From Cohnella faecalis (GTDB taxonomy: Bacteria > Bacillota > Bacilli > Paenibacillales > Paenibacillaceae), in contig NZ_QXJM01000017.1 in the NCBI RefSeq assembly GCF_003570905.1, forward strand, positions 1 to 64,000: 64,000 nt of DNA, read 5' to 3'. Below are positions 1-64,000 of this stretch, piece after piece. Each line of letters starts with the position of its first letter. Positions within the stretch are counted from its first letter, which is position 1. The position numbers and the translations under genes were made by a program. The notes beneath the pieces were generated by a model. That model did not search any database and had not been told where the DNA came from. It saw only the letters and a list, made by a program, of their open reading frames with translations.

Positions 1-767
1 AAATAATATGGTGCATATCGTACAGCAACACCTGGCGCTCCGGCTCCAACTCCAGCAGCCCCACCCGCAGCAGGGGCGCCTGTCCCAGATCGAATGCGCG
101 GATAAACTCGGCGATCTGCCGCAGCCCGTCTTCCTCTGCTTTCTTATAGCTGATCTCGAAATCCACTTCCAGGTGAATCCGCTGCGCGGGCTCGCCCTCC
201 ACCCATTCAAAGGATGTGCGCAACGCCTCGTGGCGCGCGATCAGCTGCCGGAAGGCACGCTCGAACCGTTCCCGGTCCACCTTGCCCTCCATCATCACCG
301 CGCCGGGCATATTGTAGCTTTGCTCCGCGCCTTGCAATTGGCTTAGGATGTACATCCGCTTCTGCGCGGAAGACACCGGGTAATACTCGCGCAGCGGAGT
401 CGGTTCTATCGAAGCGTAAGCATGCGCCTCCATTCCCCGAATCGCCTGCGCCAATTCCTTGATCGTCGGCGACTGGAACACTTCGCGCAACGGGACCTGA
501 ACGTTCAATTCCTTGTGGATGCGGGTAACCAGCGTCGTCGCTTTGAGAGAATGTCCGCCCAGTTCAAAGAAGTTGTCCGTGATCCCGATGGCCGAGACGC
601 CCAACACCCCTTGCCAAATATCCGCGAGGGTTTCTTCCAGCGCATTTCTTGGCGCCTCGTACACCGTGCCCCTCTCGAGCGTTCCTTCTGGCGACGGCAA
701 TGCCTTCCGGTCCAGCTTCCCGTTGGGCGTCAGCGGCATCTGCTCTACCCGCACGAAGAACGACGGA
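1..767 (-). CDS. NRPS segment: T13 and start of C14, cut by the window edge
   Basis: The minus frame is open from about 767 to base 1 and encodes [18 protein letters not shown], carrier domain T13 (ELGGHS near 555) and the N-terminal lobe of condensation domain 14 ([19 protein letters not shown]). It reaches the catalytic HH at the very edge. No indel separates it from 18346-19110. The gene clearly continues to the left. Confidence 0.78.
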
Positions 768-3700
768 TCATGTGTTGGGCAGCATTTCCAACAGATGCTT
801 CCTCAGTTCCGCTGCGCCAAGATTGCCGTTCGCGACGAAATAGGCGCATAAATACGCGCTTCCTTCTTCATCCTTACGCGCGATGACCGTTGCTTCCTTA
901 ACCGATTCGTGTGACCGAAGCGCCGATTCCACTTCGCCCAATTCGATGCGGTGGCCGCGGACTTTCACTTGCTCGTCGATCCGTCCCAAGTATTCGATGT
1001 TCCCGTCCGGCAGCCAGCGCGCCAGGTCTCCCGTCCGGTACATCCGCTCGCCAGGTGCGAACGGGTTGGCTACGAATTTCTCCGCGGTGAGCTCCGGTTG
1101 ATTCAAATATCCACGCGCCAAGCCAGCTCCCGAGATGCATAGCTCTCCCGGTACTCCGATCGTTGCAATAACCGTCCGCCGCATCCACGATATGCACTTT
1201 CGTGTTCGCAATCGGGCTGCCGATCGTAAGTTTCAATGCACGCTCTACATGCCTCAAATAGGACGTTACCACGCTGTTCTCGGTAGGACCGTATTCATTC
1301 ACGAATTCAATATGTCCGTACCTGCCAACCGTTTCTCGATAACTCCAGAATCTGCTTTTTCTCCGGCTAGCGTGATAACTTGCAAATGCTCAGCATCTTG
1401 TGGCGATAAATATTCTTGTATCGCCTGAAACAAAGAAGGTACGCAAATGAAATGACTTACTTTTGAAGTGGCGATCGCTTTCACGATCGCATACGGGTTT
1501 CTTGTGTCTTGCAACAGGATGGCTCTCGCACCAGACAGGATAGGCGTGAAAAAGCTGGTCACAAATCCATCGAATGAATAGGAAAACAATTGCAGAACGC
1601 TATGCGTTTCGTTAAATCCATACGCTTGTTTGCGCCAAAGCAGCGCATTGATTACTCCGTCTTGCTCGATCATGACGCCCTTCGGCTTCCCGGTGGAGCC
1701 CGAAGTATAGATCACATACGCCAGATCTTTGGAGCTGCCGGTATGATCGAGATCGGTGTTATCCAGGGCGTACAACCGCTCGTCATCGACATGCAGCACT
1801 TCTCCCGCGAATCCCATCGTCTGCCCTTGCAGCCGTTTCTGCGTCAGCAGGATATCCGCTCCGCTGTCCTCCAGCATGTACCCGATTCGCTCCGCCGGAT
1901 AGTCCGGATCGATCGGCAGGTACGCCCCTCCGGCTTTCAGGATCCCCAGGATCCCCACGATCATCTCCAGCGACCGCTCCGCCAGGATCCCCACGATCCG
2001 ATCCGCGCCAACGCCCTTGCCCCTCAGCACTCTCGCCAGTTGATTCGCTCGTCCGTTCAATTCCGCATACGTCAGCGACTCCGACTCCAATACGACAGCC
2101 GTATGATCCGGTGTCTTCTTTACCTGTTCTTCAAACAGCCCTGAATCGTTTGATCCGCCGGATACGACGCCTTCGTGTCGTTGAACGCATGCAGAAGCTG
2201 ACGCTTCTCTTCCGCGCTAAGCAGCTCGATGGCCTTCAGCTGTTTCGCCGTCTGACTGCTGATGTCGCGCAATAACGCAACATAATGCCGCCCCAGCCGT
2301 TCTGCCGTTTCCTTCGTATATATCGCCGTACAATACGACAGGCTCAGTCCGATTTCGCTCCCCGTTTCCACCGCGGTCAAGCTCATATCGAATTTGGATG
2401 CCGAATGTTCGAACCCGTATGGGGAGAACCGCATCTCCTCGATCTCCGTCTCTTCCTCGCTCATGTTTTGCAAGGAAAACATCGTGTCAAATATCGGATT
2501 GCGGCTCAGGTCCCTCCTTACGTTCAATTTCTCTACCAGTTCTTCGAACGGATACTCTTGATGTTCATACGCTTGCAGCGCTACCTCTTTCACTTCCTGC
2601 AAATACGCCGTAAATGTTTTCTCCCCTGCCGGCCTCGATCGCATCGCCAGCGTATTGACAAACATGCCGATGATGTTCTCGACGTCCGCATGCGGACGCC
2701 CTGCAATCGGCGTGCCTACCACGATGTCTTCCTGCCCCGTGTATTTGGAGAGCAAGGCGCTGTAACCCGCAAGCAATACCATATACAGGGTCGTTCCCGT
2801 TTCCGCCGCGATTCGGTTTAATCCTGCCGACAGCTCCCCGTCCAGCACAAATTGGATTTGATCCCCTTTGAAGCTTTGAACCGCCGGTCTCGGATAATCC
2901 GTCGGCATCTCCAATACCGGCAGTTCCCCCGAGAACGTCTCCAGCCAATACGTCTCCTGCCGTTTCATCGCTTCGCTCTGCATGAACGCCTGCTGCCATA
3001 CCGCATAATCTTTGTATTGCAGCCGCGGGCAGGCAGCGTTTGACCCCCATACAGCCCGACAAACTCCCGTACGAGAATGTCCATGGACACCCCGTCGGAA
3101 ATAATATGGTGCATATCGTACAGCAACACCTGGCGCTCCGGCTCCAACTCCAGCAGCCCCACCCGCAGCAGGGGCGCCTGCCCCAGATCGAACGCGCGGA
3201 TAAACTCGGCGATCTGCCGCAGCCCGCCTTCCTCTGCTTTCTTATAGCTGATCTCGAAATCCACTTCCAGGTGAATCCGCTGCGCGGGCTCGCCCTCTAC
3301 CCATTCAAAGGATGTGCGCAACGCCTCGTGGCGCGCAATCAGCTGCCGGAAGGCACGCTCGAACCGTTCCCGGTCCACTTTGCCCTCCATCATCACCGCG
3401 CCGGGCATATTGTAGCTTTCGTCCGCGCCTTGCAATTGGCTTAGGATATACATCCGCTTCTGCGCGGAAGACACCGGGTAATACTCGCGCAGCGGAGCCG
3501 GTTCTATCGAAGCGTAAGCATGCGCCTCCATTCCCCGAATCGCCTGCGCCAATTCCTTGATCGTCGGCGACTGGAACACTTCACGCAACGGGACCTGGAC
3601 GTTCAATTCCTTGTGGATGCGGCTAACCAGCGTCGTCGCTTTGAGAGAATGTCCGCCCAGTTCAAAGAAGTTATCCGCGATCCCGATGGCCGAGACGCCC

Positions 3701-6700
3701 AACACCCCTTGCCAAATATTCGCGAGGGTTTCTTCCAGCGCATTTCTTGGCGCCTCGTACACCGTGCCCCTCTCGAGCGTTCCTTCTGGCGACGGCAATG
3801 CCTTCCGGTCCAGCTTTCCGTTGGGCGTCAGCGGCATCTGCTCTACCCGCACGAAGAACGACGGGATCATGTACTGGGGCAACATTTCCGACAAACGCTT
3901 CCTCAGTTCCGCTGCGCCAAGATTGCCGTTCGCGACGAAATAGGCGCATAAATACGCGCTTCCTTCTTCATCCTTACGCGCGATGACCGTTGCTTCCTTA
4001 ACCGATTCGTGTGACCGAAGCGCCGATTCCACTTCGCCCAATTCGATGCGGTGGCCGCGGACTTTCACTTGCTCGTCGATCCGTCCCAAGTATTCGATAT
4101 TCCCGTCCGGCAGCCAGCGCGCCAGGTCTCCCGTCCGGTACATCCGCTCGCCAGGTGCGAACGGGTTGGCTACGAATTTCTCCGCGGTGAGCTCCGGTTG
4201 ATTCAAATATCCCCGTGCCAAGCCAGCTCCCGAGATGCACAATTCTCCGGGCACTCCAACGGGCCGCAATTTATGATCCGAACCCAATATATAAGTGTGC
4301 AAAGTGGGAAGAGGCTGACCCACATTGCTTATGTGCCCTTCAATCTCCGTCTGTTTTATTTGTTTATAGGTGACATGGACCGTTGTTTCTGTGATGCCGT
4401 ACATATTAATAAGCTCTACGTTCGGATACTTCGACTTCCAATTCTCGAGTAACGATGGCTTCAGCGCTTCCCCCCCAAAAATAACCATCCGAAGCAACAG
4501 AGGCTCTGCCTGAAGCCGATCTTCTTCAACCAACTGATAAAAATAGGTTGGCGTTTGATTTAATACCGTTACCTTTTCCGTTCTTAATAACGTCAGAAAT
4601 TCCCTAGGATTTTTGCTGACCTCTTTGGGAACAACAATCAATTTCCCGCCATACAGAATGGCACCATACATTTCCCAAACAGAAAAATCAAAACAGAAGG
4701 AATGAAACAACGTCCAAGTATCTTTGTAGGAGAACTGAAATGGAGTTCTGTCGTTAAAGAATAATCTTACGACATTGTCATGCTCGATCATGACGCCCTT
4801 CGGCTTCCCGGTGGAGCCCGAAGTATAGATCACATACGCCAGATCTTTGGAACTGCCCGTATGCTCAAGATTGGTATCATCCAGGGCGTACAACCGCTCG
4901 TCATCGACATGCAGCACTTCTCCCGCGAATCCCATCGTCTGCGCTTCCAGCCGTTTCTGCGTCAGCAGAATATCCGCTCCGCTGTCCTCCAGCATGTACC
5001 CGATTCGCTCCGCCGGATAGTCCGGATCGATCGGCAGGTACGCCCCTCCGGCTTTCAGGATCCCCAGGATCCCCACGATCATCTCCAGCGACCGCTCCGC
5101 CAGGATCCCCACGATCCGATCCGCTCCAACGCCCTTGCCCCTCAGCACTCTCGCCAGTTGATTCGCTCGTCCGTTCAATTCCGCATACGTTAGCGACTCC
5201 GACTCCAATACGACAGCCGTATGATCCGGTGTCTTCTTTACCTGTTCTTCAAACAGCCCGTGAATCGTTTGATCCGCCGGATACGACGCCTTCGTGTCGT
5301 TGAACTCATACAGAAGCTGACGCTTCTCTTCTTCCGTCACGATTTCCAACTGATCGATGTGTACATGCGGGGTTTCCACGAGCTGGGCGACTACCTCTTG
5401 CAAGTGCCCCCGTATTCTCGCTACCATTCCTCGATCGATTCGAGCCGCATTGTAGCTGAATTCGATCGTCATTTTCTTGCCAGGCAAAATCAGGATACTA
5501 AAGTCATAGTTGGTTTGTTCAAACGTCTCTACGTTGCTAATCGCAAACCCGATGCTTTGTCCGCTCGATTGTTCGATGGCTTCTTCGATCGGGTAATTCT
5601 CGAACACCATGACATGATTGACCAATCCTTGCTTCAGCGGAGAGTTCGCCTGAATTTCGTAAAGCGGATAATAGTCATACTGCGCCGACGAAAGCGATAA
5701 CAGCTGGACTTGCTTCACAAGGTCGGAAAAAGACATGCCCGGTCTGCTTTGAATACGAACGGGTATCGTGTTGATAAACAAGCCGATCATTTGCTCAATG
5801 CCCGCAATCTCGGAAGGACGGCCCGATACGACCGAGCCGAATACCGCATCGTCCACGCCATTGTATGTTTGCAGCAGTACTCCCCATATCGTTTGCAGCC
5901 ACGTGTTCACCGTTACCTGATGCTCGTTCGCTGTCCGCGTCAATCTTCTGGTCAAGTCTTCTTCCAGAGTCAGAGACATCTTCTCCAGCATGTAGGCTTC
6001 GCTTTGCTGGTTGCCCAAGGTCGGCAATGTGACGGAAAGCTCATACCCTTCCAAATACCCTTCCCAGTATTGCGAAGCCGCCGCACGATCTTGTTTTCCC
6101 AGCCACTTAATATACTGACTGTACGGTGTAACAGGACCCAAGCCATGCGGTTTTTGCTCTCGCAGCGATTGATAAATCGCAAACAGTTCTTTGGCTACGA
6201 CCGAAAGACACCAGCCGTCCATCAGAATATGGTGAAAGCTCCATACCATCGTGTAGCCCGCGGTTCCTTTGCGGAATAAAGCCAGCCGCATTAACGGACC
6301 TTCGCTCAGATCGAATCCTTGCGCCTTGTCCTTTTGCTTGAATTGTTCGATCACGCCGTTTTGTTCCTCGATACCGTACTCCGCGAGGTCTTCAAGCTGG
6401 ATTTGAATCGGGCGCTCCCTTAACACCATCTGCAACAATCTGTTGCCTTCTCCATAGTGAAACACGGTCCGGAAGATGTCATAGCGCTCAATCAACGTAT
6501 TTATGCTTTTTTCAAACAATCCGACATCCAAATAGCCATCGATCTCAAAGCTTGTCTGCTCAAAATAAGCATGTGAGCCGGGATCGAATACATGGTGGAA
6601 CAGCATCCCCTGCTGTAAAGGGCTAATGGATAGACGTTGTCTACTTTGCCCACATGCATGAATGCCTCGTGGATTTGATCCAGCGCTTCGATGGACAGTT

Positions 6701-9700
6701 CGTTGAACAATAAATCGCTTGGCGTTTTTTCCGTCTCTCTTCTATCCGCACAATGCTCGATGATGGCTTCCAGATGACGCTTGTACCCGGCTGCCAGCTT
6801 TCAATCGTATCCGCTTCATAGGCTTTCCCGTTGTAATCGATCGTAAGCTGCAGGTGCCCGCCCAGGACCATTCCGTTGATCGACAGCGTCGACGTTCTTT
6901 CGACGTTCGGACTGACCGAGCCGCCCGCGCCGTACCTCGATCCTGCAAAAAGTCCCGTTTCCACGTCCTGGTCAAATTGTCCCAGGTAGTTGAAACTGAC
7001 CTCCGGCTTCAGCTTCCATGTCCGACCTTCAGCAGCTGCCTTCCCGTACTTTAACAACCCGTATCCGATCCCTTTATTCGGGACTCGGCGCAGGTGTTCT
7101 TTTACCGTCTTGATTTGGTACGATAGCTCCCGACTTTGTTCCATCTCCAATATCACGGGATATTGGGTGGTAAACCACCCCACCGTCCGGCTGATATCCA
7201 CTTCATGACCGATCTCTTCCCGGCCATGTCCCTCCAGCTCAATGGCCGCTTGCTTACTGTCATTCCATTCGCCGATCGCCAATCCCAACGCCGTTAACAA
7301 AATATCGTTAATTTCCGTGTTGTACACCTTGTTGACCTGCTTCAGCAGTTTTTCCGTCTGTTCTTCCGTCAGGGTCAAGGATACATGCCGGCCGTCTTTC
7401 ATGAGGCCTGCTCCGACTTCAGAATCCTTGCGAAGCGGCTTGACTTCCGCGCGCTCAACGGCTTGCCAATATTCGGCTTCTTCCAACACCTGCCCGCTGT
7501 TGGCGTAGCCTTGCAGCGCCTTCGCCCACGCCTGGTAGGAATCGGTTTTCGTCGGAAAACGGATCGCCTCCCCATTCATCGCCTGACGATAACCCGTATT
7601 TAAATCTTCCAGCACAATCCGCCAAGATATCCCGTCCACAACCAGATGATGGACGGCCAGCAGCAAATGATCTCCTTCGGCCGTTTTGAATAATCCCGCT
7701 TTTAACAGCGGGCCTTTGCCAAGATCCATGCTCGCTTGAATTTCGGTGGCACATGCTTGAATCACTTCTTCTTCAGCCTGCTGATCCCCCGTGACATCGC
7801 GAACCTCAAGGTGGAAGACTTCTCCCTCCATCCCCCGGTTCCGCTGCGTATACCCCTCGCTGCCCGGGTGATACACCATTCGCAATCCGTCATGATGCTC
7901 AGCCAATTTCGCGAGAACCTCACGAACGATCCGCTCGTCAAATCCGTCTTTACGGTGCAGCATCACAGCCTGGTTACAGTGCTGCCTGTCCGTGAAGTTT
8001 TGTTCGAAGAACCAGCGCTGGATCGGCGTGAGTTCCACTTCGCCTTCCACCAAGCCCTGATCGATCGTTCTTCCCACAGGACGGAGACAAGAACTCAGCT
8101 CCCCGATCGTTGGATGCTGAAATAAGTCTTTGATCTCCATCTTCAAGTGATGGGCATGCAGGCGCGCGGAGATCTGGATGGCTTTGATCGAATCGCCGCC
8201 CAGTTCAAAGAAGTTATCCGCGATCCCGATGGCCGAGACGCCCAACACCCCTTGCCAAATATTCGCGAGGGTTTCTTCCAGCGCATTTCTTGGCGCCTCG
8301 TACACCGTGCCCCTCTCGAGCGTTCCTTCTGGCGACGGCAATGCCTTCCGGTCCAGCTTCCCGTTGGGCGTCAGCGGCATCTGCTCTACCCGCACGAAGA
8401 ACGACGGGATCATGTACTGGGGCAACATTTCCGACAAACGCTTCCTCAGTTCCGCTGCGCCAAGATTGCCGTTCGCGACGAAATAGGCGCATAAATACGC
8501 GCTTCCTTCTTCATCCTTACGCGCGATGACCGTTGCTTCCTTGACCGATTCGTGTGATCGAAGCGCCGATTCCACTTCGCCCAATTCAATGCGGTGGCCG
8601 CGAATTTTCACTTGCTCGTCGATCCGTCCCAAGTATTCGATGTTCCCGTCCGGCAGCCAGCGCGCCAGGTCTCCCGTCCGGTACATCCGCTCGCCAGGCG
8701 CGAACGGGTTGGCCACGAATTTCTCCGCGGTGAGCTCCGGTTGATTCAAGTATCCACGTGCCAAGCCGGCTCCCGAGATGCATAGCTCTCCCGGTACTCC
8801 GATCGGTTGCAATCTATTCGTTTTATTTAAAACATAAAGCATGGTATTTCGTATAGGGCGTCCAATTGGTACATTCACATCTTCTTCGGCGACCTCATTG
8901 ACCTCATAATACGTCGCGAAAACAGTAGATTCAGTCGGACCGTAAACATGGATTATTTTATTTTTCCCCATATACTGCAATGCGCTTTTTACATGAGAAA
9001 CGGACGCACGTTCTCCACCAAAAAGATTTTCCGAACATTACGCAAATTGTCCTTTTCATTCTCAACAAGCACATTGAATAAGGCAGTCGTAATAAACATA
9101 ACTGAAATTCCGTGTCGTTCAATTACGTCAGCTAATTTATCTAAATCTAAAATATTGGTTTTAGCCGTTAAAACGAGCTGGGCACCATTTAATAACGAAC
9201 TATAAATATCAAATACTGATCCATCAAATGCATAATTGGATAATTGAAGAATTATATCGTTGCGTGAGATATCAATATAGTTGGTTTCTCGGACAACCCT
9301 GACTACACTTCGGTGCATGGTTAGACTTCCTTTCGGTTTCCCGGTGGAGCCCGAAGTATAGATCACATACGCCAGATCTTTGGAACTGCCCGTATGCTCA
9401 AGATTGGTGTCATCCAGGGCGTACAACCGCTCGTCATCGACATGCAGCACTTCTCCCGCGAATCCCATCGTCTGCGCTTCCAGCCGCTTCTGCGTCAGTA
9501 GAATATCCGCTCCGCTGTCCTCCAGCATGTACCCGATTCGCTCCGCCGGATAGTCCGGATCGATCGGCAGGTACGCCCCTCCGGCTTTCAGGATCCCCAG
9601 GATCCCCACGATCATCTCCAGCGACCGCTCCGCCAGGATCCCCACGATCCGATCCGCTCCAACGCCCTTGCCTCTCAGCACTCTCGCCAGTTGATTCGCC

Positions 9701-12700
9701 CGTCCGTTCAATTCCGCATACGTTAGCGACTCCGACTCCAATACGACAGCCGTATGATCCGGTGTCTTCTTTACCTGTTCTTCAAACAGCCCGTGAATCG
9801 TTTGATCCGCCGGATACGACGCCTTCGTGTCGTTGAACTCATGCAGAAGCTGGCGCTTCTCTTCTTCCGTCACGATTTCCAACTGATCGATGTGTACATG
9901 TGGGGTTTCCACGACCTGGCCGATGACCTCTTGCAAGTGCCCGCGTATTCTCGCTACCATTCCGCGATCGATTCGCGCCGCATTGTAGCTGAATTGGATC
10001 GTCATTTTCTTGCCAGGCAAAATCAGGATACTAAAGTCATAGTTGGTTTGTTCAAACGCCTCTACGTTGCTAATCGCAAACCCGATGCTTTGTCCGCTCG
10101 ATTGTTCGATGGCTTCTTCGATCGGGTAATTCTCGAACACCATGACATGATTGACCAATCCTTGCTCCAGCGGAGAGCTCGCCTGAATTTCGTAAAGCGG
10201 ATAATAGTCGTACTGCGCCGACGAAAGCGATGACAGCTGGACTTGCTTCACAAGGTCGGAAAAAGACATGCCCGGCCTGCTTTGAATACGAACGGGTATC
10301 GTGTTGATAAACAAGCCGATCATTTGCTCAATGCCCGCAATCTCGGAAGGACGGCCCGATACGACCGAGCCGAATACGCATCGTCCACGCCATTGTATGT
10401 TTGCAGCAGTACTCCCCATATCGTTTGCAGCCACGTGTTTACCGTTACCTGATGCTCGTTCGCTGTCCGCGTCAATCTTCTGGTCAAGTCTTCTTCCAGA
10501 GTCAGAGACATCTTCTCCAGCATGTAGGCTTCGCTTTGCTGGTTGCCCAAGGTCGGCAACGTGACGGAAAGCTCATACCCTTCCAAATACCCTTCCCAGT
10601 ATTGCGAAGCCGCCGCACGATCTTGTTTTCCCAGCCACTTAATATACTGACTGTACGGTGTAACAGGACCCAAGCCATGCGGTTTTTGCTCTCGCAGCGA
10701 TTGATAAATCGCAAACAGTTCTTTGGCTACGACCGAAAGACACCAGCCGTCCATCAGAATATGGTGAAAGCTCCATACCATCGTGTAGCCCGCGGTTCCT
10801 TTGCGGAATAAAGCCAGCCGCATTAACGGACCTTCGCTCAGATCGAATCCTTGCGCCTTGTCCTTTTGCTTGAATTGTTCGATCACGCCGTTTTGTTCCT
10901 CGATGCCGTACTCCGCGAGGTCTTCAAGCTGGATTTGAATCGGGCGCTCCCTTAACACCATCTGCAACAATCTGTTGCCTTCTCCATAGTGAAACACGGT
11001 CCGGAAGATGTCATAGCGCTCAATCAACGTATTTATGCTTTTTTCAAACAATCCGACATCCAAATAGCCATCGATCTCAAAGCTTGTCTGCTCAAAATAA
11101 GCATGTGAGCCGGGATCGAATACATGGTGGAACAGCATCCCCTGTTGCAAAGGAGCCAATGGATAGATGTTGTCTACTTTGCCCACATGCATGAATGCCT
11201 CGTGGATTTGATCCAGCGCTTCGATGGACAGTTCGTTGAACAATAAATCGCTTGGCGTTTTTTCCGTCTCTCTTCTATTTGCGCAATGCTCGATGATGGT
11301 TTCCAGATGACGCTTGTACCCGGCTGCCAGCTCTTCAATCGTATCCGCTTCATAGGCTTTCCCGTTGTAATCGATCGCAAGCTGCAGGTGCCCGCCCAGG
11401 ACCATTCCGTTGATCGACAGCGTCGACGTTCTTTCGACGTTCGGACTGACCGAGCCGCCCGCGCCGTACCTCGATCCCGCAAAAAGTCCCGTTTCCACGT
11501 CCTGGTCGAATTGTCCCAGGTAGTTGAAACTGACCTCCGGCTTCAGCTTCCATGTCCGCCCTTCAGCAGCTGCCTTCCCGTACTTTAACAACCCGTATCC
11601 GATCCCTTTATTCGGGATTCGGCGCAGGTGTTCTTTTACCGTCTTGATTTGGTACGATAGCTCCCGACTTTGTTCCATCTCCAATATCACGGGATATTGG
11701 GTAGTAAACCACCCCACCGTCCGGCTGATATCCACTTCATGACCGATCTCTTCCCGGCCATGTCCCTCCAGCTCAATGGCCGCTTGCTTACTGTCATTCC
11801 ATTCGCCGATCGCCAATCCCAACGCCGTTAACAAAATATCGTTAATTTCCGTGTTGTACGCCTTGTTGACCTGCTTCAGCAGTTTTTCCGTCTGTTCTTC
11901 CGTCAGGGTCAAGGATACATGCCGGCCGTCTTTCATGAGGCCTGCTCCGACTTCAGAATCCTTGCGAAGCGGCTTGACTTCCACGCGCTCAACGGCTTGC
12001 CAATATTCGGCTTCTTCCAACACCTGCCCGCTGTTGGCGTAGCCTTGCAGCGCCTTCGCCCACGCCTGGTAGGAATCGGTTTTCGCCGGAAAACGGATCG
12101 CCTCCCCATTCATCGCCTGACGATAACCCGTATTTAAATCTTCCAGCACAATCCGCCAAGATATCCCGTCCACAACCAGATGATGGACGGCCAGCAGCAA
12201 ATGATCTCCTTCGGCCGTTTTGAATAATCCCGCTTTTAACAGCGGGCCTTTGCCAAGATCCATGCTCGCTTGAATTTCGGTGGCACATGCTTGAATCACT
12301 TCTTCTTCAGCCTGCTGATCCCCCGTGACATCGCGAACCTCAAGGTGGAAGACTTCTCCCTCCATCCCCCGGTTCCGCTGCGTATATCCCTCGCTGCCCG
12401 GGTGATACACCATTCGCAATCCGTCATGATGCTCAGCCAATTTCGCGAGAACCTCACGAACGATCCGCTCGTCAAATCCGTCTTTACGGTGCAGCATCAC
12501 AGCCTGATTACAGTGCTGCCTGTCCGTGAAGTTTTGCTCGAAGAACCAGCGCTGGATCGGCGTGAGTTCCACTTCGCCTTCCACCAAGCCCTGATCGATC
12601 GTTCTTCCCACAGGACGGAGACAAGAACTCAGCTCCCCAATCGTTGGATACTGAAATAAGTCTTTGATCTCCATCTTTAAGTGATGGGCATGCAGGCGCG

Positions 12701-15700
12701 CGGAGATCTGGATGGCTTTGATCGAATCGCCGCCCAGTTCAAAGAAGTTATCCGCGATCCCGATGGCCGAGACGCCCAACACCCCTTGCCAAATATTCGC
12801 GAGGGTTTCTTCCAGCGCATTTCTTGGCGCCTCGTACACCGTGCCCCTCTCGAGCGTTCCTTCTGGCGACGGCAATGCCTTCCGGTCCAGCTTCCCGTTG
12901 GGCGTCAGCGGCATCTGCTCTACCCGCACGAAGAACGACGGGATCATGTATTGGGGCAGCATTTCCAACAGATGCTTCCTCAGTTCCGCTGCGCCAAGAT
13001 TGCCGTTCGCGACGAAATAGGCGCATAAATACGCGCTTCCTTCTTCATCCTTACGCGCGATGACCGTTGCTTCCTTGACCGACTCGTGTGACCGAAGCGC
13101 CGATTCCACTTCGCCCAATTCAATGCGGTGGCCGCGGATTTTCACTTGCTCGTCGATCCGTCCCAAGTATTCGATGTTCCCGTCTGGCAGCCAGCGCGCC
13201 AGGTCTCCCGTCCGGTACATCCGCTCGCCAGGCGCGAACGGGTTGGCCACGAATTTCTCCGCTGTGAGCTCCGGTTGATTCAAATATCCACGCGCCAAGC
13301 CAGCTCCCGAGATGCACAGTTCTCCCGGTACTCCGATCGGTTGCAATAACCCTTGATTGTTGCAAATATAAACTTTCGTATTCTTAATGGGTTTCCCTAA
13401 CCGTACTCTTTCGCTTTCCGTACATTCTCCAACTATGACATCAATGGTGGTTTCCGTAGGACCGTAATGATTGTGAAGAACGTACCCTTGCTTCAGAAAT
13501 TTCTCCTTTTGTTGATCATCTAATCGCTCTCCACCGCTAATGAGTACTCTTAAACTCTCTATCTTTTGCTGATCGCCCAATAATTCATGCAATAGCGACG
13601 GAGTACCATTAATGATATGAATTTGATTTTCTTTCACGTATTGAACAAACTTGTATTTGTTCAACAGGGTTTCTTTTCGAATGCAGTGCAATTTAGCGCC
13701 ATGGAGCAGGGTGCCGAATATTTGTTCTACGCTAGGATCAAATGTGTATTCGGTCATTAACACAATATTGGGGTTGAGAGACAATTCATATTGAGCATGA
13801 AACCAAGAAACGACATTGACTACATTCTTATGTTCGATCATGACGCCCTTCGGTTTCCCGGTGGAGCCCGAAGTATAGATCACATACGCCAGATCTTTGG
13901 AACTGCCCGTGTGCGCGAGATCGGTGTCATCCAGGGCGTACAACCGCTCGTCATCGACATGCAGCACTTCTCCCGCGAATCCCATCGTCTGCGCTTCCAG
14001 CCGCTTCTGCGTCAGCAGAATATCCGCTCCGCTGTCCTCCAGCATGTACCCGATTCGCTCCGCCGGATAGTCCGGATCGATCGGCAGGTACGCCCCTCCG
14101 GCTTTCAGGATCCCCAGGATCCCCACGATCATCTCCAGCGACCGCTCCGCCAGGATCCCCACGATCCGATCCGCTCCAACGCCCTTGCCCCTCAGCACTC
14201 TCGCCAGTTGATTCGCTCGTCCGTTCAATTCCGCATACGTCAGCGACTCCGACTCCAATACGACAGCCGTATGATCCGGTGTCTTCTTTACCTGTTCTTC
14301 AAACAGCCCGTGAATCGTTTGATCCGCCGGATACGTCGCCTTCGTGTCGTTGAACTCATTCAGAAGCTGACGCTTCTCTTCCGCGCTAAGCAGTTCGATG
14401 TCCTTCAGCTGTTTCTCCGTCTGACTGCTGATGTCGCGCAATAACGCAACATAATGCCGCCCCAGACGTTCTGCCGTTTCCTTCGTATATATCGCCGTAC
14501 AATACGACAGGCTCAGTCCGATTTCGCGCCCCGTTTCCACCGCGGTCAAGCTCATATCGAATTTGGATGCCGAATGTTCGAACCCGTATGGGGAGAACCG
14601 CATCTCCTCGATCTCCGTCTCTTCCTCGCTCATGTTTTGCAAGGAAAACATCGTGTCAAATATCGGATTGCGGCTCAGGTCCCTCCTTACGTTCAATTTC
14701 TCTACCAGTTCTTCGAACGGATACTCTTGATGTTCATACGCTTGCAGCGCTACCTCTTTCACTTCCTGCAAATACGCCGTAAATGTTTTCTCCCCTGCCG
14801 GCCTCGATCGCATCGCCAGCGTATTGACAAACATGCCGATGATGTTCTCGACGTCCGCATGCGGACGCCCTGCAATCGGCGTGCCTACCACGATGTCTTC
14901 CTGCCCCGTGTATTTGGAGAGCAAGACGCTGTAACCCGCAAGCAATACCATATACAGGGTCGTTCCCGTTTCCGCCGCGATTCGGCTTAATCCCGCAGAC
15001 AGCTCCCCGTCTAGCACAAATTGGATTTGATCCCCTTTGAAGCTTTGAACCGCCGGTCTCGGATAATCCGTCGGCATCTCCAATACCGGCAGTTCCCCCG
15101 AGAACGTTTCCAGCCAATACGTCTCCTGCCGTTTCATCGCTTCGCTCTGCATGAACGCCTGCTGCCATACCGCATAATCTTTGTATTGCAGCCGCGGGGC
15201 AGGCAGCGTTTGACCTTCATACAGCCCGACAAACTCCCGTACGAGAATGTCCATGGACACCCCATCGGAAATAATATGGTGCATATCGTACAGCAACACA
15301 TGGCGCTCCGGCTCCAACTCCAGCAGCCCCACCCGCAGCAGGGGCGCCTGCCCCAGATCGAATGCGCGGATAAACTCGGCGATCTGCCGCAGCCCGTCTT
15401 CCTCTGCTTTCTTATAGCTGATCTCGAAATCCACTTCCGGGTGAATCCGCTGCGCGGGCTCGCCCTCTACCCATTCAAAGGATGTGCGCAACGCCTCGTG
15501 GCGCGCGATCAGCTGACGGAAGGCACGCTCGAACCGTTCCCGGTCCACCTTGCCCTCCATCATCACCGCGCCGGGCATATTGTAGCTTTCGTCCGCGCCT
15601 TGCAATTGGCTTAGGATGTACATCCGCTTCTGCGCGGAAGACACCGGGTAATACTCGCGCAGCGGAGCCGGTTCTATCGAAGCGTAAGCATGCGCCTCCA

Positions 15701-18700
15701 TTCCCCGAATCGCCTGCGCCAATTCCTTGATCGTCGGCGACTGGAACACTTCGCGCAACGGGACCTGGACGTTCAATTCCTTGTGGATGCGGCTAACCAG
15801 CGTCGTCGCTTTGAGAGAATGTCCGCCCAGTTCAAAGAAGTTATCCGTGATCCCGATGGCCGAGACGCCCAACACCCCTTGCCAAATATTCGCGAGGGTT
15901 TCTTCCAGCGCATTTCTTGGCGCCTCGTACACCGTGCCCCTCTCGAGCGTTCCTTCTGGCGACGGCAATGCCTTCCGGTCCAGCTTCCCGTTGGGCGTCA
16001 GCGGCATCTGCTCTACCCGCACGAAGAACGACGGGATCATGTATTGGGGCAGCATTTCCGACAAACGCTTCCTCAGTTCCGCTGCGCCAAGATTGCCGTT
16101 CGCGACGAAATAGGCGCATAAATACGCGCTTCCTTCTTCATCCTTACGCGCGATGACCGTTGCTTCCTTGACCGATTCGTGTGACCGAAGCGCCGATTCC
16201 ACTTCGCCCAATTCAATGCGGTGGCCGCGGATTTTCACTTGCTCGTCGATCCGTCCCAAGTATTCGATGTTCCCGTCCGGCAGCCAGCGCGCCAGGTCTC
16301 CCGTCCGGTACATCCGCTCGCCAGGTGCGAACGGGTTGGCCACGAATTTCTCCGCGGTGAGCTCCGGTTGATTCAAATATCCCCGTGCCAAGCCGGCTCC
16401 CGCGATGCACAGTTCTCCCGGTATTCCGATCGGTTGCAATAACCGTCCGCCGGCATCCACGATATGCACTTTCGTGTTCGCAATCGGGGTGCCGATCGGA
16501 ATATTAGCGGCATTATGACTGATCGCATAATGGGTACAGATCACTGTGCTTTCCGTCGGACCGTAGGTATTCCTTACTTCGTAGTTATTCAGCTGGTAGC
16601 CTTTGACCTTATCTGCGCCCGTAAGCAAAATACGTAAGGAGCGGTTCTCCAGCGCAGCAAACTGCTCATAAACTTGAGGCGGCATCCAAGTGATTGTGAT
16701 GTCGTTCTCGTGATAGTACCGGTTGAGCTCGTTTACATCCAATCGTATTACATCATCAAGCAGGTGTACCTCTGAACCTGAAATCAAATAAGGAAATAAC
16801 TCCCACACCGAAGCGTCGAATACACTCGGCGCATACTGGGTGCTTCGATCTGAAGCTGTGATCTTAAATTCATTTCGATGCCACTCACAGAGGTTAACTA
16901 GAGACCGGTGTTCCACGATAACGCCCTTCGGCCTTCCTGTGGAGCCCGAAGTATAGATCACATACGCCAGATCTTTGGAACTGCCGGTATGATCGAGATC
17001 GGTGTTATCTCCAGCGTACAACCGCTCGTCATCGACATGCAGCACTTCTCCCGCGAATCCCATCGTCTGCGCTTCCAGCCGTTTCTGCGTCAGCAGAATA
17101 TCCGCTCCGCTGTCCTCCAGCATGTACCCGATTCGCTCCGCCGGATAGTCCGGATCGATCGGCAGGTACGCCCCTCCGGCTTTCAGGATCCCCAGGATCC
17201 CCACGATCATCTCCAGCGACCGCTCCGCCAGGATCCCTACGATCCGATCCGCTCCAACGCCCTTGCCCCTCAGCACTCTCGCCAGTTGATTCGCTCGTCC
17301 GTTCAATTCCGCATACGTCAGCGACTCCGACTCCAATACGACAGCCGTATGATCCGGTGTCTTCTTTACCTGTTCTTCAAACAGCCCGTGAATCGTTTGA
17401 TCCGCCGGATACGACGCCTTCGTGTCGTTGAACGCATGCAGAAGCTGACGCTTCTCTTCCGCGCTAAGCAGTTCGAGGTCCTTCAGCTGTTTCTCCGTCT
17501 GACTGCTGATGTCGCGCAATAACGCAACATAATGCCGCCCCAGACGTTCTGCCGTTTCCTTCGTATATATCGCCGTACAATACGACAGGCTCAGTCCGAT
17601 TTCGCGCCCCGTTTCCACCGCGGTCAAGCTCATATCGAATTTGGATGCCGAATGTTCGAACCCGTATGGGGAGAACCGCATCTCCTCGATCTCCGTCTCT
17701 TCCTCGCTCATGTTTTGCAAGGAAAACATCGTGTCAAATATCGGATTGCGGCTCAGGTCCCTCCTTACGTTCAATTTCTCTACCAGTTCTTCGAACGGAT
17801 ACTCTTGATGTTCATACGCTTGCAGCGCTACCTCTTTCACTTCCTGCAAATACGCCGTAAATGTTTTCTCCCCTGCCGGCCTCGATCGCATCGCCAGCGT
17901 ATTGACAAACATGCCGATGATGTTCTCGACGTCCGCATGCGGACGCCCTGCAATCGGCGTGCCTACCACGATGTCTTCCTGCCCCGTGTATTTGGAGAGC
18001 AAGGCGCTGTAACCCGCAAGCAATACCATATACAGGGTCGTTCCCGTTTCCGCCGCGATTCGGTTTAATCCTGCCGACAGCTCCCCGTCCAGCACAAATT
18101 GGATTTGATCCCCTTTGAAGCTTTGAACCGCCGGTCTCGGATAATCCGTCGGCATCTCCAATACCGGCAGTTCCCCGAGAACGTCTCCAGCCAATACGTC
18201 TCCTGCCGTTTCATCGCTTCGCTCTGCATGAACGCCTGCTGCCATACCGCATAATCTTTGTATTGCAGCCGCGGGGCAGGCAGCGTTTGACCCCCATACA
18301 GCCCGACAAACTCCCGTACGAGAATGTCCATGGACACCCCGTCGGAAATAATATGGTGCATATCGTACAGCAACACCTGGCGCTCCGGCTCCAACTCCAG
18401 CAGCCCCACCCGCAGCAGGGGCGCCTGCCCCAGATCGAATGCGCGGATAAACTCGGCGATCTGCCGCAGCCCGTCTTCCTCTGCTTTCTTATAGCTGATC
18501 TCGAAATCCACTTCCAGGTGAATCCGCTGCGCGGGCTCGCCCTCCACCCATTCAAAGGATGTGCGCAACGCCTCGTGGCGCGCGATCAGCTGCCGGAAGG
18601 CACGCTCGAACCGTTCCCGGTCCACCTTGCCCTCCATCATCACCGCGCCGGGCATATTGTAGCTTTGCTCCGCGCCTTGCAATTGGCTTAGGATGTACAT

Positions 18701-21700
18701 CCGCTTCTGCGCGGAAGACACCGGGTAATACTCGCGCAGCGGAGCCGGTTCTATCGAAGCGTAAGCATGCGCCTCCATTCCCCGAATCGCCTGCGCCAAT
18801 TCCTTGATCGTCGGCGACTGGAACACTTCGCGCAACGGGACCTGAACGTTCAATTCCTTGTGGATGCGGCTAACCAGCGTCGTCGCTTTGAGAGAATGTC
18901 CGCCCAGTTCAAAGAAGTTATCCGTGATCCCGATGGCCGAGACGCCCAACACCCCTTGCCAAATATTCGCGAGGGTTTCTTCCAGCGCATTTCTTGGCGC
19001 CTCGTACACCGTGCCCCTCTCGAGCGTTCCTTCTGGCGACGGCAATGCCTTCCGGTCCAGCTTCCCGTTGGGCGTCAGCGGCATCTGCTCTACCCGCACG
19101 AAGAACGACGGGATCATGTATTGGGGCAGCATTTCCAACAGATGCTTCCTCAGTTCCGCTGCGCCAAGATTGCCGTTCGCGACGAAATAGGCGCATAAAT
19201 ACGCGCTTCCTTCTTCATCCTTACGCGCGATGACCGTTGCTTCCTTAACCGATTCGTGTGACCGAAGCGCCGATTCCACTTCGCCCAATTCGATGCGGTG
19301 GCCGCGGACTTTCACTTGCTCGTCGATCCGTCCCAAGTATTCGATGTTCCCGTCCGGCAGCCAGCGCGCCAGGTCTCCCGTCCGGTACATCCGCTCGCCA
19401 GGTGCGAACGGGTTGGCTACGAATTTCTCCGCGGTGAGCTCCGGTTGATTCAAATATCCACGCGCCAAGCCAGCTCCCGAGATGCATAGCTCTCCCGGTA
19501 CTCCGATCGGTTGCAATAACCGTCCGCCGGCATCCACGATATGCACTTTCGTGTTCGCAATCGGGCTGCCGATCGTAAGTTTCAATGCACGCTCTACATG
19601 CCTCAAATAGGACGTTACCACGCTGTTCTCGGTAGGACCGTATTCATTCACGAATTCAATATGTCCGTACCTGCCAACCGTTTTCTCGATAACTCCAGAA
19701 TCTGCTTTTCTCCGGCTAGCGTGATAACTTGCAAATGCTCAGCATCTGTGCGATAAATATTCTTGTATCGCCTGAAACAAAGAAGGTACGCAAATGAAAT
19801 GACTTACTTTTGAAGTGGCGATCGCTTTCACGATCGCATACGGGTTTCTTGTGTCTTGCAACAGGATGGCTCTCGCACCAGACAGGATAGGCGTGAAAAA
19901 GCTGGTCACAAATCCATCGAATGAATAGGAAAACAATTGCAGAACGCTATGCGTTTCGTTAAATCCATACGCTTGTTTGCGCCAAAGCAGCGCATTGATT
20001 ACTCCGTCTTGCTCGATCATGACGCCCTTCGGCTTCCCGGTGGAGCCCGAAGTATAGATCACATACGCCAGATCTTTGGAGCTGCCGGTATGATCGAGAT
20101 CGGTGTTATCCAGGGCGTACAACCGCTCGTCATCGACATGCAGCACTTCTCCCGCGAATCCCATCGTCTGCCCTTGCAGCCGTTTCTGCGTCAGCAGGAT
20201 ATCCGCTCCGCTGTCCTCCAGCATGTACCCGATTCGCTCCGCCGGATAGTCCGGATCGATCGGCAGGTACGCCCCTCCGGCTTTCAGGATCCCCAGGATC
20301 CCCACGATCATCTCCAGCGACCGCTCCGCCAGGATCCCCACGATCCGATCCGCGCCAACGCCCTTGCCCCTCAGCACTCTCGCCAGTTGATTCGCTCGTC
20401 CGTTCAATTCCGCATACGTCAGCGACTCCGACTCCAATACGACAGCCGTATGATCCGGTGTCTTCTTTACCTGTTCTTCAAACAGCCCCTGAATCGTTTG
20501 ATCCGCCGGATACGACGCCTTCGTGTCGTTGAACGCATGCAGAAGCTGACGCTTCTCTTCCGCGCTAAGCAGTTCGATGGCCTTCAGCTGTTTCGCCGTC
20601 TGACTGCTGATGTCGCGCAATAACGCAACATAATGCCGCCCCAGCCGTTCTGCCGTTTCCTTCGTATATATCGCCGTACAATACGACAGGCTCAGTCCGA
20701 TTTCGCGCCCCGTTTCCACCGCGGTCAAGCTCATATCGAATTTGGATGCCGAATGTTCGAACCCGTATGGGGAGAACCGCATCTCCTCGATCTCCGTCTC
20801 TTCCTCGCTCATGTTTTGCAAGGAAAACATCGTGTCAAATATCGGATTGCGGCTCAGGTCCCTCCTTACGTTCAATTTCTCTACCAGTTCTTCGAACGGA
20901 TACTCTTGATGTTCATACGCTTGCAGCGCTACCTCTTTCACTTCCTGCAAATACGCCGTAAATGTTTTCTCCCCTGCCGGCCTCGATCGCATCGCCAGCG
21001 TATTGACAAACATGCCGATGATGTTCTCGACGTCCGCATGCGGACGCCCTGCAATCGGCGTGCCTACCACGATGTCTTCCTGCCCCGTGTATTTGGAGAG
21101 CAAGGCGCTGTAACCCGCAAGCAATACCATATACAGGGTCGTTCCCGTTTCCGCCGCGATTCGGTTTAATCCTGCCGACAGCTCCCCGTCCAGCACAAAT
21201 TGGATTTGATCCCCTTTGAAGCTTTGAACCGCCGGTCTCGGATAATCCGTCGGCATCTCCAATACCGGCAGTTCCCCCGAGAACGTCTCCAGCCAATACG
21301 TCTCCTGCCGTTTCATCGCTTCGCTCTGCATGAACGCCTGCTGCCATACCGCATAATCTTTGTATTGCAGCCGCGGGGCAGGCAGCGTTTGACCCCCATA
21401 CAGCCCGACAAACTCCCGTACGAGAATGTCCATGGACACCCCGTCGGAAATAATATGGTGCATATCGTACAGCAACACCTGGCGCTCCGGCTCCAACTCC
21501 AGCAGCCCCACCCGCAGCAGGGCGCCTGCCCCAGATCGAACGCGCGGATAAACTCGGCGATCTGCCGCAGCCCGCCTTCCTCTGCTTTCTTATAGCTGAT
21601 CTCGAAATCCACTTCCAGGTGAATCCGCTGCGCGGGCTCGCCCTCTACCCATTCAAAGGATGTGCGCAACGCCTCGTGGCGCGCAATCAGCTGCCGGAAG

Positions 21701-24700
21701 GCACGCTCGAACCGTTCCCGGTCCACTTTGCCCTCCATCATCACCGCGCCGGGCATATTGTAGCTTTCGTCCGCGCCTTGCAATTGGCTTAGGATATACA
21801 TCCGCTTCTGCGCGGAAGACACCGGGTAATACTCGCGCAGCGGAGCCGGTTCTATCGAAGCGTAAGCATGCGCCTCCATTCCCCGAATCGCCTGCGCCAA
21901 TTCCTTGATCGTCGGCGACTGGAACACTTCGCGCAACGGGACCTGGACGTTCAATTCCTTGTGGATGCGGCTAACCAGCGTCGTCGCTTTGAGAGAATGT
22001 CCGCCCAGTTCAAAGAAGTTATCCGCGATCCCGATGGCCGAGACGCCCAACACCCCTTGCCAAATATTCGCGAGGGTTTCTTCCAGCGCATTTCTTGGCG
22101 CCTCGTACACCGTGCCCCTCTCGAGCGTTCCTTCTGGCGACGGCAATGCCTTCCGGTCCAGCTTTCCGTTGGGCGTCAGCGGCATCTGCTCTACCCGCAC
22201 GAAGAACGACGGGATCATGTACTGGGGCAACATTTCCGACAAACGCTTCCTCAGTTCCGCTGCGCCAAGATTGCCGTTCGCGACGAAATAGGCGCATAAA
22301 TACGCGCTTCCTTCTTCATCCTTACGCGCGATGACCGTTGCTTCCTTAACCGATTCGTGTGACCGAAGCGCCGATTCCACTTCGCCCAATTCGATGCGGT
22401 GGCCGCGGACTTTCACTTGCTCGTCGATCCGTCCCAAGTATTCGATATTCCCGTCCGGCAGCCAGCGCGCCAGGTCTCCCGTCCGGTACATCCGCTCGCC
22501 AGGTGCGAACGGGTTGGCTACGAATTTCTCCGCGGTGAGCTCCGGTTGATTCAAATATCCCCGTGCCAAGCCAGCTCCCGAGATGCACAATTCTCCGGGC
22601 ACTCCAACGGGCCGCAATTTATGATCCGAACCCAATATATAAGTGTGCAAAGTGGGAAGAGGCTGACCCACATTGCTTATGTGCCCTTCAATCTCCGTCT
22701 GTTTTATTTGTTTATAGGTGACATGGACCGTTGTTTCTGTGATGCCGTACATATTAATAAGCTCTACGTTCGGATACTTCGACTTCCAATTCTCGAGTAA
22801 CGATGGCTTCAGCGCTTCCCCCCCAAAAATAACCATCCGAAGCAACAGAGGCTCTGCCTGAAGCCGATCTTCTTCAACCAACTGATAAAAATAGGTTGGC
22901 GTTTGATTTAATACCGTTACCTTTTCCGTTCTTAATAACGTCAGAAATTCCCTAGGATTTTTGCTGACCTCTTTGGGAACAACAATCAATTTCCCGCCAT
23001 ACAGAATGGCACCATACATTTCCCAAACAGAAAATCAAAACAGAAGGAATGAAACAACGTCCAAGTATCTTTGTAGGAGAACTGAAATGGAGTTCTGTCG
23101 TTAAAGAATAATCTTACGACATTGTCATGCTCGATCATGACGCCCTTCGGCTTCCCGGTGGAGCCCGAAGTATAGATCACATACGCCAGATCTTTGGAAC
23201 TGCCCGTATGCTCAAGATGGTATCATCCAGGGCGTACAACCGCTCGTCATCGACATGCAGCACTTCTCCCGCGAATCCCATCGTCTGCGCTTCCAGCCGT
23301 TTCTGCGTCAGCAGAATATCCGCTCCGCTGTCCTCCAGCATGTACCCGATTCGCTCCGCCGGATAGTCCGGATCGATCGGCAGGTACGCCCCTCCGGCTT
23401 TCAGGATCCCCAGGATCCCCACGATCATCTCCAGCGACCGCTCCGCCAGGATCCCCACGATCCGATCCGCTCCAACGCCCTTGCCCCTCAGCACTCTCGC
23501 CAGTTGATTCGCTCGTCCGTTCAATTCCGCATACGTTAGCGACTCCGACTCCAATACGACAGCCGTATGATCCGGTGTCTTCTTTACCTGTTCTTCAAAC
23601 AGCCCGTGAATCGTTTGATCCGCCGGATACGACGCCTTCGTGTCGTTGAACTCATACAGAAGCTGACGCTTCTCTTCTTCCGTCACGATTTCCAACTGAT
23701 CGATGTGTACATGCGGGGTTTCCACGAGCTGGGCGACTACCTCTTGCAAGTGCCCCCGTATTCTCGCTACCATTCCTCGATCGATTCGAGCCGCATTGTA
23801 GCTGAATTCGATCGTCATTTTCTTGCCAGGCAAATCAGGATACTTCTAAGTCATAGTTGGTTGGTTTTCAACGTCTCTACGTTTGCTAATCGCAAACCCG
23901 ATGCTTTGGTCCGCTCGATTGTTCGATGGCTTCTTCGAATCGGGTAATCTCGAACAAGCAATGACATGATTGACAATCCTTGCTTCAGCGGAGAGTGTCG
24001 CCTGAATTTCGTAAAAGCGGATATAGTCATACTGCGCCGAACGAAAGCGATAACAGCTGGACTTGCTTCACAGGTCGAAAAAGACATGCCGGTCTTGGCC
24101 TTTTAATACGAAGGGTATCGTGTTGCTAAACAACCGATAATTTGCTCATGCCCGCAATCTCGGAAGGACGGCCCGATACGACGAGCCGAATACCGCAATC
24201 GTCCCGCCATTGTAATGTTTGCAGCAGTTTCCCATATCGTTTGCAGGCACGTGTTCAGTTTCCTGATGCTCGTTCGCTGTCGGTCAATCTTCTGGTGCAG
24301 TCTTCTTCGCAGAGTCAGGACATCTTCTCCAGCATGTAGGCTTCGCTTTTGCTGGTTGCCCAAGGTCGGCAAATGTGACGGAAGCTCATACCTTCCAAAT
24401 ACCCGGTTCCAGTAATTGTGAAGCGCGCACATCTTGTTTTCCCAGGCCACTTAATATACTGACGTGTATCGGTGTAAACAGGCCCAAGCCATGCGGTTTT
24501 GGCTCTCGCAGCGATTGATAAATGCAACAGTTCTTTGGCTCACGACCGAAGAACACCAGCCTTACCCATCAGCAATATGGTGAAAGCTCAATACCATCGT
24601 GTAGCCGCGGTTCCTTTGCGGAATACAAGCAGCACGCATTAAGGAGCTTCGCTCAGATCGAATCCTTGCGCCCTTGTCTTTTGCTTGAATTGTTCGAATC

Positions 24701-27700
24701 ACGCCGTTTGGTTCCTCGATACCGTAACTCGCGAGGTTTCAGATTGGATTTGACTGCGGGCGCTCCCTTAACACCATCGTGCAACAATTGTTGCTTCTCC
24801 ATAGGGAGATAGGCGCTCCTAGTTACAGGTCGGAAGATGTCATAGGCGTCAATCAACCGTATTTATGGCTTTTTTCAAACAATCCGACATCGAAATAGCC
24901 ATCGATCTTAAAGCTGTCTGTCAAAATAAGCATCGTGTGAGCCGGGATCGAATACATGGTGGAACAGCATCCCCTGCTGTAAAGGGCTAATGGATAGACG
25001 TGTCTACTTGCCCACATGCATGAATGCCTCGTGGATTTGATCCAGCGCTTCGATGGACAGTTCGTTGAACAATAAATCGCTTGCGTTTTTCCGTCTCTCT
25101 TCTATTGCGCAATGCTCGATGATGGCTTCCAGATGACGCTTGTACCCGGCTGCCAGCTTTCAATCGTATCCGCTTCATAGCCTTTCCCGTTGTAATCGAT
25201 CGTAAGCTGCAGGTGCCCGCCCAGGACCATTCCGTTGATCGACAGCGTCGACGTTCTTTCGCCGTTCGGACTGACCGAGCTGCCCGCGCCGTACCTCGAT
25301 CCCGCAAAAAGTCCCGTTTCCACGTCCTGGTCAAATTGTCCCAGGTAGTTGAAACTGACCTCCGGCTTCAGCTTCCATGTCCGCCCTTCAGCAGCTGCCT
25401 TCCCGTACTTTAACAACCGTATCCGATCCCTTTATTCGGGACTCGGCGCAGGTGTTCTTTTACCGTCTTGATTTGGTACGATAGCTCCCGACTTTGTTCC
25501 ATCTCCAATATCACGGATATTGGGTGGTAAACCACCCCACCGTCCGGCTGATATCCACTTCATGACCGATCTCTTCCCGGCCATGTCCCTCCAGCTCAAT
25601 GGCCGCTTGCTTACTGTCATTCCATTCGCCGATCGCCAATCCCAACGCCGTTAACAAAATATCGTTAATTTCCGTGTTGTACGCCTTGTTGACCTGCTTC
25701 AGCAGTTTTTCCGTCTGTTCTTCCGTCAGGGTCAAGGATACATGCCGCCGTCTTTCATGAGGCCTGCTCCGACTTCAGAATCCTTGCGAAGCGGCTTGAC
25801 TTCCGCGCGCTCAACGGCTTGCCAATATTCGGCTTCTTCCAACACCTGCCCTGTTGGCGTAGCCTTGCAGCGCCTTCGCCCATGTCTGGTAGGAATCGGT
25901 TTTCGCCGGAAAACGGATCGCCTCCCCATTCATTGCCTGACGATAACCCGTATTTAAATCTTCCAGCACAATCCGCCAAGATATCCCGTCCACAACCAGA
26001 TGATGGACGGCCAGCAGCAAATGATCTCCTTCGGCCGTTTTGAATAATCCCGCTTTTAACAGCGGCCTTTGCCAAGATCCATGCTCGCTTGAATTTCGGT
26101 GGCACATGCTTGAATCACTTCTTCTTCAGCCTGCTGATCCCCCGTGACATCGCGAACCTCAAGGTGGAAGACTTCTCCCTCCATCCCCCGGTTCCGCTGC
26201 GTATACCCCTCGCTGCCCGGGTGATACACCATTCGCAATCCGTCATGATGCTCAGCCAATTTCGCGAGAACCTCACGAACGATCCGCTCGTCAAATCCGT
26301 CTTTACGGTGCAGCATCACAGCCTGGTTACAGTGCTGCCTGTCCGTGAAGTTTTGTTCGAAGAACCAGCGCTGGATCGGCGTGAGTTCCACTTCGCCTTC
26401 CACCAAGCCCTGATCGATCGTTCTTCCCACAGGACGGAGACAAGAACTCAGCTCCCCGATCGTTGGATGCTGAAATAAGTCTTTGATCTCCATCTTCAAG
26501 TGATGGGCATGCAGGCGCGCGGAGATCTGGATGGCTTTGATCGAATCGCCGCCCAGTTCAAAGAAGTTATCCGCGATCCCGATGGCCGAGACGCCCAACA
26601 CCCCTTGCCAAATATTCGCGAGGGTTTCTTCCAGCGCATTTCTTGGCGCCTCGTACACCGTGCCCCTCTCGAGCGTTCCTTCTGGCGACGGCAATGCCTT
26701 CCGGTCCAGCTTCCCGTTGGGCGTCAGCGGCATCTGCTCTACCCGCACGAAGAACGACGGGATCATGTACTGGGGCAACATTTCCGACAAACGCTTCCTC
26801 AGTTCCGCTGCGCCAAGATTGCCGTTCGCGACGAAATAGGCGCATAAATACGCGCTTCCTTCTTCATCCTTACGCGCGATGACCGTTGCTTCCTTGACCG
26901 ATTCGTGTGATCGAAGCGCCGATTCCACTTCGCCCAATTCGATGCGGTGGCCACGGACTTTCACTTGCTCGTCGATCCGTCCCAAGTATTCGATGTTCCC
27001 GTCCGGCAGCCAGCGCGCCAGGTCTCCCGTCCGGTACATCCGCTCGCCAGGTGCGAACGGATTGGCCACAAATTTCTCCGCGGTGAGCTCCGGCTGATTC
27101 AAATATCCACGTGCCAAGCCAGCTCCCGAGATGCACAGTTCTCCCGGTACTCCGATCGGTTGCAATAACCGTCCGCCGGCATCCACGATATGCACTTTCG
27201 TGTTCGCAATCGGGCTGCCGATCGTAAGTTTCAATGCACGCTCTACATGCCTCAAATAGGACGTTACCACGCTGTTCTCGGTAGGACCGTATTCATTCAC
27301 GATTTCAATATGTCCGTACCTGCCAACCGTTTTCTCGATAACTCCAGAATCTGCTTTTTCTCCGGCTAGCGTGATAACTTGCAAATGCTCAGCATCTTGT
27401 GGCGATAAATATTCTTGTATCGCCTGAAACAAAGAAGGTACGCAAATGAAATGACTTACTTTTGAAGTGGCGATCGCTTTCACGATCGCATACGGGTTTC
27501 TTGTGTCTTGCAACAGGATGGCTCTCGCACCGGACAGGATAGGCGTGAAAAAGCTGGTCACAAATCCATCGAATGAATAGGAAAACAATTGCAGAACGCT
27601 ATGCGTTTCGTTAAATCCATACGCCTGTTTGCGCCAAAGCAGCGCATTGATTACTCCGTCTTGCTCGATCATGACGCCCTTCGGCTTCCCGGTGGAGCCC

Positions 27701-30700
27701 GAAGTATAGATCACATACGCCAGATCTTTGGAACTGCCCGTGTGCGCGAGATCGGTGTCATCCAGGGCGTACAACCGCTCGTCATCGACATGCAGCACTT
27801 CTCCCGCGAATCCCATCGTCTGCGCTTCCAGCCGTTTCTGCGTCAGCAGAATATCCGCTCCGCTGTCCTCCAGCATGTACCCGATTCGCTCCGCCGGATA
27901 GTCCGGATCGATCGGCAGGTACGCCCCTCCGGCTTTCAGGATCCCCAGGATCCCCACGATCATCTCCAGCGACCGCTCCGCCAGGATCCCCACGATCCGA
28001 TCCGCTCCAACGCCCTTGCCCCTCAGCACTCTCGCCAGTTGATTCGCTCGTCCGTTCAGTTCCGCATACGTCAGCGACTCCGACTCCAATACGACAGCCG
28101 TATGATCCGGTGTCTTCTTTACCTGTTCTTCAAACAGCCCGTGAATCGTTTGATCCGCCGGATACGATGCCTTCGTGTCGTTGAACGCATGCAGAAGCTG
28201 GCGCTTCTCTTCTTCCGTCACGATTTCCAACTGATCGATGCCTACATGCGGGGTTTCCACGACCTGGCCGATGACCTCTTGCAAGTGCCCGCGTATTCTC
28301 GCTACCATTCCTCGATCGATTCGCGCCGCATTGTAGCTGAATTCGATCGTCATTTTCTTGCCAGGCAAAATCATGATACTAAAGTCATAGTTGGTTTGTT
28401 CAAACGTCTCTACGTTGCTAATCGCAAACCCGATGCTTTGTCCGCTCGATTGTTCGATGGCTTCTCCGATCGGGTAATTCTCGAACACCATGACATGATT
28501 GACCAATCCTTGCTTCAGCGGAGAGCTCGCCTGAATTTCGTAAAGCGGATAATAGTCGTACTCCGCCGACGAAAGCGATGACCGTTGCACTTGTTTCACA
28601 AGGTCGGAAAAAGTCATGCCTGGCCTGCTTTGAATACGAACGGGTATCGTGTTGATAAACAAGCCGATCATTTGCTCAATGCCCGCAATCTCGGAAGGGC
28701 GGCCCGATACGACCGAGCCGAATACCGCATCGTCCACGCCATTGTATGTTTGCAGCAGTACTCCCCATATCGTTTGCAGCCACGTGTTTACCGTTACCTG
28801 ATGCTCGTTCGCTGTCCGCGTCAATCTTCTGGTCAAGTCTTCTTCCAGAGTCAGAGACATCTTCTCCAGCATGTAGGCTTCGCTTTGCTGGTTGCCCAAG
28901 GTCGGCAATGTGACGGAAAGCTCATACCCTTCCAAATACCCTTCCCAGTATTGCGAAGCCGCCGCACGATCTTGTTTTCCCAGCCACTTAATATACTGAC
29001 TGTACGGTGTAACAGGACCCAAGCCATGCGGTTTTTGCTCTCGCAGCGATTGATAAATCGCAAACAGTTCTTTGGCTACGACCGAAAGACACCAGCCGTC
29101 CATCAGAATATGGTGAAAGCTCCATACCATCGTGTAGCCCGCTGTTCCTTTGCGGAATAAAGCCAGCCGCATTAACGGACCTTCGCTCAGATCGAACCCT
29201 TGCGCCTTGTCCTTTTGCTTGAATTGTTCGATCACGCCGTTTTGTTCCTCGATACCGTACTCCGCGAGGTCTGCAAGCTGGATTTGAATCGGGCGCTCCC
29301 TTAACACCATCTGCAACAATCTGTTGCCTTCTCCATAGTGAAACACGGTCCGGAAGATGTCATAGCGCTCAATCAACGTATTTATGCTTTTTTCAAACAA
29401 TCCGACATCCAAATAGCCATCGATCTCAAAGCTTGTCTGCTCAAAATAAGCATGTGAGCCGGGATCGAATACATGGTGGAACAGCATCCCCTGTTGCAAA
29501 GGAGCCAATGGATAGATGTTGTCTACTTTGCCCACATGCATGAATGCCTCGTGGATTTGATCCAGCGCTTCGATGGACAGTTCGTTGAACAATAAATCGC
29601 TTGGCGTTTTTTCCGTCTCTCTTCTATCCGCACAATGCTCGATGATGGCTTCCAGATGACGCTTGTACCCGGCTGCCAGCTTTTCAATCGTATCCGCTTC
29701 ATAGGCTTTCCCGTTGTAATCGATCGTAAGCTGCAGTTGCCCGCCCAGAACCATTCCGTTGATCGACAGCGTCGACGTTCTTTCTCCGTTCGGACTGACC
29801 GAGCTGCCCGCGCCGTACCTCGATCCCGCAAAAAGTCCCGTTTCCACGTCCTGGTCGAATTGTCCCAGGTAGTTGAAACTGACCTCCGGCTTCAGCTTCC
29901 ATGTCCGCCCTTCAGCAGCTGCCTTCCCGTACTTTAACACCCCGTATCCGATCCCTTTATTCGGGATTCGGCGCAGGTGTTCTTTTACCGTCTTGATTTG
30001 GTACGATAACTCCCGACTTTGTTCCATCTCCAATATCACGGGATATTGGGTGGTAAACCACCCCACCGTCCGGCTGATATCCACTTCATGACCGATCTCT
30101 TCCCGGCCATGTCCCTCCAGCTCAATGGCCGCTTGCTTACTGTCATTCCATTCGCCGATCGCCAATCCCAACGCCGTTAACAAAATATCGTTAATTTCCG
30201 TGTTGTACGCCTTGTTGACCTGCTTCAGCAGTTTTTCCGTCTGTTCTTCCGTCAGGGTCAAGGATACATGCCGGCCGTCTTTCATGAGGCCTGCTCCGAC
30301 TTCAGAATCCTTGCGAAGCGGCTTGACTTCCACGCGCTCAACGGCTTGCCAATATTCGGCTTCTTCCAACACCTGCCCGCTGTTGGCGTAGCCTTGCAGC
30401 GCCTTCGCCCATGCCTGGTAGGAATCGGTTTTCGCCGGAAAACGGATCGCCTCCCCATTCATCGCCTGACGATAACCCGTATTTAAATCTTCCAGCACAA
30501 TCCGCCAAGATATCCCGTCCACAACCAGATGATGGACGGCCAGCAGCAAATGATCTCCTTCGGCCGTTTTGAATAATCCCGCTTTTAACAGCGGGCCTTT
30601 GCCAAGATCCATGCTCGCTTGAATTTCGGTGGCACATGCTTGAATCACTTCTTCTTCAGCCTGCTGATCCCCCGTGACATCGCGAACCTCAAGGTGGAAG

Positions 30701-33700
30701 ACTTCTCCCTCCATCCCCCGGTTCCGCTGCGTATATCCCTCGCTGCCCGGGTGATACACCATTCGCAATCCGTCATGATGCTCAGCCAATTTCGCGAGAA
30801 CCTCACGAACGATCCGCTCGTCAAATCCGTCTTTACGATGCAGCATCACAGCCTGATTACAGTGCTGCCTGTCCGTGAAGTTTTGTTCGAAGAACCAGCG
30901 CTGGATCGGCGTGAGTTCCACTTCGCCTTCCACCAAGCCCTGATCGATCGTTCTTCCCACAGGACGGAGACAAGAACTCAGCTCCCCGATCGTTGGATGC
31001 TGAAATAAGTCTTTGATCTCCATCTTCAAGTGATGGGCATGCAGGCGCGCGGAGATCTGGATGGCTTTGATCGAATCGCCGCCCAGTTCAAAGAAGTTAT
31101 CCGCGATCCCGATGGCCGAGACGCCCAACACCCCTTGCCAAATATTCGCGAGGGTTTCTTCCAGCGCATTTCTTGGCGCCTCGTACACCGTGCCCCTCTC
31201 GAGCGTTCCTTCTGGCGACGGCAATGCCTTCCGGTCCAGCTTCCCGTTGGGCGTCAGCGGCATCTGCTCTACCCGCACGAAGAACGACGGGATCATGTAT
31301 TGGGGCAACATTTCCGACAGATGCTTCCTCAGTTCCGCTGCGCCAAGATTGCCGTTCGCGACGAAATAGGCGCATAAATACGCGCTTCCTTCTTCATCCT
31401 TACGCGCGATGACCGTTGCTTCCTTGACCGACTCGTGTGACCGAAGCGCCGATTCCACTTCGCCCAATTCAATGCGGTGGCCGCGAATTTTCACTTGCTC
31501 GTCGATCCGTCCCAAGTATTCGATGTTCCCGTCCGGCAGCCAGCGCGCCAGGTCTCCCGTCCGGTACATCCGCTCGCCAGGCGCGAACGGGTTGGCCACG
31601 AATTTCTCCGCGGTGAGCTCCGGTTGATTCAAGTATCCACGTGCCAAGCCGGCTCCCGAGATGCATAGCTCTCCCGGTATTCCGATCGGTTGCAATAACC
31701 GTCCGCCGGCATCCACGATATGCACTTTCGTGTTCGCAATCGGGGTGCCGATCGGAATATTAGCGGCATTATGACTGATCGCATAATGGGTACAGATCAC
31801 TGTGCTTTCCGTCGGACCGTAGGTATTCCTTACTTCGTAGTTATTCAGCTGGTAGCCTTTGACCTTATCTGCGCCCGTAAGCAAAATACGTAAGGAGCGG
31901 TTCTCCAGCGCAGCAAACTGCTCATAAACTTGAGGTGGCATCCAAGTGATTGTGATGTCGTTCTCGTGATAGTACCGGTTGAGCTCGTTTACATCCAATC
32001 GTATTACATCATCAAGCAGGTGTACCTCTGAACCTGAAATCAAATAAGGAAATAACTCCCACACCGAAGCGTCGAATACACTCGGCGCATACTGGGTGCT
32101 TCGATCTGAAGCTGTGATCTTAAATTCATTTCGATGCCACTCACAGAGGTTAACTAGAGACCGGTGTTCCACGATAACGCCCTTCGGTTTCCCGGTGGAG
32201 CCCGAAGTATAGATCACATACGCCAGATCTTTGGAACTGCCGGTATGATCGAGATCGGTGTCATCCAGGGCGTATAACCGTTCGTCATCGACAGGCAGCA
32301 CTTCTCCCGCGAATCCTATCGTCTGCCCTTGCAGCCGTTTCTGCGTCAGCAGGATATCCGCTCCGCTGTCCTCCAGCATGTACCCGATTCGCTCCGCCGG
32401 ATAGTCCGGATCGATCGGCAGGTACGCCCCTCCGGCTTTCAGGATCCCCAGGATCCCCACGATCATCTCCAGCGACCGCTCCGCCAGGATCCCCACGATC
32501 CGATCCGCTCCAACGCCCTTGCCCCTCAGCACTCTCGCCAGTTGATTCGCTCGTCCGTTCAGTTCCGCATACGTCAGCGACTCCGACTCCAATACGACAG
32601 CCGTATGATCCGGTGTCTTCTTTACCTGTTCTTCAAACAGCCCGTGAATCGTTTGATCCGCCGGATACGATGCCTTCGTGTCGTTGAACGCATGCAGAAG
32701 CTGGCGCTTCTCTTCTTCCGTCACGATTTCCAACTGATCGATGCCTACATGCGGGGTTTCCACGACCTGGCCGATGACCTCTTGCAAGTGCCCGCGTATT
32801 CTCGCTACCATTCCTCGATCGATTCGCGCCGCATTGTAGCTGAATTCGATCGTCATTTTCTTGCCAGGCAAAATCATGATACTAAAGTCATAGTTGGTTT
32901 GTTCAAACGTCTCTACGTTGCTAATCGCAAACCCGATGCTTTGTCCGCTCGATTGTTCGATGGCTTCTCCGATCGGGTAATTCTCGAACACCATGACATG
33001 ATTGACCAATCCTTGCTTCAGCGGAGAGCTCGCCTGAATTTCGTAAAGCGGATAATAGTCGTACTCCGCCGACGAAAGCGATGACCGTTGCACTTGTTTC
33101 ACAAGGTCGGAAAAAGTCATGCCTGGCCTGCTTTGAATACGAACGGGTATCGTGTTGATAAACAAGCCGATCATTTGCTCAATGCCCGCAATCTCGGAAG
33201 GGCGGCCCGATACGACCGAGCCGAATACCGCATCGTCCACGCCATTGTATGTTTGCAGCAGTACTCCCCATATCGTTTGCAGCCACGTGTTTACCGTTAC
33301 CTGATGCTCGTTCGCTGTCCGCGTCAATCTTCTGGTCAAGTCTTCTTCCAGAGTCAGAGACATCTTCTCCAGCATGTAGGCTTCGCTTTGCTGGTTGCCC
33401 AAGGTCGGCAATGTGACGGAAAGCTCATACCCTTCCAAATACCCTTCCCAGTATTGCGAAGCCGCCGCACGATCTTGTTTTCCCAGCCACTTAATATACT
33501 GACTGTACGGTGTAACAGGACCCAAGCCATGCGGTTTTTGCACTCGCAGCGATTGATATATCGCAATCAGTTCACTAGCAACCGTTGACACACTCCATCC
33601 GTCCAACAGAATATGGTGAAAGCTCCATATACTGCGGAAAGATTGATCACCTGTCTTGAATAAATAAAACCTAACTAAATGGTCTTTAAATAAATCGAAT

Positions 33701-34050
33701 TTAGCAATAAGGTCTTTCTCTTTGAAGTGGCTAAATAATTTATCTTGTTCTAAAACTCCTAGAGCTGAAATATCTTCAAAAAATACTTTGGTTGGACGTT
33801 CTTCGATTACGATTTGTAATAATTTATTGTCCTTGTTTTGATTATTGAAAATGGTACGAAAAATCTGATGTCTTTCAATTATCTTATTTACACTCTTCTC
33901 GAATAAATCGACGTCGAAATCTCCTTTAAACTCCATAAACATTTGCGATCTATATGAATTTGAATCTTGATTAATAAAACTGTGAAAAAACATTCCCTGT
34001 TGCAAGGGACTTAAAGGATATATATCTTCTATTTCAATATTAGTGCTCAT
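1..34050 (-). CDS. NRPS gene D, modules 5 to 14 (whole gene, split by frameshifts, 3' end outside window)
   Basis: From an ATG at 34050 (upstream GAGGGGA) to the window edge the minus strand reads as one continuous assembly line, cut into pieces by frameshifts. Order: M5 C-A-T-E, M6 C-A-T-E, M7 C-A-T, M8 C-A-T, M9 C-A-T, M10 C-A-T-E, M11 C-A-T-E, M12 C-A-T, M13 C-A-T, M14 C (cut). Specificity codes by eye: M5 and M9 DAWWLTTVI (unassigned), M6, M8 and M13 DGTCTAEVV (close to the Tyr code DGTITAEVA), M7 and M12 DFWNIGMVH (Thr), M10 DPENIGHID (unassigned, Glu at position 239 suggests a basic residue), M11 DGFFFGVVF (close to the Ile code DGFFLGVVY). Carrier domains before an E domain read GGDS and those before a C domain read GGHS, as the families require. 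The frameshifts lie mainly in homopolymers and disappear on comparison with sister modules, so I infer one gene. It starts 27 bases after gene C. Individual readable segments follow. Confidence 0.8.
768..1211 (-). CDS. NRPS segment: A13, C-terminal third
   Basis: The segment carries [31 protein letters not shown], the lysine-bearing [11 protein letters not shown] region and the start of the A10 region. At least four single-base losses lie here (near 1151, 1169, 768 and 780) compared with 19.11-19.55 kb. The short frame 898-1302 holds the EYGPTENSV motif of the same domain. Confidence 0.7.
1299..2090 (-). CDS. NRPS segment: A13 (tyrosine-like), N-terminal two thirds
   Basis: This piece covers the A domain from [12 protein letters not shown] through TSGSTG (near 1.69 kb), FDGFVTSFF and ICVPSLFQ to [13 protein letters not shown], matching the Tyr-like cassette of modules 6 and 8. 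The frame is lost near 1325, where TTTT has become TTT. In module 6 the same place reads [22 protein letters not shown]. Confidence 0.78.
   Translation of the reverse strand: MESESLTYAELNGRANQLARVLRGKGVGADRIVGILAERSLEMIVGILGILKAGGAYLPIDPDYPAERIGYMLEDSGADILLTQKRLQGQTMGFAGEVLHVDDERLYALDNTDLDHTGSSKDLAYVIYTSGSTGKPKGVMIEQDGVINALLWRKQAYGFNETHSVLQLFSYSFDGFVTSFFTPILSGARAILLQDTRNPYAIVKAIATSKVSHFICVPSLFQAIQEYLSPQDAEHLQVITLAGEKADSGVIEKRLAGTDILNS
2120..2983 (-). CDS. NRPS segment: C-terminal lobe of C13
   Basis: This 287-residue piece covers the second lobe of condensation domain 13 ([20 protein letters not shown] onward, [25 protein letters not shown]). It ends where CCCC has become CCC near 2143, so the linker motif HGLFEEQV reads as QGCLKNR. 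It is otherwise nearly identical to 20.46-21.33 kb. Confidence 0.78.
   Translation of the reverse strand: MQSEAMKRQETYWLETFSGELPVLEMPTDYPRPAVQSFKGDQIQFVLDGELSAGLNRIAAETGTTLYMVLLAGYSALLSKYTGQEDIVVGTPIAGRPHADVENIIGMFVNTLAMRSRPAGEKTFTAYLQEVKEVALQAYEHQEYPFEELVEKLNVRRDLSRNPIFDTMFSLQNMSEEETEIEEMRFSPYGFEHSASKFDMSLTAVETGSEIGLSLSYCTAIYTKETAERLGRHYVALLRDISSQTAKQLKAIELLSAEEKRQLLHAFNDTKASYPADQTIQGCLKNR
2965..6606 (-). CDS. NRPS segment: module 12 (C-A[Thr]-T) and N-terminal half of C13
   Basis: This 1213-residue segment holds D-type condensation domain 12 (HHILMDGWC near residue 128), adenylation domain 12 (TSGSTG near 602, code DFWNIGMVH, Thr), carrier T12 (ELGGHS near 980) and L-type condensation domain 13 up to HHIISDGVS. 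The frame ends after a GGGG to GGG change near 3026. It is the clean counterpart of the indel-ridden module 7 at 21.3-25 kb and shows what that stretch should encode. Confidence 0.87.
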   Translation of the reverse strand: MLFHHVFDPGSHAYFEQTSFEIDGYLDVGLFEKSINTLIERYDIFRTVFHYGEGNRLLQMVLRERPIQIQLEDLAEYGIEEQNGVIEQFKQKDKAQGFDLSEGPLMRLALFRKGTAGYTMVWSFHHILMDGWCLSVVAKELFAIYQSLREQKPHGLGPVTPYSQYIKWLGKQDRAAASQYWEGYLEGYELSVTLPTLGNQQSEAYMLEKMSLTLEEDLTRRLTRTANEHQVTVNTWLQTIWGVLLQTYNGVDDAVFGSVVSGRPSEIAGIEQMIGLFINTIPVRIQSRPGMSFSDLVKQVQLLSLSSAQYDYYPLYEIQANSPLKQGLVNHVMVFENYPIEEAIEQSSGQSIGFAISNVETFEQTNYDFSILILPGKKMTIEFSYNAARIDRGMVARIRGHLQEVVAQLVETPHVHIDQLEIVTEEEKRQLLYEFNDTKASYPADQTIHGLFEEQVKKTPDHTAVVLESESLTYAELNGRANQLARVLRGKGVGADRIVGILAERSLEMIVGILGILKAGGAYLPIDPDYPAERIGYMLEDSGADILLTQKRLEAQTMGFAGEVLHVDDERLYALDDTNLEHTGSSKDLAYVIYTSGSTGKPKGVMIEHDNVVRLFFNDRTPFQFSYKDTWTLFHSFCFDFSVWEMYGAILYGGKLIVVPKEVSKNPREFLTLLRTEKVTVLNQTPTYFYQLVEEDRLQAEPLLLRMVIFGGEALKPSLLENWKSKYPNVELINMYGITETTVHVTYKQIKQTEIEGHISNVGQPLPTLHTYILGSDHKLRPVGVPGELCISGAGLARGYLNQPELTAEKFVANPFAPGERMYRTGDLARWLPDGNIEYLGRIDEQVKVRGHRIELGEVESALRSHESVKEATVIARKDEEGSAYLCAYFVANGNLGAAELRKRLSEMLPQYMIPSFFVRVEQMPLTPNGKLDRKALPSPEGTLERGTVYEAPRNALEETLANIWQGVLGVSAIGIADNFFELGGHSLKATTLVSRIHKELNVQVPLREVFQSPTIKELAQAIRGMEAHAYASIEPAPLREYYPVSSAQKRMYILSQLQGADESYNMPGAVMMEGKVDRERFERAFRQLIARHEALRTSFEWVEGEPAQRIHLEVDFEISYKKAEEGGLRQIAEFIRAFDLGQAPLLRVGLLELEPERQVLLYDMHHIISDGVSMDILVREFVGLYGGQTLPARGCNTKIMRYGSRRSCRAKR
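6641..8980 (-). CDS. NRPS segment: rest of A11, T11 and E11
   Basis: This 779-residue segment starts just before [11 protein letters not shown], giving the remaining A11 code (V, V, F). The whole code is DGFFFGVVF, close to the Ile signature DGFFLGVVY. The segment continues with A6-A10 motifs, carrier domain T11 (ELGGDS near 8.2 kb) and epimerization domain 11 ([10 protein letters not shown] near 7.65 kb, NYLGQFD). The frame slips near 6797 and again near 6632, both one-base losses compared with 11.14-11.34 kb. The active-site motif is intact, so residue 11 should be the D form. Confidence 0.84.
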   Translation of the reverse strand: MQYMGKNKIIHVYGPTESTVFATYYEVNEVAEEDVNVPIGRPIRNTMLYVLNKTNRLQPIGVPGELCISGAGLARGYLNQPELTAEKFVANPFAPGERMYRTGDLARWLPDGNIEYLGRIDEQVKIRGHRIELGEVESALRSHESVKEATVIARKDEEGSAYLCAYFVANGNLGAAELRKRLSEMLPQYMIPSFFVRVEQMPLTPNGKLDRKALPSPEGTLERGTVYEAPRNALEETLANIWQGVLGVSAIGIADNFFELGGDSIKAIQISARLHAHHLKMEIKDLFQHPTIGELSSCLRPVGRTIDQGLVEGEVELTPIQRWFFEQNFTDRQHCNQAVMLHRKDGFDERIVREVLAKLAEHHDGLRMVYHPGSEGYTQRNRGMEGEVFHLEVRDVTGDQQAEEEVIQACATEIQASMDLGKGPLLKAGLFKTAEGDHLLLAVHHLVVDGISWRIVLEDLNTGYRQAMNGEAIRFPTKTDSYQAWAKALQGYANSGQVLEEAEYWQAVERAEVKPLRKDSEVGAGLMKDGRHVSLTLTEEQTEKLLKQVNKVYNTEINDILLTALGLAIGEWNDSKQAAIELEGHGREEIGHEVDISRTVGWFTTQYPVILEMEQSRELSYQIKTVKEHLRRVPNKGIGYGLLKYGKAAAEGRTWKLKPEVSFNYLGQFDQDVETGLFAGSRYGAGGSVSPNVERTSTLSINGMVLGGHLQLTIDYNGKAYEADTIESWQPGTSVIWKPSSSIVRIEERRKKRQAIYCSTNCPSKRWIKSTRHSCMWAK
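8989..10434 (-). CDS. NRPS segment: rest of C11 and A11 (isoleucine-like), first part
   Basis: This segment holds the C-terminal lobe of condensation domain 11 and adenylation domain 11 up to the fourth core motif. FDGSVFDIY and VMFITTALF give the first four code positions D, G, F, F. The frame breaks near 9025, where TTTTT should be TTTTTT, turning KIFFGGERAS into an out-of-frame tail. TSGSTG lies near 9.34 kb. Unlike the other A domains it reads [11 protein letters not shown] after the loop instead of KPKGVMIEH, so the cassette junction here is slightly different. Confidence 0.82.
   Translation of the reverse strand: MAANDMGSTAANIQWRGRCVFGSVVSGRPSEIAGIEQMIGLFINTIPVRIQSRPGMSFSDLVKQVQLSSLSSAQYDYYPLYEIQASSPLEQGLVNHVMVFENYPIEEAIEQSSGQSIGFAISNVEAFEQTNYDFSILILPGKKMTIQFSYNAARIDRGMVARIRGHLQEVIGQVVETPHVHIDQLEIVTEEEKRQLLHEFNDTKASYPADQTIHGLFEEQVKKTPDHTAVVLESESLTYAELNGRANQLARVLRGKGVGADRIVGILAERSLEMIVGILGILKAGGAYLPIDPDYPAERIGYMLEDSGADILLTQKRLEAQTMGFAGEVLHVDDERLYALDDTNLEHTGSSKDLAYVIYTSGSTGKPKGSLTMHRSVVRVVRETNYIDISRNDIILQLSNYAFDGSVFDIYSSLLNGAQLVLTAKTNILDLDKLADVIERHGISVMFITTALFNVLVENEKDNLRNVRKIFLVENVRPFLM
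10320..18245 (-). CDS. NRPS segment: rest of C9, A9-T9, module 10 (C-A-T-E), most of C11
   Basis: This 2641-residue segment is free of frameshifts. After the C-terminal lobe of C9 it contains A9 (code DAWWLTTVI, the same core as module 5, TSGSTG near 16.93 kb), T9 (GGHS near 15.82 kb) and C10 (HHIISDGVS). A10 has code DPENIGHID ([36 protein letters not shown]). T10 (GGDS near 12.73 kb), E10 ([10 protein letters not shown] near 12.17 kb) and D-type C11 (HHILMDGWC) follow. No database signature I know matches DPENIGHID. Glu at position 239 also occurs in the ornithine code DMENLGLIN, so a cationic residue is a reasonable guess. The first 23 or so residues are out of frame, and the end near 10376 is CC to C. 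Confidence 0.88.
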   Translation of the reverse strand: MAAGVHAERSDETAGDVLAGDVLGELPVLEMPTDYPRPAVQSFKGDQIQFVLDGELSAGLNRIAAETGTTLYMVLLAGYSALLSKYTGQEDIVVGTPIAGRPHADVENIIGMFVNTLAMRSRPAGEKTFTAYLQEVKEVALQAYEHQEYPFEELVEKLNVRRDLSRNPIFDTMFSLQNMSEEETEIEEMRFSPYGFEHSASKFDMSLTAVETGREIGLSLSYCTAIYTKETAERLGRHYVALLRDISSQTEKQLKDLELLSAEEKRQLLHAFNDTKASYPADQTIHGLFEEQVKKTPDHTAVVLESESLTYAELNGRANQLARVLRGKGVGADRIVGILAERSLEMIVGILGILKAGGAYLPIDPDYPAERIGYMLEDSGADILLTQKRLEAQTMGFAGEVLHVDDERLYAGDNTDLDHTGSSKDLAYVIYTSGSTGRPKGVIVEHRSLVNLCEWHRNEFKITASDRSTQYAPSVFDASVWELFPYLISGSEVHLLDDVIRLDVNELNRYYHENDITITWMPPQVYEQFAALENRSLRILLTGADKVKGYQLNNYEVRNTYGPTESTVICTHYAISHNAANIPIGTPIANTKVHIVDAGGRLLQPIGIPGELCIAGAGLARGYLNQPELTAEKFVANPFAPGERMYRTGDLARWLPDGNIEYLGRIDEQVKIRGHRIELGEVESALRSHESVKEATVIARKDEEGSAYLCAYFVANGNLGAAELRKRLSEMLPQYMIPSFFVRVEQMPLTPNGKLDRKALPSPEGTLERGTVYEAPRNALEETLANIWQGVLGVSAIGITDNFFELGGHSLKATTLVSRIHKELNVQVPLREVFQSPTIKELAQAIRGMEAHAYASIEPAPLREYYPVSSAQKRMYILSQLQGADESYNMPGAVMMEGKVDRERFERAFRQLIARHEALRTSFEWVEGEPAQRIHPEVDFEISYKKAEEDGLRQIAEFIRAFDLGQAPLLRVGLLELEPERHVLLYDMHHIISDGVSMDILVREFVGLYEGQTLPAPRLQYKDYAVWQQAFMQSEAMKRQETYWLETFSGELPVLEMPTDYPRPAVQSFKGDQIQFVLDGELSAGLSRIAAETGTTLYMVLLAGYSVLLSKYTGQEDIVVGTPIAGRPHADVENIIGMFVNTLAMRSRPAGEKTFTAYLQEVKEVALQAYEHQEYPFEELVEKLNVRRDLSRNPIFDTMFSLQNMSEEETEIEEMRFSPYGFEHSASKFDMSLTAVETGREIGLSLSYCTAIYTKETAERLGRHYVALLRDISSQTEKQLKDIELLSAEEKRQLLNEFNDTKATYPADQTIHGLFEEQVKKTPDHTAVVLESESLTYAELNGRANQLARVLRGKGVGADRIVGILAERSLEMIVGILGILKAGGAYLPIDPDYPAERIGYMLEDSGADILLTQKRLEAQTMGFAGEVLHVDDERLYALDDTDLAHTGSSKDLAYVIYTSGSTGKPKGVMIEHKNVVNVVSWFHAQYELSLNPNIVLMTEYTFDPSVEQIFGTLLHGAKLHCIRKETLLNKYKFVQYVKENQIHIINGTPSLLHELLGDQQKIESLRVLISGGERLDDQQKEKFLKQGYVLHNHYGPTETTIDVIVGECTESERVRLGKPIKNTKVYICNNQGLLQPIGVPGELCISGAGLARGYLNQPELTAEKFVANPFAPGERMYRTGDLARWLPDGNIEYLGRIDEQVKIRGHRIELGEVESALRSHESVKEATVIARKDEEGSAYLCAYFVANGNLGAAELRKHLLEMLPQYMIPSFFVRVEQMPLTPNGKLDRKALPSPEGTLERGTVYEAPRNALEETLANIWQGVLGVSAIGIADNFFELGGDSIKAIQISARLHAHHLKMEIKDLFQYPTIGELSSCLRPVGRTIDQGLVEGEVELTPIQRWFFEQNFTDRQHCNQAVMLHRKDGFDERIVREVLAKLAEHHDGLRMVYHPGSEGYTQRNRGMEGEVFHLEVRDVTGDQQAEEEVIQACATEIQASMDLGKGPLLKAGLFKTAEGDHLLLAVHHLVVDGISWRIVLEDLNTGYRQAMNGEAIRFPAKTDSYQAWAKALQGYANSGQVLEEAEYWQAVERVEVKPLRKDSEVGAGLMKDGRHVSLTLTEEQTEKLLKQVNKAYNTEINDILLTALGLAIGEWNDSKQAAIELEGHGREEIGHEVDISRTVGWFTTQYPVILEMEQSRELSYQIKTVKEHLRRIPNKGIGYGLLKYGKAAAEGRTWKLKPEVSFNYLGQFDQDVETGLFAGSRYGAGGSVSPNVERTSTLSINGMVLGGHLQLAIDYNGKAYEADTIEELAAGYKRHLETIIEHCANRRETEKTPSDLLFNELSIEALDQIHEAFMHVGKVDNIYPLAPLQQGMLFHHVFDPGSHAYFEQTSFEIDGYLDVGLFEKSINTLIERYDIFRTVFHYGEGNRLLQMVLRERPIQIQLEDLAEYGIEEQNGVIEQFKQKDKAQGFDLSEGPLMRLALFRKGTAGYTMVWSFHHILMDGWCLSVVAKELFAIYQSLREQKPHGLGPVTPYSQYIKWLGKQDRAAASQYWEGYLEGYELSVTLPTLGNQQSEAYMLEKMSLTLEEDLTRRLTRTANEHQVTVNTWLQTIWGVLLQTYNGVDDAYSARSYRAVLPRLRALSK
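18065..19651 (-). CDS. NRPS segment: C-terminal part of A8, T8 and N-terminal half of C9
   Basis: It starts inside A8 just before the EYGPTENSV motif, giving the second half of the Tyr-like code (E, V, V). A8 motifs YRTGDLARW and [10 protein letters not shown] follow, then carrier domain T8 (ELGGHS near 18.9 kb) and condensation domain 9 with HHIISDGVS. The exit frameshift near 18174 is CCCCC to CCCC. The apparent ATG at 19651 is an internal methionine, not a gene start. With the previous segment it forms one complete C-A-T module that is nearly identical to module 13. Confidence 0.82.
   Translation of the reverse strand: MNEYGPTENSVVTSYLRHVERALKLTIGSPIANTKVHIVDAGGRLLQPIGVPGELCISGAGLARGYLNQPELTAEKFVANPFAPGERMYRTGDLARWLPDGNIEYLGRIDEQVKVRGHRIELGEVESALRSHESVKEATVIARKDEEGSAYLCAYFVANGNLGAAELRKHLLEMLPQYMIPSFFVRVEQMPLTPNGKLDRKALPSPEGTLERGTVYEAPRNALEETLANIWQGVLGVSAIGITDNFFELGGHSLKATTLVSRIHKELNVQVPLREVFQSPTIKELAQAIRGMEAHAYASIEPAPLREYYPVSSAQKRMYILSQLQGAEQSYNMPGAVMMEGKVDRERFERAFRQLIARHEALRTSFEWVEGEPAQRIHLEVDFEISYKKAEEDGLRQIAEFIRAFDLGQAPLLRVGLLELEPERQVLLYDMHHIISDGVSMDILVREFVGLYGGQTLPAPRLQYKDYAVWQQAFMQSEAMKRQETYWLETFSGNCRYWRCRRIIRDRRFKASKGIKSNLCWTGSCRQD
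19739..21511 (-). CDS. NRPS segment: rest of C8 and A8 (tyrosine-like)
   Basis: This 590-residue open segment holds the HHIISDGVS catalytic motif of L-type condensation domain 8 near its start. The C-terminal lobe of that domain, the linker and most of adenylation domain 8 follow. Specificity residues from FDGFVTSFF and ICVPSLFQ give DGT-C, matching modules 6 and 13. The frame fails near 19745, where the sister copies read TCTTGTGGCG and this copy has lost two bases. Nucleotide identity with 1299-2983 (module 13) is close to complete. Confidence 0.82.
   Translation of the reverse strand: MGLLELEPERQVLLYDMHHIISDGVSMDILVREFVGLYGGQTLPAPRLQYKDYAVWQQAFMQSEAMKRQETYWLETFSGELPVLEMPTDYPRPAVQSFKGDQIQFVLDGELSAGLNRIAAETGTTLYMVLLAGYSALLSKYTGQEDIVVGTPIAGRPHADVENIIGMFVNTLAMRSRPAGEKTFTAYLQEVKEVALQAYEHQEYPFEELVEKLNVRRDLSRNPIFDTMFSLQNMSEEETEIEEMRFSPYGFEHSASKFDMSLTAVETGREIGLSLSYCTAIYTKETAERLGRHYVALLRDISSQTAKQLKAIELLSAEEKRQLLHAFNDTKASYPADQTIQGLFEEQVKKTPDHTAVVLESESLTYAELNGRANQLARVLRGKGVGADRIVGILAERSLEMIVGILGILKAGGAYLPIDPDYPAERIGYMLEDSGADILLTQKRLQGQTMGFAGEVLHVDDERLYALDNTDLDHTGSSKDLAYVIYTSGSTGKPKGVMIEQDGVINALLWRKQAYGFNETHSVLQLFSYSFDGFVTSFFTPILSGARAILLQDTRNPYAIVKAIATSKVSHFICVPSLFQAIQEYLSHRC
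21313..23019 (-). CDS. NRPS segment: A7 (threonine), T7 and N-terminal half of C8
   Basis: The segment contains the specificity half of adenylation domain 7. The code is DFWNIGMVH (FDFSVWEMY just upstream, [30 protein letters not shown]), which is the classical Thr signature. A7 is followed by the A6-A10 motifs ([22 protein letters not shown]), carrier domain T7 (ELGGHS near 22.0 kb), and the first part of an L-type condensation domain. The entry frameshift near 23033 is a lost A in AAAAA, and the exit near 21520 is GGGG to GGG. The segment is almost the same as 2965-4680, the Thr module 12. The first 20 or so residues of the frame lie next to the frameshift and are not a true start. Confidence 0.82.
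23177..23833 (-). CDS. NRPS segment: end of C7 and N-terminal part of A7
   Basis: This 218-residue piece covers the last part of condensation domain 7 ([11 protein letters not shown]), the linker, and the start of adenylation domain 7 ([17 protein letters not shown] and the core [15 protein letters not shown]). The frame ends where GATTGG has become GATGG near 23218, just before the TSGSTG loop. The sequence is essentially identical to the N-terminal half of the other A domains in modules 5-13. It joins by frameshift to the Thr specificity core that follows. Confidence 0.75.
23834..26055 (-). pseudogene. NRPS segment with dense indels: rest of E6 and most of C7
   Basis: By comparison with 5.48-7.7 kb and 28.4-30.6 kb this stretch should encode most of epimerization domain 6 and the D-type condensation domain of module 7. 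It is littered with single-base insertions and deletions, worst between 23.83 and 24.99 kb, where a change occurs every few tens of bases. Only short frame pieces remain (for example 25102-25416, which matches the E-domain piece reading [16 protein letters not shown]). No other part of the window looks like this, and the sister copies of the same block are clean. I infer low consensus quality in a collapsed or poorly covered repeat rather than biological decay, because the flanking parts of the same gene remain intact. If the damage is real, the assembly line would be broken after module 6. Confidence 0.75.
26056..34050 (-). CDS. NRPS segment: module 5 (C-A-T-E) and module 6 (C-A-T-E, E cut)
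   Basis: This is the longest intact segment of gene D, 2664 residues. C5 covers about 1-430 with an intact HHILLDGWS near 147. A5 has TSGSTG near 620 and code DAWWLTTVI. T5 is near 990 (ELGGDS). E5 covers about 1010-1500 with [10 protein letters not shown] near 1172. C6 has [10 protein letters not shown]6 has TSGSTG near 2120 and code DGTCTAEVV, Tyr-like. T6 is near 2500, followed by the first part of E6. The frame ends early at 26056 because a GGG run has become GG near 26065, which truncates E6. Both E domains keep the catalytic HHxxxDG motif, so residues 5 and 6 should be D-configured. The first 160 or so residues of C5 differ from all other C domains of the gene (junction near 33.55 kb), whereas the rest is nearly identical to the downstream modules. 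Confidence 0.92.
28000..33550 (-). repeat. Direct repeat with 4.5-kb period, modules 5 and 6
   Basis: The C domain and N-terminal A half of module 6 (about 28.0-29.05 kb) recur about 4503 bases further on in module 5 (about 32.5-33.55 kb). Shared minor variants, such as the CATGATACT in the C domain, are absent from modules 7-13. Modules 5 and 6 thus look like the most recent tandem duplication. Confidence 0.7.
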
Positions 34051-34077
34051 TCGGATTCTATCCCCTCGACATCGGAA

Positions 34078-37000
34078 TCACTTTTTTAATAGGGAAACAA
34101 TTGATTTTTTTAAATCTTCCATTTCATCCAAAGATATACTGTTGAATGATAAGTCACTTGGTGTTTTTTCCTTATTCTCTACGCTCAAACAATGCTCTAT
34201 CATACTTTGTATATGATGCATGTACCTAACCGTAAAATTGCTGATTGTTACTTTAGAAAATACATTCCTATTGTAAGTTGCCGTCATTCGCAACCGCCCG
34301 TCCAAAACCACACCATGCATATGAATAATTACTTTTCCTTCGATGTTCTCATTCGTAGACAGGCCGATATCAAAAGAGGACGTAGTAAAATGTTCTGTTT
34401 GATTCTCTTGATCAAAATGTACCAGCCTTTGATAGCCAATTTCAGGTCTAATCGTATCCGTCAATGGTGTTGCAAGACTAGGCGTATGCGAGTACCTTAA
34501 TGCCCCATAACCGATTCCCTCATTCGGTATGTGGCGAAGTTGCTCTTTTACCGATTTGATGACGTAAGATAGGCCTTTGCTAGGATCGGTCTCTAAAATG
34601 ATGGGGAATCGATTGGTAAACCATCCCATCGTACGTCTAAGATCTATTTGATCTTTAAAAGAGGATCTCCCATAACCATCCAGTTCGATAACCACATGAT
34701 TACTGTCATTCCATTCATAGATCGCCGTTCCCAATGCCGCTAACAAGATATCATTAGGGTCTGTATTAAATGCATAATGTGTGTTTTTTAGCAGTTCTTC
34801 CGTCTCCTGGTCTGTCAGATCAAAAGATTCGTATCCAATGTCTATGTACGAACTTCCTTCGTTCTCATAGTCTTTGGGCAATTGCTTCAATTCAATTTGT
34901 CCATTATTTTGCCAATACAAAATATCATTCAAAATCTGCTCGCTGTTCGTATAATCTTGCAATAATCTCGCCCAACTTCGATAAGAATCAGTTTTTGCTG
35001 GGAGCTGTATCTTCTCATTGTTCAAAATTTGGTCGTAACTCATGTTCAAGTCTTCTAGCAGGATTCGCCACGATTCTCCGTCGATCACCAAACGAGAAAC
35101 AACAAGTAACAAGTAATCGCCTTGACCAGTTTTAAACAATCCGCCTTTCAATAATGGACCTTCACTTAGATCTAGACTTTCTTCGATTTCATCGATCCGA
35201 GCTTTAATAACTTCATGTATCCGCTCTCCCTGTGATTCTTCGTAGACTTTAAGCTGGAACAACTCTCCTTCCAGTCCTCTGATCCACGAATCGAATTCTC
35301 CACTTGTATTGCTAAAAATCGTTCTTAATACGTCATGGTGAGTCACGATTTGCCCAAGAACCTCTCGGACCGCTACCTCATCAATTCCCTCTGATCGAAA
35401 TAGGATGATTGATTGCGTAGTGGGGTGCTTCTCTATTAATTGATATTCAAAAAACCGACGTTGGTTCGGTGTGAGTCCCACATGACCTTGTACTACTTCT
35501 TGATTAATCATGATAGGATTCTGATAAATATAGGAGCTCAACTCACCAATACACAGATGATGGAATAGGTCTTTGACCTCCATTTTTATTTGATAATTTT
35601 GCATGCGTGTGGAGATCCGTATCGCACTAATAGAATCCCCACCCAGCTCGAAGAAGTTATCCCAGATCCCTACGCGCTGAACACCTAAAACTTCCTTCCA
35701 AATATTTACCAAAATTTCCTCAAGCTTATTTCTCGGCGCCTCATACGCTACTTCGGTTTTAATATTTCCAGGCAGCAGCGGCAATGCCTTTCGATCCAAC
35801 TTACCGTTGGATGTCAATGGCATCCGCTCCATTTGCACAAAAAAGGATGGTATCATATAAACTGGTAAAATCCTCGTTAAATAACTTCTCAATATTTTTG
35901 CACTCAATTGCTCATCAGCAATGAAATAGGCACATAAAATTTTTTTTCCTTCAGCATCCTCGCGAGCAATAACCGAAACTTCCTCGATTGCGTCGTGTGC
36001 AATGAGCGCTGATTCCACTTCACCCAATTCGATACGATAACCGCGAATTTTCACTTGATCATCGACACGACCCAAAAATTCGATGTTCCCGTCTGGCAGC
36101 CAACGCGCTAAATCTCCCGTCTTATATATTCGCTCACCATGATTAAATGGATGGGCAACAAATCTTTCCGCTGTCAATTCCGGCCGGTTCAAGTACCCCC
36201 GCGATAAACCCAAACCAGAAATACATAGTTCTCCTTTAATCCCTATCGGTTGCAATAATTGTTCTGAATTTAAAATATAAATTTGTGTGTTATTTATTGG
36301 CTTTCCAATGGTTATTGATGACGAGCTATTTATCTCCGCAACAGTTGACCATACTGTCGTTTCTGTAGGACCATACATATTAAAGATAAGTAATTTGGGG
36401 AACGACAAAAGTCGTTCCCTAAGCGTTTCTGAAAAAGCCTCGCCGCCTACTAAAACCACTTTAAGATGGGATAGACATGCATCAGCATTGTTATGATTAA
36501 GCAGTAACTGTAATCGCGACGGAGTAGATTGCAGAATGTCCACATTGTGATTTGCAATCAAATTCAGAAGTTTTTCCGGATCATTTTGCTGATGCTCTCC
36601 AGCGATCACGACCTTTAACCCTTGCGTCAATGGCAGCAATGTTTCAAGAACAAAGATATCAAAGGAAATTGTCGTCAATGTTATAACTGTATTGAAAGAT
36701 AAGAACGGAATTCTATCCAACATTCCATGGATAAAATTATGCACGGCCATATGCTCAATCATGACACCTTTGGGTTTCCCCGTTGAACCCGAAGTATAGA
36801 TGACATATATCAAATCTTCAGGATTACTCCTGTTTTCTAGATTCGATTGATCTTCGTCGTATACTCCCCCATCTTCCAGAAAAACGATTTCTCCCATGAA
36901 TCCATCTTGCATGTCTATTAGCTGTTTCTGTGTGATCAACAGACCACTGCAACTGTCGCTCAACATATATTCAATTCGATCGAGCGGGTATTCCGGATCG

Positions 37001-40000
37001 ATCGGCAAATAAGCGCCGCCGGCTTTCAAAATGCCAAAAATCGCGACGAACAGTTCTACAGAACGCTTAACCATGACGCCAACGACCCGATTCGATCCAA
37101 CACCTTTTCTTTTTAAGCCCCGCGCAAGCTGATTCGAAAGTGCGTTCAGTTCCGCATATGTTAATGAACTCGATTCAAATTGGACGGCTACATGATTCGG
37201 CGTCCTCTTCACCTGCTCCTCAAACAAATGAACGATCGACGTTTCGACCACACCGTTCACGATCGTTGTATCGTTGAATGAATGTAGAAGTTGGCTTTTT
37301 TCGTTATCGTCCAACATTTCAATTTCATTCAAATTTTTGTCATTATCACTTGAAATTTCACGCAATAAGTGCACCCAGTGCTTAGCTAATCGTTCTACAG
37401 TTTCCCGTCGGAAAAGCGCGATATCGTATTCAAATTTGAATTCAAGCTCCTTGTTCGTTTCGACCGCAGTTAGCGAGATGTCAAATTTACAAGAGGGATG
37501 CGTAAAATCAAATGGCTGAATAGAGATATTCTGAACTTTCCTTTCGATTGCATTCCGGTTTTGCATCATAAACATCGTATCGAAAAGCGGGTTGCGGTTG
37601 AGATGCCTTTGAAGGTTCAACTTTTCGACCAATTCCATGAATGGATAGTCTTGATTCTCATAAGCTTGCAGGGCGAATTCCTTGACTTCCCGTAAAAACG
37701 CGGAAAATTTCTTATTGCTTTCGGGTCTTGTTCTCATAGCGAGTGTATTCAGGAAGATGCCTAACACCCTGTCCACTTCGGCTTGTTGCCTGCCTGCGAT
37801 TGGTGACCCTATTATGATGTCTTCTTGCCCAGTATATTTGGAGAGCAAAACACTATACCCTGCCAGCAGCAGCATATAGAGGGTTGTTCCTGACTCCAAG
37901 GCTTTTTGGTTTAGTTGGAAAGATAATTCCTTATCTATGGAGATGCTGACTTGGTCCCCTTCAGCTTGTTGCAAGACGAGTCTTGAATAATCTGCCGGAA
38001 TCTCCAGTATCGGCAGTTCTCCGGTGTATGTCTCTAACCAATACTTTTCCTGCTTTTTAATGTTCTCGCTTTGCATGAAATCTTGCTGCCATACAGCGTA
38101 ATCCTTGTACTGAATGGGCAATGGCGGCAACAATCCACCCTCATAAAGCTCGATAAACTCTTCAAGAAGCACATTCATCGATACGCCATCAGTAATGATA
38201 TGGTGGGCATCGCAGATTAATATGTATTCATTTTCTGCAACTTGAACAAGACCCATTCGAAAGAGTGGCGCGCGAGTCAAATCAAACGGTTGGATGAACT
38301 CATGAATGGTCTGCTTAAGCTGTTTCATATCCGACAACGTTTTATGCCATATTTCGAATTCCAAATCAGAATGGATCGTTTGAACAGGCTCATCGTTCAC
38401 AATACCAATCGAAGAACGCAAAATTTCATGCCTTGAAATCAGAGTTCCAATCACTTCTTTAACGCGGTCTATATTTAAAGATCCCTTAATTTGCGCACAG
38501 ATGGTTTCATTGTAGCGGGTACTTTCCTGTTCGAATTTATGTAGAATGAACATTCTTTTTTGCTGCACAGATAACGGATAATGATTGCTTGAAGGAGCAT
38601 TTTTTATCGACGAATAACGATGGGTTCGGAAGTGCTGAAAAGAATCGGACAACGCCATGATCGTTGGATTGCGAAAAATTTCCCGAAGCGGAATCTCGAT
38701 GTCCAGCTCTTTACGAATGCGTGACATCAGTTGAGTCGCCTTCAAAGAATGACCGCCAAGTTCGTAAAAATTGTCCGTGATTCCGACTCGACTAACTCCC
38801 AAAACATGCCTCCAGATTTCAACCAGTTTTAATTCCAATTCATTTCGGGGGCCGTGTTGTCAATTCGAAGCGGAATATATTCCCGATGAGAAGGCAACGC
38901 CTTTCGATCGATTTTTCCGTTAGGAGTTTTAGGTAATGCGTCAAGCCTGATAAAAAAAGCAGGCACCATATAGGCCGGCAATGAAAACATGAGATGTTCT
39001 TTTACTTCAGAGCTTTCGACGTTTCTTTTTGAAACAATAAAGGCACAAAGCTGCATTGATCCATCTAAATCCTCAGTCGCCACAACCACCGCTTCTGAAA
39101 TCTCGGGATGATGAAGCAGCCTGGATTCGATTTCACCCAGTTCAACTCGATAACCGCGTACTTTTACTTGATAGTCTTTACGTGAAAGAAATCGGATATT
39201 GCCATCGGGAAGCCAGCAGGCTAAATCACCCGTTCTATAAATCTTTCCACCTTCATCGAAAGGAGAGTCGATAAACCTTTCGCGCGTCAATTCCTCTCTA
39301 TTCCAATAGCCCTGTGCGACGCCTTTTCCGCCAATATAAATTTCACCCGCTACCCCGACGGGCACCACCCTCAGCCGAGAATCGAGAATATAGATTTTCG
39401 TGTTAGCAATCGGAGTGCCGATGAGTACGCTTGGACTTTCCTTGCGAATGGTGTATGTTGTCGACCAAATCGTAGTTTCAGTCGGTCCGTACATATTGAT
39501 AACTCGCGCATCTATATTAAGGTTAAGATCATCTGCCAATCGCTCGCTGAATGCTTCCCCTCCAACAAGCAGTGTTTTTAGTGAGCCCAAAAACTTTCTC
39601 GACGTCGGATCATTGTACATCATTTGGATTTGTGAAGGTGTACCTTGCATGATGGTAATCGGTTTGATTTTTGCGGAATCGTCTTTGCTGCTCTTCGATT
39701 TACTGGAAAGATCATTTTTCATATCCGCCAATCGAACGAGACTTCCCATAACGGAATCTTTATCAAGACCAAAATCGATCAGACATGCAAATTCGTTTAC
39801 CCCTATGCGGGCCAATTCATTTGCGGTTACCGTGCAAGATTCTTTTGTCCCTAAAAACGCAGAGGTAAACCAATATTTTTCGAAAGCCAACTCGACCAAC
39901 TCGTCCATGACTAAAGGAGAATTGAGTCCCGCTTCCTCCATATTGACGCCCACGTTCAACGCCAAGTTGCGAATCAACCCAACGCTTGATTTCAAATACT

Positions 40001-42857
40001 CACAAAAGGATGGCTTTACTTTGCGCTTGACTTCTTCTAAGTCATCGCCAATAAAGGCATGCACCATCAACGTTACCTTACCCGACTCGGGATCAAATCC
40101 GTTTTCTTGCAGGGACTGACGGTATGATCGGATATTTTCCGCTAACACATGACGATCTTGCCCCAGCAAATGCGTTAAAATGTTCGCACCAACTTTGCCG
40201 GCTTTCACGAAAGACTCCTTTGAACCGCCCGTAGTAATCCAAATTGGCAATTCTTTTTGGACTGGTCTCGGGAATGTCTTGATTTCTACCATTTTCCCCA
40301 GGCCGTTCGTTTGCTGTATGGATTTACCGCTCCACAAACTCTTCACATTTTCGATGCAATCGTACATAAAATCTACGCGATCATTATAATGTTCGGGTGC
40401 TAACACAAAATCATCCGCATGCCATCCCGGCGCGAAGGAGAGTCCGACACGTCCGTTGGACAGATTATCGACTACTGACCACTCCTCTACTATTCGGATC
40501 GGATGATGTAAAGGTGCAACCACGCTCCCAGCGCGGATCTGAATTTGGCTAGTTACAGTAGACAACGCCGATGAAACGATTGACGGATTCGGGAACAATC
40601 CTCCAAATTCATGAAAATGCCTTTCAGGAATCCAAACGGCTTTAAAATTCTTTTCGTCAGCAAAGCGGGTTGACTCCATCAATAAATCATATTTGTTTTG
40701 CTCATCGTCATTATAGCTGGAAAAGAAAAACAGGCTAAAATCCACATCAAGAGGCTGATGACTGAGATAACGATCGAACTGATCGTTGTTTGCATCGGAA
40801 GAATCGTGAACGACGACTGGAATTCCGCGAGATAATGTCCAAAGAAGCTCCAAAACGGAAATGTCAAAAGAAATCGTCGTAACGGACAAGAAACAATCAT
40901 CATTGTCAAACGGCACTTTCTGATCCATTCCAAAGAAGAAATTCACAACGTTACTATGTGTGACCATAACTCCTTTGGGATTTCCCGTGGAACCGGAAGT
41001 ATAAATGACATAAGCCAAATCGTTACTGCTTCTATTATTTCGAACTGGAAGTTGGGAAACTCCCGTCATGCTTTCTATCTTTTGATCTAATAGAATCAGG
41101 TTCGTAGTGGCGCACTTTTCCAAATAGCGAGAAGTAGTAATCAATGTTTTTATTTTGCTGTCTTCAATAATGTACCGTATACGATCAACAGGAAATGCGG
41201 GATCGATCGGCACGTATGCAGCGCCCGATTTGAGTATTCCGAGCAGTGTCACGACCATTGAAACCGATCGATCCAACATCACGCCGATCAAATCCCCAGG
41301 CTGGATTCGGTATTTGGAAACCAGTAAAGAAGCCAATTGATTGGCTTGTACATTTAATTGCTCATAAGATAAATCAACATGACCGCTTCTAACAGCAGTC
41401 ATGTGAGGTGTTTTCTCCGTTTGTTCCTCGATAAATTCATGAATAAGTTTATCATCGTGTTGATCGGCATCCGTTCGATTAAATTCCGTCAACAGTTGAT
41501 GCTTTTCCTCTTGAGACAACATCTCTAATTCATGAACAGACGCGTTGGGTTGCCTCAGTATATTTTCAATCAGGTGGATGTAATGGCTCATAACTTGATT
41601 CATCGAAGAAGGGGAAATCAAATTCTCATCATAAGTTAATTTGATCACAATGTTTCCAAAGGTAGTAAGGGTCAGCACAATATCATAATTCGTCATTTCG
41701 AACATGGTATAGGCGTCGATCCCGATTTTACCATTACCGCTATTTAAACCATCGTTTAATGGATAGTTTTCCACAACCACTATGGAGTCGAATAATACAC
41801 TGTTTTGACTGAGTTTGGTGTTGTTCTTGATTTCTACTAACGAAGAGCCGGACCAGGCATCCCGGTCATGGACATCTTTTAATATTTTTTGAAGAATATC
41901 GGTTACTTTTTCATCTTGTCCCGTTTTTACGCGAAGAGGCAGCGTATTAATAAACAAGCCCACGATTTGTTCGATACCTTCAATTTTGACATTCCTTCCC
42001 GAAACCGTAGTACCAAAAACAACATCTTCCGAATCATTGTACTTTTGCAGCAATAAACCCCATGCGACATAGAACAAAGTCGCCAAAGTTACCCTCTGTT
42101 CCTTGACAAAACGAAGAATACGCGAAGTGAAATCTTCATCGCATGTATATTCAAGATTGCCAATCTTTGGCCGATGGTCGTCACCTTTCTTCGGTTCGAA
42201 CGGCAACAAGGTATTCGCATCGAAATCTTGAAAATACTTGGACCAGTAAACATTTTCAAGATGTTTATCCTGATTGTGAATCCAATTTATATAACTTTTA
42301 TAACCACTTTTGGTCCTCTTTGCTTCTCCTTTGTTTCCGGCAAAGATGTCATTGTATGCATCTACGAATTCTTTTAACAATATGCCATAACTCCAACCGT
42401 CAAACAGAATATGATGGCTTGTCATGATCATCTCATAAGATTGCTCAGTAACTTTGCAAACCAATACTCTCATGGGATGAATGGCAATATCGATTTTTTT
42501 CTTGCGATCCTTCATTTTAATCTTTTCGATTTCGGCCTTGGATTCCTCGTCAGACAAATGAGTAAAATCGAAAAAAGTTATCTTCATTTTTTTTTCTTTT
42601 AGTAAAATCTGCACTGGTCGATCAAGCTTTTCCCATCGGAACACGGATCTTAACACATCATTATTTTCAACGACAACATCCCAAGCCTGTACCAATACAT
42701 GATCCTTTAAATCCCCGGACATAGATAAACTTAATTGCTCCAAATACATTTCCGAGCTGGAGTCTTCTAAATAATAAAACAATAATCCTTCTTGAAGCGG
42801 CGTCAACGGAAGAATATCACTCACGTTTTCACGATCTATTTTTTTCTCTCGCGACAT
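34078..42857 (-). CDS. NRPS gene C: C-A[Gly, monooxygenase inserted]-T-C-A[Gly]-T-E
   Basis: The start ATG at 42857 follows AAGGAGA. The gene is split by one lost C near 38850: adding a base joins NTAP to RNELELKLVEIW and makes the length 8781 bases, a whole number of codons. Module 3: C (HHILFDGWS near 150), then A with TSGSTG near 624. A3 is interrupted at about 693-1060 by a luciferase-like flavin monooxygenase (GRVGLSFAPGWHADDF, PIWITTGGSKESF). NMYGPTE follows near 1122 and T near 1367. Module 4: C (HHIITDGVS), A, T (GGDS near 2406), E. Both A codes are glycine type, DILQLGMIW and DILQLGMVW (compare DILQLGLIW). The E domain reads SRLVIDGESW where HHxxxDG is expected, so it is probably dead, which fits achiral glycine. 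The inserted domain resembles the natural-product luciferase-like family (TIGR04020) and most likely hydroxylates the tethered glycine. Confidence 0.9.
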
Positions 42858-42945
42858 TTAGAATCTCCTTCTATTGAACGTATTTATAATCAAACACAAC
42901 GCTCGCGCTCAGACAGACGAATTTTTTCCGCCGTTATCTTCCATT

Positions 42946-44205
42946 TCAAACAAGTAATCCTTCAATATACTGTATGATCTCGTCTGCTGCTCTCTTTGCA
43001 CCACCAGCAGATTTCATGGACTCTCCAATGATTCTACTCTTCATTCTGTAGGTCTTATCATGAAATAATCGCTCGACTGCCAATTGAAGCTCAAGATAGT
43101 TGACCGATTCGTTCGAAGATGAGTTTTTGAGGTTGATCCCCGCTCCAAGTCTTTCTACTTGATTGGCAACCAGAAACTGATCCACTTTCAAAGGAAAAAC
43201 GAGAAGAGGCAAATGATGAAATAAACCCTCATTGACACTGTTGAAGCCACCATGGGTAATAAAAATATCTATATGTTTAAGGAGTTCTATTTGTGGGACA
43301 TAGTCTTTCACAATGAAATTGTCCGGAACATCTTCGGATCGAAGGGATAAATTCGTTTGGTTGCCGCTTGAAATGATCACTTGCATATCTGAATTGCAAA
43401 ATGCATGAAAGCAGGCTTTCCAAAATCCGACATCATCACCTGATATCGTACCGAGCGAAATAAAGATGTTCTTTTTCCCTGCAAGTGTCTCAAACGGAAA
43501 AACAGAATTCTCCGTTCGAAAATCAAAAGAGGGACCCACAAACTTAAAAGTGTTGTCAAACAGTTCCGAATGAATCTGAAAAAGTTCTGAGGTATATACG
43601 ATATTAAGGGGTTCTCTATTTATAAATACATCAAATAAGCGAAATTGATCTAACTTGTATTTTTTTTCGATGGTAGTTCTGAACCTATCCAATTGTCTCT
43701 TCATGGATGTCTTATTGAAATTTTCTAAAGTCATTGCAAAAAGACTTTTTGCAACGTTTTCGGGATCCAAGTTGATAATTTCATCATCAAATGCAAAAGT
43801 GGTAATAGAGGATACTGCGGGCACATTCAGCAATTTTGCAATTCTTTTACCCCATCCACAAAATGAATCATGAATAATACAGTCGGGTTTTAAACTGGCT
43901 GATTCAATAAGTAATTCAGCCGTCATCATCTCAGTCATGTCCAATTGATGCAAAACTTTTTTTGCAAAACCGCTGAAAGGATTTTGGGGGTCTTTCCCTC
44001 TCCTTTCCTCGTTGACAGTTACATCTTCATCGATAATTCCAACTGGATACTCCCGGTAATTCGCACCTGTATTTTCGATTTCACCCTTGAACTGATTTAT
44101 AGCATAATATTCAACCTTATGGCCCCTGCTGGTTAATTCCGCAACTAAACCAAGCGTTGGGTTTATATGACCTGTGTAAGGAAACGAGAAGAAAACGATA
44201 TTCAT
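42946..44205 (-). CDS. MGT/UGT-family glycosyltransferase
   Basis: This 419-residue protein starts MNIVFFSFPYTGHINP, the typical beginning of macrolide-type GT1 glycosyltransferases. ATG 44205 has AGGAG ten bases upstream; the longer open frame beginning at 44388 has no such site and overlaps the preceding gene. The C-terminal half has ISLGTISG and the nucleotide-sugar motif ITHGGFNSVNEGLFHHLPLL with PLKVDQFLVANQVE, so an NDP-sugar donor is expected. It is cytosolic. Its place between a carbamoyltransferase and an NRPS gene suggests that it attaches a sugar to the peptide, perhaps at a Tyr or Thr hydroxyl (inference). No sugar-biosynthesis genes are visible, so a common UDP-sugar is plausible. 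It lies 88 bases upstream of NRPS gene C and 80 bases downstream of the carbamoyltransferase. Confidence 0.88.
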   Translation of the reverse strand: MNIVFFSFPYTGHINPTLGLVAELTSRGHKVEYYAINQFKGEIENTGANYREYPVGIIDEDVTVNEERRGKDPQNPFSGFAKKVLHQLDMTEMMTAELLIESASLKPDCIIHDSFCGWGKRIAKLLNVPAVSSITTFAFDDEIINLDPENVAKSLFAMTLENFNKTSMKRQLDRFRTTIEKKYKLDQFRLFDVFINREPLNIVYTSELFQIHSELFDNTFKFVGPSFDFRTENSVFPFETLAGKKNIFISLGTISGDDVGFWKACFHAFCNSDMQVIISSGNQTNLSLRSEDVPDNFIVKDYVPQIELLKHIDIFITHGGFNSVNEGLFHHLPLLVFPLKVDQFLVANQVERLGAGINLKNSSSNESVNYLELQLAVERLFHDKTYRMKSRIIGESMKSAGGAKRAADEIIQYIEGLLV

Positions 44206-44285
44206 ATTCAAGTGGCTCCTTTCATTCAGGGGCTGAGAATTCACCCAAGCAATTGGGGCTGAAAAGCCGATATGTCTGTTGGTTT

Positions 44286-46267
44286 CTACGCAGGATATAA
44301 TACGATTAATCTTCTCGACCATAATTCCTGTATTTCTTCTACAAGCTCCTCGTTCGTTACGTCGCAAGGTGAAATCTCTTGCAAACATGAATGTAAGGTT
44401 CTCTTTCCGTCGCTTAGAAGCAAAATACGATAAAGTTCAGAAGATAGGGGGATTGTATATTTATCACTATAAACGACACCAATTTCATGGAAAATGCTTT
44501 CCGATTTTTCAGAGACATGTCGTTTTGATTGTGTGATGGTTGCATATGGCGACAGTGAAATCCTCATTGGCAAAAACCGTTTTGCATCAGCCTCTATTTT
44601 AGAAATCAAAAAATCCCCTATGACAAGGAAATGTATCTTGGTGGTCAAAAAACAAATGATCGCATCATACACGGAGTCCACGATCGGTTCGACATTATTA
44701 TTAAACGAAGTGTTCAGTAAGATTGGAGTATCTGTCAGCTCCTTAAATGCGTGAATCAACCCCCAATATTTGGGGTTAGTGTGACGATTAACCGTCTGAA
44801 CTCTTGCTGACCCGTCTACATGGGTAACCGCTCCGAGCAGCGTTCGCTTTTCTTCCTTAACTCTAAGAACGATTATCATGTGAGGGAACATATTTTGCCC
44901 GGGCGGAATTTCATAAAATTGAGGCGCATATTCTTCAAGCACGGAGGGAGCAAACGGTCGATAGCCCTCTCTGAGCTTTACCATTGCGTTAATGACCTCC
45001 CGATTTTCTGGTGGCCTAGGATCTGCCAGAATGCTTCGATTACCTAATGCTCTTGGACCGAATTCCGACCGGCCTTGCACCCAGCCTATCACCTTGCCTT
45101 CGGAAAGCAAGGTTGCCGTCTTCTTCTCAATATGATCTTCCTTCTTGAATTCCAACCAGCTGCTCCACTCCTTGAGGGTTTTCTCTATCGCTTCCGGTTC
45201 GCCGATATCGCTCCCCCAGTAAAGGTGTTCCAGCTTATTCGTTTTCTCTTGCGGAACAACGCTATCATGTATATAAAGCGCTGCTCCCAATGCACACCCA
45301 GCATCATGCGCAGCCGGCTGCACGAACAGTTCTTCAAATAGATTCGAATATAAAATTTTTCCGTTTAATGTACAATTTTGTGCAACTCCCCCTGCCAAAC
45401 ACAATTTTTGATGACCTGACTTCTGCTTAAAATAATTTAAGATATGGGAAACGATTACCTCAAGGGACTCTTGCAGAGAAGCCGCAACGTCTTTATGTAC
45501 TTGAGCAAAAGGCTCCGATTTCTTTCTCGGAGACAATATATTTGACAGATAATAAATATTTTCAAAATGTATTTCATATTGACCCTCTGGCAGCAAAGTG
45601 TAGAATTTTTTGAAAAACCGCCGATATCTGCGTGGATCCCCATAAGGCGCGAGACCCATTACTTTGTATTCGTCAAACATCTCATAACCAAGAAAACGAA
45701 TGACTTCTTTGTAATAAAAACCAAGTGAGTTGGAATCCGAATAGGATTGCAGCAACTCAAGACGATTGGCATTACCACTCCAAACCGTACCGGAGATACC
45801 TTCACCTGTCCCATCAATGGTCAAAACTAAACTGCTGTTAAAACCTGATAGAGAATACGCACTAACTGCATGTGACAAATGATGATCAACAAAAACGATC
45901 TTTCCTAATTCGAATAAATACTGAAATTCTTCGAAAATCAACCTTTGAATATAAGATTTGATGTCCCGGTCCATGTTTTTTGTTCAGGATGGTAGAGTTT
46001 ATCTAGCTTTATATTTACATTCAAACTGCTTTCACTGATGGATATCGCTATGTAATCGATGTCGCGAATGGAATAATTACCATAATTCAAACAAAAGCGG
46101 ATTGCAGAAATAGGGATTTTACCAGTATGTTTAACTCTCGTTAGCCGTTCTTCTTCTATTCCTGCGACTACTCGTCCATCTACGAGCAATACAGCCGCAG
46201 CATCGTGCCCTCTTGTGGCGGGATCATCAAACTTCTCAGACCATCCATTTATCCCTATTATCTTCAT
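44286..46267 (-). CDS. Carbamoyltransferase, NodU/CmcH family (one frameshift)
   Basis: The family transfers a carbamoyl group from carbamoyl phosphate, via carbamoyl-adenylate, to a hydroxyl, often on a sugar or antibiotic. The N-terminus reads MKIIGINGWSEKFDDPAT and GHDAAAVLLVDGRVVAGIEEER. Further on come DHHLSHAVSAY, IDGTGEG, VMGLAPYGDP, CLAGGVAQNCTLNGK and GRSEFGPRALGNRSILADPR, all family hallmarks. Two frames (46267-45938 and 45974-44286) overlap at an A run near 45977. One added A joins EQK to NMDRDIKSYIQR and gives 661 codons. The last 85 or so residues (VVYSDKYTIPLSSELYRILLL to the end) go beyond the usual catalytic unit and look like a small PqqD-like or winged domain. The start overlaps the peptidase stop by four bases (ATGA), so translation is coupled. 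It probably decorates the sugar or a side-chain hydroxyl. Confidence 0.9.
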
Positions 46268-47838
46268 ATTCTATCCTCCCAGGAACTAACCGAACTAATC
46301 TCATTCAATTTTCGTTTGACCTTAAAGATATATCTCAACCAAAAATACACAAAGCTCAAATTGATTAAACTGTAAATTAAAATTAAAGCCGCATAAATGC
46401 TGTATGGCGCCCAAACGATTACAAAACGCCACGGTAATTTCCTGAATAATAGATCGGGTAATGAGTAGAACAAAAGGGAAAAAGCAGAAATATAGAAGAA
46501 AAGAATGGCTGTGCTTATATAGAACCGGGAATTAAACCCGCTGAAAAACCTTTGCTTCGTTGCCATTCTATACAGCATGCGGGCCAAAAGGAACAATACG
46601 AGCATAGCAATCGGTGAAACAATATAGGTAACCATCGAATAAGTTTTATCCAAACCTACATAATAATCATTTTCGATCATAGGCGCCTGTTCAGGAAACC
46701 CGCCATGAATGATCGCATCAATGACTTTTCCCAGCGGATCCGTAAACGTTGATAGGGAATTGGACAATACCACAATTCCTAACCGTTCCTCTGGATGCAA
46801 GACTATAAACGACGAGAAAGACGGAGTGCTTCCATTATGAAATAAAACCGCTCCATTCCCCGCAATATTCCATCCCATGCCATATTGAAGATCTTTAGAT
46901 AACTTCGGCGAATTCTGAGACTCTTTTATGAATTTGTACAGTGGCTGCGAGTTGTCTGTTTCCAATTGAATCTTTAACCAATGATCCATATCATGGAGAT
47001 TAGAAACCATATTCGAACTTGGTGCATTTCCGCGATAATATGGCGGGTCAAAAGCCATTGGTTTATTGAAGCCGAACTTGTAACCCTGAGCCTTCAGGTG
47101 TTTCTTGGTTTTATCAATGAAAAAGTAGGTGTTATCCAATTCGAGGGGATTAAGTATATATTCTTTCATATAATCTTCATAAGATTGTCCGGATACCGTC
47201 TGAATAATCAATCCCAGAATAGCGTAATTAATCGTCGCATATTCGAAGACTTCACCCGGAGCGAACTTTAATTCATGATTCGTAAGCTTTCTCACTGTAA
47301 TTTCCAAAGATTTGTTATCGGAAGAAACCGGTATATCTCCAATACTTTCAAATGGGATACCGCTCGTATGATGCAACAGTTGTTCAATTGTGATATTCGC
47401 AATCTGGCCTGAATATTTCATTTTGAGCCATGGAATATATTTTTGAACCGGGTCCGTAAGATCAATGAGTCCTTTATCTGAAAGCTGCATTACCGCGATT
47501 GCTGTAAACGCCTTTGTATTTGAACCAATCTCAAATAATGTGTCGTCCGTGACAGGGATTTTTTTTTCTAAATTTGCGAACCCATAAGATTTCTGGTAAA
47601 CCGTTTTATTGTTCATCACGATGGACAATGCAAGGCCTGGCGCATGGTTTCTCTTCATTTCATCTCTCACCAAGCGGTCAATCTTTTGGATCTTTTCATC
47701 CGCAAGTCCATACTGGGATAGCTCTTCACCTGACGCAACCGTTGAGGTTAGGATCGTCCATGTCAACAGAACCGTACCGATCAGAAATTTCTTTAAACTC
47801 CTTTTTTTCTTGGCATGACTTACCTTATTCTTAATCAC
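46264..47838 (-). CDS. Membrane serine peptidase, beta-lactamase/S12 family, ClbP-like architecture
   Basis: This 524-residue protein starts at GTG 47838, seven bases after AAGGAGG. The N-terminal basic run and hydrophobic stretch (residues 18-37) form a signal peptide or anchor. The S12 domain shows the SxxK motif as SNTK in EIGSNTKAFTAIAV, a tyrosine motif in FEYATINYAILG, and HNG in FHNGSTPSFSSF. After about residue 385 come three or four membrane helices (IVSPIAMLVLFLLARML, STAILFFYISAFSLLFYSL, YSIYAALILIYSLINLSFVY). An extracellular S12 domain followed by membrane helices is the layout of ClbP and its relatives (colibactin, zwittermicin and amicoumacin clusters), which cut an N-acylated N-terminal unit from an exported prodrug. 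Inside an NRPS operon with a lipid-type starter C domain this is the best guess. The alternative is a general penicillin-binding-like or resistance enzyme. Confidence 0.82.
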   Translation of the reverse strand: MIKNKVSHAKKKRSLKKFLIGTVLLTWTILTSTVASGEELSQYGLADEKIQKIDRLVRDEMKRNHAPGLALSIVMNNKTVYQKSYGFANLEKKIPVTDDTLFEIGSNTKAFTAIAVMQLSDKGLIDLTDPVQKYIPWLKMKYSGQIANITIEQLLHHTSGIPFESIGDIPVSSDNKSLEITVRKLTNHELKFAPGEVFEYATINYAILGLIIQTVSGQSYEDYMKEYILNPLELDNTYFFIDKTKKHLKAQGYKFGFNKPMAFDPPYYRGNAPSSNMVSNLHDMDHWLKIQLETDNSQPLYKFIKESQNSPKLSKDLQYGMGWNIAGNGAVLFHNGSTPSFSSFIVLHPEERLGIVVLSNSLSTFTDPLGKVIDAIIHGGFPEQAPMIENDYYVGLDKTYSMVTYIVSPIAMLVLFLLARMLYRMATKQRFFSGFNSRFYISTAILFFYISAFSLLFYSLPDLLFRKLPWRFVIVWAPYSIYAALILIYSLINLSFVYFWLRYIFKVKRKLNEISSVSSWEDRI

Positions 47839-47903
47839 CTCGATCCCTCCTTTTCATCCTGATCCCCATCACTGACTGTCAAAGACGTGTCGTCTATTTC
47901 GCC

Positions 47904-50540
47904 TCACTTCATTTCCCTTATCGAATTAGCCAATTCTCTAATCGTAGGAGAATCAAAAACTTTCCATAAAGGAATCTGAACATTTAATTTCTTTTGAATT
48001 TGGTTAACAAGCGTAGTAGCTTTCAAAGAATGTCCACCCAGTTGTACGAAATTATCGTTTACTCCTACGCGGCTAATCCCTAATACCTCCCCATAAATTT
48101 CAGCCAGCATTGATTCCAGCTCATCACCGGGGGCTTCGTACTCGCAGTCCGATTCCACTCCTCCCTCCGGCACCGGAAGCGCCTTCCGATCCAGTTTTCC
48201 GTTTGATGTCACGGGCATCTGATCAACCTGTAGGAAATACGAAGGAATCATGTACCCTGGCAATAGATCGGTCAGATACCTTCTCAGCACGAACGAACTG
48301 ATCCGGTCTTCCGAGACAAAATAAGCGCAAAGATGTTTGGTTCCCGTTTGGTCCTCTCGATCGATAACAACCGCTGATTGGATGGAAGGGAATTTTGCCA
48401 ATTGAATTTGAATTTCGCCCAGTTCAATCCGATAACCGCGTATTTTCACTTGATGATCTACTCTACCCAAAAATTCCATGTTGCCGTCAGGCAGCCAGCG
48501 GGCCAGATCTCCGGTATCGTAAATGCGTTGATTTTCAATAAACGGATTTGCCTTGAATTTGGCGTTTGTCAATTCGGGATCGCCGATATAGCCGGATGCT
48601 AGACATACTCCTCCGATATACAATTTCCCCGGAACGCCTATCGGACTAGGTTGGAATTGATCGCCGAGAATATAGTATTGGGCGTTTTGAATCGGTTTGC
48701 CATAAGGGATGCTCGTCCAACGAGCATCCATACTGTCTATGGGAAAATAGTTGGACCAAATTGTCGCTTCCGTCGCTCCGCCTAAACTAATTACTCGGGC
48801 ATGAGGAAAAATCGCTTTTACGGTCCCGGGCACTGTCATAGGAATCCAGTCTCCGCTTAAGAACACGAGCCTCAAACTCGGACCGGTCCTGTCTTCCAAA
48901 GAATAACTCAACACTTGCTGCAAAGCCGCCGGCGCCGAGTCCCAGAATGTGATCGACTCCGTGCACAAAGCTTCAAACATGGCGTAGGGGTTCGCGAGTT
49001 CTTCATTCGTTGCAATCCGAATGGATCCGCCCGCAGCCAAAATACCGAAAATGTCATACACGGAAAGGTCAAAACTAAGGGAAGTGATGAAAAATAATCG
49101 GTCTTTTTCGGAAACTTCGAAAGTATGGTTGACCCATTCGATTAAATTGACGATCGGCCCGTGTTCCACAAGTACTCCCTTAGGCTCACCTGTTGATCCG
49201 GATGTGAAAATGACATACGCATACGGATGGCGAGATAACTCGACTTGCAAATCCTCGTCGGAATACGCGATTAATTGGTCATTTGTACAAAGCGACACAC
49301 AATTGTCGACAGCCTCGCAGATTGGATTGCTATACAAGCTCACCTGAAGAACACAATCGAGTTCCGGTAGTTCGTGAGAGATTTGTTTGATCCACCCATT
49401 CTGACTGTTGCCGATGAGCACATGACGAATGCCTAACCTTAGAAAAATACGATTCGTTCTGCTCAAAGGCGCGCTTTCATCCACTGGTACATAGATTCCA
49501 CCGGCCTTCAAAATCGCCAACAACGAGATGATCATTTCAAAAGATCGATCCATGGATATTGCCACGAAAGATCCTTCCGTTACGCCCAAGTGCCTTAACT
49601 TTCCGGCTAATTGGTTAGATTTCCTATTCAATTCCGCATAGGTGATACTCGTATCGCTGTCCATGAGCAAGGCAACTCGGTTTGGCGACATCCGGACGGA
49701 ATCCTCGAACAGCTGATGGACTTTTTTGTGAGCTGAGTACTCGACCCTAGTATCGTTGAAATCGAACAGGAGCTGCTTTTTCTCTTCGACGGACAGAATC
49801 TCAATGTCGGATAACGGCTGCTCCGGCGTGTCGATGGCTGCATTTAGAAAATTTGCGAAGTGGGAAACGAAACGTTTCATCGAATCTGCGGCATACAAAT
49901 TCGCGTTAAAATGGATCGTTAGGCCGATGTCGCTTCCTTCTTTGAAAAAACAAAACACTTGGTTCAGTGGAACTTCATCATCCAAAAACGATTGATCGTG
50001 CAAGGATTCCATGACGACGGCGGTATGGTAAAACTCCGGCTTCGCCTCATTCTCATTCGGATATAACGTTCGCCAAATGTGATCCAGTGGAAAACGTTGG
50101 TTATTCCCAGCTTCTGCCAACGTGTTTTGGACTTCCTTCAGCCAATGTCTAAAATCCGGCGAATCGCCTGCATTGCATCTCAAGGGTAGCAATCGGTTGA
50201 TAGGCACGTCCGGCTCTGGGATTTGCGGTTTCAAAACGGCAGTACCCGTCACGACATATCGGCTTCCAGTATATCGATGCAGGACATACATTACGGCAGA
50301 TAACATTACGATATAGGCTCCGAGGTCCGAATGATTGCTTAACTTGTTGATTTTCGAAGTCAGCTCGTATGGCATGAAGGAAGTCACGCTTCCCTTTTGA
50401 TAATCCGAATATTTTCCCAGCGGATAATCTGGAGGCATTTCAGTTTTGGTGGTTTCATCCTTCAGCTTGGATAACCAATACTCCTTCTCTTCATCCAACT
50501 CTCCGCTGGAAAGCAGGACGTTTACCGCATATTGATCCAG
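47904..50540 (-). CDS. NRPS gene B: half condensation domain-A-T (module 2)
   Basis: The frame follows gene A by about 20 bases. A strong AGGAGG (50549-50554) sits eight bases before a CTG at 50540, which I take as the start. The alternative TTG at 50579 lies inside gene A. The protein begins at the middle of a condensation domain (EEKEYWLSKLKDE onward). The N-terminal lobe with HHxxxDG is absent and is not encoded just upstream. Then come A (TSGSTGEPKG; FDLSVYDIF, FWDSAPAAL, FLSGDWIP, LGGATEATIW) with code DLYDFSLIW, close to the Cys code DLYNLSLIW but changed at two positions, and T ([10 protein letters not shown] near the end). With no catalytic histidines its C half-domain should be unable to form a bond. 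The residue may be joined by another enzyme, or the protein may serve as an A-T donor in trans. It is followed 65 bases later by the peptidase. Confidence 0.82.
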   Translation of the reverse strand: MDQYAVNVLLSSGELDEEKEYWLSKLKDETTKTEMPPDYPLGKYSDYQKGSVTSFMPYELTSKINKLSNHSDLGAYIVMLSAVMYVLHRYTGSRYVVTGTAVLKPQIPEPDVPINRLLPLRCNAGDSPDFRHWLKEVQNTLAEAGNNQRFPLDHIWRTLYPNENEAKPEFYHTAVVMESLHDQSFLDDEVPLNQVFCFFKEGSDIGLTIHFNANLYAADSMKRFVSHFANFLNAAIDTPEQPLSDIEILSVEEKKQLLFDFNDTRVEYSAHKKVHQLFEDSVRMSPNRVALLMDSDTSITYAELNRKSNQLAGKLRHLGVTEGSFVAISMDRSFEMIISLLAILKAGGIYVPVDESAPLSRTNRIFLRLGIRHVLIGNSQNGWIKQISHELPELDCVLQVSLYSNPICEAVDNCVSLCTNDQLIAYSDEDLQVELSRHPYAYVIFTSGSTGEPKGVLVEHGPIVNLIEWVNHTFEVSEKDRLFFITSLSFDLSVYDIFGILAAGGSIRIATNEELANPYAMFEALCTESITFWDSAPAALQQVLSYSLEDRTGPSLRLVFLSGDWIPMTVPGTVKAIFPHARVISLGGATEATIWSNYFPIDSMDARWTSIPYGKPIQNAQYYILGDQFQPSPIGVPGKLYIGGVCLASGYIGDPELTNAKFKANPFIENQRIYDTGDLARWLPDGNMEFLGRVDHQVKIRGYRIELGEIQIQLAKFPSIQSAVVIDREDQTGTKHLCAYFVSEDRISSFVLRRYLTDLLPGYMIPSYFLQVDQMPVTSNGKLDRKALPVPEGGVESDCEYEAPGDELESMLAEIYGEVLGISRVGVNDNFVQLGGHSLKATTLVNQIQKKLNVQIPLWKVFDSPTIRELANSIREMK

Positions 50541-50548
50541 GACGAAAA

Positions 50549-50554
50549 CCTCCT
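50549..50554 (-). promoter_or_regulatory. Strong ribosome binding site of NRPS gene B
   Basis: AGGAGG lies directly after the stop of gene A and eight bases before an in-frame CTG, with no ATG or GTG at the right distance. It supports a CTG start at 50540, which is rare. Otherwise it points to a base error in the start codon. Confidence 0.55.
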
Positions 50555-50559
50555 CTCTA

Positions 50560-53500
50560 TTACTCGAATAACAAATCAAGATCGCTTTGGCTTATCTTCA
50601 TCATTTTGAAATCGGAAGGTGTAAACTCCGAAGTTTTCTTCATGGCACAATGAAGTATAATTTTTTTCATGTTACGTACCAGCACTTCTACCCATTCGTT
50701 TACGGCAAAATCGGCAAGCTCAGCGGGGTTATAATGCACGTCGAGCTGTAAGGTTCGATGGCGAAATACGAACCTGAAATCAAGGAAACGCGGATGAGAA
50801 TTTTCGAAACCCTCTTCGAACCTCATGAGGGTGAATATATCGTTTTCGAATATCGCGTCCAAGTCCCCTCCGTAACGAAACCCGACCAATCGTCGGTTTG
50901 GTTCCTCAAACTGTTCCAGCCGTTCCTGCAATCCCCCGAGGCTTTGACCGTCTTTCAGCACACCTCTAATCTGTTCTTTGACTTCCTTTATCTGGTCATG
51001 AAGGTCTGTTGAATGGACTTGAAATACGGCAGGGTAGATAGGAGCCAAGCAGCCGATCCCGCTGACCTCATCTTCGGTTACGCTCCCCCCTCTTTCTCCG
51101 AGATCGATTTCAACCCCAAATGCAAGAGGACTTAACCGTTCATGCATGGTCAAGACCAACGCGATGATAAGCAATTCTGCCGTTCTCGTATGGTAGGCAT
51201 GATTGGCTTCAAGGAGTTCGTTTGCATCAATTCCTAACGAATCATAGGTTCGTTTACCGGATCCTTGATTTCCATTCGCAGGTTGGAGGTCTATTGAACG
51301 AGGGGCAGCCAACCGTGCGGCTTCTCCGTTCAGATGTAAGCGAAGCATCGTTGAAAGATCTTTCGACAAGATGCCCCACGAATCGAGATCCATGACCAAA
51401 CGGTGAGCCGACAGCATCAGATGAGCAATCTGTCCGTCTTCACCCGCAAACATGCAAGCTTGAACCACATTTCCTCTATCGAGAACGAGGCTCGATGTTG
51501 ACCTCACTCTGGCTTCCTCCATGATTTTCGAAAGCTCTGCCAACCCGTAGTCGGACAAGGTTATCAAATCGATTTCCGGTTCAAGCGGCGGCTGTGAGTT
51601 ATCCAAATAGAAATCTCCCGTATCATCATCTAGCCGAATTCGAAATAATTGATGATGCCGTATGATCTCGAGAAGGATCCTTTTCAATTCCGATCCCTCT
51701 ATCGGAACTTGTAACTGCAAGAATACCGATTGGTGACGTTGATTGATGTAGGGCAACCCCCGGGCCATCAGCCATTCCATCGCAGGAGTCTTTTTCACGA
51801 TTCCACTGAATTGCGATTGGACGAACGACATGTCCGCGTGTTTGACGCTTGATACGATATCGGAAATCGAATTCGAATATATGATGTCCTTCGTTTCCAG
51901 CAGAATGCCGCTTCCGTGCAACCGATTGATGAGAATTAGCGCTTTGATCGAGTCTCCGCCGAGTTCGAAGAAATTGCGGTCCGGGTAAATATTCGATAAA
52001 TTCAGCAGTTCCTGAATCTCAGTCATTACCGTTTGTTCTGTCCTTGAGGTTGATATGTAATCTGATGTCGTTTTGATCTCCCGGCCGATCGGTTCGGGCA
52101 ACGCTTTTCGATCGATTTTTCCATTCGGAGTAAGAGGGATAGCATCCATTTTCATAAAGCTAGTCGGAATCATGTAAACAGGCAACACTTCGCTGAGATT
52201 TGCCCGAAGCTCGTTATAGCTCAGTTGTCTATCCGCGCTATAGTAAGCGCATAAATACGTACTTTCATTTTGGGTAACAAGAAGAACTGCCGCTTCCCGT
52301 ATCGCCTCTATATCTAACAATCGCGCTTCGATTTCTTGTGTTTCGATCCGGTATCCATGGAACTTGATCTGCTGATCCATTCTCCCTAAGTACTCTATAT
52401 TCCCATCAGGGAGCCACTTTACAAAATCGCCCGTCTTGTACATCCGCTCGCCGGACACGAATGGGTCGTTCACGAACCGCTCTTGCGTCAATTCCGGCCG
52501 ATTTAGATATCCTTCGGCTAAACCGGCCCCACCAATGCATAATTCCCGGGAGTTCCAATCGGTATAAGCCGATTCCCGTTATCCACAATATAAACTCGCG
52601 TGTTGACTAATGGCGAACCGATATGGATGCAGGCACCGTCATTTTCCGTTAATTCGCCCATCGTACACCATACAGTTGCCTCTGTCGGCCCATACATGTT
52701 GAATATTCTGGCATTCGTCGTTTTTTTAAGCTTCTGAAGCAATGGAAGAGGGAATGCTTCTCCGCCGACCAAGAGAACCTTTATTTTGGATAAGGCAGAA
52801 ACCAAATGAACATCGTTGATCATGATATTTAATCGGGATGGCGTCGTTTGCATCAAATCGATATCGTTCAATTCGATAAGTTGAGACAATTCATATAAAT
52901 GGTCCCTTTGCTCATCGCTGACCAACACAATCTTCAATCCGCAAGCGAGGGGAAGCAACGACTCCAAAACAAAGATATCGAACGATATCGTCGTTAACGA
53001 CAAAATCGAGCGGAATTTTTGAAGAGGAATGCGCTGCGTTACGCCGGCGAAAAAATGATATATAGCTTTGTGACTGACCATGACTCCTTTTGGTTTCCCA
53101 GTGGACCCGGAAGTGTAGATCAGATACGCCAAATCGTCTGGTTTGCCGCATGTGTTATTCGGATTCGTATCCTCTTCCATTCCCGTGACAGCCGTTTGAC
53201 GAATAAGAAGTTGTTCAACATTGTCGAGCTTTCTGCCAAGATGAGGCTCTGTGATCAATAAACATGCCTTGCTGTCAGCAAGCATAAATGCGATTCTGTC
53301 CTCGGGAAAATCGGGGTCGATCGGAAGGTAGGCACCTCCGGCTTTAGATATGGCCAATAAACTTGCGATCAAATCAATAGACCTTTCCATCATGACCGCT
53401 ACGATCGTGTTCGAAGAAACTCCCTTACCGCGCAACAAGCTGCTCCATCGGTTCGCCTTCTCGTCAAGCTGCCGATACGTGATCGTCTCGTTGCCGCAAA

Positions 53501-54937
53501 TAACGGCAATTCGTTCGGGCGTCCGCATCGCCTGTTCTTCGAAAAGCGAAGAAAATTTCTTATATTGCGGAATATCCGCGGTGTTCGACATAAATTGCTG
53601 CAAGAGAAGCATGGTTTCTTCAGGTGTCACGACATTCAGTTCGCCTATCGGGACGGAAGGATAGGTTACGATTTGATCCACGAGCGCTTCCAAGCAACCG
53701 AATATTCCGCTTACTTGCCGGGCGGTGTAATCCTTTACCTTGTATTCGAAATCCAATCGCAAGCTTCCGGATTCATACCAATCCTTGATGAGCAAATGAA
53801 GCGAATAGATCGAATGACCCTGGAAAAATTCCTCGTTCTCGATCGTAATCCCTCAAGCTGGTCAACCAACTTGGCGTTGCTATAATTCACGCATATTTGA
53901 AACAATTGGTCGTAGCCTTTTCTATGCAATTCCAGGTCTTTGACCAACAAATCGAAAGGATATTTCTGATGGAAAAAGCACTGAATCAACTCTCTGTTCA
54001 CTTGATCGAATAATGCGATAGTGTCTTCGTTTTCGCGAATCTGTTTTCGGAAAGGCATCATATTGACAAACATTCCGAAAATATTTTTTTCACGTTTTCC
54101 CGACCGGTTCAAGACCGGTGTGCCTACGATAAGATCTTCGTTGTGCGTCGTCCTGAACAGGTAAATGAGCATGATCGTCATAAAGAACGAATTCATGGAC
54201 AAGTTATGTCTCTTAATAAATTGTTTGACAAGTTGCGTCTTGGCTTCATCCAAAAAGAATGTCATTCTCTCCGCCCGAATATCATCCGAGCTTTTCACAA
54301 GGAAAGCGTCAGGCAGCTCAAGAAACTTTTCTCTCCAGAACGTCTTATCCTTATGAAATCTGTCTTTCGTCTGTAGTTCCTTCTCTGCCGGAATATAGGC
54401 TTCAAAAGAATATTCGCCAAGAGAGTCGGGCTCCGAATGGTCGATAAGGCGACCGTACATCTCGCACACTTGACTGGTGAGGATATTCATCGACCAGCCG
54501 TCCGCGATCAAATGATGAAATTTGACGAAATACCCGCACGTATTGGGATTAAGCCTGAATAAAGCTATATAGAAGAGGGGGCTTTCAATCAGTTCAAATC
54601 CTATGGATACTTGCTCTGCCACCCATTCCTTGTACCTGGATAACGGGTCGATGGCGAAACTGAAATCGACATACTCGATTTCGGGTGTATCATCCTTGGA
54701 GAAATATTGCTGAACTTGGCCCTCGACTTCCACGAATTTCAATCGTAGGGAGTCATTATTGGAGATAAATCGTATAAGAGCCTGTTCAAGGCGTTTGAGA
54801 TCCGTATGTCCCTTGAACGTAATCGTCCCACCTAGATTAAACAGCGGGGTCTTGGGATACAGCTTTTCGATATACCAAATCCTGTTTTGGGCATGTGTAA
54901 GAGGGTAATAACGTTGTTGTTGGTCCGGTTTCATCAT
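50560..54937 (-). CDS. NRPS gene A: starter C-A[Gly]-T-E (module 1, two frameshifts)
   Basis: The ATG at 54937 follows GGGGGT. The frame breaks near 53850 and near 52552 (CCCGGGG to CCCGGG). Two added bases restore 4380 bases, a whole number of codons (about 1459 residues). The N-terminal YYPLTHAQNRIWYIEKLYP resembles the starter condensation domains of surfactin-type synthetases, which attach a fatty acyl chain; HHLIADGWS is near 142. A has TSGSTG near 609 and code DILQLGMVW, a glycine signature (FDIFVLESL, LMQTTPSRL, LLVGGEAF, NMYGPTEATVW). T (ELGGDS) is near 994. E covers about 1070-1459 and reads AHRLVMDLDSW: the second, catalytic histidine of HHxxxDG is Arg and the Gly is Leu, so it should be inactive. 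The expected first step is N-acylation of Gly1. The gene starts five bases after the DUF98 stop. Confidence 0.87.
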
Positions 54938-54941
54938 TCGA

Positions 54942-55466
54942 TTACCCCCGTATGGCGAATGTGTCTTCCACAGGTAAATAGTCGGGATGAAACGATTCAT
55001 GAATATAAAAGATCGGTTCCCGGGATAGTTCGAGCAAATAGTGTTTAAAATAGCAAACTCGTTTGCGGCCGTCGATTTCCTGTTCGATCCGTCCGTCGCC
55101 GATAAGGTGCCGGTGATGTTCGATCCGATTGTTCGCGATCTGTTTTCCCAACGGAATGTCTCTCGTGCACAAAGTTTCGTACAAGTTTTCCTGACCGAGA
55201 GGTACGCGCATTACCAAGTAATTAAAAGATACTTTAATACGTTCGTCTGTTTGTAATGCAGATCGCCTAATATAGAGCCTGTCCGTCGACTCCGTCTGCA
55301 AATGCGCCAAAATATCGGGATGAATTTCCTCGCGCGATGCCAAGTATTGGCCTGTAACCTCGACGGTGAGTTTCCTGTCGAGAAGACTTTCCAGCAACAA
55401 GGTGGTTGATCCGTCGCTGCGCAGCAGCATACGGACTACGGCTCCGTCAGTTGACGTTCGCAACAT
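54942..55466 (-). CDS. DUF98 / chorismate pyruvate-lyase-like protein
   Basis: This 174-residue protein starts at ATG 55466, seven bases after AAAGGAG and 20 bases inside the end of the ABC transporter gene. The pattern (RMLLRSDGSTTLLLESLLDR near the start, IPLGKQIANNRIEHHRHL in the middle, then a C-terminal beta region) matches the chorismate lyase-like family PF01947, whose members release pyruvate from chorismate to give 4-hydroxybenzoate. The match is by recollection of the family pattern and is moderate. If right, the cluster could make a hydroxybenzoate building block. No aryl-activating enzyme is visible in the window, so its use is unknown. It sits five bases before NRPS gene A, which makes a role in the starter unit attractive. 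Confidence 0.6.
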   Translation of the reverse strand: MLRTSTDGAVVRMLLRSDGSTTLLLESLLDRKLTVEVTGQYLASREEIHPDILAHLQTESTDRLYIRRSALQTDERIKVSFNYLVMRVPLGQENLYETLCTRDIPLGKQIANNRIEHHRHLIGDGRIEQEIDGRKRVCYFKHYLLELSREPIFYIHESFHPDYLPVEDTFAIRG

Positions 55467-57323
55467 CGATGTACTCCTTTCTCGCGATCCTTCCGGTTTG
55501 CGTATCCGCCGAGCGACCCCATAACCGCCGATACAAATCCGATTCGCCGTTCAAAAGTTCCTGATGTGTTCCTTGTTGTACGATACACCCATGCTCCATC
55601 ACGACTATTCGGTCCGCATCTTGCACCGTTGTCAGTCGATGGGCAATCATCAGTAGCGTTCGGCCTTGTTCCTTGGCCGACTTTGTGATCTCCTGCATTA
55701 TCTTGTATTCGGTTTCCATATCGAGTGCAGACGTCGCCTCATCAAATATCCAAATCGGTCGATCAGCCAGCATGGCACGGGCAATAGCTAATCGCTGCTT
55801 CTGTCCACCGGAGAGCAAATTACCGTATTCCCGAAGCGATGTATCATATCCATTTGGCAGCGCTTCGATGAATTCCTGCGCTTGCGCGATGCGAACGGCT
55901 TCCAATAACTCTTCGTCACTTGCACTCGGTCGAATGATCATCAAATTCTCTCTTACGGTTCCCGGAAATAAGAAGGAGATTTGCGGCACATAGGCTACCT
56001 TAAGACGTGCATGTTCCGCATCGTGCAGCGGATTAAGACCGCCAATGCTGACCTCGCCCCACGTAGGAAATAATAATCCCGCCGCAAGTTTGGCCACAGT
56101 CGATTTGCCGGAACCGCTTGGTCCAACAATGGCCGTGAACGATCCGGGTTGAGCTTGCAAATCAAAAGGCTCCAACACTTCTTTGCCAAGAGAAGGCTTT
56201 AGCCCTTCAACACCCAACTCTGCGTCAGCGACATCCAATGACGCATGTTCCGGTAGGAGAATCGGGTATCCGTCAACCATAATCCCGGGTTCCCAGTGGT
56301 CAAGTCCGAATCCGGCAGACGGATCTTCGTCGGCTCTTTCTCAGCCCGCTCGAGTGCCATCATACGGACGGCTCCTCCGAGCCCTCCGTTTATTTGTCCC
56401 AGAACACCGACCAGAGCCTGCATCGGCTGGATCATCTGGCTGATCAGCATGAAGAACACCATCAGGGAACCAATCGGCATGGAGCCGTTGACGGCCAACC
56501 AACCGACCACCAATAACATCACGATCACCATCATGTTCGAAATGGCTGAAGTTACAACGGATATCCATTGCTGCCACCACATTCTCTTCATGTACATCTT
56601 GTTCAACCGGGCTCGCTCCCCGACGAAGCTCTCTGTCATCCATTCTTCGATCCCATAGGCGCGAATCGTTTCGATCCCTTGGAGCGTTTCCTGTTGATAC
56701 TGTCGGACAACGGCTTCCTGTTCCGCGACTTCGTAACCGATACGTTGAAGTCGATATCCTAGTGAATGGCTCAATACGATGATCACAGGTGCAATCATCA
56801 AGATTAGCAACGCAACCTGCCATTGAAGCCACATCATATACACGGAAGCACACAATATCACTATGAACAGATTACCCATATCGTCTAGGACCAAAGTCAA
56901 CAGCCCAGTGGTACGACTGGAATCACTGGTCACCCGTTGCACCAGATCGGAGGAATGGGACCCTTGGGCTCGTTCAAGCGGCAATCGCTGCGCTTCGTCT
57001 GCAAGACGCAGCGTCACGTCGCGGTTCAGTCTCGTCATGGCAACAAGCTTCAAATACACGCCAAGCATATTCAGCCCTAACAAGAAAAAAGTTACAGCCG
57101 TGCAAACCAGGACGAGTGCTTGAATATATCCGTATTCACCTTGCTCCAGCTTTTGATAATAAATCGAGACCCCGATGGGAACCAAAATATGGCTGAGCGT
57201 CTGCCCGAGACATAACAGCAATGCGAAAATATACATAAGACGATTCGGACCAAGCCGTTCCCACAACAGAGGTATTACGTCGCCTATACGAGGCTCCTTG
57301 GCGGCTGATGCCGTTTGGATCAT
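55447..57323 (-). CDS. ABC exporter half-transporter 2 (one frameshift)
   Basis: The start ATG at 57323 shares its A with the stop of the first transporter (TGATG). The permease half (MIQTASAAKEPRIGD onward, six hydrophobic helices) lies in one frame (57323-56199). The ATPase half (56280-55447) lies in another and carries Walker A GPSGSGKST, signature LSGGQKQRLAIARA, Walker B WIFDEATSALD and H-loop IAHRLTTV. Joining WVLKG to KPSLGKEVLEPFDLQ near 56205 by one base gives 626 codons, the normal length for this family. It probably works as a heterodimer with the neighbouring transporter to export the peptide product. Confidence 0.87.
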
Positions 57324-59101
57324 CAAATATCCACCCTCTCCACCTGATGTTCCCATTCTCCCCTGCGAACCATTGCGGCATAGCGACCAGCTTTGGCCAT
57401 CAACTCTTCGTGTGTGCCGTACTCCGTGATACAGCCTTCTTCCATAACGACGATGCAATCCGCGTTTTGTATTGTAGATAGCCGATGGGCGACAACTACT
57501 ACGGTACGATCGACCATCAATTTGCCCAACGCTTCTTGCAAAAGGTGTTCGTTCTGTCCGTCCAGTGCCGAAGTCGGCTCATCCAACAAAAGGAATTCCG
57601 GATTGCGGACATAGGCTCGGGCCAACGCGATCCGTTGCCGCTCCCCACCGGACAAACGAAGTCCCCGTTCACCCAATCGAGTCTCGTATCGATCCGGCAA
57701 AGCTTGAATAAATTCGTCCGCTTGAGCCAATTCCGCCGCTCGGCGAATTTCTTCCGGCGTCGCGTTCAGACGGCCGACCCGAATATTGTCGAACACCGAA
57801 GCGTCGAATAACGTCGTGTCTTGAGGGACGTAAGCGGTCTTTTTCCTCCACGTGCCAAGCGTTTGCCGGTCAATCGCAACCGATCCGATGCGAATATCGC
57901 CCGCTTCCGGCTCATACAGACCGAGAACAAGCTTGAGAAGCGTACTTTTTCCGCCTCCGCTCGGACCGACCAATGCGGTAGTTGTCCCTTGCTTGAAGAC
58001 GACCGATACGTTCTGCAGCACAGGTTTGCCCTCTTCATATCCGAAGGATACGTTGTCTACTTCCAAGTCGCCGTAATCAGGCAATGGCGCATCCCCTTCC
58101 GTCATTGGCTTCGCGTCAGTGGGATCAACCATCTGAAAAACGCGTGCCCCATGCGCCAAGGAATCCTGAATCGCAGCCCACATGTTGGCAAGATGGGCAA
58201 ACGGATAGAACAAGCGATCATAGGCAATCATGAACGCCGCGATAACTCCAATCTCCATGTTGCCTTTCATCACAAACCAAGCGCCGACACTGAAAATATA
58301 AATTTGGCCTATCCAACTGCCGGCGAAAATCGTCAACCCCGAAGCGGTTAACCACATATAGACGCGGATACCGCTACGACGCGTGACCTCCACTTGTTCC
58401 CGCCAACGGGCATTAAAAGATTCGCGCAGACCGAAACTTCGCACGACATCGGCGCCTTGCATCTGATCCTGCAGCCTTGAATCCTGAATCGCTTGCGACT
58501 CGTTCATCGTCATCTGCCATTTGCGAATCGATTTTCCCATTAGGTTGCTAAGCAATGGAAACAGCAGAGAACTCGCCAATGCGCCTGCTACGAGCCCCCA
58601 TGAAAGGACCGACAAATATACCAATAAAATAATGATCGAGAGAACTTGTTCTAGCAGTTGTGGGATCCGCTGGTTCAGGCCTTCTTGGGCAGCGACAGCG
58701 GATCCGTTCAGACGATTGATCTTGTCTCCTGTATGCCAATTTCCGAAGGTCCGAAGAGGCAGGCGAATCAACCGTCCCAGCACCTCACGCTGCAAATCCA
58801 GCGTTGACCGAATGGATAATTTCTGCATTGACCATGCCCGCAACAGAGCGAGTACCATGCCAATGAAGAAGACCGCGGCCAGCATCGCTGCCGCGGACAA
58901 CATCCCTGAAATGGAGCCGAATTGTACGGCATTGAACAAGCGGCGCATTCCTTCGGCCACTCCCGTAGGCAGCGCCGCGGATGCTATAATGATGACCAGA
59001 AGCAGGGAATAGCTCGTCCAATAGGAACGCGCCCATACAAGCAGCTTTCCAAGCACGAGTGCCGGCCGGATCGGATCGAGAGCGCTTTTCGTGTGATTCA
59101 T
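57323..59101 (-). CDS. ABC exporter half-transporter 1
   Basis: This 592-residue protein is a membrane domain followed by an ATPase. The start is ATG 59101, five bases after GAAGGGAG. The longer frame from 59158 has no such site. Walker A is GPSGGGKST, signature LSGGERQRIALARA, Walker B FLLLDEPTSALD and H-loop VAHRLSTI. It is the first gene of the operon and is translationally coupled to the second half-transporter, so a heterodimeric exporter (possibly also giving self-resistance) is likely. If the S12 peptidase acts outside the membrane, this pair would deliver its substrate. Confidence 0.92.
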   Translation of the reverse strand: MNHTKSALDPIRPALVLGKLLVWARSYWTSYSLLLVIIIASAALPTGVAEGMRRLFNAVQFGSISGMLSAAAMLAAVFFIGMVLALLRAWSMQKLSIRSTLDLQREVLGRLIRLPLRTFGNWHTGDKINRLNGSAVAAQEGLNQRIPQLLEQVLSIIILLVYLSVLSWGLVAGALASSLLFPLLSNLMGKSIRKWQMTMNESQAIQDSRLQDQMQGADVVRSFGLRESFNARWREQVEVTRRSGIRVYMWLTASGLTIFAGSWIGQIYIFSVGAWFVMKGNMEIGVIAAFMIAYDRLFYPFAHLANMWAAIQDSLAHGARVFQMVDPTDAKPMTEGDAPLPDYGDLEVDNVSFGYEEGKPVLQNVSVVFKQGTTTALVGPSGGGKSTLLKLVLGLYEPEAGDIRIGSVAIDRQTLGTWRKKTAYVPQDTTLFDASVFDNIRVGRLNATPEEIRRAAELAQADEFIQALPDRYETRLGERGLRLSGGERQRIALARAYVRNPEFLLLDEPTSALDGQNEHLLQEALGKLMVDRTVVVVAHRLSTIQNADCIVVMEEGCITEYGTHEELMAKAGRYAAMVRRGEWEHQVERVDI

Positions 59102-59255
59102 GAATTCTCCCTTCGTAAATATTCGAAATGGCAGGGCAATAGTTTCTTTATGAAACATTCGGATGTTGATTTACCGCACCCGAACGTAATCGCTTTGCTA
59201 CAGGTTCGACGGGTAGTTCACCGACTTCCTGGCGGATTCTTCGATTAATCGGGTA

Positions 59256-59284
59256 AGTGTATGTAAAATATATTCTCTTGACAA
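59256..59284 (-). promoter_or_regulatory. Candidate sigma-A promoter of the NRPS operon
   Basis: On the minus strand TTGTCA (59279-59284) and TACACT (59256-59261) are separated by 17 bases, five of six and four of six matches to consensus. This gives a leader of about 150 bases before the ATG at 59101. It is read by eye only. Confidence 0.35.
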
Positions 59285-59376
59285 TGTTTGCTTATGGTTA
59301 ATAGTTAATAATGAAAGGATAAGTCGCATATTTAAGTCGGTTTTGTGGGCAGATTCATCATGAACGTCCTTCACGT

Positions 59377-59387
59377 CCCCCCCCCCC
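59377..59387. repeat. Homopolymer tract of eleven C
   Basis: An uninterrupted C11 (G11 on the operon strand) lies in the intergenic region, about 120 bases upstream of the candidate promoter. Its length is likely to be uncertain in sequencing and could vary in culture. Confidence 0.8.
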
Positions 59388-59668
59388 TTTCACCTCTTAA
59401 CTAACATAATTAGGAAGTCGCCATTTATCGACATTTTAGCAATTTCGAAAAAGATAACACAATATAGGATTCTTCAGTTTCATTAGTATTCTTCAGTTAT
59501 ATTTCCAAATTAGGCAAAAGTATGATAACCCAGTAAACCGAGATCTCTGAATATGGGGAGGTCTATTCAACCTATCTTCCATTTCTTTGCCGCTGAAGAC
59601 AGAAGCGTCGGCCGATCCATATTGATTGCTTGAGCCCAACTTTCCAGTTTCAAATGAAGGTTACACAA

Positions 59669-59708
59669 CTTAACAAATTCAAGTTTTAATACTAAAAATA
59701 AAGAAAAT
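59669..59708 (+). repeat. Imperfect direct repeat, copy 1, upstream of AraC-type gene
   Basis: It begins CTTAACAAATTCAAG and continues through a TACTAAAAATAAAG-like tail. It is matched by 59854-59893 (CTTAACAAACTCAAG, then TACTAGAATAAAGG). A further shared element CTGCAACGAAGC follows each copy (near 59797 and 59912). It is a possible regulator-binding repeat or a small duplication. Confidence 0.55.
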
Positions 59709-59853
59709 GAACACCCATTATCATTTTAGATTTACAAACAATGGAAATACAACGATAGATTATTCAGTTAATGCACAATTCTTCAGAACTCTCTGCAACG
59801 AAGCAATAGGAGGGAGAATTAGTGTCAATGATATATGATATAGTGGAATATCA

Positions 59854-59893
59854 CTTAACAAACTCAAGACTTTATACTAGAATAAAGGAATTA
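59854..59893 (+). repeat. Imperfect direct repeat, copy 2
   Basis: This is the second copy of the element described at 59669, about 185 bases downstream and 55 bases before the start of the AraC-type gene. Confidence 0.55.
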
Positions 59894-59948
59894 AAACATT
59901 CTGCAACGAAGCTATAAATGATACAAGGATGGGAGAGACCGAAATCGT

Positions 59949-60788
59949 ATGTCTATGAGCAATGAATCTCTTCCCGTAAATTTCATCGAAATCAATTTCC
60001 CCAACTCCTCCGAATGGTCAAGTTCTCACTTTCAGATCGTGTGGGAATCAGGGATGGAAAATATGCAGGATTCAACTTCAATTGCCATGGTTCGCCCGGA
60101 TCTTCCTATTGCGAAACCCACTCCACACGCCTCTGTCATCAGCATTTTATTTGAAGCCGACTTCCTTACAAAGCAAAAAAACTTAATGAATGCGAAAATG
60201 CCATTAGAAATGCCATTGAACGGGTACTCAAAGACGATATTGTCTCAAATACTCGAATACGGCAAACAATCGTCAAGCAACAGTTGGAAAAAACGAATTG
60301 CCTGTGCGATCTTCTCATTGACCATCGAATTTTTGGATTTCTTCTCTAGTGGTCAACAGTCCCCCCCTTCGCTTTTTTCAAAGCCGAAAGGCACCGAGCC
60401 TAAAGAAGCAAAAGCGATCATCTATGCCACCCGTTACATCAGAAACCATATGGCCAATCCCGATTTATCACTCGATGAATTGGCGCAGGCCATTGGCTAT
60501 AATCCCAATTACTTTTGCCAAGAGTTCAGCAGAATTCTTTCCGTGTCGCCCATCCGTTATTTAAATAAGTTGAGGCTTGATCGCGCGATGCGCTTGCTGG
60601 AACATTCCGACCATTCCGTTCGTACGATATGCAACATGGTAGGGATTCGAAATCCAAGCCGTTTAGCAAGCATGGTTAAACTTGCGTCAGGCATGAACCC
60701 ACTTGTTCTGCGAAGAACAAAAAAACTACAAAACCTGATGTATAATCAACCGACGAATACTAGTATTTCATTTAAAAAAGTTCATTAA
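59949..60788 (+). CDS. AraC-family transcriptional regulator
   Basis: This 279-residue protein starts at ATG 59949 with a weak GGGAGA upstream. The C-terminal 110 or so residues form the two helix-turn-helix AraC DNA-binding domain (ATRYIRNHMANPDLSLDELA, GYNPNYFCQEFSRILSVSP, RYLNKLRLDRAMRLLEHS, TICNMVGIRNPSRLASMVK). The second HTH is slightly unusual: it reads IRNPSRLASMVKLASGMNP where the family normally has F..FK...G..P. The N-terminal part has no recognised ligand domain. It is divergent from the NRPS operon and is the only regulator near it, so it is the likely local switch. Confidence 0.85.
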   Translation: MSMSNESLPVNFIEINFPNSSEWSSSHFQIVWESGMENMQDSTSIAMVRPDLPIAKPTPHASVISILFEADFLTKQKNLMNAKMPLEMPLNGYSKTILSQILEYGKQSSSNSWKKRIACAIFSLTIEFLDFFSSGQQSPPSLFSKPKGTEPKEAKAIIYATRYIRNHMANPDLSLDELAQAIGYNPNYFCQEFSRILSVSPIRYLNKLRLDRAMRLLEHSDHSVRTICNMVGIRNPSRLASMVKLASGMNPLVLRRTKKLQNLMYNQPTNTSISFKKVH

Positions 60789-60800
60789 TAAATAACCAAG

Positions 60801-61054
60801 GGAGACGGAACACCAAGATCCACACAGTAGTGGACGCAGTTGGTAATCCAGTGCGCCTATTTGTTTTAGCCGATAAAGCCTACGGCAACCCATGACAAGA
60901 CGCAACGTTCTGCATCCCCCCAAAGTCTAATACAGCAACTCCTTGGGAATGTGACTTTTACCATTATGAAGAACGGCATGTTGTAGAATGTTTTTTCAAC
61001 AAACTCAAACAATTCCGAGGGATCGCAACACGCTATGACAAGCATAATCACTAA
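60801..61054 (+). pseudogene. Remnant of an IS5-family transposase
   Basis: Two pieces of a DDE transposase can be read on the plus strand: TKIHTVVDAVGNPVRLFVL (from 60812), followed by ADKAYG. Then, in another frame, HYEERHVVECFFNKLKQFRG and ATRYDKH run to the TAA at 61054. These are the typical DD..E-region phrases of IS5-type transposases. The central part is deleted, no inverted repeats were recognised, and the element is dead. It lies between the cluster regulator and pheA, at the edge of the cluster. Confidence 0.75.
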
Positions 61055-61872
61055 AGAACTGTGGTCGAATAACTCCCAACTATATGTACTTGATGTTCAA
61101 ACGTTTCAAGGATTCTAATTGCTTTAACCATTCGTTGGTCATTTTGAGCAACTTCCGATTCGATTAGAAAACGATATGTCCCTAATCTCTTGCCAGTCGG
61201 TCGGGATTCGATCCAAGTGAGATTTATCCCCAGAGCAGAGAATACATTTAAAATCGATGAAAGTACCCCAGGGTTTTCATTGTTTGGGTTAATCAACATC
61301 ATGCTTTTCATTTGCTCTGCACTTTCTACTAAGCCTTTACCAACAACGATGAATCGAGTATGATTCACTGAATTGTCTTGTATTTCACTTTGGAGTATTT
61401 TTAGACCATGCTCAAAAGCAACCAATTTTGAAGCAATCGCGGCAATATTATTTTCATTTGAATCTTTAACCAATTGCGCTGCTTTAGATGTACTATCTGT
61501 ATATTCACATTTATAACTATGCTTTTTAATGAAATCTCTACATTGATTTATTGCAGGACTTATCGAACTTATTGTATTAATTGTATTCATATTGCTATCT
61601 TGATTTCCGATTAAATGAAGAGAAACTGTAAAAATAAGATCAGCCTCAATATGCAAGTCGTACATTAACAAACCATCAATGGTCGTATGAATATTACCAG
61701 CTATTGAATTTTCAATTGGTACAATACATTTATCGACTTCTTCGTTATGAACGGCTTCTAAGACATCCAATATAGATTCATACATAACCCAAATTGTCTG
61801 ATCAGAAAAAAACTGATGTGCAGCTTCTTCTGAAAATGTTCCCTTTGGACCCAAATAAGCAACTCTAATCAT
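61051..61872 (-). CDS. pheA: Prephenate dehydratase
   Basis: This 273-residue enzyme converts prephenate to phenylpyruvate in phenylalanine synthesis. I chose ATG 61872, six bases after AAGGGG, over the TTG two codons upstream. The PDT domain shows VAYLGPKGTFSEEAA, the PIENSIAGNIHTTIDGL region and the NHTRF motif (Thr-Arg-Phe, conserved in the family). The C-terminal ACT domain has ESRPTGKRLGTYRF, the usual Phe-binding motif, so feedback inhibition by Phe is expected. It overlaps the end of the IS remnant by four bases. It is not part of the NRPS operon, though it touches the same aromatic pathway as the DUF98 protein. Confidence 0.93.
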   Translation of the reverse strand: MIRVAYLGPKGTFSEEAAHQFFSDQTIWVMYESILDVLEAVHNEEVDKCIVPIENSIAGNIHTTIDGLLMYDLHIEADLIFTVSLHLIGNQDSNMNTINTISSISPAINQCRDFIKKHSYKCEYTDSTSKAAQLVKDSNENNIAAIASKLVAFEHGLKILQSEIQDNSVNHTRFIVVGKGLVESAEQMKSMMLINPNNENPGVLSSILNVFSALGINLTWIESRPTGKRLGTYRFLIESEVAQNDQRMVKAIRILETFEHQVHIVGSYSTTVL

Positions 61873-61894
61873 CTTCAACCCCTTTTTTTACACA

Positions 61895-61900
61895 ATTATA
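61895..61900 (-). promoter_or_regulatory. Candidate -10 element of pheA
   Basis: A perfect TATAAT on the minus strand lies 22 bases upstream of the ATG. No convincing -35 element is visible. It would give a very short leader. Confidence 0.35.
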
Positions 61901-61937
61901 CAGCTATTTCCCTGAAATACATCATGCTTTCCCACGT

Positions 61938-62120
61938 TTACCTCTTGTTTGCTGAATAAATTGTTACAATTCGAATCAAATGTGGCAAAGCGTCGTAAAA
62001 CACAACCCGTCCGTTCCGGGAATAATAATATCCATAATCGCAGTTCATACCGATCTTCATCGCTAACTCTACGGCCCGCAGGGATTCGTCGTCTCGCACA
62101 TGAAAACGACTGGCAAACAT
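61938..62120 (-). CDS. Small hypothetical protein or gene remnant
   Basis: This 60-residue frame reads MFASRFHVRDDESLRAVELA and ends LPHLIRIVTIYSANKR. The frame is open upstream of the ATG into the end of the DUF1801 gene, no ribosome binding site is evident, and I do not recognise the family. The composition looks protein-like rather than random, so it may be the C-terminal remnant of a lost gene. Confidence 0.3.
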   Translation of the reverse strand: MFASRFHVRDDESLRAVELAMKIGMNCDYGYYYSRNGRVVFYDALPHLIRIVTIYSANKR

Positions 62121-62155
62121 CGAGGCGTCAAACTCTTTTCGACGGTTGATTACGG

Positions 62156-62545
62156 TTATTTTTTCTTGTTCGACTTTCCTTTTGCGCGCTCTATATTGTC
62201 GGCCACTCGAAAGGCTACGATTCTGCTTATTAACTCATAAGGCAGCGGTTTCCCTATAGGAAATTGCACGGACCCCTTCGCCCCTTTGTATGCCGATAAC
62301 TCGGACTGGAACGCGCTGACACCGCCTGCCCCCGGATAAAATCCGATATGATTTTTATAAGCGGCAAAATGCACCAAATTTCCATGCAACTCGAAAGTAG
62401 GCATTTGATAGCTTATTTTCTCTTTCGCGTCGGGCGCCGATTTTTTAATAACCTCTCTCAGCGTTTGCAGTATTTCCTGAACCTCGGGAGAAAAAGTTGA
62501 AATGTAGTCGTCTATGGAGCTGTATGTTAGTTTGTTTCCTTCCAT
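62156..62545 (-). CDS. DUF1801 family protein (YdhG-like)
   Basis: This 129-residue protein starts at ATG 62545, five bases after AAAGGAG. The longer frame from 62611 lacks a site. IDDYISTFSPEVQEILQTLR, the APDAKEKISYQMPTFELHG region and HIGFYPG are typical of the DUF1801 / YdhG family of small cytosolic proteins, some of which are annotated as iron chaperones; the function is not firmly known. The end is lysine-rich (KGKSNKKK). It is divergent from tgl. Confidence 0.85.
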   Translation of the reverse strand: MEGNKLTYSSIDDYISTFSPEVQEILQTLREVIKKSAPDAKEKISYQMPTFELHGNLVHFAAYKNHIGFYPGAGGVSAFQSELSAYKGAKGSVQFPIGKPLPYELISRIVAFRVADNIERAKGKSNKKK

Positions 62546-62643
62546 AATTTCTCCTTTCGTAACCACGTATTTCTCTAATGGTATCACCAATCCCCCTATT
62601 CGCCCATACAATACCTATACACTGGTGAATCGGAGGGACATCA

Positions 62644-63426
62644 ATGATCCAGATTACAGGCTTCGATGTGGACAAAATCGATCAGTCCGCGCTATCGGAA
62701 TTGGAAAGAGCGATTTTGCAAAAAAAGCTGAAAAGCACAGTCGTCTATCGATACGATTCCCTCGAAGCCTTGTTATTCGAATTGAATATGAGAAGCAACA
62801 TTGTGGAAGCGGCCAAAGCGCTGAATTCGAGTCGCGCAGGCTTCGCCACTTTTCAAAATTCCCGAGCCAATGACCAGTTTTGGACCCGAACGGATAATGG
62901 AGGCTTCCGGCAAAGAACCGACGTCTTGGCTTCCGACGCGATAAACGATATTTCGAGAATAGCCGGCTGTACGCGTTTGAGTGCGCCACCGCCATGGTCA
63001 TTATTTTGTATAAGGCGACGCTTGATTCGATCGGCAAAGATACGTTCAACGCCTATTTTAAGGATTTGTTCTTGTATGACTGGAATTATGACAACAACTT
63101 GAAGTTAATTACGGTCGAGAATAAAAATGAAGCGTATCCGGGCGACGTCCTCTATTTTGAAAATCCCGACTTTGACCCGAAAACCCCGGAATGGAGGGGG
63201 AGAACGCAATAATGCTTGCGGATAATTTATATTTCGGTCATGGTATTGGAATCAGGACGGCGGAGGAAATGATAACCGCCCTTAATGCAAGAAGGAAACG
63301 GGCAGCACGACTTCAGCCTTCCTGACGGAGCAAATAGAGCATCCCGACTTTGAATATTTGCGCAAGCTGGAGAAACCTTTTACCGCCAGGATAGGTACAC
63401 GCACTTACATTTGCATCGGACTATAA
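62644..63426 (+). CDS. tgl: Protein-glutamine gamma-glutamyltransferase (spore coat transglutaminase), frameshifted
   Basis: The start ATG at 62644 follows GGAGGG. The pieces match the Bacillus Tgl pattern throughout: LFELNMRSNIVEAAKALNSS, the catalytic region YAFECATAMVIILYKATLD with its Cys, LYDWNYDNN, GDVLYFENPDFDPKTPEWRG, then ENAIMLADNLYFGHGIGI and a final piece ending RTYICIGL. Three single-base losses break it, near 62951 (TTT run), 63198 (GGGGG run) and 63298 (A run). Adding three bases gives 262 codons, close to the usual 245 or so. The enzyme cross-links spore coat proteins, which marks the host as a spore former. The losses have the same homopolymer character as those in the NRPS genes. 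Confidence 0.85.
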
Positions 63427-63489
63427 TTATCCGGTTGATTGAAGAAGCGATCCCAAATGGATGGCGTCGTTCACTAACCTTTTACATAC

Positions 63490-63516
63490 AAAAAACCTCC
63501 GTTTTGGAGGTTTTTT
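63490..63516. terminator. Bidirectional intrinsic terminator
   Basis: This is a perfect inverted repeat: A6 then CCTCC, a five-base loop GTTTT, GGAGG then T6. It lies between the convergent tgl and amylase-type genes and can serve both directions. Confidence 0.93.
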
Positions 63517-63517
63517 G

Positions 63518-64000
63518 TTAAAGTGTGCCGGAGCGAAGCAACTCTGTTGAGCTAATCCGAACGAACTCGGGCGCCTGATTATTTTCCGCCGATCCGGCAT
63601 GCAAAATCGCATAGCCAAATGCAGGGAGCTCAAAGTTCAATTGACCTTGCTCAGCAGTAACCGGTGTACCGGACACAATGTCCGTCCAGGCTTCGTTCGC
63701 TATGGTTGCCCGGAAAACAGAGGAACTTTCGGATTTGTTAATGAGAATGACGAACCGATCCTGAGCATCCCGGCGTTCGTAGATTAGATTCTGGTCGTTC
63801 GCCTGATCCTGCAAAAAGGTAAGAGCTCCGTCTTGCAGCGCAGGATATTGGTGTCGAAGGCTAATGGTCTGCTTGAAAAATTGGAGCAAGTCGCCGTTCT
63901 GTTTCTGCGGATCCCATTCCATACATTTGCGGCAATCGGGATCATGCCCGCCGTCCATACCGATTTCATCGCCGTAATAGATACAAGGAGCGCCCGGGAA
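63518..64000 (-). CDS. GH13 amylase-type enzyme (neopullulanase/cyclomaltodextrinase), C-terminal part
   Basis: The last 160 residues of a glycoside hydrolase family 13 enzyme; the gene begins outside the window. PGAPCIYYGDEIGMDGGHD with DPDCRKCMEWD is the hallmark of the neopullulanase/maltogenic amylase/cyclodextrinase group (the end of the catalytic barrel). LRHQYPALQDGALTFL and the beta-sandwich C domain follow, ending RISSTELLRSGTL. It is unrelated to the cluster and convergent with tgl. Confidence 0.88.
   Translation of the reverse strand, partial: FPGAPCIYYGDEIGMDGGHDPDCRKCMEWDPQKQNGDLLQFFKQTISLRHQYPALQDGALTFLQDQANDQNLIYERRDAQDRFVILINKSESSSVFRATIANEAWTDIVSGTPVTAEQGQLNFELPAFGYAILHAGSAENNQAPEFVRISSTELLRSGTL

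Follow-up and report, generated by a model that had tools for sequence, protein, structure and literature searches.

In the monooxygenase-Gly cases of two papers, oxidation is described at C-alpha of glycine (PMC10204066; PMC11342130). Solanimycin B contains an internal alpha-hydroxyglycine, recognized from MS and assigned to the embedded monooxygenase domain of SolF. This hydroxylation is partial, and acyclic hydroxyglycine tends to cleave spontaneously (PMC10204066). A 2025 survey gives DILQLGMIWK as the specificity code common to all four of its monooxygenase-Gly adenylation (A) domains (PMC12283262). In necroxime, formation of an oxime on a glycine primer has been attributed to an oxygenase domain accompanied by DH and MT domains (PMC7318616). 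Finally, the PuwE cluster paper, going by sequence and product structure, credits PuwE with the 2-hydroxyl of an acyl chain bound to the carrier, a position alpha to the thioester (PMC4219810).

Here, we characterized gene C, a 1342-aa open frame at positions 38829-42857 on the minus strand of the window (the whole stretch of DNA analysed, 64,000 nucleotides). It carries a luciferase-like monooxygenase nested in a glycine-code A domain and lies in a long run of NRPS genes, as follows.

41493..42824, minus strand: Condensation (C) domain of module 3 (gene C residues 12-455; Pfam PF00668, 307.5 bits; HHILFDG motif in the translation)
40788..41432, minus strand: first part of the A domain (gene C residues 476-690; motifs up to a4, FDISVLELL; Pfam PF00501, code by alignment)
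39723..40742, minus strand: inserted luciferase-like monooxygenase domain, TIGR04020, FMN-dependent family (gene C residues 706-1045; NCBIfam)
38916..39704, minus strand: second part of the A domain (gene C residues 1052-1314; from a5, NMYGPTE, to the C-terminal subdomain)
38644..38829, minus strand: Thiolation (T) domain of module 3 (PF00550, residues 3-64 of ORF 34078-38838, beyond a frame break near 38.85 kb)
37285..38589, minus strand: C domain of module 4 (PF00668, residues 83-517; directly after the module-3 T domain)
34078..38838, minus strand: NRPS ORF T3-C4-A4-T4-E4 (A4 code DILQLGMVW)
1..34050, minus strand: further NRPS modules, frame-broken, up to the contig start (the first base of the window is also that of contig C9, which is 65170 bases long)
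42946..44388, minus strand: MGT-family glycosyltransferase gene adjoining gene C (TIGR01426, 304.8 bits, cut-off 260)
44286..45974, minus strand: NodU-type carbamoyltransferase, N-terminal part absent from the frame (PF16861; PF02543 from profile position 125)
46264..47838, minus strand: serine beta-lactamase-like hydrolase between NRPS genes (PF00144, E 5.7e-73)
47904..55000, minus strand: modules 1-2, split over four ORFs (A1 code DILQLGMVW, A2 code DLYDFSLIW)
54942-55466: chorismate-lyase-like gene just upstream (PF01947)

The sequence-only reading had placed a luciferase-like monooxygenase at 39675..40780, an interval that encloses the TIGR04020 match. The profile bears this out: the insert scores 467.7 bits against a curated NCBIfam cut-off of 244.45, over profile positions 1-340 of 341, and none of the other 13 of the 14 matches across the genome exceeds that cut-off. 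Pfam Bac_luciferase matches residues 707-950 (E 4e-38), the AMP-binding match is split into two stretches (the best being 476-690), and AMP-binding_C covers residues 1241-1314. The location of the insert between FDISVLELL (a4) and NMYGPTE (a5) and the code DILQLGMIW, both named in the earlier reading, were re-derived by script, the code by alignment as well; the same code occurs in the published monooxygenase-Gly domains (PMC12283262). Chance nesting is excluded by an E value of 2e-140 together with the same nesting at 66 places in other loci, and the nested monooxygenase of gene C is confirmed as real. For the putative FMN binding and monooxygenation, motif conservation was seen: the insert keeps the invariant residues PERHF..FG, GS.V, E.W...D and GW...DF. 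The PNGK (A10) lysine is invariant in the 47-row alignment, window included. In an AlphaFold2 model (mean pLDDT 88), the barrel is nested inside an intact A fold, so that the complete fold and core motifs of a functional NRPS A domain are predicted to be present despite the insert. The modelled barrel superposes on PuwE 6ket_A with 2.1 Å rmsd over 347 alignment columns (TMt 0.92), consistent with the luciferase-like barrel fold of the TIGR04020 family (MupA/Atu3671). PuwE (PDB 6KET) is also the nearest solved relative of the insert by sequence (377.8 bits; 48% identity to the model). The two domains are homologous, but the OX domain of PuwE follows a PKS module and an aminotransferase rather than interrupting an A domain, and it is assigned to a fatty acyl chain, whereas the gene C insert would act on a glycyl unit.

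The earlier description of module 3 as an internal, third module stands as to "internal", while "third" rests on reading order across several frame-broken ORFs. Gene C stops after its A domain, and the T domain of module 3 is found in ORF 34078-38838, in a different frame. A C domain and more modules follow this T domain, with no E domain and no TE in module 3. Decay of the cluster was considered from the frame breaks and set aside, since rpoB of the same genome, which cannot decay, is likewise fragmented, its parts lying in several frames where contig C8 begins, and gyrA is intact. The breaks therefore look like assembly error, as is probably the case between gene C and its T domain; assembly error is supported rather than proven, because the comparison involves only these two genes, with rpoB situated at the end of a contig. 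Among the neighbours, the beta-lactamase-like hydrolase falls under the cut-off of every NCBIfam family among the matches listed (25), and relatives of it (E <= 1e-8) occur near five other loci (L010, L041, L067, L114, and L116). An aryl cap, suggested by the chorismate-lyase-like gene, would fit equally well as an alternative to the "lipo-" part of the lipo-glycopeptide first proposed.

When the arrangement was surveyed in 86 other loci, each reaching about 10 kb per side at most, 66 nested modules were found. Of these, 54 read as internal and 8 as terminal, while 4 could be read neither way; the use familiar from myxothiazol, in which a terminal module cleaves the chain, is thus a minority in this sample. 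Twenty internal modules were read as such within the same protein (12 feed a C domain, 8 an E domain) and 34 by the next downstream NRPS/PKS ORF, opening with a C domain or ketosynthase (9 and 25). In the tree, the gene C domain falls within a 26-row set (SH-aLRT 99) in which no module reads as terminal; two (L024 and L028) are readable neither way, and all 8 terminal modules lie outside the set. A glycine-type code was found in 64 of 68 insert-bearing A domains vs. 12 of 123 other A domains in the same loci, near copies included; codes were taken by alignment and had to be full, which dropped 74 of 265 A-domain entries, including 5 of 73 with an insert. The two best matches, from Paenibacillus tyrfis (L009) and Brevibacillus laterosporus (L010), share 58% and 54% insert identity with gene C and resemble it in being nested at a4-a5 and internal, but have an E domain after the T domain. 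Within the genus, 2 of 37 genomes matched the insert at E <= 1e-60: the window's own and G035, in which two copies (53% and 43%) occur without flanking a4/a5 motifs. Across the class, 18 of 398 genomes matched, own genome included (5 candidates scored per genome).

Two leads from these loci were rejected. A T-E order follows the nested module in eight cases (L009, L010, L020, L022, L037, L110, L112, and L116, with L010 and L116 near copies), but it is no proof of a chiral hydroxyglycine, as E domains are also found after insert-free glycine-code modules. Among the best relatives of the module-4 A domain (30 loci without insert; DILQ codes in 24, the rest DIVQ, DIIQ, and DIAQ), an E motif follows T in at least 11, all DILQ and including the window's own copy, several of them near copies in giant NRPS proteins. 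Likewise, E is the next domain in the same protein for 3 of 7 non-interrupted glycine-code modules, two of the three being near copies. The idea that the B. laterosporus locus (L010) is the source of the alpha-hydroxyglycine compound spergualin was unsupported: its module is a C-A(LLM)-T-E among NRPS genes, no PKS domain was found around it in 21 kb, and a literature search gave no title naming a spergualin gene cluster among the matches listed.

In agreement with the sequence-only reading, the likeliest chemistry for gene C is hydroxylation at the alpha carbon of glycine bound to the carrier, given the TIGR04020 identity, the glycine code and the parallels with PuwE and solanimycin. Module 3 comprises C, a glycine-code A domain interrupted by the luciferase-like monooxygenase of the FMN-dependent family, and T. 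Judging by its code, the A domain would activate glycine and load the T domain. The barrel, with reduced FMN and O2, would then hydroxylate the glycyl or peptidyl-glycyl unit at its alpha carbon while this unit is held as a thioester, as the chemistry of the family suggests, and the C domain of module 4 would take over the alpha-hydroxyglycyl chain with its hydroxyl retained, giving an N-acyl hemiaminal in the peptide backbone. We put the probability of this most likely course, in which Gly-3 gains its hydroxyl during assembly and is passed on to form a hemiaminal in the backbone, at roughly 0.55.

Were the hydroxylated unit to collapse instead, during synthesis or after release, a C-terminal amide fragment and a glyoxylyl fragment would result, as with myxothiazol and melithiazol. 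The insertion site and glycine specificity equal those reported for these compounds (PMC10204066; PMC11342130), and the lability of acyclic hydroxyglycine favours the same outcome (PMC10204066). However, collapse on the line would leave all later modules useless, and these run to the contig edge. Deliberate cleavage at this point, an option in the sequence-only reading, is disfavoured by those modules and by the lack of a TE after module 3, and the internal position of most related modules also speaks against collapse, which we consider unlikely. An eroded or inactive insert, with module 3 simply incorporating glycine, is somewhat less likely again. It is suggested by the long end branch of the gene C insert (0.59 vs. 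a median of 0.27) and by its departure from the 46 other rows at 13 columns where these are >=85% constant. Within the barrel, the departures include S950 for P and F1001 for L (constant in 46 of 46) and K994 for R (constant in 45 of 46). Against this, gene C forms one unbroken frame of 1342 aa and retains the invariant motif residues, and the frame breaks within the cluster, which might also indicate erosion, are matched by those of rpoB.

Hydroxylation of the glycine nitrogen, to N-hydroxyglycine (a backbone hydroxamate) or an oxime, would have its precedent in the oxygenase domain of necroxime (PMC7318616), although glycine is the starter there and the gene C module is internal. C-alpha oxidation is assigned for both PuwE (PMC4219810) and the described monooxygenase-Gly cases (PMC10204066; PMC11342130), and we regard N-oxidation as improbable. 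The presence of glycosyltransferase and carbamoyltransferase genes directly upstream of gene C leaves a slim chance that one of these enzymes caps the hydroxyglycine as a stable N,O-acetal. Carbamoyltransferase relatives (E <= 1e-8) lie near two other loci (L043 and L050), in L050 just upstream of the nested module; none of the other 86 loci, L009 and L010 included, yielded a glycosyltransferase relative (E <= 1e-8) within about 10 kb per side at most. Moreover, the acceptor is more usually a hydroxylated side chain or an aryl cap, and MGT enzymes serve self-protection too. Slimmer still is the prospect that the alpha-hydroxyl is the attachment point for a sugar and/or carbamoyl group supplied through these two upstream genes, yielding a capped N,O-acetal in the peptide backbone. 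If so, it would be a stabilised, triggerable break point, with removal of the cap releasing amide and glyoxylyl pieces.

The locus adds a long multimodular NRPS from a Paenibacillaceae-like genome to the small set expected to put alpha-hydroxyglycine inside peptides, here by hydroxylation of Gly-3 with onward transfer as a hemiaminal, the reading we prefer. Because internal modules occur in named relatives, such as P. tyrfis MSt1 and B. laterosporus, the question of what keeps an internal hydroxyglycine intact becomes testable there.

Compared with MtaG and MelG, the interrupted A-domain proteins of myxothiazol and melithiazol, gene C has the a4-a5 insert and the glycine code but not the terminal TE/amide release, and it is not classed as an MtaG-type release module because a C domain and further modules come after its T domain. 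By description, the A domains of those two systems share with gene C a flavin monooxygenase at a4-a5 and glycine as substrate, but their modules end the chain as an amide (PMC10204066; PMC11342130). The crz-like clusters also have an MOx domain within a glycine A domain (A2), in short Corallorazine-type lines of Serratia and Pseudomonas for which truncated linear products are proposed (PMC11342130). The 2025 survey, whose monooxygenase-Gly A domains have the specificity code of gene C, puts such inserts generally between A8 and A9 rather than a4 and a5 (PMC12283262). SolF, likened to gene C by description, likewise has an internal module for glycine in which a flavin monooxygenase is embedded, although its insert lies between a8 and a9 and the gene C site is thus not of the SolF type (PMC10204066). 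With SolF as an already published internal case and most relatives internal, the "new placement" first suggested for this chemistry does not hold, and the gene C module belongs to a widespread, already described arrangement.

Module 3 of the cluster (C-A-T, with the insert in its A domain) is divided between gene C and the ORF that follows it:

Window 38829-42857, minus strand: gene C (1342 aa), with a Condensation domain and a split AMP-binding domain that holds a luciferase-like monooxygenase between its two parts
Start of ORF 34078-38838 (residues 3-64), minus strand: T domain of module 3 (PF00550)

The sequence-only reading was right in its coordinates, motifs and family guess. The insert matches TIGR04020 (NCBIfam) over residues 706-1045 of gene C (467.7 bits vs. 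a cut-off of 244.45), and it lies between an N-terminal A-domain part ending with the a4 motif FDISVLELL and a C-terminal part extending to the a5 motif NMYGPTE. A profile search of its own genome returned 14 matches, of which only this one exceeded the cut-off, and among 37 same-genus genomes searched, a nested copy (A-insert-A) was found in this genome only.

A frame break near 38.85 kb, at a short C run, separates gene C from the ORF with the T domain, and similar breaks interrupt several other NRPS ORFs in the window. In the same assembly (G000), contig C8 opens with an rpoB gene fragmented among several frames; gyrA is intact, with three matches above cut-off, two of them equal in score and length (the rpoB and gyrA contigs being C8, C16, C30, and C34). 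Finding rpoB broken at the end of a contig, together with the three gyrA matches, points to errors and perhaps to duplicated contigs. Judging from the sequences of these two genes, we take the frame breaks to be mostly assembly error.

In transcription order, the cluster comprises ABC transporters, a chorismate-lyase-like gene, modules 1-2, a beta-lactamase-like hydrolase, a carbamoyltransferase, an MGT glycosyltransferase, gene C, module 4 with an E domain, and more:

Window 55447-59158: ABC transporters
Window 54942-55466, just before module 1: chorismate-lyase-like gene (PF01947, 27.1 bits, cut-off 22)
Module 1: nine-residue code DILQLGMVW, Gly-type
Module 2: code DLYDFSLIW
Module 3 (gene C A domain): code DILQLGMIW
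Module 4: code DILQLGMVW, Gly-type

Given the chorismate-lyase-like gene, the predicted lipo-glycopeptide might instead start with a 4-hydroxybenzoyl-type cap rather than a fatty acid, while the glycosyltransferase sequence makes the "glyco-" part plausible. An acidobacterial contig (L050) has a carbamoyltransferase (7413-9236) that shares 43% identity with the window's and lies immediately upstream of a nested module. In Bacilli, interrupted-Gly NRPS genes have beta-lactamase-like serine hydrolases as neighbors more than once (window 46264-47838; L010, 13639-15240; L114, 14738-16231).

Relatives of the insert were surveyed by a contig scan that yielded 79 loci from the best-scoring 80 of 479 stretches encoding a relative, a biased sample of all relatives, to which seven Bacilli regions were added. 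The resulting 86 loci hold 91 insert-type domains (that of L115 being the same as L033's, and L116 a near copy of L010): 66 nested (65 loci), 15 adjoining T or A un-nested, 6 stand-alone, and 4 other. A glycine-type code (DI[LQ]x[LMIV]G, near copies counted) was present in 64 of 68 insert-joined A domains with a full code, window included, vs. 12 of 123 other A domains at these loci. One survey likewise describes all its monooxygenase modules as lying in Gly domains, with the code DILQLGMIWK, identical to that of module 3, common to all four of its monooxygenase-Gly domains (PMC12283262). Glycine plus monooxygenase is therefore a recurrent, already known pairing. A Roseivirga locus (L059) has two consecutive proteins, each with a monooxygenase-interrupted Gly module.

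Within this sample, an internal position is the reading for 54 of the 66 nested modules. In 20 it rests on a single protein, where the T domain is followed by E (8) or C (12). In the other 34, the protein ends after T and the next same-strand NRPS/PKS ORF begins with C (9) or a ketosynthase (25: L012, L013, L023, L058, L071, and 20 other loci); these 34 readings assume gene order, and other genes may lie between, as at L019 and L023. For L013, L023, L058, and L071, Pfam analysis of the next proteins confirmed domains of the ketosynthase, acyltransferase, and ketoreductase types, and at the 25 loci, from several phyla, a PKS may elongate the hydroxyglycyl unit. Eight modules read as terminal: four by a thioesterase profile match after T, and four by the length of the tail there (284-411 aa). 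The remaining four could not be read. In the domain tree (quick method, midpoint root), the window's insert falls within a 26-row set of Bacillota and Bacteroidota (SH-aLRT 99), none of whose modules reads as terminal (L024 and L028 being unreadable and L035 not nested); the eight terminal modules (Streptomyces, two myxobacteria, Actinophytocola) fall outside it.

We considered E after eight nested Gly modules as a sign of a chiral residue. Among 30 relatives of the module 4 A domain that lack an insert, at least 11 also have E, and we draw nothing from the E domains. Module 4 itself (ORF 34078-38838) has a glycine-type code, yet ends with E, a pairing that recurs in same-family relatives, several in NRPS proteins of 8,000-14,000 aa.

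As to chemistry, members of the family are reported or proposed to oxidize the position alpha to a thioester on a carrier: PuwE has been assigned a 2-hydroxy acyl chain (PMC4219810), SolF the hydroxyglycine of solanimycin B (PMC10204066), and the myxothiazol and melithiazol domains are described as oxidizing glycine at its alpha carbon (PMC10204066, PMC11342130). Because of these assignments, the gene C insert would, by analogy, most likely alpha-hydroxylate carrier-bound Gly. N-oxidation is a real rival, as the oxime-forming oxygenase of necroxime is described as acting on a glycine primer (PMC7318616); the assignments just cited favor the alpha carbon. Against a functional insert, the domain differs at two alignment columns constant in all 46 other rows and at a third constant in 45 of 46, and has a long end branch in the domain tree. 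If alpha-hydroxylation does occur, retention of the predicted hydroxyglycyl unit in the growing chain is favored, because no TE follows module 3 and further modules run on up to the end of the contig.

Of particular interest in module 3 is how the predicted internal hemiaminal would be preserved or put to use. The insert module is plausible chemistry of a kind already known: the proposal of a new placement fails on the internal majority and the tree position, and solanimycin is described as an earlier internal case in which hydroxyglycine is retained (PMC10204066).
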